From Candidatus Omnitrophota bacterium (GTDB taxonomy: Bacteria; Omnitrophota; Gorgyraeia; B26-G9): 48,035 nt of DNA. Positions 1 to 48,035 of this stretch are shown piece after piece (the first letter of the stretch is position 1; every line of letters starts with the position of its first letter). Position numbers and translations under genes: made by a program. Where the stretch lies: assembly GCA_018817165.1 (NCBI GenBank), contig JAHITY010000098.1, positions 1 through 48,035 of the forward strand. The letters are read 5' to 3'. The notes beneath the pieces were generated by a model, which was not told the DNA's origin, ran no database searches, and was given only the letters and a program-made list of their open reading frames with translations.

Positions 1-2
1 AT

Positions 3-128
3 GTATTCGTACACCATAGCGCAATTCAGGGTGAAGGCTATAAGTCTTTAGATGAAGGCCAGGCAGTACAGTTTGAAGTCCAAGACGGTCCGAAGGGTAA
101 ACAAGCATCAAATGTTGTAAGATTATAA
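3..128 (+). CDS. Cold-shock protein, C-terminal fragment
   Basis: The window opens inside this gene, so only the last 41 codons are present. The frame reads [20 protein letters not shown] and ends in SNVVRL before TAA. The DVFVHHSAI-type block (RNP2-like) and the G-x-KSL-x-EGQ-x-V-x-FEV pattern are typical of the second half of bacterial CspA/CspB proteins, single OB-fold domains of about 65-70 residues that bind single-stranded RNA or DNA and melt secondary structure. The ATG at position 1 is in another frame. A strong terminator follows at once, so this is the last gene of its unit. The family is clear; which Csp paralog it is cannot be told. Confidence 0.9.
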
Positions 129-138
129 TCTTGCATAA

Positions 139-180
139 AAAATGGCCCGGTTATAATTTATTACCGGGCCATTTTATATT
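139..180 (+). terminator. Rho-independent terminator after the cold-shock gene
   Basis: A perfect 13-bp stem (AAAATGGCCCGGT at 139-151 pairing with ACCGGGCCATTTT at 163-175) with an 11-nt AT-rich loop is followed by an AT-rich tail. Because the stem has A-tracts on the left and T-tracts on the right it could end transcription from either side. Confidence 0.85.
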
Positions 181-332
181 TACCGAAACAGAAGACAAAG
201 AGGTTATTCCCGTAATACATAAATAGAAAGTCTTACCTTATATCTCTTCTTTTATATAAAGCTATTATATATACCGATAAACAATACTATTACTTAAAAT
301 AACCAAAACATTTCTAAATTTTCGGATTTCAT

Positions 333-361
333 TTGAAACCCGGGATTGATTTGTTTACTAT
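333..361 (+). promoter_or_regulatory. Likely promoter of typA
   Basis: TTGAAA (333-338) and TACTAT (356-361) are separated by 17 bp, a good sigma70-type arrangement. The predicted start site lies about 20 nt before the typA start codon. The rest of 181-332 is AT-rich and shows no gene. Confidence 0.5.
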
Positions 362-387
362 ATACATAAAAGGAATAATAGAAAAAT

Positions 388-2229
388 ATGCCGAATGAAA
401 AGCGTCGAAAAGATGTGAGAAATGTTGCGATTATTGCCCATGTTGATCATGGGAAAACCACGCTGGTAGATACGTTGCTGAAATATACCGGAGCGCATGA
501 TTTTAAGCCCGGAGAAGTAACAATAATGGATTCTAATCCCCTGGAAAGAGAAAGAGGGATTACAATTGTTTCGAAAAACGCTTCTTTGCAGTATAAAGGA
601 GTCCAGATTAATATTGTGGACACTCCCGGCCATGCGGATTTCGGCAGTGAAGTAGAGCGGATTTTAAAAATGGTAGACGGCGTACTTTTACTTGTTGATG
701 CTTTTGACGGGCCAATGCCGCAGACAAAATTTGTATTAAAAAAATCATTAGAATTGCATCTTAAGCCAATATTGGTTATTAATAAAATGGATCGTCAGGG
801 AGCAAGACCTAATGAAGTAGCGGATATGACTTTTGATCTTTTTTGTGAATTAAACGCGACTGATGAGCAGCTGGATTTTCCGATTGTTTATGCTTCCGGT
901 AAGGATGGATATGCGATTATAGATCTGGATGATCCGCGAGAATCAATGAAACCGATTTTAGATACGATTTTACACCGCGTTTTGCCGCCGATTGCTAATC
1001 CGGATCTGCCTTTGCAGATGCTGGTGACCATGCTTGATTATGATTCATATGTCGGAAGAATTGCTATTGGCCGGGTTTCTCATGGAGAAGTATCAGTTGG
1101 ACAGCAGGTTGCTTGTGTGAAAAGAAATGGTGAAATCACTAAAGGTAAAGTAACTAAAATAATGAAGTATAAAGGGTTGATGCGGGTCGAGGCGCCAATG
1201 GCTCAGGCGGGTGATATTATTTCTATTGCCGGAATTGAGGGTGTGGAAGTTGGGGAAACAATTGCTTCAGCTACTGATCCTAAGGGCTTGCCGACAATTA
1301 AGATTGATGAACCGACAATTTCCATGAATTTTTCGCATAATACTAGTCCTTTGTCTGGTAAAGATGGGGGAAGATTTCTAACCTCACGCCATATTCGGGA
1401 GAGATTAACCCATGAAGCAATGATCAATGTGGGAATTAAAGTCGAGGAAGTTGCTAATTCAGAAAGATTTAAAGTTTCCGGTAGAGGGGAATTGCATTTG
1501 GCGATTTTAATTGAAACTATGCGCCGCGAAGGCTATGAATTGGAAGTATCTCGGCCTCAGGTAATTATCAAGAAAATGGGTTCCCAGATCCTTGAGCCAG
1601 TTGAGCAATTGGTTATTGAAGTTGCTCAGGAATATCAAGGTTCAATTATGCAGGCTTTGGGAGAACGTAAGGCAGAAATGGTTAATTTAAGCATAACTTC
1701 CAGCGGCGGTAGCAGAATGGATTATGTAATCGCATCTCGGGCATTGATCGGGTTTCGCAGTGAATTTTTACGGATGACCCGCGGCAGTGGAATCATGTAT
1801 CAAAACTTTTTTGAATATCAAACATATAAAGGTGATATGCCTGAGCGCCAGAGCGGAGTATTGATTTCCCAGGCAGCTGGTGCGGCAGTGAGCTATGCAT
1901 TATATAATTTTCAGGCCAGAGGCGAGATTTTTGTTAATCCGGGTGATGCTTTATATGAAGGGATGATTATCGGAGTAAATAATAAAGGAGCGGATCTGGT
2001 GGTTAATCCGCTTAAAGGAAAAAAATTAACTAATATGCGGGCTTCTGGTTCTGATGACGCGATTGATCTTATTCCGCCGCGTCCGATTACTTTAGAATTC
2101 GCGCTTGAATTTATACAGGATGATGAACTCGTGGAAATAACTCCTCAACATATTCGATTGAGAAAGTTGAGTTTAACCGAAGTTGACCGTAAAAGAACAG
2201 GAAAAAAACAAAAATCCGAAGGATTTTAA
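388..2229 (+). CDS. typA: Ribosome-associated GTPase TypA/BipA
   Basis: This translational GTPase binds the ribosome and affects 50S assembly and translation under stress, especially cold. The 613-residue length fits the family (about 600-610). The G1 loop AHVDHGKTT is at residues 17-25, the switch I RERGITI block follows, then G3 DTPGHADFG and G4 NKMDR. Domains II and III and the TypA-specific C-terminal domain (NPLKGKKLTNMRASGSDD) follow. The C-terminal block separates it from EF-G and LepA. The ATG has an AAAAGGAATA ribosome-binding stretch upstream. It lies between a cold-shock gene and an RNA helicase, which suggests a neighbourhood for translation and RNA handling at low temperature. 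Confidence 0.97.
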   Translation: MPNEKRRKDVRNVAIIAHVDHGKTTLVDTLLKYTGAHDFKPGEVTIMDSNPLERERGITIVSKNASLQYKGVQINIVDTPGHADFGSEVERILKMVDGVLLLVDAFDGPMPQTKFVLKKSLELHLKPILVINKMDRQGARPNEVADMTFDLFCELNATDEQLDFPIVYASGKDGYAIIDLDDPRESMKPILDTILHRVLPPIANPDLPLQMLVTMLDYDSYVGRIAIGRVSHGEVSVGQQVACVKRNGEITKGKVTKIMKYKGLMRVEAPMAQAGDIISIAGIEGVEVGETIASATDPKGLPTIKIDEPTISMNFSHNTSPLSGKDGGRFLTSRHIRERLTHEAMINVGIKVEEVANSERFKVSGRGELHLAILIETMRREGYELEVSRPQVIIKKMGSQILEPVEQLVIEVAQEYQGSIMQALGERKAEMVNLSITSSGGSRMDYVIASRALIGFRSEFLRMTRGSGIMYQNFFEYQTYKGDMPERQSGVLISQAAGAAVSYALYNFQARGEIFVNPGDALYEGMIIGVNNKGADLVVNPLKGKKLTNMRASGSDDAIDLIPPRPITLEFALEFIQDDELVEITPQHIRLRKLSLTEVDRKRTGKKQKSEGF

Positions 2230-2263
2230 TATTGCAATAAAAAATAAGAAAGTTGGTTGTAAA

Positions 2264-4054
2264 ATGGATACATTTAAAAGTTTAGGTTTATCGGAAGATG
2301 TGTTAAAAGTTTTGGAAGCAAAAGGGTTTGAAACTCCGACCCCGATACAGAAAAAAACTATTCCGGCAATACTTAATGGAGAAAAAGATATTGTGGGTCA
2401 GGCTCATACCGGCACAGGCAAAACAGCAGCCTTTGGTTTGCCGATAATGGAACAATTGAAAGAAGGCGTTAACGCGGTTCAAGTTTTAGTGCTTACCCCT
2501 ACCCGGGAATTAGCGATTCAGGTCGCGGAAGAAATCCAGTCTTTAAAAGGTAAAAAAAGATTAAGCGTAGTTCCTGTATATGGCGGACAAGCAATATCTT
2601 TACAGCTGAGAAGTTTAAAAAAAGGTGTGGATATTGTTGTGGGAACTCCTGGTAGAATTATTGATCATATAAATCGCCGCACTTTAAAGTTGGGAGAGAT
2701 TTCTTTTTTAGTGCTTGATGAAGCTGATGAAATGTTGAACATGGGTTTTTTAGATGATGTAAAAGAGATAATGGAAAAAACTCCAGAATCCAAGCGAACT
2801 TTGCTTTTTTCGGCAACAATGCCGGCGCCCATACTCCAGATCGCTAAAAAATATATGCATGATTATGAGCTAATAAAAGTTACTTCTAACCAGCTTACAG
2901 TCAGCAATACTGATCAGATATATTTTGAAGTTTCTGAAGCGGATAAATTTGAAGCATTGAGCAGAATCATTGATATCGAAGAAGATTTTTATGGGCTGGT
3001 TTTTTGCCGGACAAAAAGAGACACGGATAATGTATCTCGGCATTTAGGTGAGCGCGGTTATGATGTTGATGCTTTGCATGGTGATATCTCCCAAGCACAG
3101 CGCGAGCAAATATTAAATAAATTTAAACGCAAAGCAATTAATGTTTTAGTTGCCACTGATGTCGCGGCACGGGGAATTGATGTCCAGGATCTGACACATG
3201 TTATTAATTATGCTTTGCCGAATGATCCGCAGGCATATGTTCACAGAATTGGCAGAACTGGTAGAGCCGGTAAGCAGGGAATCGCGATAACTTTTATTAC
3301 GCCTGCTGAGTATCGAAGATTACAGTATATAAAACAAGCCGCCAAAACTGATATCAGAAAAGCGGAATTGCCTAAAGTAAAAGATGTGATCCAGACAAAA
3401 AAACGCAGAATTAAAAATAGCGTTAGTGAGATTATTAAAACAGATTTGCAGCCAGCTTATCTTGAACTGGCTAATGAGCTTTTATCCGACCATTCTCCAG
3501 AACAGGCAATAGCCGCACTTTTGCAGAATTCTTTTGCCGGAGAACTTGATGCGAAAAATTATGCGGATATCGATCGTTCGGGAGTTGATCGCAAAGGTAA
3601 AACCCGTTTATTTGTCACTCAAGGTAAAGTTGACGGATTATCATCGAATAAACTGATTGATATTTTAAAAGAAAAATGTAAAATTAAATCAACCCAAATT
3701 CAGGATGTTCAGATTTTAGATAAGTTTTCTTTTATTACCCTGGCTTTTCATGATGCGGAAAAAGTATTGGCACTTTTTAATGCCAGAAAGTCTGGGACAG
3801 GATTATTTATTACTAAGGCCAAAATGGATGAAAAAGGCCGGGGCCATGGTTCACAGGGAAATCGTAATCGATCTAGTAGAAGTGACAGACCTGGTGGAAG
3901 CGGCAGGCCGGGCAGAAGTGATAGGCCTAGTAGCAGTGACAGATCGGGCAGAAGTGACCGACCGGTGCGAACTGATCGCAGCAATAGCAGCTCTCGCGGT
4001 TCGAAAGATAAAAAGAGTTATGCGGGTGATCACAAGAAACGCACTAGAGGCTAA
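2264..4054 (+). CDS. DEAD-box ATP-dependent RNA helicase with DbpA-type RNA-binding domain
   Basis: The gene encodes a 596-residue helicase of the DeaD/CsdA type, which unwinds structured RNA in ribosome assembly or cold adaptation. It has a Q motif near residues 4-29, Walker A AHTGTGKT (47-54), motif Ib TPGR, DEAD at 152-155, SAT, and HRIGRTGRAG (motif VI). A C-terminal DbpA-like RNA-binding domain follows, beginning RLFVTQGKVDGL. The last 65 residues are a low-complexity tail of repeated SDRPG/RSDR units, probably disordered and RNA-binding. A TTG-initiated upstream extension would overlap typA and lacks family similarity, so ATG 2264 is chosen; its ribosome-binding site is weak (AAGAAAG). 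It starts 34 nt after typA and is probably cotranscribed. DeaD is likely but not certain against RhlE or CshA. Confidence 0.92.
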   Translation: MDTFKSLGLSEDVLKVLEAKGFETPTPIQKKTIPAILNGEKDIVGQAHTGTGKTAAFGLPIMEQLKEGVNAVQVLVLTPTRELAIQVAEEIQSLKGKKRLSVVPVYGGQAISLQLRSLKKGVDIVVGTPGRIIDHINRRTLKLGEISFLVLDEADEMLNMGFLDDVKEIMEKTPESKRTLLFSATMPAPILQIAKKYMHDYELIKVTSNQLTVSNTDQIYFEVSEADKFEALSRIIDIEEDFYGLVFCRTKRDTDNVSRHLGERGYDVDALHGDISQAQREQILNKFKRKAINVLVATDVAARGIDVQDLTHVINYALPNDPQAYVHRIGRTGRAGKQGIAITFITPAEYRRLQYIKQAAKTDIRKAELPKVKDVIQTKKRRIKNSVSEIIKTDLQPAYLELANELLSDHSPEQAIAALLQNSFAGELDAKNYADIDRSGVDRKGKTRLFVTQGKVDGLSSNKLIDILKEKCKIKSTQIQDVQILDKFSFITLAFHDAEKVLALFNARKSGTGLFITKAKMDEKGRGHGSQGNRNRSSRSDRPGGSGRPGRSDRPSSSDRSGRSDRPVRTDRSNSSSRGSKDKKSYAGDHKKRTRG

Positions 4055-4061
4055 TTTTGGA

Positions 4062-4415
4062 TTAAGCGAGCTGACTTAAAACTCTTTCAATTTGTTTTTT
4101 GTGATGCTCAATAATATCTTCCGGGGTTCCCCAGGAAGCAGAAATTGCGGCCAGTCTTTCAATGACTTTTATCAGAGTTTCTTTGGTGGGCTGGTCAAAA
4201 TCACCGTTTATCTGTTGAAACGTGAGTTTGACAACTGAGGTGATTCTTTGTAATATATCAGAATCATCGGAAGCTTTGCCGAATTTTTGTTTGGCCCGTT
4301 TAAATGTTTCTTTTTGTGCTTCAAAAAAACATTTAATAATCAAATCTCTCGCTTTTTGCGGGCTTAAATCTTTTAAATCTTCGCTTTGTAAATACCATCT
4401 TCCATGATCAGTCAT
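4062..4415 (-). CDS. Conserved hypothetical small helical protein
   Basis: A 117-residue protein with no signal peptide or membrane segment, rich in charged residues and probably all helical. It begins MTDHGRWYLQSEDLKDLSPQ and has no motif that I can tie to a function. An excellent ribosome-binding site (AGGGAGGAACCAA then ATG) supports the start. It converges with the helicase gene, whose stop is only 7 bp away, and no terminator hairpin is visible in that gap. It is followed on the minus side by the signal-peptide gene at 4459-4833, which lies upstream of it in the direction of transcription, so the two may form a small operon read leftwards. Confidence 0.75.
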   Translation of the reverse strand: MTDHGRWYLQSEDLKDLSPQKARDLIIKCFFEAQKETFKRAKQKFGKASDDSDILQRITSVVKLTFQQINGDFDQPTKETLIKVIERLAAISASWGTPEDIIEHHKKQIERVLSQLA

Positions 4416-4458
4416 TTGGTTCCTCCCTAAACAATAAAATTAATAAGAGTGCTAAAGC

Positions 4459-4833
4459 TTATTTATAAGCAGGCAAATTGCTTATTAGGATATCATTATC
4501 TAATTCACTGCCAGTGCTGCAGATGGCTTTTATTACCAGCTTGTCGCTGTTTTCATGTTTTGGCATTGAAAAACGAGCCCTTACAATGCTGGGATGATTT
4601 TGGTAATTAAAAGTTTGCGAATCAACAATTTCACCATTTATTTCAAGATCAATTTCCTTGATAAAATGAGTGCGGTCTTTTTCATGTCTATCTGTCGATA
4701 TACGGTGAAAGACAATTACAACGATTTCATTCTTTGCTTTATCATCCTCAGCTGTGACGCTTGATGGTGGATGAGCAAAGGCAGGTGTTGCAAACATGAA
4801 AAATAATAATAAATAAAGTATTAGCCTATTCAT
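4459..4833 (-). CDS. Exported small beta-rich protein, SOR/SoxZ-like Ig fold suspected
   Basis: A 124-residue protein with a clean signal peptide (about residues 1-20, cut after PAFA). The mature part is beta-rich. A run VFHRISTDRHEKDRTHFIKE followed by a strand pair and a SMPKHENSDKLVIKAICS segment is reminiscent of the immunoglobulin-like domain shared by superoxide reductase (desulfoferrodoxin) and SoxZ-like proteins. The His-rich metal ligand set is not convincingly complete, so no enzymatic role is claimed. The ribosome-binding site AAAGGGAG lies 7 nt before ATG. It is transcribed leftwards, divergent from the nitroreductase gene. Confidence 0.7.
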   Translation of the reverse strand: MNRLILYLLLFFMFATPAFAHPPSSVTAEDDKAKNEIVVIVFHRISTDRHEKDRTHFIKEIDLEINGEIVDSQTFNYQNHPSIVRARFSMPKHENSDKLVIKAICSTGSELDNDILISNLPAYK

Positions 4834-5018
4834 AAATAACTCCCTTTCTAATCGCTTAAAATCTAATCTCTATATAATTATACTTCTTTCCTTTAAAAAA
4901 ACATAATAATTTTTATGGAATCAAAGCAAAAGATGTGCTTATAATATAACAATGATTTTTTTAGGTAAATAATTAAGACGTATTGATTTGATGGTTCATG
5001 AATAAAAAGGAGTGGGTA

Positions 5019-5843
5019 ATGAGTTTAATCCATGTAAATAAACAAAAATGCAAGGCGGATGGAATCTGCACAAAAGTTTGTCCGATTGAAATATTAAAGA
5101 TGGATGATGCGCAAGGTGTTCCCGTGGCAATAGAAAATGCGGAAGAAATGTGTATTAATTGCGGTCATTGTGTTTCGGTCTGTCCGCACGGAGCTTTATC
5201 GCTGGTTAAAATGCCGGTTAAGGATTTAACTGAATTGCCGGCTGATTGGAGAATCCAACCGGATAAGCTAATAACATTCTTAAAAGGCCGCAGGTCAATT
5301 CGTCAGTATAAAAATAAGGAAGTTCCCAAAGAAAACATTGAGAAATTAATTGATATTGCTCGCTACGCGCCGACAGGTTTAAATAAACAGCCAGTACGCT
5401 GGACAGTTGTCTATGCTAAAGATCATACGCATAAACTAGTGGAACTTGTTGTGGCCTGGATGCAGAAGTTGATAGATTTAAAATCTCCGATGGCTGAATC
5501 TTTGCGTATGGATTTAACTGTTGATATGTGGCGGCAAGGCAAGGATCGGATCTGCCGCGGCGCCCCGCATGTGATTTTAGGCCATGGTTTAAAAGAAGAT
5601 ATGATTGCTCCTCAGTCCACAACTATTGCTTTTACTTATCTGGAACTTGCGGCTGTGTCCATGGGGCTTGGACCTTGTTGGGCGGGATATGTTAATATGG
5701 CAATAAATTCTTCAGAAGAAGTGCGTAAGTTTTTAGGTTTATCTGCAAGAAGTGCTTGTTTTGGGGCAATGCTGCTTGGCTTTTCTAAGTATGAATATAA
5801 AAGAATTCCCTTGCGGAATAATCCAAAGATAAAATGGCGCTAA
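5019..5843 (+). CDS. Ferredoxin-nitroreductase fusion protein
   Basis: A 274-residue fusion. The N-terminal part has two [4Fe-4S] motifs: a C-x4-C-x3-CP type cluster in KCKADGICTKVCP and the standard CINCGHCVSVCP. From about residue 84 it is a nitroreductase-family FMN domain (RRSIRQYKNKEVP, then ARYAPTGLNKQP). Such fusions are common in anaerobes and presumably pass electrons from ferredoxin-type clusters to an FMN-bound substrate; the substrate is unknown. An upstream in-frame ATG (4998) exists, but the ribosome-binding site AAGGAG sits between the two and 7 nt before ATG 5019, so the shorter start is chosen. A TATAAT at 4940-4945 may be its -10 box; no good -35 was found. Confidence 0.92.
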   Translation: MSLIHVNKQKCKADGICTKVCPIEILKMDDAQGVPVAIENAEEMCINCGHCVSVCPHGALSLVKMPVKDLTELPADWRIQPDKLITFLKGRRSIRQYKNKEVPKENIEKLIDIARYAPTGLNKQPVRWTVVYAKDHTHKLVELVVAWMQKLIDLKSPMAESLRMDLTVDMWRQGKDRICRGAPHVILGHGLKEDMIAPQSTTIAFTYLELAAVSMGLGPCWAGYVNMAINSSEEVRKFLGLSARSACFGAMLLGFSKYEYKRIPLRNNPKIKWR

Positions 5844-5862
5844 AAATTAAGGGATAAGTGGA

Positions 5863-5891
5863 TTTACATTATTTAGAAAAAGATGTATAAT
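5863..5891 (+). promoter_or_regulatory. Promoter of the ACT-domain gene
   Basis: TTTACA (5863-5868), a 17-bp spacer and a perfect TATAAT (5886-5891) form a near-consensus sigma70 promoter about 35 bp before the start codon. Confidence 0.7.
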
Positions 5892-5926
5892 TAAATACGC
5901 TTACACAAACCAACTAGGAGGTTTTG

Positions 5927-6340
5927 GTGATTAAAAGTATGTCAATCGGGCATGAGGTATCTGTTGTAGTTATAAATGAGGTCGGCGCATTAGCTAAGGT
6001 TACATCATTTTTAGTAAATCATGGGATTAATGTGGATGCAGTAGCTGGTTATTCTAATCATATTGGAGACCAGGCGGGGTTAATGTTCATCACTGACGAT
6101 AATGTCTCAGCGATAAATGAATTAACGCGAAATGGTTATGAAGATGTGAGAGAAAATGAAGTAATAATTGTTGAGTTAGAAAATACACCTGGAGCATTGA
6201 AGAATATTTCCGAAAGACTTACCCAAAAGGATATAAATATAGCGTATATTTACTGCACTACTTGCATGCAAGGCTGCCCTGCAAAAATAATTCTTTCTAC
6301 ATCCGACAATGAACGGGCTTTTGAATTGCTTAAAAGCTAA
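5927..6340 (+). CDS. Tandem ACT-domain protein
   Basis: The 137-residue product consists of two ACT-like halves: SIGHEVSVVVINEVGALAKV begins the first and VIIVELENTPGALKNIS the second. The G-A-L-x-x-(V/I) turn after the first strand is the ligand-binding signature of ACT domains, which sense amino acids or related small molecules. No catalytic domain is attached, so it is probably a stand-alone regulatory protein. A Cys pair region (CTTCMQGCP) in the second half is unusual. The start is GTG 5927: the perfect AGGAGG at 5916-5921 is 5 nt away, whereas TTG 5924 is too close and ATG 5939 too far (17 nt). Confidence 0.85.
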   Translation: MIKSMSIGHEVSVVVINEVGALAKVTSFLVNHGINVDAVAGYSNHIGDQAGLMFITDDNVSAINELTRNGYEDVRENEVIIVELENTPGALKNISERLTQKDINIAYIYCTTCMQGCPAKIILSTSDNERAFELLKS

Positions 6341-6369
6341 GATAATTAGAAAGCATGAAAAGCATGCTT

Positions 6370-6394
6370 GGCTGATGGCTGATAGCTTATAGCC
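6370..6394. repeat. GGCTGAT tandem pair with small hairpin
   Basis: GGCTGAT occurs twice in tandem (6370-6383), and GGCTGATAGCTTATAGCC (6377-6394) can fold on itself. It looks like one unit of a short intergenic repeat. Only one copy is in the window, so its family status is unproven. Confidence 0.3.
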
Positions 6395-6506
6395 AAAGCA
6401 CAAAGCAGAGAACAGAAAAAAGAGGGTAATAGGATTTAGAAATTTGTTGTTGTTCTGGTGACATTTGCACGCGATACCAGGATGTAATACAAAAGGGGGC
6501 AGGAAT

Positions 6507-6968
6507 ATGAAAAAAAATTTAATAATAGCCTTTGGAATAATAATATTGTTAAGTTCTAATTTATTTGCGCAAGAAGAAGGTAAGTCTGCTGCTGGCGCTT
6601 TGAATAAAAAACAGAAAAATAAAGAATGGAATCAAGATTTTCAAGCCAGAAGGCTAGAAGCTCTAGAAGAATATCAAGACCAGGGGCTTTCCCCTGAAGA
6701 AATTAGACAAAAAATGTCAGAATTTAGGAAAGAAAGCAAAGAGTATGGTATGGAAATCCGCGCAAAAAGACGAGATTTTATTAATGAACGTATGGATGAA
6801 AACTATGATGGAGGTATTGATCAGGCGGAAATATACAAATCTCGAGAGGATAGCCAGGAGCTCAGAGAAAGCAGGCTGGTGGACATCGAAGACAGGCAAG
6901 AGCGCTGGCGAGAGATAAAAGAGCCTCGTGAAGGTAAGCGGGGTAATTGGAATCATAATAGAAGGTAG
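6507..6968 (+). CDS. Small exported EF-hand protein
   Basis: A 153-residue protein with a signal peptide (MKKNLIIAFGIIILLSSNLF, cut near FAQ). The mature part is very charged and helical, with many Arg, Lys and Glu. It contains one canonical EF-hand loop, DENYDGGIDQAE, with acidic or oxygen-bearing residues at loop positions 1, 3, 5, 9 and 12 and Gly at 6, so calcium binding is likely. The start ATG 6507 is preceded by GGGGGCAGGAAT; an in-frame ATG at 6465 would put 14 non-signal residues ahead of the signal peptide and is rejected. The protein is flanked by its own terminator. Function unknown; periplasmic location inferred. Confidence 0.82.
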   Translation: MKKNLIIAFGIIILLSSNLFAQEEGKSAAGALNKKQKNKEWNQDFQARRLEALEEYQDQGLSPEEIRQKMSEFRKESKEYGMEIRAKRRDFINERMDENYDGGIDQAEIYKSREDSQELRESRLVDIEDRQERWREIKEPREGKRGNWNHNRR

Positions 6969-7020
6969 GGTGAAGGTTATCAGTTGGACATTGCAGATAA
7001 TTAAGTATAAAAGAAATATG

Positions 7021-7051
7021 ACCTGCAGTCTAATAAGCTGCAGGTTTTTTT
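7021..7051 (+). terminator. Rho-independent terminator after the EF-hand gene
   Basis: A perfect 8-bp stem (ACCTGCAG 7021-7028 with CTGCAGGT 7038-7045), a 9-nt loop and a run of seven T. Confidence 0.9.
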
Positions 7052-7061
7052 ATAAATCATT

Positions 7062-7089
7062 TTGATTTGTAAAGCAGGTAAAGTATAAT
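7062..7089 (+). promoter_or_regulatory. Promoter of the pilT-like gene pair
   Basis: TTGATT (7062-7067), a 16-bp spacer and a perfect TATAAT (7084-7089), directly after the preceding terminator and about 70 bp before the first ATPase gene. Confidence 0.7.
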
Positions 7090-7158
7090 AAAGGTCTAAG
7101 TTTATAGTTTTGTAATATCTTTCCGGAAAAATAAATCATAGGTAAAAAGAAGATTTTT

Positions 7159-8400
7159 ATGGACAATCTTAATAAACATGCCGATGTGCAAGCGGATAAT
7201 GTTGTGATCAGTCACGCTGCGGGTTCTCCTAACCTGAAAAATCCCTTATTGCAAAAATTACCCCTTAATTTTAGGGGGGAAACGGGATTAGGTAAATGCG
7301 CAGTTCAGGTTGTGGAGTCAATTTCGCTGCAAAACACTATAGACGAAATCCTTGTTTTTGCTAGAAATAATCAAGCAACAGATATTCACATATCGGTAAA
7401 TAATCAAATATTTTTTAGAAAATACGGGGCTTTGATTGCTCAGACAGAGCAGATATTAAAAAATCAAGATGTGAGTAAATTTATAGAAAGCATGCTTTCT
7501 GAACAGCAATTAGAAGAGTTTTATAATTATGGCGATCTTGAATTAATTTATGTTATATCCGGTTCTGGTAGATATCGAGTTACTATAGGAAAAAAAACTC
7601 CTGGCTGGGATATGACCATTCGTTTAATTCCTATGCGGCTTTTTTCTTTTGATGAATCCGGAATGCCTGAATCGTGCCGCGAATTGACTAGATGGTCTCA
7701 GGGGATGGTATTAGTTACAGGCCCAATCGGTTGCGGTAAAACAACAACATTATCAGTTCTAACGGAATTAATCAATCAAACTCGCACAGAGCATATTATT
7801 ACTATTGAAAATCCGATTGAAGTTGTTTTTCAGCCCCAAAAATGTCAAATTACTCAAAGAGAAATCAATAAACATACTCTTTCGCAAGATAATGCTTTGC
7901 GCGCGGCGCTCAGACAAGATCCGGATATTCTGATTGTTAGCGAGCTTAGAGATAATGAAAGTATTCATCTGGCGGCTACTGCTGCTGAAACAGGTCATTT
8001 AGTTTTAGGGACAATGAATACTAATGACGCAGCGCAAACAATATTAAGAATTGTAAATTCTTTTTCAGTGGAAGATAGGTCTCTGGTGCAGAATATGATC
8101 TCAGAATCACTCAGAGGGATTGTTTGCCAACAGTTAATTCCGCGTAAAGACGGAACCGGGCTGGTTACGGCTTATGAGGTTTTAGTGGTTAATTCAGCAA
8201 TATCCAATCTGATTAGAAAAGGTAATGTAGACCAGATATTAAGGGTTATTGCTACCGGAGCCGCGGAAGGAATGATCCCCTTTGATTTATCATTAATGAA
8301 TTTGTTGGATAAAAATATTATTTGCTGGGAAGAAGCTTATGCGCGCTGTACCAATAAACGGGAATTTGAAAAACGCAGAGGCGGGTTTTATTCGTTTTAA
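7159..8400 (+). CDS. PilT/PilU-family type IV pilus ATPase, atypical
   Basis: A 413-residue hexameric secretion ATPase of the PilT/PilU class. After a poorly conserved N-terminal extension of about 65 residues come the PAS-like N domain (NQATDIHISVNNQ) and the RecA-like domain with Walker A GPIGCGKTTT, an Asp box (TIENPIE) and Walker B DILIVSELRD. The position that is GTLHTN in typical PilT reads GTMNTN here, so the His-box histidine is replaced by Asn. The C-terminal SAISNLIRKGNVDQI matches the retraction motif seen as AIRNLIRE in PilT. These changes suggest an accessory, PilU-like partner. It is followed after 17 nt by a more canonical PilT, which fits a two-ATPase retraction motor. An AGAAG ribosome-binding stretch precedes the ATG. 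Confidence 0.9.
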   Translation: MDNLNKHADVQADNVVISHAAGSPNLKNPLLQKLPLNFRGETGLGKCAVQVVESISLQNTIDEILVFARNNQATDIHISVNNQIFFRKYGALIAQTEQILKNQDVSKFIESMLSEQQLEEFYNYGDLELIYVISGSGRYRVTIGKKTPGWDMTIRLIPMRLFSFDESGMPESCRELTRWSQGMVLVTGPIGCGKTTTLSVLTELINQTRTEHIITIENPIEVVFQPQKCQITQREINKHTLSQDNALRAALRQDPDILIVSELRDNESIHLAATAAETGHLVLGTMNTNDAAQTILRIVNSFSVEDRSLVQNMISESLRGIVCQQLIPRKDGTGLVTAYEVLVVNSAISNLIRKGNVDQILRVIATGAAEGMIPFDLSLMNLLDKNIICWEEAYARCTNKREFEKRRGGFYSF

Positions 8401-8417
8401 ATATAATTAAGGAAAAC

Positions 8418-9473
8418 ATGCCAAAAATCGATGATTTATTTTATCAGCTTATTGAATGCAATGGTTCGGATCTGCACTTAGCGCAAGGCAGTAAGCCAAA
8501 AATTCGGATCAATGGAAAATTAACAGAGCTAGATGATCATCCTGTTTTGACCAGGGATTATATTAGTGAAATTTTGATCGAGATTGCTGGATCGGAGCTA
8601 TGGCAGCGATTCCAGGATTTAGGCGATATTGATTTTGCTTATGAACTGGATAATGGAAGCCGGTTTCGTTCTAACTATCTAAGGCATTTTTATGGCTTTG
8701 GGGCTGTTTTTCGGCTAATACCTTCGGAAATTATGACATTTGAAGAGCTGCAGTTGCCTTTAGTATGTAAATCACTATGTGAATTGCAATCAGGATTAGT
8801 TTTGGTAACCGGACCGACCGGTAGTGGTAAATCAACAACTTTAGCAGCAATAATTGATTATATAAATTCTGAGTTTGTTAAAAAAATAATTACGATTGAA
8901 GAGCCCATAGAATTTTTACATCATAATAAAAAATGTGTTATTGTTCATCGGGAAGTTGGCTCAGACACTGTTTCATTTTCTCAAGGTTTGCGCAGTGCGC
9001 TTAAAAGTGACGCGAATATTATTTTAGTCGGTGAAATGCGCGATCGGGAAACCATTGAACTGGCCTTAACTGCCGCGGAAATGGGTATTCTTGTTTTTGG
9101 TACTTTGCATACAAATTCAGCGGCAAAAACTATTGATCGGATTGTCGATACTTTTCCTGGAGCAAAAAAAGATCATATCAGAGAAATTTTAGCTAATAGT
9201 TTGCAGTCAGTTGTAGCGCAGCAGCTGGTGCCCAGTGCTGATGGTTTAAGGCGATGGGCTGCTTTTGAAATTCTTTTGCGCACTACGGCTTTGCCGGCAA
9301 TTATCCGAGCGGGGGATACAAAACTGCTTAAAGGTGAGATTAATACGCATTCTAAAATCGGTATGTTATCAATGGATTATTCTCTTTTAAAGCTTTTTCA
9401 GGAAGGAAAAATTACAAAAGAAGATGCCTATCTTAAGGCTTTGGATAAGTCATTATTCAGGGATTTAAGTTGA
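8418..9473 (+). CDS. pilT: Twitching-motility ATPase PilT
   Basis: A 351-residue ATPase, the normal PilT size. It has the N-terminal GSDLHLAQGSKPKIRINGKL pattern, Walker A GPTGSGKSTT, Asp box TIEEPIEF, Walker B NIILVGEMRD and an intact His box GTLHTNSAAKTIDRI. PilT drives retraction of type IV pili at the inner membrane, supporting twitching, adhesion or DNA uptake. No pilin or pilus assembly genes are in this window, so the rest of the machine must be encoded elsewhere. AAGGA lies before the ATG. It shares an operon with the atypical paralog upstream and ends at a clear terminator. Confidence 0.93.
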   Translation: MPKIDDLFYQLIECNGSDLHLAQGSKPKIRINGKLTELDDHPVLTRDYISEILIEIAGSELWQRFQDLGDIDFAYELDNGSRFRSNYLRHFYGFGAVFRLIPSEIMTFEELQLPLVCKSLCELQSGLVLVTGPTGSGKSTTLAAIIDYINSEFVKKIITIEEPIEFLHHNKKCVIVHREVGSDTVSFSQGLRSALKSDANIILVGEMRDRETIELALTAAEMGILVFGTLHTNSAAKTIDRIVDTFPGAKKDHIREILANSLQSVVAQQLVPSADGLRRWAAFEILLRTTALPAIIRAGDTKLLKGEINTHSKIGMLSMDYSLLKLFQEGKITKEDAYLKALDKSLFRDLS

Positions 9474-9492
9474 TAAATAGTCAAAATATGGA

Positions 9493-9530
9493 AAACCGCT
9501 AATAAATCAAGTAGCGGTTTGATTTTTTTT
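9493..9530 (+). terminator. Rho-independent terminator after pilT
   Basis: An 8-bp stem (AAACCGCT 9493-9500 with AGCGGTTT 9513-9520) followed by GATTTTTTTT. Confidence 0.88.
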
Positions 9531-9534
9531 AGAA

Positions 9535-9564
9535 TTGACAAAATAAGAACTCTTATGCTATGAT
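9535..9564 (+). promoter_or_regulatory. Strong promoter of nifJ
   Basis: A perfect TTGACA (9535-9540), an 18-bp spacer and TATGAT (9559-9564). Transcription from here would give an unusually long leader of about 220 nt before the start codon. Confidence 0.75.
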
Positions 9565-9707
9565 ATTTTTCTAATAACACCTTGTCATAGCTATTATGCG
9601 TAAAAGACTGCATAATCTGCAAATTCCTTGCTAGATAACACCCAATGCTTTTGTTTGCATGTATTTATGATATTTGATCTGCTGCCGGATGCAGTTAGAT
9701 AATAAAG

Positions 9708-9732
9708 AATGGAATCCTTTGCGGATTCCATT
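9708..9732 (+). promoter_or_regulatory. Leader hairpin upstream of nifJ
   Basis: A perfect 10-bp stem (AATGGAATCC 9708-9717 with GGATTCCATT 9723-9732) with a 5-nt loop lies in the long leader. No T-run follows (ACCATCTTTAAAG), so it is not a simple terminator. It may stabilise the message or act in regulation; this is inference. No gene is seen in 9565-9789. Confidence 0.4.
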
Positions 9733-9789
9733 ACCATCTTTAAAGACAAAAATAATGAAAACTGATAATTACAGGAAATGGAGGAAGTA

Positions 9790-12700
9790 ATGGCAAGAAG
9801 AAAAATCGTGATGGACGGCAATAGCGCTGCGGCGTATGTCGGACATGCTATGAATGAAGTATGCGCTATTTATCCTATAACCCCGTCTTCGGGTATTGGA
9901 GAAATAGCTGATGAGAAATCAGCAAAAGGTCAGAAAAATATCTGGGGCCAGGTGCCTTTGGTATCAGAACTGCAGTCTGAAGGCGGCGCATCTGGGGCTG
10001 TACACGGTTCGCTTTCCGCCGGAGCATTAACTACAACTTTTACCGCTTCTCAAGGGTTGTTGCTTATGCTGCCGAATATGTATAAAATTGCCGGAGAATT
10101 AACTCCTGCGGTTTTTTATGTGACTGCCAGGACTTTGGCTTCACATGCGCTTTCCATATTCTGCGACCATTCAGATATTATGGCTGCCCGTCCAACGGGA
10201 TTTGGCATATTATTTGCCAGCAGTGTTCAGGAAGTAATGGATTTGAGTGTTGTTGCTCAGGCTGCTACATTAGAATCACGTATTCCGTTTATTATTTCTT
10301 TAGACGGATTTAGAACATCGCATGAAATTCAGAAAATTGAGGAATTGACTTTTGATGATATGCGGGCAATGGTTAAAGATGAATTAATCGCGGAATTTAA
10401 AACCCGCGCTTTAAGTCCGGATCATCCGAGCATTAAAGGTACTTCTCAAAATCCGGATGTATTTTTTCAGGAAAGAGAAACTGTAAATCCGTTTTATGAT
10501 AAAACTTCTGCTGTGGTTAAAGATGTTATGAATAGATTTAACAAATTAGTCGGGCGTCAGTATAAGCCTTTTGATTATGTCGGAGCAAAAGACGCTGAGA
10601 AAATAATTATTATAATGGGCTCGGGTGCGGGTGCGGTTCAGGAAGCAGTTGAGAAAATGAATGCTGCCAAAGAAAAAGTCGGGATGATCATTGTCAGACT
10701 TTATCGCCCATTTGATGTGGAGGCTTTTATTGCCGCGATTCCGGCAACTACAAAATCCATCGCGGTTTTAGATAGAACTAAAGAGCCTGGCGCGATCGGC
10801 GAACCTTTATATCTTGATGTGCGCTCCGCGATCGGCGAAGCCATGGAAAAAGGCAATGCGCCGTTTAAAGTATGGCCAAAGATTGTCGGCGGACGTTATG
10901 GTCTAGGGTCAAAGGAATTTACTCCTTGTATGGTCAAGGCGGCATTTGATAATTTATCCAAGCCCGAACCAAAAAATAAATTTACATTGGGAATTGTTGA
11001 TGATGTGACTAATTCCAGCTTAGAATCTGATGCTTGTTTTGAGGCAGAGGATTCGGAAACTTTCCGTTGTATGTTCTGGGGCTTAGGTTCTGACGGAACA
11101 GTGGGTGCGAATAAAAACTCGATCAAAATAATCGGCGAATCAACTGATTTTAATGTTCAGGGATTCTTTGTTTATGATTCGAAAAAAGCCGGATCAAGAA
11201 CAACTTCGCATTTGCGGTTTGGAAAAAAAGCGATTACCAGTACATATTTGATTCAAAAAGCGAATTTTATTGCCTGCCATAATTTCAGTTTCTTGGAAAA
11301 ATATGACATGCTGTCTGCCGCGGAAAAAGGCGCGACTTTTCTTTTAGCCAGTCCGTTTGGCAAAGATGAAGTTTGGGATAAAATGCCCAAAGAAGTGCAG
11401 CAGCAGATCATTGACAAACAGCTGAAACTTTATATTATCAAAGCATTTGATTTAGCGGATCAGCTGGGATTAGGTGCAAGAATCAATGTGATAATGCAGA
11501 CGGCTTTCTTTAAGATCAGTAATATTCTTCCAGTGGAAAAAGCAGTAGAAGCAATCAAAGCTTCAATTAAAAAGACATATGGGAAAAAGGGTGAAAAAGT
11601 AGTTGAGATGAATAATAAAGCGGTGGATATTGCCCTGACATCAATCGAACAAGTTAAAATCAGCGAAAAAGCAACCAGCAAAATATCGATTCCGAGCATT
11701 GTTTCGGATGTTGCGCCTGATTTTGTAAAAAATGTTACGGCGCCGATTATTGCCGGTCGGGGTGATGATCTTCCAGTATCGGCTTTTCCGATTGATGGTA
11801 CTTGGCCTACAGGAACATGTCAGTATGAAAAACGTAATATCGCGCTTCATATTCCGGAATGGATCCCGGAGCTTTGTATCCAATGCGGTCAGTGCAGTTT
11901 TGTTTGTCCGCACGCGGTTATCAGAATGAAGATCTATGATGCTGATCTGGCGAAAAAAGCGCCGGAAGGTTTCAAATCAATTCAAGCCAAAGGTAAGGGC
12001 GTGGAAACCAAGGCTTTTACTCTCCAGGTTGCTCCGGAAGATTGTACCGGCTGCGGGGCTTGCGTGAATAAATGTCCGGCTTTAGAAAAAGGCGCGGATA
12101 AACAGCCTACTGGGAAAAAAGCAATTAATATGGTTTCCCAGATTGAAATTCGCGACAAAGAAAAGAAAAATTTTGAATTCTTCCTTTCTTTGCCTGACTT
12201 AACAGTTAAAGATAATCCTTTTGGCATTGAGACATTACGCGGCGCTCAGCTGATGCGGCCTTTGTTTGAGTTCTCAGGTGCTTGCGCGGGTTGTGGCGAA
12301 ACTCCTTATGTCAAACTGCTTACTCAGTTATATGGTGATAGAGCGATTATTGCTAATGCAACAGGTTGTTCTTCGATATATGGCGGAAACTTACCAACAA
12401 CTCCTTATTGTACAAGAGCTGATGGTAAGGGGCCGGCTTGGTCAAATTCATTGTTTGAAGATAATGCGGAATTTGGTTTTGGCATGCGTCTGGCAGTAAC
12501 TCAGATTCAGGAACAGGCAAGGACGGCATTAAGTGATATCGCTGGCGGGGATATAAGTGACTTAGCTGCTCAGATATTAAATGCTGAACAGAAAACGCAT
12601 TTACAGATCGAAGAACAGCGGGAAAGAGTCGCATTACTTAAATTAAAGCTCAAAGGTAATGTCAAAGCTGCCAAATTGCTTTCAATCGCGGATTATCTGG

Positions 12701-13365
12701 TAGCGAAGAGCGTTTGGATCCTTGGCGGAGACGGATGGGCTTATGATATCGGATATGGCGGATTAGATCATGTGCTGGCTCAGGATAAGAATATCAATGT
12801 GCTGGTATTGGATACAGAAGTTTATTCCAATACCGGTGGACAGATGTCTAAGGCAACACCGATGGGTGCGATTGCTAAATTTGCCGCAGCCGGAAAACCA
12901 TTATTTAAAAAAGATCTGGGCTTATTGGCCGCGACATACGGTTCGATTTATGTGGCGAGAGTCGCGATGGGCGCGAATCCAGCGCAAACTCAAAAAGCAT
13001 TTATTGAAGCTGAGCAGTTTGATGGGCCTTCAATAATCATTGCTTATACGCATTGTATTGCCCATGGAATTAATATGACCAAGGGTATGGATCAGCAGAA
13101 ATTGGCAGTGGACAGCGGATATTGGACATTGTTTAGATTTAATCCTGATCTGATCAAGCAGAATAAAAATCCAATGCAGCTTGATTCAAAAGCACCAAGC
13201 ATTCCATTGGAAAATTATATTTATAATGAAAATCGTTTTAAAGCGCTGAAGAACATGGCTCCGGAAAGAGCAGCGGAATTCTTGAAGCTCTCTCAGGCTG
13301 AGCTCAAACGCCGCTATAGAATGTATGAGCATTTGACTAAAATGGATTATTCGCAGACTGAATAA
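9790..13365 (+). CDS. nifJ: Pyruvate:ferredoxin (flavodoxin) oxidoreductase
   Basis: This single-chain enzyme oxidises pyruvate and CoA to acetyl-CoA and CO2, passing electrons to ferredoxin or flavodoxin; in many anaerobes it can also work in reverse. Its 1,191 residues fit the fused PFOR family (about 1,170-1,200). Domain order: N-terminal alpha-like domain (MDGNSAAAYVGHAMNEVCAI), domain II, gamma-like domain, a ferredoxin domain with CIQCGQCSFVCP (about residue 697) and CTGCGACVNKCP (about 753), then the thiamine diphosphate domain with CAGCGETPYVK, GDGWAYDIGYGG and NTGGQMSKATP. ATG 9790 is chosen over an in-frame ATG at 9778 because GGAGG (9780-9784) lies between them. It forms its own unit with a strong promoter and terminator. 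Confidence 0.97.
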   Translation: MARRKIVMDGNSAAAYVGHAMNEVCAIYPITPSSGIGEIADEKSAKGQKNIWGQVPLVSELQSEGGASGAVHGSLSAGALTTTFTASQGLLLMLPNMYKIAGELTPAVFYVTARTLASHALSIFCDHSDIMAARPTGFGILFASSVQEVMDLSVVAQAATLESRIPFIISLDGFRTSHEIQKIEELTFDDMRAMVKDELIAEFKTRALSPDHPSIKGTSQNPDVFFQERETVNPFYDKTSAVVKDVMNRFNKLVGRQYKPFDYVGAKDAEKIIIIMGSGAGAVQEAVEKMNAAKEKVGMIIVRLYRPFDVEAFIAAIPATTKSIAVLDRTKEPGAIGEPLYLDVRSAIGEAMEKGNAPFKVWPKIVGGRYGLGSKEFTPCMVKAAFDNLSKPEPKNKFTLGIVDDVTNSSLESDACFEAEDSETFRCMFWGLGSDGTVGANKNSIKIIGESTDFNVQGFFVYDSKKAGSRTTSHLRFGKKAITSTYLIQKANFIACHNFSFLEKYDMLSAAEKGATFLLASPFGKDEVWDKMPKEVQQQIIDKQLKLYIIKAFDLADQLGLGARINVIMQTAFFKISNILPVEKAVEAIKASIKKTYGKKGEKVVEMNNKAVDIALTSIEQVKISEKATSKISIPSIVSDVAPDFVKNVTAPIIAGRGDDLPVSAFPIDGTWPTGTCQYEKRNIALHIPEWIPELCIQCGQCSFVCPHAVIRMKIYDADLAKKAPEGFKSIQAKGKGVETKAFTLQVAPEDCTGCGACVNKCPALEKGADKQPTGKKAINMVSQIEIRDKEKKNFEFFLSLPDLTVKDNPFGIETLRGAQLMRPLFEFSGACAGCGETPYVKLLTQLYGDRAIIANATGCSSIYGGNLPTTPYCTRADGKGPAWSNSLFEDNAEFGFGMRLAVTQIQEQARTALSDIAGGDISDLAAQILNAEQKTHLQIEEQRERVALLKLKLKGNVKAAKLLSIADYLVAKSVWILGGDGWAYDIGYGGLDHVLAQDKNINVLVLDTEVYSNTGGQMSKATPMGAIAKFAAAGKPLFKKDLGLLAATYGSIYVARVAMGANPAQTQKAFIEAEQFDGPSIIIAYTHCIAHGINMTKGMDQQKLAVDSGYWTLFRFNPDLIKQNKNPMQLDSKAPSIPLENYIYNENRFKALKNMAPERAAEFLKLSQAELKRRYRMYEHLTKMDYSQTE

Positions 13366-13380
13366 TTTTGCGTTAAACGG

Positions 13381-13420
13381 AAAAAGCCCTTTGCTGGTAA
13401 CGGCAAAGGGCTTTTTCTTT
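13381..13420 (+). terminator. Rho-independent terminator after nifJ
   Basis: A perfect 14-bp stem (AAAAAGCCCTTTGC 13381-13394 with GCAAAGGGCTTTTT 13403-13416), the strongest terminator in the window and probably active in both directions. Confidence 0.95.
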
Positions 13421-13575
13421 GCGCAAAATAAACTGCAGATGATATAGGTGATTCTGATTGCCTAGATTGGGATAAAGGTATAACATATATATGAGGGGTT
13501 ATCCGGGCGGAGCCTGAATAGGGAATAATTTTTTTGCCCAGAAAATATCCGTTAAATAAAAGGGAGCTGATTATA

Positions 13576-15861
13576 ATGGAAAAAGATCTTATTTGTGGTA
13601 TGGCTGTAGATGAGCAGAAAGCAATAAAAATAGAAAGAGATGGTAAGGCATATTATTTTTGCAGTGATAAATGCCGTGATGAATTTATCCAAAATCAGAA
13701 AAATCCCGCTCAACAGGAGATAAAGTTGAAACCTGTCGCGGCAAAAGGCCAGCAGTATATTTGCCCGATGCATCCTGAGATAATTAGTGATGCCCCCGGA
13801 GACTGCCCTAAATGCGGAATGGCTTTGGAACTTAAAAACGCCACCGCGGAAAAAGGAGCGGAAGCTGAGGAAATAAAAAAATTAGCTAAAAAATTCTGGA
13901 TCGGATTAGGGTTAGGCCTGCCGGTTTTTTTACTGGCAATGCAAGAAATGATTCCTGCACTTAAGGTTGGATTTATTTCTCATCGCGTGTCCAGCTGGAT
14001 ACAATTGATTCTGGCAACACCTGTAATTTTTTGGGCAGGGGGGTTCTTTTTTATAAAAGCCTGGAAATCGGTTGTTAACCGCAGTTTAAATATGTTCACT
14101 TTGATCGCGATGGGTGTGGGCGCGGCTTATTTCTACAGTGCCGCGGCTGTTTTGTTTGCCGGTATTTTTCCAGAATCCTTAAAGATGCAGGGGGAACTGG
14201 GGTTGTATTTTGAGGCAGGCGTTGTGATTACTGTTTTAGTTATATTAGGGCAATATTTGGAAGCAAGAGCGAGGGCTCAGACCGGTCAGGCAATAAAAGC
14301 GTTATTAGGTCTTGCCGCGAAAAAAGCGCACAGAATTACTGATTCCGGAGAAGAAGATGTGGAAGTTGATCAGATTCAAAAAGGTGATTTGCTGCGTGTG
14401 CGTCCCGGTGAAAAGGTACCTTTGGATGGTGTTATTACTCAAGGGAAAAGCACAATTGATGAGTCTATGATTTCCGGAGAACCTGTGGCTGTAGAAAAAA
14501 AAGAGGGTGATAAGGTCATAGGAGCAACTGTAAATCAAACCGGAACATTTGTGATGAAAACCGAAAAAGTGGGTTCGGAAACTTTATTATCTCAAATTGT
14601 TCATATGGTATCGGAAGCACAGCGCAGCCGCGCGCCGATTCAGGGTATGGCAGATAAAGTGGCTGGGGTTTTTGTGCCGCTGGTGATTCTGGTAGCGGTT
14701 ATAGCCTTTATTCTTTGGTCATTATCCGGGATAGAGCATGCTTTGGCCTATGCTTTGGTTAATGCCATTGCCGTATTAATCATTGCTTGTCCCTGTGCAT
14801 TAGGTTTGGCCACGCCCATGTCGATTATGGTCGGTGTCGGACTGGGAGCTCAATCAGGAATATTGATTAAAAACGCTGAGGCTCTTGAAAAGACTGAAAA
14901 AATTACCCATGTGTTAACGGATAAGACCGGAACATTGACAGAAGGCAAGCCTCGGGTTATTGGAATTGAAACCGCGGAAGGGGTTAATGAAAGTATTGTT
15001 TTGTCAATTGCCGGTTCTTTGGAACAGTTGAGTGAACATCCGTTGGCCCGTGCCGTGATTGACTATGCAAAAGAAAAGCAAGTATTGCTTAAGGATGTTT
15101 CAAATTTTGATTCAATAACCGGCAAAGGGATTAAAGGGAAATTAGAAAATAAACAAGTTTATCTGGGCAAACAAAAATTTATCACAGAGCTTGTGGGAAA
15201 TGTGCCGCAGACTTTGAAGGAGAAAGCTATTGCCATGCAGGAGAAAGCGCAAACGGTTGTTTGGATAGCTCAGGATAAGAAGGTGTTGGGTATCCTTGGA
15301 ATTTCCGATCCGATCAAGAAAACAACATCGGAAGCTATCAAAGAGCTGCATGCTCTCGGATTAAAGGTGGTCATGTTGACAGGTGATAATAAAAAGACAG
15401 CGCAGGCGATTGCCAAAGAGTTGAATATTGATGATGTCCGTGCTGAACTGGAACCAAAGGATAAACAGGAAATTGTCAAAGAATTAACCACAAAAGGCGC
15501 ACGGGTCTTAATGGCAGGCGATGGAATTAATGATGCTCCGGCTTTAGCCCAGGCAGAGGTCGGGGTGGCGATGGGGACAGGAACAGATGTCGCCATAGAA
15601 AGCGCGGGGATTACATTGGTTAAGGGTGACTTAACCGGGATTGTTAAAGCAATTAAGTTAAGCCGGTCTGTTATGGGGAATATCCGTCAGAATCTGTTTT
15701 TTGCCTTTATTTATAATGCTCTTGGCGTGCCGGTTGCCGCGGGAATCCTTTATCCCTTTTTCGGATTATTGCTTAATCCGATGATTGCCGGCGCGGCGAT
15801 GAGTTTCAGCTCAGTTTCTGTAATCGCTAATGCCTTGAGATTGCGAAACGCAAAACTATGA
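13576..15861 (+). CDS. copA: P1B-type copper/silver-translocating ATPase
   Basis: A 761-residue P1B ATPase that exports Cu(I)/Ag(I) from the cytoplasm. It starts with a YHS/TRASH-type metal domain ([24 protein letters not shown]), then a heavy-metal-binding domain ([17 protein letters not shown], from about residue 62). The ATPase core has the TM6 metal site [12 protein letters not shown] (about 405), the phosphorylation loop DKTGTLTEG (about 450), the P1B signature SEHPLARAV and [10 protein letters not shown]. This YHS plus HMBD layout in place of CxxC HMA domains is common in environmental CopA/SilP-like pumps. ATG 13576 is chosen because AGGGAG is 8 nt upstream; the longer TTG form adds unrelated residues. 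It precedes the CusCBA-like genes after 165 bp. Confidence 0.94.
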
Positions 15862-15923
15862 ACAAATATATTGTCGGAGCCAGGGCTTAATAATAATCAA
15901 GCTTTGTTGTCTTGTAATATTTA

Positions 15924-15946
15924 ATACTATACTAAAATAATAGTAT
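15924..15946. promoter_or_regulatory. AT-rich inverted repeat upstream of the cusC-like gene
   Basis: ATACTAT (15924-15930) and ATAGTAT (15940-15946) form an inverted repeat with a 9-bp spacer in the 165-bp gap before the outer-membrane factor gene. It could be an operator for a metal-responsive regulator, but it is not a recognised CueR or CsoR box. Confidence 0.3.
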
Positions 15947-16026
15947 ATGTGTAATATATTTAGTTATATAATAATATTAGCATTAGAATATTTAAATACG
16001 CAGTATTTTAAAGGGGAGATAAATAT

Positions 16027-17388
16027 ATGCGCTTAACCAGAGCATTTCTGATATTATTCTTAATATTATTACAGGTCAGCAATAGCTATGCTTCTTCTGA
16101 AATCAGCCAGCGAAATCAGCAGCTTAAATCTGCGGAGCAGATGATGCGGAACAATCAGAACCAGTTTGAATCTGAGGCTGGCTTGAAAGATTATATCAGA
16201 ACAGGTCTGGAGAATAATCCCGGACTTAAAGAAAAATTTTATAATTGGCAAGCGGCATTTACTAATATCTCTCAGGCTTTTTCTCTGCCTGATCCGCAAT
16301 TTACTTTTACCGAATATATTGATTCAGTGGAAACTCGTGTCGGGCCTCAGCAAAGAGCTTTTTCTTTAACTCAAAAAATTCCTTTGTCAGATAAACTCTG
16401 GATAAAGAAATCAAAAGCATTCAATGCTTCTGAAGAAGCATATTATCAATTTGAAACCATGCGCTCGGCAATGATTTATCAAATAACCGATGCTTATTAT
16501 GAATATGCTTATTTAAACAAGGCGATTCTCTTAACTCAGGAGAATATTGAATTATTAACAAATTTTGAAAGTGTGGCTGAGGCTAAATATAAATCAGGAT
16601 TAGCTAAAAATCAGGATTTATTAAAAATCCAGGTTGAACTGGGCAAACTGGAAAATGACTTATTGAGTCAGCAGGACATGCGGGAGCCATTGGCTGCTAG
16701 ATTGCGGATGTTGCTGAACCTGCCGAATAATATTGCTTTGCCATGGCCTGATGAATCGCTGGAAGACGCGGTTATGGAGGAAAACTACAATAATATAGAA
16801 ACGCTTTATCCTACGCTTAAAAGTAAAAATCCGGAAATATTAGCTTTGTCGGAAAAAATTGAAAAAAACAAGGATGCTGTGAAACTCAGTAAAAGAGATT
16901 ATATTCCTGATCTTACTTTAGGGATTACTCAGATTGTTACTGGTGACGCGCTTAATCCAAATACTGTTGATAGTGGAAAGGACGCATTGATGGTTATGCT
17001 TTCCGTGAATGTTCCGATTTGGAATAACCGCTTGGGCGCTCAAGTTCAGGAATCAAGAGCATCTTTAAAAGCAGCGGAAAATTTATTGCAGAGCAAGGAA
17101 AACGAACTGTTTTCAAAATTAGCACTGGTGCATTATAAGCTTCGCGATTCCCTGAGGCAGTCTCAGCTGTATAAAGACGGATTACTGCCTAAGGCAGCGC
17201 AGGCTTTAAATTCTGTGCAGTCAAGTTATGAATCCGGTGGAGTTGATTTTCTTTCTTTGATCGATGCGCAGAGAATGCTGCTTAATTTTCAATTAGCATA
17301 TTATCGCCAAAATGCGAATTTTTATCAGCGCTTGGCGGAATTGCAGAATATCTTGGGAGAGGTTGAGAAATACCAGGAATTAAAATAA
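16027..17388 (+). CDS. TolC-family outer-membrane efflux protein (CusC-like)
   Basis: A 453-residue outer-membrane factor with a signal peptide (MRLTRAFLILFLILLQVSNS, cut near YAS). No lipobox is seen, unlike E. coli CusC. The sequence has the two-fold repeated OEP helix pattern: GLENNPGLKEKFYNWQAAF opens the first half and KSKNPEILALSEKIEKNKDA the second. It would form the trimeric exit duct of the pump, docked to the adaptor encoded 33 nt downstream. A GGGGAG ribosome-binding site precedes the ATG. The assignment to metal efflux rests on the neighbouring adaptor and RND genes. Confidence 0.9.
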   Translation: MRLTRAFLILFLILLQVSNSYASSEISQRNQQLKSAEQMMRNNQNQFESEAGLKDYIRTGLENNPGLKEKFYNWQAAFTNISQAFSLPDPQFTFTEYIDSVETRVGPQQRAFSLTQKIPLSDKLWIKKSKAFNASEEAYYQFETMRSAMIYQITDAYYEYAYLNKAILLTQENIELLTNFESVAEAKYKSGLAKNQDLLKIQVELGKLENDLLSQQDMREPLAARLRMLLNLPNNIALPWPDESLEDAVMEENYNNIETLYPTLKSKNPEILALSEKIEKNKDAVKLSKRDYIPDLTLGITQIVTGDALNPNTVDSGKDALMVMLSVNVPIWNNRLGAQVQESRASLKAAENLLQSKENELFSKLALVHYKLRDSLRQSQLYKDGLLPKAAQALNSVQSSYESGGVDFLSLIDAQRMLLNFQLAYYRQNANFYQRLAELQNILGEVEKYQELK

Positions 17389-17421
17389 TTAATTATCTTC
17401 TTAAGATAAAAGGAGAAAACC

Positions 17422-19014
17422 ATGGGTAATAAATCTTTTAACGAATTAAAATCAGAGTTCTTAGTCGAGAGTAAAAAGCACTGGAAACTTATTTTGTTCG
17501 GTGTGGCTGTCGGGCTGGTTATGGCCAATATATTTTCTCTGGGTTCGGGTAAAAACAGTTCTGATCCGAGCCTGGATATGAATTCTCTGGAAAAGAAAAT
17601 AAGTTATTGGACTTGTTCTATGCATCCGCAGATCAATCTTCCCAAAAAAGGTTTATGTCCGATTTGCGGCATGCAGCTGATTCCGGTTTACCAGGGAAGC
17701 GATGCGGTTGAAGATAATTCAGAAGTTTCTTTGACACTTAATGCTGTTGCCCAGAAATTAGCGGAAGTGGAAACCGCTGAAGTTAAATATGCCAATGTTT
17801 TCAATGATGTCAGGCTGGTGGGTAAGGTTGATTATGATGAGACCAGACTTTCCTATATCAGTGCCTGGGTTGCCGGCAGGATTGATCGATTGTTTGTTGA
17901 TTTTACCGGAATAAAAGTAAGAAAAGGCGACCATCTTATCGAGCTTTATAGCCCTGAGCTAATTTCAACCCAAGAAGAGTATTTGCAGTCAATAAAAAAT
18001 TCAGAGCAGACAAAAAACAGCCAGCTGAGTGTTATCCGGGATACGGCAAAGACAACTGTAGATAGTGCTAAAGAAAAATTAAAATTATATGGGATTCAGG
18101 GCCAGCAAATCAAAGAAATCGTAAAGCGCGGTACTCCGGATGAACATATGACTATCTATTCTCCGATTTCCGGAACCGTGATCAATAAGAATGGATTTGA
18201 GGGTATGTATGTTAAGACCGGCGATAAAATTTATACAATTGCTGATCTAAGCAAGGTATGGCTGTTTTTAGAAGCATACGAAAGCGATATTAAATGGCTG
18301 CATTACGGGCAGGATGTAACAATTGAAACAGAAAGTTATCCCGGAGAAACTTTTCATGGAAAAATAGCGTTTATTGATGCTTTTGTCGGTGAGAAGACAA
18401 GAACTATTAAGTTACGAGTTAATGTGGATAATCTTGGAGAAAAACTAAAGCCAGGGATGTTTGTTAGGGCAGTTATTCACGCTGTCTTGAGTGAAGACGG
18501 TAAGGTTTATGCGCAGAATTTAGCCAATAAATGGATTTGTCCAATGCATCCGGAGATTATTAAGGATGATCAGAGCAAGTGTGATATTTGTGGGATGAAT
18601 TTAATTAAGACCAGTGAATTTGGTTTTAGTGATACGCCTATAGCTCAAAAGAAAGTTTTGGTTATTCCTAATACCGCGCCGTTGATCACTGGAAAAAGAG
18701 CAGTTGTTTATGTTGAGAATAAAGAAAATAAAAGCAGTATGAAACGTTATGAAGGAAGAGAAATAGTCCTGGGCCCTTTAGCCCAAGATAATTATATTGT
18801 TCTTTCTGGCCTCAAGGCAGGTGAGAAAGTTGTTACTCGAGGTAATTTTAAAATAGACAGCGCATTGCAAATTCAGGGTAAGCCGAGCATGATGAATCCG
18901 GCAGGTTATTATAATCAGACGGATAATGTCTTCGATCAGACTATAAATCAACCGGAAAAATCCCGACAAAAAGAAATTGCCCCTGAGGCAAGTACCATGA
19001 ATATGAAAATGTAG
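17422..19014 (+). CDS. cusB: CusB-like RND periplasmic adaptor with two heavy-metal-binding domains
   Basis: A 530-residue membrane-fusion protein of a Cu/Ag efflux system. An N-terminal anchor helix (about residues 15-37) is followed by a first heavy-metal-binding domain (WTCSMHPQI, CPICGMQLIP, about 62-90). Then come the barrel-sandwich and beta-barrel adaptor domains with a short helical hairpin; the lipoyl-like half-motif YSPISGTVINKNGFEGMYV is visible. A second heavy-metal-binding domain ([18 protein letters not shown], about 371-395) sits between the beta-barrel and the membrane-proximal domain. The C-terminus is Met-rich (STMNMKM), which suits Cu(I) or Ag(I). Two such domains in one adaptor is more than usual. 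AAGGAG lies before the ATG. Confidence 0.92.
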   Translation: MGNKSFNELKSEFLVESKKHWKLILFGVAVGLVMANIFSLGSGKNSSDPSLDMNSLEKKISYWTCSMHPQINLPKKGLCPICGMQLIPVYQGSDAVEDNSEVSLTLNAVAQKLAEVETAEVKYANVFNDVRLVGKVDYDETRLSYISAWVAGRIDRLFVDFTGIKVRKGDHLIELYSPELISTQEEYLQSIKNSEQTKNSQLSVIRDTAKTTVDSAKEKLKLYGIQGQQIKEIVKRGTPDEHMTIYSPISGTVINKNGFEGMYVKTGDKIYTIADLSKVWLFLEAYESDIKWLHYGQDVTIETESYPGETFHGKIAFIDAFVGEKTRTIKLRVNVDNLGEKLKPGMFVRAVIHAVLSEDGKVYAQNLANKWICPMHPEIIKDDQSKCDICGMNLIKTSEFGFSDTPIAQKKVLVIPNTAPLITGKRAVVYVENKENKSSMKRYEGREIVLGPLAQDNYIVLSGLKAGEKVVTRGNFKIDSALQIQGKPSMMNPAGYYNQTDNVFDQTINQPEKSRQKEIAPEASTMNMKM

Positions 19015-19086
19015 TTTTAAGAATATCAAATAAATGATTTATTTAGGTGATAATTTTTTATTTTGCCTTCAGTCGGAGGAAATAGA

Positions 19087-22000
19087 ATGATAAATAATGT
19101 GATAAAATTTTTTCTTACAAATAAACTGATAACCGCCTTATTTGTAATTGGGATAATTATTTGGGGGATAGCAGTTATGCCTTTTGATATCAAACAGGAT
19201 ATTATCCCGAGAAATCCTGTGCCGGTTGATGCCATCCCGGATATTGGAGAAAACCAGCAGATTGTTTTTAGCGAATGGATGGGACGTTCTCCGCAGGATG
19301 TAGAAGATCAGGTGACTTATCCATTGGCAATTTCCCTGCAGGGTATTCCCGGAGTTAAAAGTATACGCAGTTACTCGGCTTTTGGCTTTTCCACAATTTA
19401 TGTAATCTTTGATGAAACAGTTGATTTTTATTGGTCCAGATCAAGAGTGCTTGAGCGGTTAAATAGCGCGCAAAAGGATTTGCCAGCGGGAGTTGTTCCG
19501 ACTATCGGTCCAGACGCAACTGCTTTAGGTCAGATATTCTGGTATACATTAGAAGGCGAAGGATTTAGCCTAGATGAACTGCGATCGATTCAGGATTGGT
19601 ATGTAAAGTATGCTTTGCAGTCAGCAAAGGGAATAAGCGAAGTAGCCTCGGTGGGCGGGTTTATTAAGGAATATCAGATTGATATTGATCCTGATGCTAT
19701 GCGGGCTTATGGGGTAAGTTTGCAGGATATTGTTTTTGCGGTAAAGAAAGCAAATATTGATGTAGGTGCCAAGACAATAGAATTTAATCGCGTGGAGTAT
19801 GTGGTGCGGAGTATCGGTTTTATCAAGGATTTAAAGGATATTGAGAATATTATTATTAAAACAAATGATAATGTGCCGGTTTATGTGAAAAATGTAGCTA
19901 GCCAGGTTCATCTGGGACCGGCTTTAAGAAGAGGCGCATTGGATAAAGCCGGTGCCGAGGTTGTTGGCGGGGTTGTTGTGGTACGATACGGCGGCAATCC
20001 TATGGAGGCAATTAAAAATGTTAAGCAAAAAATTAAACAGCTTGAACCGGGTTTGCCGACAAAAGTTTTGGCTGACGGCACTGTTTCTCATGTAAAAATA
20101 GTTCCTTTTTATGACAGGACAAAATTAATAAATCAGACCCTGGGAACTCTGAGCGAAGCGCTTACTCAGGAAATATTAATTACGATCATTGTTATTCTAC
20201 TTTTTTTAATGCATTTTCGCAGTTCTTTGCTGGTATCTTTGACTTTGCCCCTGGCGGTTTTAATGGCATTTATCTTGATGAAAATATTTAAAGTTGACGC
20301 AAATGTAATGTCTTTAGCCGGTATTGCCATAGCCATTGGAACAATTGTGGATATGGGTATTATTATGTGTGAGAACATTATTAAGCATTTGGCTGAAGCC
20401 AAAGCTGAAGATAATAAATTAAAAGTTATTTATACCGCGGCCAGTGAGGTCGGCAGTGCTATTTTAACAGCGGTCTCAACAACGATCGTGTCTTTTTTGG
20501 CAGTATTTACCATGATTGGCCCGGAGGGAAAACTGTTTAAGCCGTTGGCTTTTACTAAGACCTTTGCTTTGCTGGCATCGGTTATTCTGGCTTTGACTGT
20601 TGTTCCGGCTTTGGCGCATATATTTTTTGTAAATAGAAAAAATCCTTTAACTAAAATAAAACAGAAAACAAAATGGATAATCAGTGGCTTGATTATGTTT
20701 ATTGCTTTTAAAATTTCCATTGCTTTAGGAATCGGAATACTTATAGCTTGTATTTATTTTATTTTTGGACAACGAGTCCCTGAACAGATTAAAAATCTGT
20801 TTCTAAAATATTCTAATTGGATTGTCGTAGGAGTGGTTCTGTTGTTCTTAACCTGGAACTGGATGCCTTTGGGATTTGGTAAAGGCTTTATGCTTAATTT
20901 GCTTTTTGTCGGATCGATTCTATTCGCGCTTATCTGGTTCTTTTTTAAATTCATGGAATATTATCCAAAGATCTTGACTTATTTTTTGGAACATAAACGC
21001 TTATTTATGCTGATTCCCGGGTTTGTATTTATATTCGGCATGGTAATCTGGCTGGGGTTTGCTAAAATTGTTTCACCCTTAACCCATGGGTTAAATAAAA
21101 TTGGAATAAAAGAAGCGGTAATATTTAAGGTTTGGCCGGTAAGCGCGCTGAATAATTCTTTTCCGGGCATTGGCAAGGAATTCATGCCGCCTTTAGACGA
21201 AGGTTCGTATTTGTATATGCCGACAACTATGCCGCATGCTTCAATTGGTGAGGCTTTGGATGTATTGCAAAAACAGGATATATTAATCAGTAAAATCCCG
21301 GAAGTGGAATCAGTGGTTGGTAAATTAGGCAGAGTTGATTCGCCTTTGGATCCAGCGCCGATTTCGATGATTGAAACAATTATAAATTATAAGCCGGAAT
21401 TTGGCGAAAAAGATCCAAAAACCGGTAAAAGAACCAGACTATGGCGCAAGCATATAAAAACACCTGATGATATTTGGCAAGAAATTTTAAAAGCTGGGGA
21501 AATCCCCGGAACAACTTCCGCTCCTAAACTCCAGCCTATAGCCGCGCGGATTGTTATGCTTCAATCAGGGATGCGCGCGCCGATGGGGGTTAAGATCTTA
21601 GGGCAGAATCTGGAAAGTCTGGAAAAAGTCGGCTTTCAGATTGAGAAGTTTCTGAAACAAGTTCCGGGTATTGAGGCAAATACGGTTATCGCTGATCGGA
21701 TTGTGGGAAAACCGTATTTGGAATTTCATATTGATCGGGAAAAAATTGCTCGTTACGGGATTAATATTCTTGATGTGCAGAATGTTGTTGAAACCGCAAT
21801 TGGAGGAATTAATCTAACTACAACTGTTGAAGGAAGAGAACGTTATCCGGTAAGAGTGCGTTATGCCCGGGAATTGCGAGATTCAATTGAAAGTTTACAA
21901 CAGGTGCTTATCCCGACTAATACCGGCGCGCAGATACCGTTTTCTCAGGTGGCCACATTAAAGTTTGTCCGCGGACCGCAGATGATTAAAAGTGAAGATA

Positions 22001-22761
22001 CTTTTCTGGTGGGATATGTTTTGTTTGATAAAAACCCGAATATTGCCGAAGTTGATGTGGTTAACGCAGCGCAAAATTATTTACAGAGCAAAATTGATTC
22101 CGGAGAATTAGTGCTGCCTGCCGGCACAAGTTACAAATTCGCTGGCAGCTATGAAAATCAGATCAGAAGTGAAAAGACGCTGGCAGTTGTTTTGCCGCTT
22201 AGTCTGTTAATTATTTTTCTGCTGCTTTATTTTCAATTTAAGCGTGTTTCCACCACGGTTCTGGTATTTAGCGGGATCATTGTTGCTTTTTGCGGAGGAT
22301 TTATTTTTATCTGGCTGTATGCCCAGCCGTGGTTTATGTCTCTGCCATTTTTCGGCGACTATTTCCGAAAATTATTTAATATGCAGACTTATAATCTAAG
22401 CGTCGCGGTTTGGGTGGGATTTCTCGCTTTATTTGGTATTGCCAGTGACAACGGGGTTATTATGGCTACTTACTTAGATCAGAGTTTTAAAGAACGAAAA
22501 CCAAAAACAATCAAAGAAATTAGGGAGGCAACTCTCTTTGCCGGAAACCGAAGAATTAGACCATGCTTGATGACTACGGTGACAACAATACTGGCCTTAA
22601 TTCCGATTCTGACTTCTAGCGGCCGGGGAGCTGATGTTATGATTCCTATGGCGCTGCCTTCGGTTGGCGGGATGATGGTTGCCTTAATTACATTCTTTAT
22701 CGTTCCGATTGGATATTGCTGGTTAAAAGAAATCGAGTTAAATAAAACAGATGACAAATAG
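19087..22761 (+). CDS. cusA: CusA/CzcA-family RND metal-efflux pump, extended
   Basis: A 1,224-residue inner-membrane RND proton/metal antiporter. Evidence includes the heavy-metal-efflux block NQQIVFSEWMGRSPQDVEDQ, the TM4 proton-relay segment AIAIGTIVDMGIIMCEN, GKLGRVDSPLDPAPISMIET, and TM10 to TM12 ending ALPSVGGMMVALITFF. Methionines in MPTTMPH, LQSGMRAPMG fit a Cu/Ag pump. E. coli CusA has about 1,047 residues; most of the excess is a hydrophobic insert at about residues 525-640 with three or so extra membrane segments before the second-half periplasmic domain. The start ATG 19087 has CGGAGGA upstream; a TTG 24 nt earlier is rejected. Its 3' end overlaps the rhodanese gene by 11 nt, indicating one operon. 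Confidence 0.93.
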   Translation: MINNVIKFFLTNKLITALFVIGIIIWGIAVMPFDIKQDIIPRNPVPVDAIPDIGENQQIVFSEWMGRSPQDVEDQVTYPLAISLQGIPGVKSIRSYSAFGFSTIYVIFDETVDFYWSRSRVLERLNSAQKDLPAGVVPTIGPDATALGQIFWYTLEGEGFSLDELRSIQDWYVKYALQSAKGISEVASVGGFIKEYQIDIDPDAMRAYGVSLQDIVFAVKKANIDVGAKTIEFNRVEYVVRSIGFIKDLKDIENIIIKTNDNVPVYVKNVASQVHLGPALRRGALDKAGAEVVGGVVVVRYGGNPMEAIKNVKQKIKQLEPGLPTKVLADGTVSHVKIVPFYDRTKLINQTLGTLSEALTQEILITIIVILLFLMHFRSSLLVSLTLPLAVLMAFILMKIFKVDANVMSLAGIAIAIGTIVDMGIIMCENIIKHLAEAKAEDNKLKVIYTAASEVGSAILTAVSTTIVSFLAVFTMIGPEGKLFKPLAFTKTFALLASVILALTVVPALAHIFFVNRKNPLTKIKQKTKWIISGLIMFIAFKISIALGIGILIACIYFIFGQRVPEQIKNLFLKYSNWIVVGVVLLFLTWNWMPLGFGKGFMLNLLFVGSILFALIWFFFKFMEYYPKILTYFLEHKRLFMLIPGFVFIFGMVIWLGFAKIVSPLTHGLNKIGIKEAVIFKVWPVSALNNSFPGIGKEFMPPLDEGSYLYMPTTMPHASIGEALDVLQKQDILISKIPEVESVVGKLGRVDSPLDPAPISMIETIINYKPEFGEKDPKTGKRTRLWRKHIKTPDDIWQEILKAGEIPGTTSAPKLQPIAARIVMLQSGMRAPMGVKILGQNLESLEKVGFQIEKFLKQVPGIEANTVIADRIVGKPYLEFHIDREKIARYGINILDVQNVVETAIGGINLTTTVEGRERYPVRVRYARELRDSIESLQQVLIPTNTGAQIPFSQVATLKFVRGPQMIKSEDTFLVGYVLFDKNPNIAEVDVVNAAQNYLQSKIDSGELVLPAGTSYKFAGSYENQIRSEKTLAVVLPLSLLIIFLLLYFQFKRVSTTVLVFSGIIVAFCGGFIFIWLYAQPWFMSLPFFGDYFRKLFNMQTYNLSVAVWVGFLALFGIASDNGVIMATYLDQSFKERKPKTIKEIREATLFAGNRRIRPCLMTTVTTILALIPILTSSGRGADVMIPMALPSVGGMMVALITFFIVPIGYCWLKEIELNKTDDK

Positions 22762-23302
22762 ATTAAAGTTTTTAGCGGCTAAGCTTATAATTAAGATAAT
22801 GATCGTTGGATTAGTTGGCGGAATTATTTTTTCTGGCTGCGCAAAGAGCAGTCAGAATTATTCTAAAAATGAAAAGCAGGAAATAATTAGTCAGATGTAT
22901 GCGCAATACAAGCAGGGTTTATTTCCGGATATTGCGGATATTCGGATTAATGATTTAAAGAAATTTTCAAAATCTGATTTACTGTATGTGGATATTCGGG
23001 ATAAAGCTGAACAGGATGTGTCAATGCTTCCCGGAGCGATCACACAGCAGCAATTCGAGTCTCATCAAGAGCAGTATAAAAATAAAACAATTATTGCTTA
23101 TTGTACCATAGGTAATCGCAGCGGTCGATATATTAAAAACCTAAACCTCCCCGATTTGGAAGTTTATAATCTTATTGGTGGAATTCTTGCCTGGGCTTGG
23201 GCGAACAATGAATTAGTTGATAGTAATGGTTTGACTAAAAGAGTCCATGTCTATGGCCCTAAATGGAATTTGCTGCCGGATGATTATCTCTCTGTATATT
23301 AA
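22751..23302 (+). CDS. Rhodanese-domain lipoprotein
   Basis: A 183-residue protein with a lipoprotein signal (membrane stretch then lipobox IFSGC, lipidated Cys about 30). A single rhodanese domain follows, with the active-site loop CTIGNRSG (catalytic Cys about 118) and DIRDKAEQ near its start. It would sit in the periplasm on a membrane and carry sulfur or bind metal via the loop cysteine. It overlaps cusA by 11 nt, so it is translated with the pump. A periplasmic rhodanese at the end of a cus operon suggests a role in thiol or copper handling, which is inference. No terminator is visible after it. Confidence 0.88.
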   Translation: MTNRLKFLAAKLIIKIMIVGLVGGIIFSGCAKSSQNYSKNEKQEIISQMYAQYKQGLFPDIADIRINDLKKFSKSDLLYVDIRDKAEQDVSMLPGAITQQQFESHQEQYKNKTIIAYCTIGNRSGRYIKNLNLPDLEVYNLIGGILAWAWANNELVDSNGLTKRVHVYGPKWNLLPDDYLSVY

Positions 23303-23385
23303 TATCTTCGTAAAGCATTGTAAATAAATAACATCAGTAAAACAAATCTATGATTTTTCTGCTCGACATATTACTTTTCGATTTC

Positions 23386-23414
23386 TTGCAAAAACAAAAT
23401 CTCTATGGTATACT
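23386..23414 (+). promoter_or_regulatory. Promoter of the HD-GYP gene
   Basis: TTGCAA (23386-23391), a 17-bp spacer and TATACT (23409-23414). It overlaps an in-frame ATG at 23405, so that ATG cannot be in the message; this fixes the start downstream. Confidence 0.65.
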
Positions 23415-23485
23415 TTAAAACATTTTTTAATATAGAGTTAGCGCTCGGGAAAAAGTTTTATAAGAAGCAAGGAGATTTTTATTTA

Positions 23486-24151
23486 ATGGTAAGTTTTAAA
23501 GATTCAGAATTTTCAATCGCGATAAATCATTTAGAACAGCATGAAATCAGTTGTGAATTCCCTGCCTGGGTGATTCGCCATCAAAAGGAAGTGTTTCTTT
23601 TAGCGTATCGGATGGGCTTAAAACTTGGGTTTGATCCTGAGCAGCTGACCGATATATCGATTGCCGCTAGGTTTCACGATATTGGCAAGTCCGATATTGA
23701 CCCGGCAATAATAAATCATCAGGGCGCACTCAATGAAGATCAGAGATATATTATCTTTGAACATGTGCATCAGTCATATCATATTCTGAGAAAAAAAGGG
23801 ATTGATTCAAAATCAATACTCAATGCGGTTTTCTATCATCATGAGAATTTTGACGGCAGCGGGTATCCTGATCGATTAAGTAATGAAGAGATTCCGATTG
23901 AAGCCCAGATATTGCGGATTGTTGATTCTTATAGCGCGATGCTCGGACGGCGGCCTTATCAGAACGCGGAAAATAAGGATAGCCAATGGGCTGTATCGCA
24001 GATAGAGCAGGGCAGCGGTATTTTATATAATCCGGAAATGGTTAAGATTTTTTTAGAAATCGGCAGGCCTTTACCGGAATCACAAATGAAAAGTTTACAG
24101 CAGAGTGATTTTAATGGTGTGTTATTTAAGACGGGGAATTCAATAAACTGA
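23486..24151 (+). CDS. HD-GYP domain phosphohydrolase
   Basis: A 221-residue stand-alone HD-GYP-type protein. The metal-binding HD pair lies in ARFHDIGKSDIDP, followed by the second-half signature FYHHENFDGSGYPD and a downstream RIVDSYSAM. Such proteins hydrolyse cyclic di-GMP or related dinucleotides. There is no sensor or receiver domain attached, so input must come from elsewhere. The longer ATG start (23405) lies inside the predicted promoter; ATG 23486 has AAGGAG about 11 nt upstream and is chosen. Whether it cleaves c-di-GMP cannot be decided from sequence alone. Confidence 0.88.
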   Translation: MVSFKDSEFSIAINHLEQHEISCEFPAWVIRHQKEVFLLAYRMGLKLGFDPEQLTDISIAARFHDIGKSDIDPAIINHQGALNEDQRYIIFEHVHQSYHILRKKGIDSKSILNAVFYHHENFDGSGYPDRLSNEEIPIEAQILRIVDSYSAMLGRRPYQNAENKDSQWAVSQIEQGSGILYNPEMVKIFLEIGRPLPESQMKSLQQSDFNGVLFKTGNSIN

Positions 24152-24301
24152 AAAATGACTAAACATTAAGTAGCCTGAAATTTTAAACATCCATACATAT
24201 AAATATCCTTAAACATATCTGATTTAAGTTTTGATGAACAAATGTGTTTGTTGGGATATTTTACATTTTTAGAGTAAAGAGAACAAAGAGGAGAGCGTGG
24301 A

Positions 24302-27300
24302 ATGGAAATAAGAAAAATTATCAGTTTAGTTGTTATCTGGAGTATGGGTTTGAGCAACTTGGCTTTTGCTCGGGACTTTAACTTAAAAAACATAGCCCAG
24401 GAAACGCTTTCACCAGTTTTGCACATTGATACCGCATTGTTTCAGCAGGGGTTTGAGCATGTTTCAAAAATAAGTGATTTGGACAGTGATGAAATGGGCA
24501 TTTATAAATTGATTTCGCAGTTTATAGCATCTTCAGATGATTTGCAAAATAATCCAATAATTTTGGATTTCTTGGCAAAGATAAAGGCAGCCTCTGAAGA
24601 GTTTAAACAAGGAAACAAACAGATGGTTTTGGTGGGAAAAGGAGGCAAAAAGAAAGATATAGATAAAGCATTTGCCTCTGGGATTAAGTATTGGAAAAAA
24701 AGCGTTAAAAGTCTTGAAGGTATAGATATTGAAAAAATTGATAATTCTATATCTCAAAATGATAAACAAATAGCATACGCATTTCTTAGGCTTAAGGCAG
24801 AAGTTTTATTTAATATTGTTGAAACAGACAGGAAACTTGATCTACTTATAAATAAAAAGTTGGAGTACTATAGCGAAATTAGAAAATTATTGGAGAGGGC
24901 TATTGCCTTGCCTGGCGATCACATTGATTCTAGAGGGCTGACTGTTTTAGCTAATGCCTGCGCTAATTTAGCAGCAGGCGAAGAACTATCCATCCAAAGG
25001 AAGCTAAAACTTTCAGAAGATGCAGCGCTTTACTTTGAATTAGCCATAGATATGCAATCTGATTACTCTAATAATGAAGAATCAAGCGCAAAAGTTGATC
25101 AGGTTTATTACTCATATTTTACTGCTTTGTATCTGGCTGGAGATATTTGCTGGACGATGAAAGATTATTCAAAAGCCATAGATTTTTATGAAAAAGCCGT
25201 ACCTCTATGCTCTAGATTAAGAATATATGTAACTGGTTTAAGGGGTGCTAAAAATTTATATAAAAATTATTATAGAATGCTTTTAGAAATGGGCAAGGAT
25301 TTTCAAACTAATAGGGTTGAGGGTTCTTCGGAAGATAAAGTTAAATCAGAGGCTTTGTTTAGGAAAACCATATTAATTGCTCATGATTCGATGAGCTTTT
25401 ATAATCAAGATGAGTTGCTTGCAGGGGATAATTTAGATGCTATGGCATGTAGTTTTAGAGCGCAAGAAAAATTAGTAAGAGAGAGTTTGCGAAATAAAGA
25501 TTGGGTGGAAGTGGGTAATAGGCTGTCACCGCTTATAATGCAATTAAAACAAATGAATAAAATTACGTGCAAAGATCAGCATAATAATTATTCGATTGCT
25601 CTTATGAACACAGAGCTGATAAAAATAGTTTATGATATTATCCGGGAATATATAAGAATTAATAGGTCTAGCAGCGAAAGTATTGTAAGAATGGCAGAGA
25701 TACTAGATAAAGATTTTTTCTTCTCCTTTCTAGAAAAGGTTCAAGCTGGGGAATATAATGATATCCTAAAAAAAATTAAGAAAGAAGATAAGTTGAATGA
25801 TGCTTTATTGTGGAAGGCATTAATATCTGGTTCGCCTGTATATACTAAAATATGCAGATATTTAGAAAATGCTTTGATACCTAATAATGTATTGCTTAAA
25901 TCTAGGGAAGATAATGAAACTCGCATTGATAAAAATAGAAAATTTAGGGCTGATCACGCTTACTCAGCTAGTACGCTTCTTGCTTTTACGTATATGCAGA
26001 AAGGTGATTATTCGCTTGCGGTTTCGAAGATAAGAGATGTGAGTAAAGGGTATGAGGAAAATTTTTTAAATGATAAGTTTTTTGTCGAGCAGATATTGGT
26101 GCAGGCAATTTTGGCTCAAGAAAAAGGCAAAAACTTTATTGCTAAGCTTTTACTTACTACGGAAGGTAAGACTATTGCAGCAAATATTATAAACCATCAG
26201 AAATTGTTGATTCCTCAGGCATCGGAAATGCTTATAGATATTATTAATAATAATCCTAAATTGAGGGAATATAATCCAAAGCTTTTGGAAGTTTTGGGAA
26301 TTGTTATACCAGAATTAGATATTGCTGAGCTTGTAGTCAAAAAAGTCAAAAATATAGATGATAGGGAAGTTGTAAAATCCTTTGAAGTTTTGAGAAAACC
26401 TGTTGCTGAGGCTTTAAGTTTGCTAGACTCGCAATTAAACAATAAGCTGTCGCGCGCACAGCGAAGGAAAGGAAAAGCGGGAAAGCAAATATCTCTGCAT
26501 GTAAAGGCTGGCTCAATCAGGCAGATGGAGAATGCATTAGAAGAGATGATTACCGCGGATAAAAAAAGAAGGGTAAAGCCTGTTTTTGACTACATTAAAA
26601 ATCAGATTATTAAAGAGCCTGTTTTTAAAAATAGATTTGCAATGGGTTCTTTTGTTTGGACAGTTACAAGTATGGATTCAGCGCAAGCTTTAGATATCCT
26701 TAATGCTTGTGCAAAGGTTTATGGGGAGGATTCTTTATCCGGTCAAGAATTAGTCAGAGCTTTAGGTGCTGTAAAGAGTTTTGAAGCATATAAAGAACAA
26801 ATGCTTGCATTAGAAGATAAGATTATAAATAGTCCTAAACTAGAAACTAGTGGAGGTGTTTATATAGGCTTGAATTTTTCCGAGGTAAATCAAAGCTTGG
26901 ATGATTTAGCAAAAAAAGCAAATTTTTTAAGACAAAAATTCCTTGATGAAATGGTTGAATATTTTTCCAAAGATGACAGGTATGTTAATGAAAGTAAGTA
27001 TCTGCAGGTTCAGCAAGATTGGGTTGAGCAGCATGCAAAGCAAATAAACAGTTTGTTGATTGAATTGCGCGCTCAAAACACATTGACTGAACAATTAAGA
27101 ATTAAGACAAAGGCTGAAGAGTTTGTGAATACTCTTAAAGAGTTTGAAAATGCTATTTTGCATGCTTTAGATAAAGCAGCAAAAGTAGCTATGTCTGAGG
27201 AAAAATCACCAGCGGAAAAAGTCTTGTATTTACGCCAGTGGGATAAGGATCTTATTATGCCTGTTCCGGATGAAGATATTAATGCTTTGCCCGCGCTTCA

Positions 27301-28228
27301 GGCGGCTTTAAGTCAAACCAATGATATTTTGACAAATCATGATAAAGAGATTAAAGCGTATGAAAGAAGGCTTTGTGGCATTTTTAAGGGAAAGATAAGC
27401 TTTGATATTAGTGAGGATCTGTCAACAATTTATTTTCAAGAGGAAGCATTAACGCTAAGTGATATGAAACAAGAAAAAGACATTATTATTGAGATGTGCG
27501 CAGTGGTAGAGGCTGTATTATTAGAAAATTATGATATTAATATACAAACTGCTATAAAGGGTAAAGCTAATCCAAGTTCAAAAGTGTTTTTCTTGCCTTT
27601 ATTAGCAACAGTCAAAGATAGGATGATTCAAGTACAAGAAAAGAAATATAAGGCAGTTAAAATAATTCAGGAAATTGATGATTTTTTTAATAGTTATGAG
27701 GAAAAAGTTGAGAAGATAATTGGAAGTAGTATGTCGAGAATTGAAAAAATTCGTCAGCTGGATATATTGCTGGATGATACCTATAATCAAACAGTTATTG
27801 ATAAAATGATTGAAAACCAAGGTTTTATAGCCGGGGAGTATGAAGATGAATGGAACAAACGTTATGATGATATAGATGCCCAGCATTTATCATTGCAGAT
27901 TGGTAATGGAGCTATTGAGGTGCATGTTGTTGGTGACTATGAAAGGCTTGAATTTACCTTTAATGGGGATATGGATTTTAGAGCAGATGAGTCTGAGATA
28001 AGAGAAATATGGCAAGGAACATTAGCTGCAAATATGGGGATTGAAATGCAGTTAAGGAACGGAAAGGATCGTGCGGCTTCCTGGGTTGCTCATATCAGAG
28101 ATATCTGGGAGGAGGAATATGATCTTGTTGAAGAGGCCAAGAAAAATAAAGAAAATTTGAATCAGCCGGTAGAGGTTGATAGCAAGTCACTTATCGAAAA
28201 TATCATGGCAGTTGCTTGCTCCATATAA
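24302..28228 (+). CDS. Very large exported helical/TPR-like protein
   Basis: A 1,308-residue protein with a signal peptide (about 1-23, ending LAFA) and then the segment NLKNIAQETLSPVL, a type of N-terminus I associate with Omnitrophota secreted proteins. At least one TPR-like unit is clear (YLAGDICWTMKDYSKAIDFY, then EKAVPL, about residue 280-300). The rest is mostly helical and highly charged, with long coiled-coil-like stretches in the second half. No enzyme motif or membrane anchor was found. AGAGGAGAG precedes the ATG. Codon use is AT-richer than in nifJ. It has its own terminator. Function unknown; a periplasmic scaffold or surface protein is possible. Confidence 0.85.
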   Translation: MEIRKIISLVVIWSMGLSNLAFARDFNLKNIAQETLSPVLHIDTALFQQGFEHVSKISDLDSDEMGIYKLISQFIASSDDLQNNPIILDFLAKIKAASEEFKQGNKQMVLVGKGGKKKDIDKAFASGIKYWKKSVKSLEGIDIEKIDNSISQNDKQIAYAFLRLKAEVLFNIVETDRKLDLLINKKLEYYSEIRKLLERAIALPGDHIDSRGLTVLANACANLAAGEELSIQRKLKLSEDAALYFELAIDMQSDYSNNEESSAKVDQVYYSYFTALYLAGDICWTMKDYSKAIDFYEKAVPLCSRLRIYVTGLRGAKNLYKNYYRMLLEMGKDFQTNRVEGSSEDKVKSEALFRKTILIAHDSMSFYNQDELLAGDNLDAMACSFRAQEKLVRESLRNKDWVEVGNRLSPLIMQLKQMNKITCKDQHNNYSIALMNTELIKIVYDIIREYIRINRSSSESIVRMAEILDKDFFFSFLEKVQAGEYNDILKKIKKEDKLNDALLWKALISGSPVYTKICRYLENALIPNNVLLKSREDNETRIDKNRKFRADHAYSASTLLAFTYMQKGDYSLAVSKIRDVSKGYEENFLNDKFFVEQILVQAILAQEKGKNFIAKLLLTTEGKTIAANIINHQKLLIPQASEMLIDIINNNPKLREYNPKLLEVLGIVIPELDIAELVVKKVKNIDDREVVKSFEVLRKPVAEALSLLDSQLNNKLSRAQRRKGKAGKQISLHVKAGSIRQMENALEEMITADKKRRVKPVFDYIKNQIIKEPVFKNRFAMGSFVWTVTSMDSAQALDILNACAKVYGEDSLSGQELVRALGAVKSFEAYKEQMLALEDKIINSPKLETSGGVYIGLNFSEVNQSLDDLAKKANFLRQKFLDEMVEYFSKDDRYVNESKYLQVQQDWVEQHAKQINSLLIELRAQNTLTEQLRIKTKAEEFVNTLKEFENAILHALDKAAKVAMSEEKSPAEKVLYLRQWDKDLIMPVPDEDINALPALQAALSQTNDILTNHDKEIKAYERRLCGIFKGKISFDISEDLSTIYFQEEALTLSDMKQEKDIIIEMCAVVEAVLLENYDINIQTAIKGKANPSSKVFFLPLLATVKDRMIQVQEKKYKAVKIIQEIDDFFNSYEEKVEKIIGSSMSRIEKIRQLDILLDDTYNQTVIDKMIENQGFIAGEYEDEWNKRYDDIDAQHLSLQIGNGAIEVHVVGDYERLEFTFNGDMDFRADESEIREIWQGTLAANMGIEMQLRNGKDRAASWVAHIRDIWEEEYDLVEEAKKNKENLNQPVEVDSKSLIENIMAVACSI

Positions 28229-28248
28229 GTAATAGATAAATAAGTTTG

Positions 28249-28284
28249 ATCAAGAACAGGTTTTTCCCTGTTCTTGATTTTATT
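28249..28284 (+). terminator. Rho-independent terminator after the 1,308-residue gene
   Basis: A perfect 12-bp stem (ATCAAGAACAGG 28249-28260 with CCTGTTCTTGAT 28267-28278) followed by TTTATTTT. Confidence 0.88.
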
Positions 28285-28302
28285 TTAAGTTTATGCTATG
28301 GT
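28274..28302 (+). promoter_or_regulatory. Promoter of the GIY-YIG gene, inside the terminator arm
   Basis: TTGATT (28274-28279), a 17-bp spacer and TATGGT (28297-28302). The -35 box lies in the right arm of the preceding terminator. The predicted start site is only about 9 nt before ATG 28318. Confidence 0.45.
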
Positions 28303-28317
28303 GATAACACCTGAAAT

Positions 28318-28611
28318 ATGCAGATAAGCAAAAAGAGGTGTATTATTGCTGCTAAGAAAAATGATCCATGGTTTATTTATATCGCTAAATGCCGAGATAA
28401 GACTTTATATATTGGGATGACCAATGATGTAGATAAACGGATTAAAGCGCATAATACAACCAGTATTTGCAAGTATACACGAGCGAGAAAGCCGATAACA
28501 CTGGTCTATCATGAAAAATGTAAGAATCGGACCAATGCTGCTAAAAGAGAAATAGAATTAAAAAAATATTCCAGAGCGCAAAAACTGGAACTGATAAAAA
28601 ATCTAGCTTAG
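28318..28611 (+). CDS. GIY-YIG domain protein (YhbQ/UPF0213-like)
   Basis: A small single-domain GIY-YIG nuclease-fold protein of up to 97 residues. The fold signature is WFIYIAKCRDKTLYIGMTND, then VDKRIKAHN, Arg-rich middle and a conserved Glu in AAKREIELKKY. Family members of this size are structure-selective or uncharacterised nucleases, common in bacterial chromosomes and not mobile in themselves. The start is doubtful: ATG 28318 has no ribosome-binding site and almost no leader, while AGAGGTG at 28332-28338 sits just before in-frame ATT codons, which would give a protein of about 89 residues. It is the last gene before the tRNA. Confidence 0.85.
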   Translation: MQISKKRCIIAAKKNDPWFIYIAKCRDKTLYIGMTNDVDKRIKAHNTTSICKYTRARKPITLVYHEKCKNRTNAAKREIELKKYSRAQKLELIKNLA

Positions 28612-28634
28612 AATAATGTGTAAAATAATATAAA

Positions 28635-28691
28635 GACCTCTTACCAGAAAAATAGGTTCGAGGTCCAAAAATTTAACTTATAAATTTTTGG
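28635..28691. repeat. Two stem-loops abutting the tRNA-Ser 5' end
   Basis: GACCTC-tt-ACC pairs with GGT-tc-GAGGTC (28635-28665). Next, CCAAAAATTTA (28665-28675) and TAAATTTTTGG (28681-28691) form a perfect 11-bp stem with a 5-nt loop. The last two G of this stem are the first two bases of the tRNA. The first may terminate the GIY-YIG transcript; the second may affect tRNA processing or transcription. Confidence 0.5.
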
Positions 28692-28778
28692 AGAGGTGTC
28701 CGAGCGGTTTAAGGAGCACGCTTGGAAAGCGTGTGTAGCCACAAGTTACCCAGGGTTCAAATCCCTGCCTCTCCGCCA
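28690..28778 (+). tRNA. tRNA-Ser (GGA anticodon)
   Basis: An 89-nt class II tRNA. The acceptor GGAGAGG pairs with CCTCTCC, with G as discriminator and an encoded CCA. The anticodon stem CACGC/GCGTG encloses the loop TTGGAAA with anticodon GGA at 28724-28726. A long variable arm (GTAGCCACAAGTTACC region) and the T-arm CAGGG-TTCAAAT-CCCTG are clear. It decodes UCC/UCU. It sits at the left edge of the accessory region, and its 3' end is duplicated 234 bp further on. Confidence 0.97.
28759..28778 (+). repeat. Attachment-like direct repeat, copy 1 (inside tRNA-Ser)
   Basis: The 20-bp block AAATCCCTGCCTCTCCGCCA forms the T-loop to CCA end of tRNA-Ser. It recurs without mismatch at 28993-29012. This is the usual footprint of a site-specific integration into a tRNA 3' end. 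Confidence 0.75.
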
Positions 28779-28786
28779 TAAATAAT

Positions 28787-28822
28787 AAAACCCCTGAGTT
28801 TTTCAGGGGTTTTATATTTTTG
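28787..28822 (+). terminator. Rho-independent terminator after tRNA-Ser
   Basis: An 11-bp stem (AAAACCCCTGA 28787-28797 with TCAGGGGTTTT 28803-28813) followed by ATATTTTT. Confidence 0.88.
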
Positions 28823-28992
28823 AGAGCAAGCTGGATTCGAACCCTAAAAAAGGGTTTTAGGGAAAAAGACCGTTTTTCCCTATCGGCGAGATGCGCTTAC
28901 CTGTGAAGGAAGGGGTCACCAAGGGGAAAACATAAGGGTTTCCCTTTGGGGAGTGAGTGGACTGTTTCCCAAGGGAGCGACACGACGGATTG
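28823..28992. other. Hairpin-rich segment between the two tRNA 3'-end copies
   Basis: No gene is seen. The segment is packed with GGGAAA/TTTCCC-type inverted repeats: CCCTAAAA/TTTTAGGG (28842-28862), an overlapping and mutually exclusive TAGGGAAAAA/TTTTTCCCTA (28858-28882), and CCAAGGGGAAA/TTTCCCTTTGG with one G-T pair (28919-28949). TTTCCC and AAGGG recur again at 28973-28985. It could be an attachment region with recombinase arm sites, or a structured RNA; neither is proven. Confidence 0.5.
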
Positions 28993-29012
28993 AAATCCCT
29001 GCCTCTCCGCCA
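28993..29012 (+). repeat. Attachment-like direct repeat, copy 2
   Basis: This is an exact 20-bp copy of the tRNA-Ser 3' end. The bases before it (GACGGATTG) do not match the tRNA T-stem, so it is only a 3' fragment and not a second tRNA. A third copy was not found downstream to the end of the window. Confidence 0.75.
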
Positions 29013-29018
29013 GATATT

Positions 29019-29058
29019 TACCCTATCTTCAAATTCATCGAGGATAGGGTAGTTTTTT
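29019..29058 (+). terminator. Rho-independent terminator
   Basis: TACCCTATC (29019-29027) pairs perfectly with GATAGGGTA (29043-29051), followed by GTTTTTT. It sits just outside copy 2 of the repeat and is most simply the original terminator of the tRNA or of a lost gene. Confidence 0.8.
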
Positions 29059-29069
29059 GTCCTAATTCC

Positions 29070-29164
29070 CTATATTTCCAATAACATATATCATCAGCCA
29101 AGAACAGTCAACATCAGTTATCATCAGATAGGAATTGTCTGTTTTTTGTGATTTATGTGGTGGG
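29070..29164 (+). repeat. Diverged leader repeat, left copy
   Basis: This begins CTATATTTCCAATAACAT, runs through ATCATCAG and GGAATTGTCT, and ends TTTATGTGGTGGG. It matches the segment at 32045-32109 with scattered substitutions and a 30-bp insertion (an internal duplication around ATCATCAG). Both copies lie upstream of a small HTH gene. Confidence 0.65.
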
Positions 29165-29233
29165 AATGTGGTGATAAGCACCAGTTAAAATGTATAATTA
29201 ACATATGTAGCGGAGAGTGGGGCATTCTAAGGC

Positions 29234-29440
29234 GTGGAAAAATTGTTAACTGTCCCCCAAGTTTGTGAGCTCCTACAAGTAAGCCAAGCATTGGTTTATA
29301 AATGGGAGTATTATGGTTTTGTTCCGTATATTAAATTGGGGACAAAGTTAAGCTTCAAGCAATCAAAGCTAGAGCGGTGGATCGAAGACAGGCAAGCTAA
29401 AGGAAGGAAAACATATAAAATTAAGAATTTTTCTTTGTAG
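29234..29440 (+). CDS. Excisionase-like helix-turn-helix protein
   Basis: A 68-residue DNA-binding protein of the HTH_17/MerR-like excisionase family: LTVPQVCELLQVSQALVYKW is the HTH, followed by the wing IKLGTKLSFKQSKLERWIED. Such proteins act as recombination directionality factors or small regulators. The start is GTG 29234; the ribosome-binding site is poor (AAGG 1 nt away, GGAGAG further up). It stands 89 bp before the hicAB module and 222 bp after attachment-like copy 2. No integrase accompanies it, so a regulatory role for the adjacent module is as likely as excision. Confidence 0.82.
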   Translation: MEKLLTVPQVCELLQVSQALVYKWEYYGFVPYIKLGTKLSFKQSKLERWIEDRQAKGRKTYKIKNFSL

Positions 29441-29443
29441 CTA

Positions 29444-29519
29444 TTGACAAGTGGAACCTAATATGATACCATTATAATAGATTTATTGAAAAAAAGGGGC
29501 TGATATGGTACCATTATTA
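29444..29519 (+). promoter_or_regulatory. hicAB promoter region with paired operator-like sites
   Basis: TTGACA (29444-29449) is followed after 17 bp by TACCAT (29467-29472), a weak -10; TATAAT at 29473-29478 is perfect but 23 bp away. Two related sites, ATATGATACCATTATAA (29461-29477) and ATATGGTACCATTATTA (29503-29519), lie exactly 42 bp apart, four helical turns. The second contains the perfect palindrome ATGGTACCAT. This fits binding by the HicB antitoxin encoded below, which would repress its own operon. Confidence 0.55.
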
Positions 29520-29529
29520 AGGAGCGGTA

Positions 29530-29781
29530 ATGTCAGAAGTTCAAGCAATATATGCAAAAGCTCAGACTTCGCCGAATAACATAACTTTTAGTGAGCTATG
29601 TGCTTTGATAGAAGGTGTTGGGTTTGAATTTAAGAGACAAAAAGGATCACATAGGATTTATAAGCACAAGGCAATTCATTATGCTGATTGCTTGCTTCCT
29701 GTGCAAGATAGAAAAGGTAATGCTAAACCTTACCAGGTTAGGCAAGTCTTAAAAATTATAGATTCGTATAATCTGTTATAG
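29530..29781 (+). CDS. hicA: HicA toxin (mRNA interferase)
   Basis: An 83-residue HicA-family toxin with a dsRBD-like fold that cleaves mRNA when free of its antitoxin. The family core FSELCALIEGVGFEFKRQKG is followed by SHRIYKH with the catalytic His at residue 41. The end NAKPYQVRQVLKII matches the C-terminal helix. AAGGAG precedes the ATG by 5 nt. HicB is encoded 17 nt downstream. It is slightly longer than the smallest HicA proteins because of an N-terminal helix (SEVQAIYAKAQTSP). Confidence 0.92.
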   Translation: MSEVQAIYAKAQTSPNNITFSELCALIEGVGFEFKRQKGSHRIYKHKAIHYADCLLPVQDRKGNAKPYQVRQVLKIIDSYNLL

Positions 29782-29798
29782 AATAAAGGGGGTTTAAA

Positions 29799-30290
29799 GT
29801 GAATTACTCTATAAATATTGTGTGGAGCGATGAAGACGAGGGTTTTATTGCAACTGTGCCTGAATTAAAAAATTTGTCAGCGTTTGGGGAAACTTATGAA
29901 GAGGCTGTAAAAGAAGTAAAAGATGTTATTGAAGGATATATTGAAACATTGGAAGAAGATAATATTGATATACCTGCGCCTAGTACATTGTCATGTTTTA
30001 GCGGTCAAACAAGAATTAGAATGCCAAAAAAATTACATCAACTATTAAGTATTGAAGCGGAGCGTGAAGGAGTTTCCTTGAATATGTTGATGGTTACCTT
30101 GTTGTCGCTTAATTATGGGTTAGCTTTAAAGAAAAATAAATCAAAAGATGTGTTTATGGTATATCTTAATGATAACAAGACAGCGAATTATGATTTGCGT
30201 TTGCCAAATGGTGACACTTCTAGGTTTTCTGGATCTGGTCAAGTGCGACTAAACAATAACAGAAATAAAGTAGGAGAGGGGTTATGGTAA
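29799..30290 (+). CDS. hicB: HicB antitoxin, extended
   Basis: A 163-residue antitoxin. The N-terminal HicB domain (SDEDEGFIATVPELKNLSAF then EEAVKEVKDVIEGYIE) is a partial RNase H-like fold that binds HicA. A DNA-binding ribbon-helix-helix segment follows (RIRMPKKLHQLLSIEAEREG, VSLNMLMVTLLS). The last 55 residues, after the DNA-binding part, form an extra polar tail that usual HicB proteins of 110-140 residues lack. The start is GTG 29799 with AAGGGGG upstream. The stop overlaps the next gene's ATG (TTATGGTAA), so a third protein is translationally coupled to the pair. Confidence 0.9.
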   Translation: MNYSINIVWSDEDEGFIATVPELKNLSAFGETYEEAVKEVKDVIEGYIETLEEDNIDIPAPSTLSCFSGQTRIRMPKKLHQLLSIEAEREGVSLNMLMVTLLSLNYGLALKKNKSKDVFMVYLNDNKTANYDLRLPNGDTSRFSGSGQVRLNNNRNKVGEGLW

Positions 30291-30691
30291 CTAATATTCT
30301 TTGTGTTATTTGTAAAGATATTATAGAAGATAAAGAAACTAAAATGGTTAGCTATATTAACTGTATTGAAAGAGTAGGGTCGGATAAGTTCCCAGCTAAC
30401 TTACCTTCCGTTTCTTTAGGGACAGCTTGGATTAAAGATTCTAATGTTGAAGAAAAATTTAAGCTTAGGGTAAAATTATTATTTCCAGACAATGAAGAGA
30501 AAGTTTTATTAGAAACTCCAGATAATATAATAAAAGGAGATAGGCATAGGGTAAATTTTGTAATATCTGGGTTTCCTTTAAAAAAAGAAGGACAACATCG
30601 TTTAGTGGTTGAAAAGCTTGGTCAAAATAGCTGGGAATTTGCAGGATCGGCATCTCTTATGGCCGCAAAAAATGTTGTTAGGGGTAAGTAA
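30284..30691 (+). CDS. Hypothetical protein coupled to hicAB (DUF6941-like pattern)
   Basis: A 135-residue soluble protein with no signal peptide, probably beta-rich. The layout, starting NILCVICKDIIEDKETKMVS and ending GFPLKKEGQHRLVVEKLGQN before WEFAG, resembles the DUF6941 family of small beta-sandwich proteins of unknown function; this match is from memory and weak. Its ATG overlaps the hicB stop by 7 nt. It may be a cargo gene of the toxin-antitoxin unit or a third component. The PIN-domain gene follows after 45 bp with its own ribosome-binding site. Confidence 0.75.
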   Translation: MVTNILCVICKDIIEDKETKMVSYINCIERVGSDKFPANLPSVSLGTAWIKDSNVEEKFKLRVKLLFPDNEEKVLLETPDNIIKGDRHRVNFVISGFPLKKEGQHRLVVEKLGQNSWEFAGSASLMAAKNVVRGK

Positions 30692-30736
30692 CTTTTATAA
30701 TAATCATATATTGCAATAACAAGGAGCAAAAAATAT

Positions 30737-31816
30737 ATGAAATATGTTTTTATTGATACTAATATTCTTCTAAATTTCTATGCTTTTCATAAGGATCATA
30801 TTGATAAACTGGAAAAGATTATCAATCTTATGAAGGAGAAAAAAATTATACTAATTCTTCCTCAGCAGACTGTTGATGAGTTTAACAGAAGAAGAGAGGA
30901 TAAATTTAAGGAAACACTTGAACATATTGATAGTTTTAAAATTAAATTTGCTACCCCTGTTTCCTGCCACGGTACGAGCGAAATACAAATAATTAAAGAT
31001 GGTATTCAACGAGTACATAAAGCTTTAAAAAATCTACATAATAAATTACTCAAACAGATAGGAACCAAATCATTACCTGCAGATTCTTTAATTTATAAAA
31101 TTTTTAAAACAGCTGATATAATTCCAATATCAGACAAGCTGCTTAGTATTGCTAAGAGGCGAGTTGACTTAGGGAATCCTCCTGGAAAGAGGGGGTCTTA
31201 TTGTGATGCTATTAATTGGGAGTGCATCTTAGAAAACATCCCCAATGGTAAAGATTTGTATTTTGTAAGTGAAGATGGGGATTATGCTTCAGTTATTGAT
31301 CCTAAAAATCTTTCGGATTTTTTAAAAGATGAATGGGCTAGAAGAGTAAGCTCCAAAATTTATTTTTATCAATCACTATCCGAATTTTTGAAAGATAAAT
31401 TTACTGAAGTTAAAATAACGGCTAAGGAGATAGCAGAAGAAAAGCAGGCCATCGAAGAGGCATCATCAGAGAGGGTGACTACCCCCCCTGTATCCGCATT
31501 GCTTCGAATGATCGAAGAAGCAAAAGTTCGGAGCAAGGAAATGGAAAAATTCTATAAAGATACAGGGACAAGTCCATTAGTAAGCATTATTAAAGAAGCC
31601 AAGGCTCAGAGCGAAGCAATGAAAAATTTTTATACAGAAACAAGTAAGGGCCCATTGGTTAAAATGCTTGAAGAAATGAAAGCTCGGAGCAAGGAAATGG
31701 AAAAATTCTATAAAGATGTAGGAACAAGTCCAATAGCAAACAGTTTTAAAGAGGTCAAGGCTCAGAGTGAAGCAATGAGAAAATCCTTCAAAGGGTTAAG
31801 TAGCGAAAAGAAATAA
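30737..31816 (+). CDS. PIN-domain ribonuclease-like protein with C-terminal 26-residue repeats
   Basis: A 359-residue protein. The N-terminal about 210 residues form a PIN-like domain of the DUF4935 type: FIDTNILLNFYAF (Asp7), LPQQTVDEFNRRRE, then YCDAINWE and YFVSEDGDYAS supply the other acidic residues expected of a metal-dependent RNase. From about residue 253 there are four tandem repeats of about 26 residues, alternating RSKEMEKFYKDTGTS and AQSEAMKNFYTETSKG types, likely helical or coiled-coil. At DNA level 31529-31561 and 31685-31717 are identical, 156 bp apart, so the array grew by a two-unit duplication. AAGGAG precedes the ATG. Confidence 0.85.
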   Translation: MKYVFIDTNILLNFYAFHKDHIDKLEKIINLMKEKKIILILPQQTVDEFNRRREDKFKETLEHIDSFKIKFATPVSCHGTSEIQIIKDGIQRVHKALKNLHNKLLKQIGTKSLPADSLIYKIFKTADIIPISDKLLSIAKRRVDLGNPPGKRGSYCDAINWECILENIPNGKDLYFVSEDGDYASVIDPKNLSDFLKDEWARRVSSKIYFYQSLSEFLKDKFTEVKITAKEIAEEKQAIEEASSERVTTPPVSALLRMIEEAKVRSKEMEKFYKDTGTSPLVSIIKEAKAQSEAMKNFYTETSKGPLVKMLEEMKARSKEMEKFYKDVGTSPIANSFKEVKAQSEAMRKSFKGLSSEKK

Positions 31817-31871
31817 AAATTCTATTAATACTTATTTAGTGCCCAAACAGTGTCCATCCAAGGTGAATCTG

Positions 31872-31955
31872 TTGTGTAATCTTGTAAAATGTTGTAGAAA
31901 ATTGTATAAACACTAATTACTTAATAATAAATGATTTAAATTGTAATTAATTGTA
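31872..31955 (+). repeat. TTGTA motif array with 10-bp period
   Basis: TTGT begins at 31872, 31882, 31892 and 31902, exactly 10 bp apart, and again at 31941 and 31951. Five of the six read TTGTA and one TTGTG. The spacing places all sites on one face of the helix, as for cooperative protein binding. Confidence 0.55.
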
Positions 31956-32044
31956 TAATAATGAGTTAAGAAAAACAACCTTAACGAATCCTTCATTTTC
32001 CGCTAGTTATTTCGGTTTTAAACTATCAATTTAATTATAACTCT

Positions 32045-32109
32045 CTATATTTTCAACAACATCTATCATCAGAGGGGAATTGTCTATTTTTAATGGTTTA
32101 TGTGGTGGG
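32045..32109 (+). repeat. Diverged leader repeat, right copy
   Basis: This begins CTATATTTTCAACAACAT, continues ATCATCAG and GGAATTGTCT, and ends TTTATGTGGTGGG. It matches 29070-29164 in the same orientation but lacks the 30-bp insertion. The copies enclose the first HTH gene, hicAB and the PIN gene. Confidence 0.65.
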
Positions 32110-32233
32110 GTGCTAGATGGTTCATCATATTTATTAAATCACTATTGAAGATGTGCATACGAACTCTTCTAATTATGATGAAAATCAGCAGAGTTCTTTA
32201 ATCTATGAGAATAATTTCCGGGTTGTGTAATGG

Positions 32234-32389
32234 ATGGTAGAGGAGTATAATTATTACATGTTGTTATCTCCTTACATGTTGCGCCGTTTATGCAGTGAGG
32301 GTAAAATCCCTTGTTTTAAGTTTGGAGAGCAGTGGAGGTTTGACAAAGGAGATATTTTAATGTGGAGAAAAAACAATGGCTTTCAATGA
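32234..32389 (+). CDS. Truncated excisionase-like HTH protein upstream of hsdR
   Basis: A 51-residue reading frame. The second half fits the HTH_17 pattern: SPYMLRRLCSEGKIPCFKFG followed by EQWRFDKGDILMWRKNN, i.e. recognition helix, EGKIP turn, wing and terminal helix. The first helix of the domain is missing or unrecognisable, so this may be a decayed copy of the gene at 29234 or a short regulator. ATG 32234 has no strong ribosome-binding site. Its stop lies inside hsdR, a 14-nt overlap, so reading it could couple translation to hsdR. Confidence 0.5.
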   Translation: MVEEYNYYMLLSPYMLRRLCSEGKIPCFKFGEQWRFDKGDILMWRKNNGFQ

Positions 32390-35300
32390 AGATACTAGAG
32401 TAAAAATCCCAGCAATTTTGCATATATGCAAATTAGGATATGAATATCTTTCTTTATCAAATGCAGTAAGGGATGAAGGGACGAACATTTTTACTGATAT
32501 CTTCATGGATAGCCTTCTGCGCATTAATCCAGATATAGAAAAAGAGGATCTTAAAAAAGTATTTGAGGAAGTGTCTTTGTCCCTAGACAATGAAGACCTT
32601 GGACAATATTTTTATGAGAAACTTACTGCTACATCAGGAATTAAGCTTATTGATTTTAAGGATTTTGATAACAACTCGTTTCATGTTGTGACTGAACTTA
32701 CCTGTAAAAATGGAGATGACGAATTCCGCCCGGATATCACGTTACTTATTAATGGGATGCCATTAGCATTTATTGAAGTTAAAAAGCCTAATAATATTGA
32801 AGGAGTTCTTGCTGAACGCAATAGAATCAACATCCGCTTTCAAAATAATAAATTCCGGAAATTCATTAATATTTCTCAGGTATTAGTTTTCTCAAATAAT
32901 ATGGAATACGATCCGAATGTTGTTGAGCCTATCCAAGGCGCCTTTTATGCTTCAACATCTACTGGTGATATCGATTTTAATTATTTTAGAGAAGAGGAAG
33001 ATTTAGATCTTTCAGTTTTGCTCAAATCCATTACTGAAGATACCGAAGATTTTGTATTAAAAGATAATAACCTTAATATTATTAAGCACTCACCGGAATT
33101 TATAACAAATAAAAATTCAGATACACCAACAAATAGAATCCTTACATCATTATTTAATCGCAGTAGATTATCGTTTATCTTGCGTTATGGGATTACTTAT
33201 GTGAAAAGTGAAACAGGAATCAAAAAACATATAATGCGTTATCCGCAAGTATTTGCCACAAAAGCGATAGAGCGCAAAATTGAAGATGGGACAAGAAAAG
33301 GTATTATTTGGCATACGCAAGGCAGTGGCAAGACTGCATTGGCATATTACAACGTTGCCTATCTAACTGACTATTTTAAGTCTAAGGGAATCGTTCCAAA
33401 ATTCTATTTTATTGTAGACCGTCTTGATTTATTAAATCAAGCCAAGAGGGAGTTCTCAAGCAGGGGGTTAATCGTTCATATTGTTAATTCAAGGGATGAA
33501 TTTGCTAATGATATTAAGCTATCAAGTGCTATTCATAACAATGAAGGGAAAGCTGAAATTACTGTTGTAAATATTCAGAAGTTTAAAGATGATCCTGATG
33601 TTGTCAAAAGAAATGACTACAATATTAACATTCAACGAGTTTATTTCTTAGATGAAGTACATAGAAGCTATAACCCAACGGGTAGTTTTTTGGCAAATCT
33701 TTCTTCTTCAGATGAGAATGCTATAAAGATCGGTTTAACGGGAACTCCGCTATTGGGAGATGATTATAATTCAAGAGCATTATTTGGTAATTATATCCAT
33801 AAGTATTATTACAACGCTTCTATTGCTGATGGCTATACTTTGAGATTGATTCGTGAGGAAATAGAAACAAGTTACAAAATAATGCTTCAAAAGGTTCTGG
33901 AAAATATAAAAGTGATCCAAGGTAATTTAGATAAGAGAGAGGTTTATTCTCATCATAAGTTTGTTGAGCCAATGCTGGATTATATTATTGAGGATTTTGA
34001 AAAAAGCCGAATTATGCATGCAGATAACAGTATCGGTGGAATGGTTGTATGTGATAGCTCTGACCAGGCAAAGATGATGTTTGAAATTTTTAAAGAAAAG
34101 TATGCGGGTGAAAAGAAAGAGGAATACGAGGGCATTGATATTGTTGCTGAACCAGTTGTTTCGTATGGTTCGAAGCATAAAACAGCAATGAAGGTAAAAA
34201 TAGCAGCTTTAATATTGCACGATGTGGGCACAAAAGATGAGCGCAAGAAATTGGTGGAAGATTTTAAGGACGGTAAGATTGATTTCTTGTTTGTGTATAA
34301 TATGTTGTTAACTGGATTTGATGCCAGCCGTCTTAAAAAGTTTTATTTAGGGAGAGTAATTAAAAGCCATAATCTTTTACAGGCTCTTACTAGAGTTAAT
34401 CGGCCATACAAGAAGTTTAGATATGGTTATGTTGTTGATTTTGCGGACATTAAAAAAGAATTTGATGTGACAAATAAAGCATATATGGATGAGTTACAAG
34501 CTGAATTAGGTGATGAAACAGAACATTATAGTAATTTGTTTAAATCAAAAGAAGAAATTGAAGTAGAGATTCAAGAGATAAAGGATGTGTTGTTTCATTA
34601 TAATACTGAAAATTCTGAAATATTTTCACAACAGATAAGTGAGATTCAAGATCGTAATAAAATGCTGCAAATTCTTAGGGTTTTGGGCAATGCGCGTGGA
34701 TTATATAATCTTATCCGCCTTTTTGGGCATTATGAATTATTGGAGAAGCTTGATTTTAAAAAGCTTTCAACGTTATATCGTGAAGCGAGTAATCATTTAA
34801 ATCTTTTGAATATGAAGGAAAAAGTTGAAAACGCTACGGATTCCTCAAATTTGTTAAACATTGCTTTAGAAGATTTGATTTTTAAATTTGTCAAAATATC
34901 CGAGGAAGAGCTTGTCTTAGCAGATGAGCTAAAAAACATCCTTCAGAAAACACGTGAGGCATTGGTTGATAACTTTGACAAAAAGGATTTAAGGTTTGTG
35001 TCTTTGAAAGAGGAGCTAGAGCGATTATTTAAAAAGAAGAATTTAAGTGAAATCACACAAGAAGAGATGACGGCTAATATCGGTTGCTTAACAAAAATAT
35101 TTGAAAGAATTAAAGAGTTAAACCGAGAAGACAATTTATTAAAAGAAAAATATCAGCACGATAAAAAATATGTTCGCATACATAAGCGATTGATCGAGAA
35201 TCAAACTATTTCTAAAAAAGAGAGCACTATTTTTGATGCTTTGCTGGGGGTTAAAATCAAGGCAGATGAACAGGTATTGCATAATAATCAGTTATTGAGC

Positions 35301-35456
35301 AATGAAGGTTATTTTGACAGGATGATGACGGGATATGTTGTTGATCAATTTCAAACAAGAAATGGAGTAAAATTAACGCCGGATTCTACAAAATATATCA
35401 ATAAATTAGTCGTTAATGAATATATAAAAGAATTCAATGGAGAATCTGAATGGTAA
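32376..35456 (+). CDS. hsdR: Type I restriction enzyme R subunit (HsdR)
   Basis: A 1,026-residue motor and nuclease subunit that translocates DNA and cuts unmethylated DNA far from the target site. The N-terminal PD-(D/E)XK nuclease has RPDITLL (Asp about 120) and FIEVKKPN (Glu134, Lys136). The SF2 translocase follows with Walker A TQGSGKTALA (about 314), LDEVHRS (motif II, about 425), TGTPLLG (motif III) and ALTRVNRPYK (motif VI). The C-terminal helical domain is intact. GGAG lies 9 nt before the ATG. Its stop overlaps the hsdM start (ATGGTAA), the first of two overlaps in the operon. Order R-M-S in one operon. Confidence 0.95.
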   Translation: MAFNEDTRVKIPAILHICKLGYEYLSLSNAVRDEGTNIFTDIFMDSLLRINPDIEKEDLKKVFEEVSLSLDNEDLGQYFYEKLTATSGIKLIDFKDFDNNSFHVVTELTCKNGDDEFRPDITLLINGMPLAFIEVKKPNNIEGVLAERNRINIRFQNNKFRKFINISQVLVFSNNMEYDPNVVEPIQGAFYASTSTGDIDFNYFREEEDLDLSVLLKSITEDTEDFVLKDNNLNIIKHSPEFITNKNSDTPTNRILTSLFNRSRLSFILRYGITYVKSETGIKKHIMRYPQVFATKAIERKIEDGTRKGIIWHTQGSGKTALAYYNVAYLTDYFKSKGIVPKFYFIVDRLDLLNQAKREFSSRGLIVHIVNSRDEFANDIKLSSAIHNNEGKAEITVVNIQKFKDDPDVVKRNDYNINIQRVYFLDEVHRSYNPTGSFLANLSSSDENAIKIGLTGTPLLGDDYNSRALFGNYIHKYYYNASIADGYTLRLIREEIETSYKIMLQKVLENIKVIQGNLDKREVYSHHKFVEPMLDYIIEDFEKSRIMHADNSIGGMVVCDSSDQAKMMFEIFKEKYAGEKKEEYEGIDIVAEPVVSYGSKHKTAMKVKIAALILHDVGTKDERKKLVEDFKDGKIDFLFVYNMLLTGFDASRLKKFYLGRVIKSHNLLQALTRVNRPYKKFRYGYVVDFADIKKEFDVTNKAYMDELQAELGDETEHYSNLFKSKEEIEVEIQEIKDVLFHYNTENSEIFSQQISEIQDRNKMLQILRVLGNARGLYNLIRLFGHYELLEKLDFKKLSTLYREASNHLNLLNMKEKVENATDSSNLLNIALEDLIFKFVKISEEELVLADELKNILQKTREALVDNFDKKDLRFVSLKEELERLFKKKNLSEITQEEMTANIGCLTKIFERIKELNREDNLLKEKYQHDKKYVRIHKRLIENQTISKKESTIFDALLGVKIKADEQVLHNNQLLSNEGYFDRMMTGYVVDQFQTRNGVKLTPDSTKYINKLVVNEYIKEFNGESEW

Positions 35457-37078
35457 CTGCGGACTTTCAAAAGGAAGCTAAAGATTTAATTGATAAATTA
35501 AAAAAAATTTGCGCGAATTATGGGCTGGGAAATGATGGTAATGAATTTAAAATTATCACACAGGTTTTTCTGTATAAGTTTTTGAATGATAAATTCGCTT
35601 ATGTTGTTAAACAAATAGATCAAAAGCTGAGTAAGGCTGACAATTGGGAAGAAGAACTTTCTAAATATTCTGATGATGAATATGAAATGCTGCTTTTTAA
35701 GTTGAAAGCCGACACCGCTCGGTTAAAGAAACAACATTTTATATCATATTTATTTGAAAGACAAAGTAAATCTGATTTTTCAAAATTATTCGATGATACC
35801 TTGCGCGATATAGCTATTTATAATAATGATATATTTGCGGTTAAAACGGACACAGGCCAAAAAATTGTGCTTTTCGACGAGATTAGTCAGTACATATCTG
35901 ATAGTTCTCGTAGAGATGAATTTTGTCGTGCTCTTATTAATCCATTGGTTAATTTTAGCTTTGAAGGAATATTTTCTCAGAAATTCGATTTCTTCTCGAC
36001 TCTTTTTGAGTATCTTATTAAGGATTACAATAAAGATGGCGGGGGAAAATATGCGGAATATTATACTCCTCATGCTGTTTCCAAAATTATGGCATCTATC
36101 TTGGTTGATAAACCAGTAAGTAATGTAACTTGTTATGATCCATCAGCTGGTTCTGGAACGCTTCTTATGAGTCTTGCTCATGCGATCGGCGAAGATCGTT
36201 GTTCAATATTCTCACAGGATATTTCTCAAAAATCATCAAGTCTTTTAAGGCTTAACTTAATTTTAAATAATCTTATTCATTCAATTCCAAATATCATACG
36301 TGGAAATACGATAAAGGATCCTTATCATAAAGATGGTAAAAATTTAAAAAAATTCGACTATATTGTTTCCAATCCACCATTCAAGCTTGATTTTAGCGAT
36401 TTTCGAGAAGATGTAGATACAAAAGAAAATCATGAAAGATTTTTTGCAGGCATTCCCAAGATAAAGAAAAAAGCTATAGATAAAATGGAGATATATCTTT
36501 TATTTATTCAACATATCATGTATTCTTTATCGGAAAAGGGCAAGGCCGCAATTGTGGTTCCTACTGGCTTCATTACAGCGGCTTCAGGTATCCCGATGAA
36601 AATTCGTGAAAAATTAGTTGAAGAAAAAATGCTGCGGGGTGTTGTTTCAATGCCGAGTAATATTTTTGCCACGACAGGAACCAATGTTTCCATTCTATTT
36701 TTAGATAAAGCTAACACAAAAGGTGACATAGTGTTAATGGATGCCTCTAAGTTGGGAACAACAGTAAAGGAGGGCAAGAACCAGAAAACCCTCCTATCTC
36801 CAGAAGAGGAAGAATTAATCATTAAAACATTTAATGACCATAAACCTGTGGAGGATTTTACGGTAGTGGTCTCTTATAATCAAATCAAAGAGAAGAACTA
36901 TTCATTGAGCGCAGGGCAATATTTTGATGTGAAGATTGAATACACAGATATTACAGCTGGGGAATTTCAAAGAAAGATGGATAGTTATAAGACCAATCTT
37001 GATAAGTTGTTTGGAGAATCAAAAGAGATGGAGAAGGAAATCAAAAAACATTTGTGTGGATTGAAATACGATGAATAG
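35450..37078 (+). CDS. hsdM: Type I restriction-modification methyltransferase (HsdM)
   Basis: A 542-residue adenine-N6 methyltransferase subunit. The N-terminal helical HsdM_N domain (DFQKEAKDLIDKLKKICANY) is followed by the SAM-binding motif DPSAGSGTLL (about 229) and the catalytic motif SNPPFKL (about 307), which marks N6-adenine methylation. With HsdS it forms M2S and protects host DNA. The gene overlaps both neighbours (7 nt with hsdR, 8 nt with hsdS), giving coupled translation. No frameshift is seen, so the system looks complete. Confidence 0.95.
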   Translation: MVTADFQKEAKDLIDKLKKICANYGLGNDGNEFKIITQVFLYKFLNDKFAYVVKQIDQKLSKADNWEEELSKYSDDEYEMLLFKLKADTARLKKQHFISYLFERQSKSDFSKLFDDTLRDIAIYNNDIFAVKTDTGQKIVLFDEISQYISDSSRRDEFCRALINPLVNFSFEGIFSQKFDFFSTLFEYLIKDYNKDGGGKYAEYYTPHAVSKIMASILVDKPVSNVTCYDPSAGSGTLLMSLAHAIGEDRCSIFSQDISQKSSSLLRLNLILNNLIHSIPNIIRGNTIKDPYHKDGKNLKKFDYIVSNPPFKLDFSDFREDVDTKENHERFFAGIPKIKKKAIDKMEIYLLFIQHIMYSLSEKGKAAIVVPTGFITAASGIPMKIREKLVEEKMLRGVVSMPSNIFATTGTNVSILFLDKANTKGDIVLMDASKLGTTVKEGKNQKTLLSPEEEELIIKTFNDHKPVEDFTVVVSYNQIKEKNYSLSAGQYFDVKIEYTDITAGEFQRKMDSYKTNLDKLFGESKEMEKEIKKHLCGLKYDE

Positions 37079-38252
37079 TCCAACTATTGGTAACTCGTGT
37101 AATATTACTACAGGGAAGCTCGATTCTAATCATGCAGTTAGTGGCGGGAAATTTCCTTTCTTCACCTGCGCGGTAACCCCAGATACGATCGACTCTTTTG
37201 CTTTTGATGATAATGTGGTTTTAGTGGCAGGCAATAACGCTCAAGGCAATTTTCATGTAAATCGGTATAAAGGAAAATTCAACGCTTATCAAAGAACGTA
37301 TGTTTTGACGGCCAAACCAGAATTTGAAATCGATTTCATATATTATTCTTTAAAACTTGAATTAAAACGACTGAAAGAAAGGTGTCAAGGATCGCAAACT
37401 AAATTTCTTACGAAGCCAATTTTAACGAGTATTCACTTAAGGGATATTGATAAAATTGCTCAGCAAAAAATTGGCGCTGTTCTTTCGGCATTAGATTCCA
37501 AAATCGAGCTTAACAACTGCATTAATTCAGAATTAGAAGCTATGGCAAAAACGTTATACGATTATTGGTTTGTTCAATTCGATTTCCCCGATAAAAACGG
37601 TAAGCCCTACAAAACCAGTGGTGGTAAAATGGTTTGGAATGAAAAGCTGAAACGTGACATTCCCGAGGGCTGGAAGGTGAAACGAATTGGAGATTTCGGA
37701 GAGTTTAAAAATGGAATAAATTATGACCCATCTTTAGAAGGTGATACAGATGCAAAAATTATAAATGTTAGAAATATAAGCAGTTCAAATCTTTTTATTT
37801 CACAATATGATCTTGACATAATTAGATTACAGGAATCAAATGTAAATAACTACTTAGTTACTGATAAAGACATCTTAATAGCAAGAAGTGGGATCCCTGG
37901 AGCTACACGTATGATGTTTGAATTTGCTAAGAATACAATTTATTGTGGCTTTATTATAAGATTTCAAGTAAATACTTTAATTGAAAAAAATTATCTTTTC
38001 TACTTCTTGAAAGATATGGAGAAAAATACAACTTCAAAATCGGGTGGTACAATTATGTCGAATGTGAACCAAGATACAATGAAGCGTATGATTGTTATCG
38101 AACCTAATGACCAAATTGTTATTAAATTTAATGAGTTCATCAATCCAATCTTTAGCAAAATAAATGGCATAATTCAAGAAAATCAAAAACTCACCGAACT
38201 CCGAGATTGGCTTCTTCCGATGTTAATGAATGGGCAAGTTAAGGTTAGTTAA
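37071..38252 (+). CDS. hsdS: Type I restriction-modification specificity subunit (HsdS)
   Basis: A 393-residue specificity subunit with two target-recognition domains, each reading half of a bipartite site, and conserved helical spacers. TRD1 begins ITTGKLDSNHAVSGGKFPFF. The central spacer has QQKIGAVLSALDSKIELNN and MAKTLYDYWFVQFDF. TRD2 starts at GWKVKRIGDFGEF, and the C-terminal spacer ends QKLTELRDWLLPMLMNGQV. The N-terminus is about ten residues shorter than in many homologs: the usual W-x5-LGD lead is nearly absent. Its ATG overlaps the hsdM stop. The recognised sequence cannot be predicted from this sequence alone. Confidence 0.93.
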   Translation: MNSPTIGNSCNITTGKLDSNHAVSGGKFPFFTCAVTPDTIDSFAFDDNVVLVAGNNAQGNFHVNRYKGKFNAYQRTYVLTAKPEFEIDFIYYSLKLELKRLKERCQGSQTKFLTKPILTSIHLRDIDKIAQQKIGAVLSALDSKIELNNCINSELEAMAKTLYDYWFVQFDFPDKNGKPYKTSGGKMVWNEKLKRDIPEGWKVKRIGDFGEFKNGINYDPSLEGDTDAKIINVRNISSSNLFISQYDLDIIRLQESNVNNYLVTDKDILIARSGIPGATRMMFEFAKNTIYCGFIIRFQVNTLIEKNYLFYFLKDMEKNTTSKSGGTIMSNVNQDTMKRMIVIEPNDQIVIKFNEFINPIFSKINGIIQENQKLTELRDWLLPMLMNGQVKVS

Positions 38253-38287
38253 TAAAAAAGGAATAAATTTTTTTAGAGAGGTCTGCT

Positions 38288-39874
38288 ATGGAAAAAGTTT
38301 ATACTAATAAATTATCCATTTATCTGATAAAAAATGAATATTCTTCTCATGGGGATATATTAAAAAGCATGGAAGGCCTTGAAATAGAAGATATAAATAA
38401 TGTTGGAACTCTTTATTATGGGGGTTCGCATGTGAATGTTCCTGGGTGGATTAGGAGGTTTTTTGGCGATTCTTTTTCGAATCTGAAAGAAGAGTCTGAG
38501 GGAAATGCTTTTAAAATTTTTAGTGCTAGTTCTAAGGCAATTCTTATTACTTCTATTGAGAGTAGATTATTTGCAATAACATTTGGTTATGGACATACGT
38601 TATTAACTCCTGGGGTTTTGGAAGAGCGTTTCGGGTTAAAGGTTGCACTTAATACCATCGACCCGGAGAATCTAAAGTGCATTGATAAGACAAATATGAC
38701 AGCTGTTCCAAAATTATCTAAAGAGCAGATGTCTAAAGACGGGACTATTGCTAGTTTCGGTATAGATGTGGAGCAAGATTTGATACAGGGAATAACAGGA
38801 AAATCAAAAGAGGAGATATTTGGAAAAACTATTACTGGCAAAGATGGACTTAGCATCTCAGTAAAGTTTGATGCAACCAATATCAAAGAGTTTTTGAGGG
38901 TTTGTCTTGATAAATATAGAAGCCTTGATTATAAACAGGATTTTTCTTTTATAGATCATGTTGCAGCAATTAAAGATCCAAAGAAAATAGAAAGATTAGA
39001 TACTTTGTTGATAGAGCAAATTAGAAATAAGCAATTTGATAAAGTTTGGATGGCTATTCCAGAGGTAATTGCGTGGGAAAATGTCTCTGAGTTCAAAATG
39101 CATGGAGGGGATTCTTCTCTTGGGGACGATATCTGCTTGCCAGAATTTCTGGAATTATTGTCAGAAGAAGAGCAAAATAATATATCGACATATCACTCTA
39201 AGACAATAGAGTGTTTATCTGCGAGTAGCGGAGAAGCTGTTGCGTCTTGGAAAGCATATAATTGTTTGTATTGTGAAATTAATAATGAGGGTACTTATAT
39301 TTTAAGTAATGGAGCCTGGTATGAAATAGAAAGAGATTTTGCTCAGCAGGTTAATGCTGAATTTGCCGGATTCAGAGACGGGAGCACGGTAGATATAGAA
39401 TTCCCTAATTGCCAAAAAGGAGAGCATGAAGATAAGTACAATGATAGAGTTGCTGTTATGTTAAATGCGTTCAATATGGATAAGAAAACTGTTAATCACG
39501 GTAGCAGGTATAGCAAGATAGAATTTTGCGACATACTGTCTTCTGATAGAAAATTGATACATGTGAAACATTATGGGGCTTCATCAGTCTTGAGTCATTT
39601 GTTTGCTCAAGGGCTTGTCGCAGCAGAATTATTCATATCTGATGAGGAGTTCAGAAGAAAGGTTAGAGAAAAATTGCCAGATAATTTTAAGCAGCTTATT
39701 CCGTCAGTTAAACCTAATTCAATGGAATATGAAGTTGTTTATGCGGTCATTAGCGAATGTGAAAATTCTTTGGATATACCTTTTTTTAGCAAGATAAATT
39801 TACGAAATGCAAAACGACGGCTTGAGATGTTTGGATATAAAGTTTTCTTCAAAAAAATTTCGATGGATGCGTAA
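38288..39874 (+). CDS. DUF6119 / TIGR04141-like sporadically distributed protein
   Basis: A 528-residue cytoplasmic protein. The start NKLSIYLIKNEYSSHGDILK, the block AITFGYGHTLLTPGVLEERF and the later SNGAWYEIERDFAQQVN match the pattern of the TIGR04141/DUF6119 family as I remember it. Members are about 500-570 residues, occur in few strains of any species and often sit near restriction systems; no function is established. It follows hsdS by 35 bp on the same strand with its own AGAGAGG ribosome-binding site, so it may be cotranscribed. No transmembrane segment or nuclease motif is evident. Confidence 0.75.
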   Translation: MEKVYTNKLSIYLIKNEYSSHGDILKSMEGLEIEDINNVGTLYYGGSHVNVPGWIRRFFGDSFSNLKEESEGNAFKIFSASSKAILITSIESRLFAITFGYGHTLLTPGVLEERFGLKVALNTIDPENLKCIDKTNMTAVPKLSKEQMSKDGTIASFGIDVEQDLIQGITGKSKEEIFGKTITGKDGLSISVKFDATNIKEFLRVCLDKYRSLDYKQDFSFIDHVAAIKDPKKIERLDTLLIEQIRNKQFDKVWMAIPEVIAWENVSEFKMHGGDSSLGDDICLPEFLELLSEEEQNNISTYHSKTIECLSASSGEAVASWKAYNCLYCEINNEGTYILSNGAWYEIERDFAQQVNAEFAGFRDGSTVDIEFPNCQKGEHEDKYNDRVAVMLNAFNMDKKTVNHGSRYSKIEFCDILSSDRKLIHVKHYGASSVLSHLFAQGLVAAELFISDEEFRRKVREKLPDNFKQLIPSVKPNSMEYEVVYAVISECENSLDIPFFSKINLRNAKRRLEMFGYKVFFKKISMDA

Positions 39875-39916
39875 TATAAGAGAGAATAAAGTCAAACTTG
39901 ATATTGGATAAAAAGG

Positions 39917-40125
39917 AACTTGGTGATCTAGTTTAAAGATTTAAAGTTAGTTATAACATTAAGGATCAAGGATAACGGTTCTATTTAATTGACAGATGAT
40001 ATGGTTAAATAGGTGTCTGTCCCGTGGTACTAAATTTACAATTTTTGGGAGTCGAGGAAAAAAGAAATAGATAATATTGAAAACAATGCAAATATTTAAA
40101 TTTAAATAATCTCCTAACTTGGTGA
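39917..40125 (+). repeat. AACTTGGTGA motif copies upstream of the RT module
   Basis: AACTTGGTGA occurs at 39917-39926 and 40116-40125; a third variant AACTGGTGGA is at 40580-40589, inside the hairpin before the RT gene. The 263-bp gap 39875-40137 otherwise holds only the AAATAGGTGT flank motif and AT-rich sequence, with no gene. Confidence 0.35.
40007..40016 (+). repeat. Left flank motif AAATAGGTGT of the RT module
   Basis: The sequence around this site, TTAAATAGGTGTCTGTCCC, resembles a short intergenic repeat seen in many bacteria. An inverted copy of the 10-bp core lies at 42924-42933, just after the last gene of the RT module. Confidence 0.4.
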
Positions 40126-40137
40126 AAAGTAAAAATT

Positions 40138-40581
40138 ATGGAAATCATATATACAATTTTAAAAGATATAAAAAATTATTTCACTAAAAAAAGAAGAGCA
40201 AAAAACACCCAGACTAAAAGCATAAAAAAAGTATTCTATGCATTGCAAGAATTTGATACATATTTAAATTTCATAAGACCTATTAACTCTACCCCTTCTC
40301 CTTATCCAACTTTTCTTTCTCAAGAAAAATTCACAGAGTTTTCTGATAGATGCCAGAAATTATCTCAAACATTAGATCAAAATGCATTTGATTGTCCGGA
40401 TTACATTGAAAAAAATATAATGATATTTAAAAAATGGATTGTCGCTCAAGAGATGATAGTTAAACATGATGATGTTTCACCTCTTAATGCCAAAGCAGTA
40501 GAAGACGGCCCTTTTCAGAAATTTAGGGCTACATTAAGCAACTTAATAGAATATTTATCAAAAATAATAGAAAACACCTAA
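40138..40581 (+). CDS. Hypothetical protein upstream of the reverse transcriptase
   Basis: A 147-residue, Lys-rich, probably all-helical protein with no signal peptide. It begins MEIIYTILKDIKNYFTKKRR and contains an aromatic, Pro-rich stretch (RPINSTPSPYPTFLS). No family is recognised. The start lacks a clear ribosome-binding site (GGTG about 13 nt upstream). The stop codon lies inside a 12-bp hairpin, and the RT gene begins about 125 bp later. It may be a component of the RT system because it lies within the same inverted-motif boundaries; that is inference. Confidence 0.6.
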   Translation: MEIIYTILKDIKNYFTKKRRAKNTQTKSIKKVFYALQEFDTYLNFIRPINSTPSPYPTFLSQEKFTEFSDRCQKLSQTLDQNAFDCPDYIEKNIMIFKKWIVAQEMIVKHDDVSPLNAKAVEDGPFQKFRATLSNLIEYLSKIIENT

Positions 40582-40619
40582 CTGGTGGAAGCGCGCAAAG
40601 AAGTTCACCCCAGTAGGTG
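40575..40619 (+). promoter_or_regulatory. Bulged 12-bp hairpin between the 147-residue gene and the RT gene
   Basis: CACCTA-a-CTG-GTG (40575-40587) pairs with CAC-cc-CAG-TAGGTG (40606-40619), with an 18-nt loop. It overlaps the upstream stop codon and sequesters the AGGTG that would serve the 39-codon frame at 40627. It may be a translational switch or part of a non-coding RNA used by the RT; no T-run follows. Confidence 0.45.
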
Positions 40620-40626
40620 ATTTCGG

Positions 40627-40746
40627 ATGTTATATGAAGAAATATATAAAAATAAAACATTAAAAATAATACCCAAAGAATGCAAAAAAAACAAGGTTTG
40701 GATTGTTAATGAAAACGATTTTAAAATACACTCATTTAGAAGCTAG
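40627..40746 (+). CDS. Possible 39-residue small protein or leader peptide before the RT
   Basis: The frame begins MLYEEIYKNKTLKIIPKE and ends HSFRS before TAG. It has a good ribosome-binding site (AGGTG 7 nt before ATG), which is better than those of its neighbours, but that site lies in the hairpin stem. The frame overlaps the RT start by about 38 nt in another frame, so its translation could control RT expression. The small size means it could be chance. Confidence 0.3.
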   Translation: MLYEEIYKNKTLKIIPKECKKNKVWIVNENDFKIHSFRS

Positions 40747-42238
40747 GCGATACTTTCTGAAAGAAGAAAGCTATTTTAATTTTGATCTTCCTCCATATTT
40801 TAATTTCCAAAATCTTATCACTAAACTATCAAAAAAAATGGACAATAAATTGCTTTCGGATTTCTATGGAACTTGTAAAAGCGCAAATACTAAAAAAATA
40901 AAAGCAACTTATCCAAGCGAATTTGAAGATGTAAACTATAAACTGCTTAATAATAAAGATGGGCGATTTGCATGGCGTCCATTTCAGCTCATACATCCAG
41001 CCATCTATGTTTCCCTTGTTCATCGGATTACCGAAGAACAAAATTGGAAGTTTATAATTAAAAGATTTAAGGATTTTAGCAAGAATCCGCGAATATCTTG
41101 TTTTAGCATTCCTTTAGAATCAAATAGCAAAACATCAGATAAAGCAAGAGCTGTTATGAATTGGTGGCATTCCATTGAACAAAGATCTATAGGTTTGGCG
41201 TTAGAGTACGAATATATCCTACATACAGATATTTCGGATTGTTATGGCTCTCTTTACACTCATACAATTCCTTGGGCTCTACATTCCAAAAAGACAGCAA
41301 AGGAAGAAAGGGATAATAAGCAGTTAATTGGTAATGTGATTGATAAACATCTTCAGGATATGTCTTTTGGACAAACAAATGGGATTCCTCAGGGCAGTGC
41401 TTTAATGGACTTTATTGCTGAAATGGTTTTAGGATATGCTGATCTTGAATTATCAAAAAGAGTCAAACGATTTAAATTAGATGATTTTCAAATACTTCGA
41501 TATAGGGATGATTATCGGATATTAGCGAATAACCCTCAAGATGCAGAGTTTATAGTAAAACATATTACGGAAATTATGATTGACCTGGGAATGCAACTGA
41601 GTGCAAAAAAAACATTACTTTCCAGCGATGTGGTACAAGATTCGATTAAGCCAGATAAACTGTTTTGGCTTTCCAATAAAAAGGAAACAGGTAATTTGCA
41701 AAAAGATTTGTTACTGATACACAATCTTTCAAAAAAACATCCAAATTCAGGTAGTTTAACTAGAGCGTTGCATGAGTTTTTTTATCGGGTTGAAAATATT
41801 AAAAAAACTAAACGAAACAGTTCTGTTCTTATAAGCATTATTATTGATATTGCTTACAAAAATCCACGGACATATCCGGTTTCAGCTGCAATCCTTAGTA
41901 AGCTTGTAACCTTAATTGGTTCAGAAAAAGAGCAAAGCAGGATATTAGCTCTAATTCTAAGACGCTTTGAAAAAATCCCAAATACCGGATACTTACAAAT
42001 ATGGCTTCAGAGAGTTCTTTTAAAAACTAAAAAGAATTGTAGGTTTAATGAATGTTTATGTAAAAAAGTAATTAATCCAAGTGTTTCTATATGGAACTCT
42101 GATTGGCTTAAAACTTCTTTGAAAAACATTATAAGTTTTACTCCTATTGTTGATAAAAAAATAATCCAAAAAATAAATAAAACAATTGATGCAAAAGAAG
42201 TAGAACTTTTTGAGTTGAAGTCGGGTTATACTTATTGA
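40709..42238 (+). CDS. Reverse transcriptase of the defence (UG/Abi, DRT-like) type
   Basis: A 509-residue reverse transcriptase. Visible RT motifs: motif A HTDISDCYGSLYTHTIPWAL (about residue 172), motif B GIPQGSALMDFIAEMV (about 224) and the catalytic RYRDDYRIL (YRDD about 264), followed by motif D/E. There is no maturase X/HNH domain as in group II introns, and the VTG-type motif of retrons is not evident. A helical C-terminal part of about 200 residues follows the polymerase domain, as in AbiK/AbiP2-type and other UG-group RTs that act in antiphage defence. I cannot assign the UG subgroup. ATG 40709 is used; TTG 40703 fits the weak AAGG better and is an alternative. The next gene starts 16 nt after the stop. 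Confidence 0.88.
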   Translation: MKTILKYTHLEARRYFLKEESYFNFDLPPYFNFQNLITKLSKKMDNKLLSDFYGTCKSANTKKIKATYPSEFEDVNYKLLNNKDGRFAWRPFQLIHPAIYVSLVHRITEEQNWKFIIKRFKDFSKNPRISCFSIPLESNSKTSDKARAVMNWWHSIEQRSIGLALEYEYILHTDISDCYGSLYTHTIPWALHSKKTAKEERDNKQLIGNVIDKHLQDMSFGQTNGIPQGSALMDFIAEMVLGYADLELSKRVKRFKLDDFQILRYRDDYRILANNPQDAEFIVKHITEIMIDLGMQLSAKKTLLSSDVVQDSIKPDKLFWLSNKKETGNLQKDLLLIHNLSKKHPNSGSLTRALHEFFYRVENIKKTKRNSSVLISIIIDIAYKNPRTYPVSAAILSKLVTLIGSEKEQSRILALILRRFEKIPNTGYLQIWLQRVLLKTKKNCRFNECLCKKVINPSVSIWNSDWLKTSLKNIISFTPIVDKKIIQKINKTIDAKEVELFELKSGYTY

Positions 42239-42254
42239 TTAAAGAAAGAAAAAT

Positions 42255-42914
42255 ATGTCAGAGCTTAACACATTAATAAGCGCATTTGAGCATACTCTTA
42301 AAGATAGTAATCTACAAAATATCACAATAGACCTAGCGGAAGTCTTTACTGACACACTAATGGAAGAAAGCATTGCAAGAGAAATCCCTATCATTGGAAC
42401 AGTTGTCGGCTTAGGAAAGACAGCATTGGGAATTAAGGAGTTTTTGTTTTTAAAAAAGATAATATATTTTATTTCTGAGCTTAAAAATATATCCGCAACA
42501 AAGCGTTATGAGATGATTGATAAAATTGATAACTCTGGTAAGTTTAGAACAAAAGTTGGAGAAAAACTTTTATACATAATTGACAAGTGTGATGATCATG
42601 AAAAATCACAATTTATAGCTCGGATGTTTGCAGCTTTTCTTTGTCAAAAAATAAGCTATGAGGATTTTTTGCGTTCAGCAAGTATTATTGACCGAACACT
42701 ACTTGAAGACCTAATTTGGGTTATTGGTCACGATGATTTTATGTATGAGGAACTGGGTGATTTGGTTAATAGCGGAATGTTCAATGTTAATGTTGTTGAT
42801 CAAAGAGATTATGATTTAAAACTCCCAGCAGCTTATAAATTAGAAGCTCATTTGAGTGAAATCGGCAATAAAATTAAGGATATTTTAACAATATCAATAG
42901 AAAACAATGTGTAG
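42255..42914 (+). CDS. RT-linked accessory protein with hydrophobic segment
   Basis: A 219-residue protein 16 nt downstream of the RT gene on the same strand. It has an N-terminal helical lead, a hydrophobic Gly-rich stretch (IPIIGTVVGLGKTALGIKEF, about residues 45-65) continuing to KKIIYFISELKNI, and then a charged helical region (KVGEKLLYIIDKCDDHEKS, ISYEDFLRSASIIDRTLLED). The pattern belongs to a widespread family of unknown function that I recall from mobile regions but cannot name. The hydrophobic stretch suggests a membrane-acting effector or peripheral membrane contact. It does not look like SLATT or a nuclease. Confidence 0.7.
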   Translation: MSELNTLISAFEHTLKDSNLQNITIDLAEVFTDTLMEESIAREIPIIGTVVGLGKTALGIKEFLFLKKIIYFISELKNISATKRYEMIDKIDNSGKFRTKVGEKLLYIIDKCDDHEKSQFIARMFAAFLCQKISYEDFLRSASIIDRTLLEDLIWVIGHDDFMYEELGDLVNSGMFNVNVVDQRDYDLKLPAAYKLEAHLSEIGNKIKDILTISIENNV

Positions 42915-42923
42915 AAAAGGGGA

Positions 42924-42933
42924 ACACCTATTT
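42924..42933 (-). repeat. Right flank motif (inverted AAATAGGTGT) of the RT module
   Basis: ACACCTATTT is the exact reverse complement of the 10-bp core at 40007-40016. Its wider context, GGGGAACACCTATTTTAAAT, mirrors the CCC side of the left copy. Together they bracket the 147-residue gene, the RT and its accessory gene. Confidence 0.4.
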
Positions 42934-43064
42934 TAAATTATAGAACAAATTCTTAGTAGAAGCTTGGCGGGGCGTTCATCAAAGTTTCAAAAAATAATTA
43001 CAGGATAGAGGGGCAGGTTAAATTATTGACAAAACTCCTTTTTTCCCTTAACCTATAATTAAAG

Positions 43065-43087
43065 CCACTAGGACACAAAGACACAAG
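43065..43087 (+). repeat. CAC-AGGACACAAAG direct repeat, left copy
   Basis: CCACTAGGACACAAAGACAC plus AAG. A close copy is at 44161-44188. The two enclose one gene. The gap 42915-43127 also has TTGACA (43026-43031) and TATAAT, but 22 bp apart. Confidence 0.6.
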
Positions 43088-43127
43088 CATACTTCCAGTA
43101 TAAACTTATATAGGAAAAAATATATCT

Positions 43128-44150
43128 ATGTCTAAAAGACAAGATAATACAAAAATATCCTACGAAATAGATCCGTATAACCGATTAATTATCAATGATT
43201 CCAGTAAACAAAGCCAACTCTCCAGATTCAGACAAGTTCTTGACGGCAGATTCAAAATTAATCCGGACAATTCAGTATCTTATCTTGTAAAATCTCCTAT
43301 GCCAAATGACCAGGAAATGCCATACCAGGTTAAACTTGAAGGCAACTGGTCTTTGGATAAAGAGCATAATTTATGCCTTAGTTTAAATAAATGGGGCAGA
43401 CAGACTTTAGGGGATAAATTAACTCTTCAGGCAGATATTATGGATGTTGAGAAAAATTCTCTGCTTTTCAGCGTGACTACCACAAACAAAGATAATACGC
43501 AGTCAATATATATCCTTAAACTCCAGGGAGCGTGGCAGGCGGATAAAAACAATCGGCTGACATTTAGAGTGCAAAAAGAAGAAGGCAGTCATGATATTCT
43601 TACTTTTAAAGGAAGTTGGGAAATAAATAAACAGCATCAGATTATTTATCAATACGAAAAGGCTCAGCTGATCCGCAAAGAGAAAAATATTCAGATTTTA
43701 ACATTCCAAGGTTATTGGGATATTAAAGATAAAGGCAGATTATCTTATGTTTTGGATTTGCAGTCTGATTCAGTGTTTAATTTTAAAACTAGCGCGGCTG
43801 TGTTTAAAGATAAATATATTAAATATGAATTAGGCATTGGTTTGGGCAAGAGCCCGGAAGAGCAGATAATTACGCTTTGCGGTAAATGGAAAATTAAAAA
43901 AGATATTGGCTTGGTATTTGAAGTGGAATATGAAAATGGAAATATCCGGGCAATTACTTTTGGCGCGGAAGCAAAGCTGACTGAGAAAAATAGTATAAGT
44001 TTTGAATTGAAGAACGATCAGAATAAAAACATCAGCGCTCAGCTACAGCTTTCCCGAAAGATATTAGACGGAGAAGGTTTATCGTTTTTGCGGTTTTTAA
44101 AGTCGAAGGATGAAACAGTTGTTACGGTTGGGGCAGGTCTTTCTTGGTGA
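43128..44150 (+). CDS. Repetitive beta-rich protein with G-x-W repeats
   Basis: A 340-residue protein with no signal peptide. It is built of at least six units of about 30-50 residues, each with a G-x-(W/F) core: LDGRFKINPDNSVSY, LEGNWSLDKEHNLCLSL, LQGAWQADKNNRLTF, FKGSWEINKQHQIIY, FQGYWDIKDKGRLSYV, LCGKWKIKKDIGLVF. Each gives a hairpin of two strands, so the whole could form a beta-barrel or a beta-sheet stack. The last residue is an aromatic (LSW), as in many outer-membrane barrels, but export would need a signal that is absent. No family is recognised; I have seen similar layouts only as uncharacterised proteins. Confidence 0.75.
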   Translation: MSKRQDNTKISYEIDPYNRLIINDSSKQSQLSRFRQVLDGRFKINPDNSVSYLVKSPMPNDQEMPYQVKLEGNWSLDKEHNLCLSLNKWGRQTLGDKLTLQADIMDVEKNSLLFSVTTTNKDNTQSIYILKLQGAWQADKNNRLTFRVQKEEGSHDILTFKGSWEINKQHQIIYQYEKAQLIRKEKNIQILTFQGYWDIKDKGRLSYVLDLQSDSVFNFKTSAAVFKDKYIKYELGIGLGKSPEEQIITLCGKWKIKKDIGLVFEVEYENGNIRAITFGAEAKLTEKNSISFELKNDQNKNISAQLQLSRKILDGEGLSFLRFLKSKDETVVTVGAGLSW

Positions 44151-44160
44151 AATGTAAAGG

Positions 44161-44188
44161 TCACCAGGACACAAAGTCACAAGGACAC
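44161..44188 (+). repeat. CAC-AGGACACAAAG direct repeat, right copy
   Basis: TCACCAGGACACAAAGTCAC plus AAGGACAC. It matches 43065-43087 except for a few bases and lies 10 bp after the repetitive gene. The GGACAC unit recurs within it. Confidence 0.6.
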
Positions 44189-44221
44189 AGGTAATAATGT
44201 ATAGGTTTAAAAGGAGGAGCT

Positions 44222-44833
44222 ATGAAGATTAGTGTAGGAATATTGATTTTTGTTTTATGTTATTCGATTGTTTTTTGCAATCAGGTATTTTGTTTCGATG
44301 GCGAACAACCTAATCTTAATGATAAAAATAAAGAAGACGCCAGTTTGAAAAATTTTTGGGAAAAAGAGCAGCTTTTATTAGATCAAAAAATTCAGGAAGG
44401 GAAAATCCTTAAAATAAAAGGATTATATTTGGGGATGAATATAGACGAGGCCTTTAAAATTATCCCCGACGCATTAAAGGATAGTTTAGCGTTAGGTGCA
44501 TTTAGGGGGATTGAGGAGGGATATATTATCGTTGATCAGCCATTTTATAATAAGTTCATTATTACATCTAATGATAATAAACAGGTTAAAAAAATAATAT
44601 TAACTAGTGGCGCGGTAGACATGCTTTTTAATACAGATGGTTTGCCGGCAGAAGATTTTATTCAGAAGTTTAAGGAAAGCTATAAAATAGATAATCTAGA
44701 GCCCCTTTTTGAAGAAGATGGTTCAATTAGCTGGAAATTTATATCTACTGATGGATATAAATTAATCTTAACGAGCGAAAAAGATATTCTGTTAGAAGAA
44801 ATAGCAGCATCATCTGAAATGCAGTTTGATTGA
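44222..44833 (+). CDS. Exported hypothetical protein
   Basis: A 203-residue protein with a signal peptide (about 1-24, MKISVGILIFVLCYSIVFCN). The mature region has an acidic linker, then a domain beginning KIKGLYLGMNIDEAFKIIPD. The x-GLYLGM-x-x-(D/E)-EA pattern recurs in small secreted bacterial domains of unknown function. AAGGAGG precedes the ATG. It heads a run of tightly packed plus-strand genes that continues to the window edge. No enzymatic motif is visible. Confidence 0.78.
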   Translation: MKISVGILIFVLCYSIVFCNQVFCFDGEQPNLNDKNKEDASLKNFWEKEQLLLDQKIQEGKILKIKGLYLGMNIDEAFKIIPDALKDSLALGAFRGIEEGYIIVDQPFYNKFIITSNDNKQVKKIILTSGAVDMLFNTDGLPAEDFIQKFKESYKIDNLEPLFEEDGSISWKFISTDGYKLILTSEKDILLEEIAASSEMQFD

Positions 44834-44862
44834 AAAATTGCTATACGAGAAAGGAAAAGAAT

Positions 44863-45231
44863 ATGGATTGGATAATTGATCTAACTGGGAAGTATTGGTT
44901 GATTGCAATTTTAGCAAGTGTGTGCTGTGGAATCTATGGCTTAAATTACGAAAAGAATAAAATAGAAGAAAAAGGGAACCCAAAAAAGACAGAAAAAAGT
45001 GGCGAGGAATTCAGGAAAGAAAACATTTTTAGCTTTTGGTGGAAAGATAAAATAGAGGCATTAGGAATCTTATTTTCTGAGTTTATAGGTTCTTTTGCGG
45101 GGTGGTATTGTCTTTTTCTTCTTGCGACCAGGTGGTGTAAACCTGTAGAACTTGGGGCTTTCGATGTAGGGTTAGCAACTATTGCAGTTATTTGTATCTC
45201 TGGATATTCATATAAACTAGTGAATAAGTAA
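44863..45231 (+). CDS. Small membrane protein
   Basis: A 122-residue protein with about three membrane segments: WLIAILASVCCGIYGL near the N-terminus, LGILFSEFIGSFAGWYCLFL in the middle and VGLATIAVICISGYSYKL at the end, separated by a charged loop rich in Lys and Glu. The start ATG 44863 has AAAGGAAAAGA upstream; a TTG start 33 nt earlier would overlap the preceding gene and is rejected. It is followed after 14 nt by the papain-like protease gene, so the two are probably cotranslated. Function unknown. Confidence 0.72.
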   Translation: MDWIIDLTGKYWLIAILASVCCGIYGLNYEKNKIEEKGNPKKTEKSGEEFRKENIFSFWWKDKIEALGILFSEFIGSFAGWYCLFLLATRWCKPVELGAFDVGLATIAVICISGYSYKLVNK

Positions 45232-45245
45232 TTGGAGGACAGAAA

Positions 45246-46025
45246 ATGAGTAAATTAGGCTGTATAAAAGATAAATTTAGTGGGAAGGATTATTTGATGC
45301 GGGCGTATTTGCCGATAATGAAATTGCCGAAAAAAATTGATTATACATCCAAGTTATCACCAGTCAGAGATCAGGGGGATGAAGGGACTTGTGTCAGTTT
45401 TGCTAGTGCTAGCGGAATGAAAGAGTATCAGGAAATGCTTGATTACGCCAAGTTTATCGAACTTTCCCCGAGATATATTTATAGCGAATGTAAAAAAATA
45501 GACGGAATACCCGATTCAGAAGGAACTACTTTGCGTGCGGCTATGCAGGTGCTGAATAAAAAAGGAGTGTGTCAGGAAAAGTTTTGGCCATATCAGCCGC
45601 ATCAAACAAATAAAGCCAAGACAGGGTTTGCGGCTAATGCCAAGAAATTTCAGATAAAAACTTATGCCCGGATACTAAATTTGAGCGAACTGCGTTTGAA
45701 TCTGGTAACTTTCGGGCCTTGTATTATTGGGGTGGAGGTTTTTGAAGGGATGATGACTACTAAAACCGGTATTGTTCCTATGCCTAAGAAAAATGAAAGA
45801 GTTTTAGGAGGACATGCTATTTGCCCGGTAGGTTATGATGACACTAAGAAACTGATTAAATTTAAAAACTCTTGGTCAGAACAATGGGGGCAGAAAGGCT
45901 ATGGATTTTTGCCTTATGCTTATATTGATAAATACATGATGGACGCATGGAGTTCAGTGGATATTGAGGATGAAAATCCGCTTACTTTGGCAAGCGTATT
46001 GACTTATGCTAAACAATACGCTTAG
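45246..46025 (+). CDS. Papain-like (C1A) cysteine protease without signal peptide
   Basis: A 259-residue papain-fold protease. SPVRDQGDEGTCVSFASA carries the oxyanion-hole Gln43 and the catalytic Cys49, GGHAICPVGYDD has His190, and FKNSWSEQWGQKGYGFLP has Asn208, so the active site is complete. The usual long inhibitory propeptide is missing: only about 35 residues precede the catalytic domain. There is no signal peptide, so the enzyme should be cytoplasmic, which is unusual for this family in bacteria. GGAGG lies 8 nt before the ATG. Its neighbours are a membrane protein and an EVE-domain nuclease. Confidence 0.9.
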   Translation: MSKLGCIKDKFSGKDYLMRAYLPIMKLPKKIDYTSKLSPVRDQGDEGTCVSFASASGMKEYQEMLDYAKFIELSPRYIYSECKKIDGIPDSEGTTLRAAMQVLNKKGVCQEKFWPYQPHQTNKAKTGFAANAKKFQIKTYARILNLSELRLNLVTFGPCIIGVEVFEGMMTTKTGIVPMPKKNERVLGGHAICPVGYDDTKKLIKFKNSWSEQWGQKGYGFLPYAYIDKYMMDAWSSVDIEDENPLTLASVLTYAKQYA

Positions 46026-46072
46026 CATAAAAGCATCGAGTAAAGAGTTGCGAGAAAAAACAAAAGGATAAG

Positions 46073-46972
46073 ATGTTAGAAAAAGATATCGAAAATTTAT
46101 TGTCTACATATACAAATGAATTTCTTCCCGATCGTCAATTAAAGCTTGTTGGACAGCAAGTTCGTTTGGGAAGTTATCGGGCCGATATAATATTCCAAGA
46201 AAACCCTGGGACAAAACTAATTGTTGAGGTGAAAAAGGGGCTTTTTATGAGAGATGCTGTCGGACAAATAGCAGATTATTATGGTTTATTGAAGCAAGAG
46301 TTCCCGGAAGATAATATAAAGCTTATGATAGCTGCTAACGTAATCCCTAAAGAGAGAACGATTTTCTTAAGGGACAAATTAGGAATAGAATTTTTAGAGT
46401 TGCCAATCTCTATGATAAACAAGGTTGCTGCAAAGCATGGCTATGTTTTTAAAGATTCCTATACGCCTGAACAAAAAGCCTCAACACAACAAACATTAAA
46501 TGCAATAGAAGACAGGGTTTTAAATTATCGTGCATGGATTTTTCAAGCTAACCCTCAGCGATATGATATATTAAATGCTTTGTCAGATGAACGTTTGGAT
46601 GTAGACGTTTGGCTTGTGAACCAATATAAGGATTATATAAAGAAAGGGGATATTGGTTTAATTTGGATGTCTGGCAAAGAGGCAGGGATTTATGCTGTTA
46701 TAGATATTATGTCAGATCCGGATTATTGTAAGGATTCGCCAATGTCTACCCGGTACTGGACTAGTGATGAGGACAAGGATAAAGTAAAACTACGCATAAA
46801 ATTTAAATATAAAATAAAACTTATTAATGATTATATTTCTCGCGAGGAATTAAAAAATATTCCAGGCTTGCGTAACATGAAAATTTTCAAAATGCCTCAA
46901 GCTACAAATTTTCCTGTAACAAAGGAAGAATGGCAAATCATTTCAAAATTAATCGAGAAAAAGATTGGTTAA
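46073..46972 (+). CDS. PD-(D/E)XK nuclease fused to an EVE domain
   Basis: A 299-residue fusion. The N-terminal about 115 residues are a NucS/DUF91-like restriction-endonuclease fold: Asp38 in YRADIIF and Glu52-x-Lys54 in LIVEVKKG, then AVGQIADYYGLL. From about residue 140 there is an EVE domain (PUA/YTH-like fold): YRAWIFQANPQRYDIL, DIGLIWMSGKEAGIYAV and DIMSDPDY. EVE domains bind modified bases, and EVE-nuclease fusions are proposed modification-dependent restriction enzymes acting on modified phage DNA. AAGGAT lies before the ATG. The gene starts 47 bp after the protease and ends 11 bp before the hydrolase start. Confidence 0.9.
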   Translation: MLEKDIENLLSTYTNEFLPDRQLKLVGQQVRLGSYRADIIFQENPGTKLIVEVKKGLFMRDAVGQIADYYGLLKQEFPEDNIKLMIAANVIPKERTIFLRDKLGIEFLELPISMINKVAAKHGYVFKDSYTPEQKASTQQTLNAIEDRVLNYRAWIFQANPQRYDILNALSDERLDVDVWLVNQYKDYIKKGDIGLIWMSGKEAGIYAVIDIMSDPDYCKDSPMSTRYWTSDEDKDKVKLRIKFKYKIKLINDYISREELKNIPGLRNMKIFKMPQATNFPVTKEEWQIISKLIEKKIG

Positions 46973-46983
46973 AAGGGAGCGGT

Positions 46984-47769
46984 ATGATCAATGTTATTTT
47001 TATCCATGGGATTAATTATCAGACTACCGGGTATAGCAATTGGTTATTTCAGAATATTCTTTGCGAGTACGGAAAAATCTTAAAGAAAAAAGGGATTGCT
47101 CAGGAAGAAATAGAGCAGAAAAAAGCCCAATTTATACAAAAAGAAATTATTTGGGCTGATGTTACTACCGACTTAACTAACCGCTATCTGAATTTAGAAT
47201 ACGAACTTTTTGGCAAGAAAAAAGGGTTATGGAACTGGGCTTCAAAAAAGGTTGATCCTTTAGCTTTACAGATAATGTATTACATCAAGGATAAGGGCGA
47301 TAAGAATTCTGGGGAAATGGACATTTTGGAGAAGCTGGATCGAGCGTTTCATTCCATCACTCAAGAAGCAAGTGATACTATTGTTATTGCTCATTCTCTG
47401 GGTAGTGTAATTGCTTTTGATTATTTGTTCAAATTTAGGAAATATTTTTTAGATCCAAAGGTAAATGTTTTGTCTTTTATCACTTTAGGTTCTCCAATCC
47501 CGATATTTATCTCTGCTATGGGGCATGTTGAATCTGAGCTAGCCTTACCTGCGAATATTAAAGCCTGGCATAATCTTTATGATAATGAAGATGGCATAGC
47601 CAGAAGATGCAAGCCGTTCTTCTCTAAAATAGACGTTAAAGATACAAGCGTGAGTACGGGCTTTTTCCCAATTAGCGCGCATGTAAAATATTGGCAGAAT
47701 AAACAAACAGCTTCTAAAATAGCAAAGATAATGATAAACACTGATAAAAGGTTGGATGAACACAGATGA
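46984..47769 (+). CDS. Alpha/beta hydrolase (serine lipase/esterase-like)
   Basis: A 261-residue alpha/beta hydrolase. VIFIHGINYQTTGYSNW carries the oxyanion HG motif, VIAHSLGSVIAFDYLF the nucleophile elbow (A-H-S-L-G), and DNEDGIARR plus SAHVKYWQNK the likely Asp and His. There is no signal peptide, so it should be cytoplasmic. The substrate is unknown; the layout is near the PGAP1/DUF676-type lipases. ATG 46984 follows GGGAG by 5 nt; a longer start at 46930 would run 43 nt into the nuclease gene and adds non-homologous residues. Its stop overlaps the next gene by 4 nt (ATGA). Confidence 0.85.
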   Translation: MINVIFIHGINYQTTGYSNWLFQNILCEYGKILKKKGIAQEEIEQKKAQFIQKEIIWADVTTDLTNRYLNLEYELFGKKKGLWNWASKKVDPLALQIMYYIKDKGDKNSGEMDILEKLDRAFHSITQEASDTIVIAHSLGSVIAFDYLFKFRKYFLDPKVNVLSFITLGSPIPIFISAMGHVESELALPANIKAWHNLYDNEDGIARRCKPFFSKIDVKDTSVSTGFFPISAHVKYWQNKQTASKIAKIMINTDKRLDEHR

Positions 47770-48035
47770 AAGTTAAAACTGAGCATAACATGAGGAAGCA
47801 TATATTAATATTTCAAATAGTTTTTGTGTTAATGGTTTTAATGGTAGGTAGTTGTTTTTCTGCGGATCATAGTAATGCTGATAAAGAAGCCACGAAAGAA
47901 AAACTTGTTAGGGGTAAAGCTGGCTTTACTGATGATGGGTTTTTTTATGTTTATGACGATAAGGGGAGCAAGTTAAATCATAAAATTCCTTCAGGTTGGA
48001 TGGGAGATTATGGAGATATCACCTTAGATCTCAAC
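47766..48035 (+). CDS. Lipoprotein, truncated by window end
   Basis: Ninety codons are present without a stop. The N-terminus has a membrane stretch (HILIFQIVFVLMVLMVGS) and a lipobox (MVGSC), then a polar linker and a domain starting KAGFTDDGFFYVYDDKGSKL. The ATG overlaps the hydrolase stop (ATGA), implying coupled translation; ATG 47790 is a possible shorter start. The family cannot be named from this fragment. Confidence 0.75.
   Translation, partial: MKVKTEHNMRKHILIFQIVFVLMVLMVGSCFSADHSNADKEATKEKLVRGKAGFTDDGFFYVYDDKGSKLNHKIPSGWMGDYGDITLDLN

Follow-up and report, generated by a model that had tools for sequence, protein, structure and literature searches.

A conserved non-coding leader as the probable left end of integrative elements in serine tRNA genes of Omnitrophota

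The leader that occurs twice in the DNA analysed here (a stretch of 48,035 nucleotides, hereafter the window) is very probably the attL-proximal arm of integrative elements that form one family in Omnitrophota and target the 3' ends of serine tRNA genes. Sequence and geometry establish the left ends of these elements; we infer their mobility and protein binding. The successive leaders in the window would mark a stack of two islands behind a single tRNA gene, with partial decay of one or both.

Results

Two related leaders precede different gene modules

The original prediction had described two diverged leaders in the same orientation, and their presence was borne out. Positions 29108-29164 aligned with 32053-32109 (57 nt, 84%) and positions 29063-29097 with 32038-32072 (35 nt, 86%); a blastn search within the window gave E = 7e-10. 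Their kinship exceeds chance, the Smith-Waterman score of the pair being 69 compared to a maximum of 32 across 1000 dinucleotide shuffles. Compared to leader 1, leader 2 lacks about 30 nt of the middle and the second ATGTGGTG; it represents a short subtype that is also found in the relative G010. Repeats could be mis-joined in a MAG assembly; the window contig is continuous through both leaders. The features of the locus are as follows:

28690-28778, + strand: tRNA-Ser(GGA), integration target (ARAGORN; Rfam RF00005, E 2.9e-10)
28993-29012, + strand: att core, a copy of the tRNA-Ser 3' end, AAATCCCTGCCTCTCCGCCA (exact 20-nt match), directly left of element 1
29013-29068, + strand: fixed-length spacer with a terminator-like hairpin (CCA end to leader 1 start, 57 bp)
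29069-29173, + strand: leader 1, conserved left-end (attL) arm region of an integrative element
29155-29173, + strand: tandem arm-type repeat ATGTGGTG-N3-ATGTGGTG, 143 and 154 bp past the CCA end
29234-29440, + strand: HTH_17 protein type 1, likely a cargo regulator (Pfam PF12728, E 8.5e-9)
29530-29781, + strand: HicA toxin (PF07927)
29799-30290, + strand: HicB antitoxin (PF15919/PF05534)
30284-30691, + strand: DUF6941 protein (PF22091)
30737-31816, + strand: PIN_12-domain protein with three C-terminal 78-bp repeats (PF16289)
31986-32006, + strand: degenerate att core (15/21 to GAATCCCTGCCTCTCCGCCAG), candidate for the decayed junction of elements 1 and 2
32045-32110, + strand: leader 2, left-end arm region that is shortened and decayed, with a single arm repeat remaining
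32231-32389, + strand: HTH_17 protein type 2, 52-codon frame (PF12728, E 1.1e-7)
32376-35456, + strand: HsdR, type I restriction subunit
35450-37078, + strand: HsdM
37071-38252, + strand: HsdS
40703-42238, + strand: AbiP2-type defence reverse transcriptase, further cargo (PADLOC AbiP2, E 6.8e-205)

Pfam matches agree with the gene order that had been predicted, with a PF12728 HTH frame behind each leader (29234-29440 and 32231-32389), then HicA/HicB, DUF6941 and PIN_12 after leader 1 and HsdR/HsdM/HsdS after leader 2. That both are defence modules holds for HsdRMS, which, like the AbiP2-type reverse transcriptase, is among the recognised defence genes of the window. HicAB, DUF6941 and PIN_12 gave no PADLOC match, and the same label for the first module is therefore plausible but unproven. 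The three C-terminal repeats of the PIN_12 protein (31497-31782) are in frame and 68-84% identical. Further to the right, positions 46073-46972 encode an EVE-domain protein with a weak match to the NucS C-terminal endonuclease.

On contig 24 of the relative G006, a tRNA-Ser(GGA) with a leader has a type I restriction system in the corresponding place. Since genes at window positions 43151-44118 and 45233-46001 are shared with this contig at 75-80%, the variable block of the window extends from about 29.2 to 43.1 kb. The block from 43151 to 46001, which matches G006 contig 24 downstream of its tRNA-Ser(GGA), includes a papain-family protease, and the upstream neighbours differ.

Leader 1 lies at a fixed distance from a tRNA-Ser 3' end

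The tRNA-Ser(GGA) gene and the copy of its 3' end had both been missed by the original prediction. An Rfam scan detected only the tRNA, everything else falling far below the gathering scores. The geometry of leader 1 is intact, and the spacer hairpin is also present in the relatives G006 and G010. The region between the tRNA-Ser and the core copy (28830-28993) is part of a mosaic dispersed repeat with about 14 genomic places, its copies often lying near tRNA-Ser-like T-arm fragments (GACACGACGGGTTCCAATCCC). A GIY-YIG ORF is located just upstream of the tRNA-Ser (28318-28611); similar ORFs are found beside tRNA-Ser in L051, L052 and contig C49 of the same genome, where the ORF is cut by the contig end.

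An intact core before leader 2 was rejected, as only 4-5 of 21 positions matched at the literal 57-bp spacing and no core was found at 57-58 bp. The degenerate core at 31986-32006 lies 38 bp from leader 2, compared to the standard 57 bp. Its match was reached by none of 2000 shuffles, and it is the sole + strand match of at least 13/20 in the 19 kb beyond 29012. We infer that this site is the decayed junction of elements 1 and 2. Element 1 would then have an intact attL and, on the right, this degenerate core; like a cis-mobilizable element, it carries no integration genes. The window, whose contig ends at position 48035, contains neither an integrase nor a clean right attachment site.

Complete elements in related genomes carry an integrase at the opposite end

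A DNA search detected the leader in 8 of 58 related genomes, and a profile search of 384 genomes of the class detected it in 14. Within the class it extends to further genera and families, the named records being Omnitrophota, and is conserved at about 75% between families. Complete elements have the order tRNA-Ser, leader, cargo, excisionase-like wHTH gene, tyrosine recombinase, tandem arm repeat and tRNA 3'-end copy. Two of them lie on single contigs:

G023 (L056, DAOVJY010000003), about 11.9 kb: tRNA-Ser(GCT); leader 4431-4535; integrase 15053-16153; 24-nt tRNA-end repeat 16217-16240
G014 (L054), about 7.4 kb: tRNA-Ser(GCT); layout as in G023; 18-nt tRNA-end repeat

The tRNA 3'-end direct repeat thus occurs at both boundaries in L056 (24 nt) and L054 (18 nt), while in the window the left copy alone is intact. 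The wHTH gene abuts the tyrosine recombinase in G023 and G014, and a recombinase with a PF00589 domain lies near one end in L056, L063 and L086. The integrase was present in 8 of 13 genomes with the leader and in 11 of 279 without it (Fisher p = 7e-8; 292 genomes scanned).

Using leader 1 to search its own assembly (3.08 Mb, 143 contigs), we obtained four good matches, of which two are the window leaders and two are C49:9123-9226(-) and C32:3980-4077(-), each of these about 90% identical to leader 1. The C49 leader, which has a tRNA-Ser(GCT) upstream, is followed by a LexA-like protein, a cytosine methylase, a type II restriction enzyme, a Vsr-like ORF (assigned by sequence rather than by a domain scan) and a KAP-like NTPase ORF; the C32 leader is followed by an XRE-ImmA protein, a PIN-like ORF and an EcoRI-type methylase. 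On contigs C132 and C21 the motif TTATGTGGTGG...ATGTGGTG precedes the tRNA-Ser 3' end rather than following it, which identifies these as opposite (right) ends. The integrase of this genome is intact on C95, together with the wHTH gene, and occurs with an internal stop on C132 and as a fragment on C13. The terminal sequence of C95 is the starting sequence of C21 and C132; these are candidates for the right end of the window.

In G071 (L063), a tRNA-Ser(GGA), a leader, a xis-like HTH gene, an integrase, a core and a second leader at the standard spacing follow one another within 3.4 kb. This is a directly observed tandem pair of elements, head to tail, and explains how two leaders come to lie in the same orientation. 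The stacked elements of L063 (193-330 and 3270-3367) carry the arm words ACGTGAAC and ATGTGGTG. In G057 (L116 7174-9109), two right ends, each with arm repeats and a core, lie 1.9 kb apart; a leader is not apparent after the first right end, and the second element may be right-end-only or decayed. An island of G016 (L092 8133-16437) also occupies tRNA-Ser(GGA); its integrase is more distant (39%), GGTGG-type repeats lie at each of its ends, and its leader was not recognisable by profile.

The leader pair of the window could instead have arisen by local duplication within one island, or by homologous recombination of left ends, rather than by two integrations. This would account for the missing core at the correct spacing before leader 2 and would suit the mosaic nature of the left ends, whose identity stops at differing points past the leader. 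We nevertheless regard it as unlikely, because leader 2 shares its subtype with G010 and its HTH gene with G006, not with leader 1, because 19 kb contain just one further core-like site, 38 bp ahead of leader 2, and because G071 contains a real tandem array.

The leader is positioned relative to the tRNA and has the layout of an attachment region

At 11 sites, defined by a core or tRNA end directly preceding the leader (with G057 adjusted for a later profile start), the leader starts 57-58 bp past the CCA end, irrespective of whether the isoacceptor is GCT, GGA or TGA. By comparison, the following gene lies 23 to 489 bp from the leader in the ORF lists. The leader is thus positioned relative to the tRNA and not relative to the following gene. 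Against this reading, some leaders (C49, C32, G006 and G011) lie 244-602 bp from a tRNA-Ser or lack one, and their core is altered.

On the left side, the tandem arm repeats begin 143-145 and 154-156 bp rightward of the core; on the right side, they stop 60-62 and 49-50 bp short of the CCA end. The spacing is the same for different words (ATGTGGTG, GTGTGGTG and ACGTGAA), so that each side of the core has arm-type repeats that match those of the other side and keep a fixed distance. In a permutation test over 8 elements, the words at the two ends of an element agreed (p = 0.004; for the window's own genome, G059 and G111 the paired ends come from different contigs of one genome). A core plus arm sites is the layout expected for a tyrosine recombinase attachment region, and the leader, with its core and predicted arm sites, has the expected layout. 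The earlier suggestion of a common docking element of the island gains support from both the fixed tRNA 3'-end distance and the matching repeats at the integrase end.

The genes that follow the leader are variable. A search of other genomes, as had been proposed, gave many different modules in several genomes, and in most copies examined the cargo included restriction, methylation or other defence genes. The first gene past the leader may be HTH_17 of type 1 or type 2, LexA-like, XRE-ImmA or XRE, or there may be no HTH gene. Homologous HTH genes thus do not follow each leader; in particular, the presumed kinship of the two in the window failed, types 1 and 2 sharing no pairwise BLAST similarity at E <= 10. 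The leader-2 type alone is found again together with its HTH gene: behind the leader of G006 contig 136 lies a type 2 relative (85% over 141 bp), followed by a SNF2-type helicase in place of hsdRMS, and the leader-2 subtype thus travels with this gene. We also considered the two post-leader HTH genes as excisionases and rejected them; in the elements inspected, a conserved excisionase-like wHTH gene overlaps or abuts the integrase at the opposite end instead. Of the idea that modules arrive with a shared upstream unit, the leader as a docking element stands, but leader plus HTH gene as a general unit does not, since the HTH genes differ.

A regulatory role, in which the leader is an operator or leader RNA for the downstream HTH gene and defence module and is carried along with the modules, would fit its constant place ahead of the first gene, with the same orientation and in many cases with a regulator (LexA-like, XRE, HTH_17) next in line, as well as the ACAGGCAA...TTGCCTGT inverted repeat followed by Ts that is seen by eye in some leaders. 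This appears improbable to us, given that the leader keeps a constant 57-58 bp from the tRNA end but lies anywhere from 23 to 489 bp from the next gene, that the HTH genes differ between leaders, and that the words of the leader-end repeats recur at the integrase end, where they lead no gene. The inverted repeat is broken in six leaders (w1, C49, G011, G059, G121 and G057), and the leader as a hairpin or terminator was rejected on these grounds. That the leader is a dispersed MITE-like repeat with no integration role is hardly credible: four copies exist in one genome and the tRNA-to-core region is itself a dispersed repeat, but no terminal inverted repeats were seen, the leader is about 75% conserved between families and linked to an integrase, and the fixed spacing of its copies to a tRNA-Ser or its 3' end largely excludes this reading.

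Discussion

We favor the leader as the left arm of an integrative element. In complete members, the opposite end carries a tyrosine recombinase gene and the overlapping or abutting excisionase-like wHTH gene. To integrate or excise the element, the recombinase would presumably bind the tRNA 3'-end core as well as the tandem arm repeats of either end. Two such elements appear to be stacked behind tRNA-Ser(GGA) in the window. Element 1, at about 29.0-32.0 kb, would comprise leader 1, HTH, hicAB, DUF6941 and PIN, and element 2 leader 2, HTH, hsdRMS and onward. Both lack an integrase of their own in the window, and the junction and leader 2 are probably decayed; in these respects they resemble cis-mobilizable remnants.

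The elements resemble tRNA- or tmRNA-targeted islands and integrative mobilizable elements in their tRNA 3'-end integration, direct repeat, integrase near one end, excisionase-like wHTH gene and arm repeats. Unlike known islands of this kind, the Omnitrophota integrase had no match in 50,697 phage records, and in IMG/VR only a 25% partial match. No phage genes were recognised among the part of the ORFs that was scanned, and no relaxase among the Pfam matches of window ORFs scanned from 24.3 kb to the window end. In tandem accretion, islands are stacked behind one RNA gene, and some of them, the cis-mobilizable elements (CIMEs), have att sites but no integration module (PMC5704250); the window and G071 match this picture. 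Dehalococcoides ssrA islands use serine recombinases and the ssrA site (PMC3146451), whereas the Omnitrophota family has a tyrosine recombinase, tRNA-Ser and largely defence-type cargo. In E. coli, defence systems occur in islands with only an integrase, whose mobilisation is unclear (PMC10121019). The present family is similar in this respect but differs in phylum, integrase and site, and has as its own feature a defined non-coding end common to its islands. The kind of element, a tRNA-targeted island with tandem accretion, is therefore known, while as far as shown by the literature searched, in which we found no paper on Omnitrophota tRNA-Ser islands, the family, its host phylum and its defined end are undescribed.

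Arm-repeat words across the family include ATGTGGTG, GTGTGGTG, ACGTGAAC and the GGTGG type, and G071 combines a ACGTGAAC element with a ATGTGGTG element at one tRNA-Ser. It is possible, if somewhat doubtful, that tRNA-Ser genes act as defence slots with one core and left-end architecture and diversified arm words, so that elements with different words could stack and move independently and defence cassettes that lack an integrase but have a matching word could be moved in trans. The pairing of arm repeats with integrase subfamilies is testable and could decide which cassettes move together. The leader provides a non-coding signature of precisely where mobile defence islands begin on the left in a phylum that is mostly uncultured. 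This signature is usable even when the integrase is lost or lies on another contig, and helps in locating defence cargo and in interpreting stacked islands.
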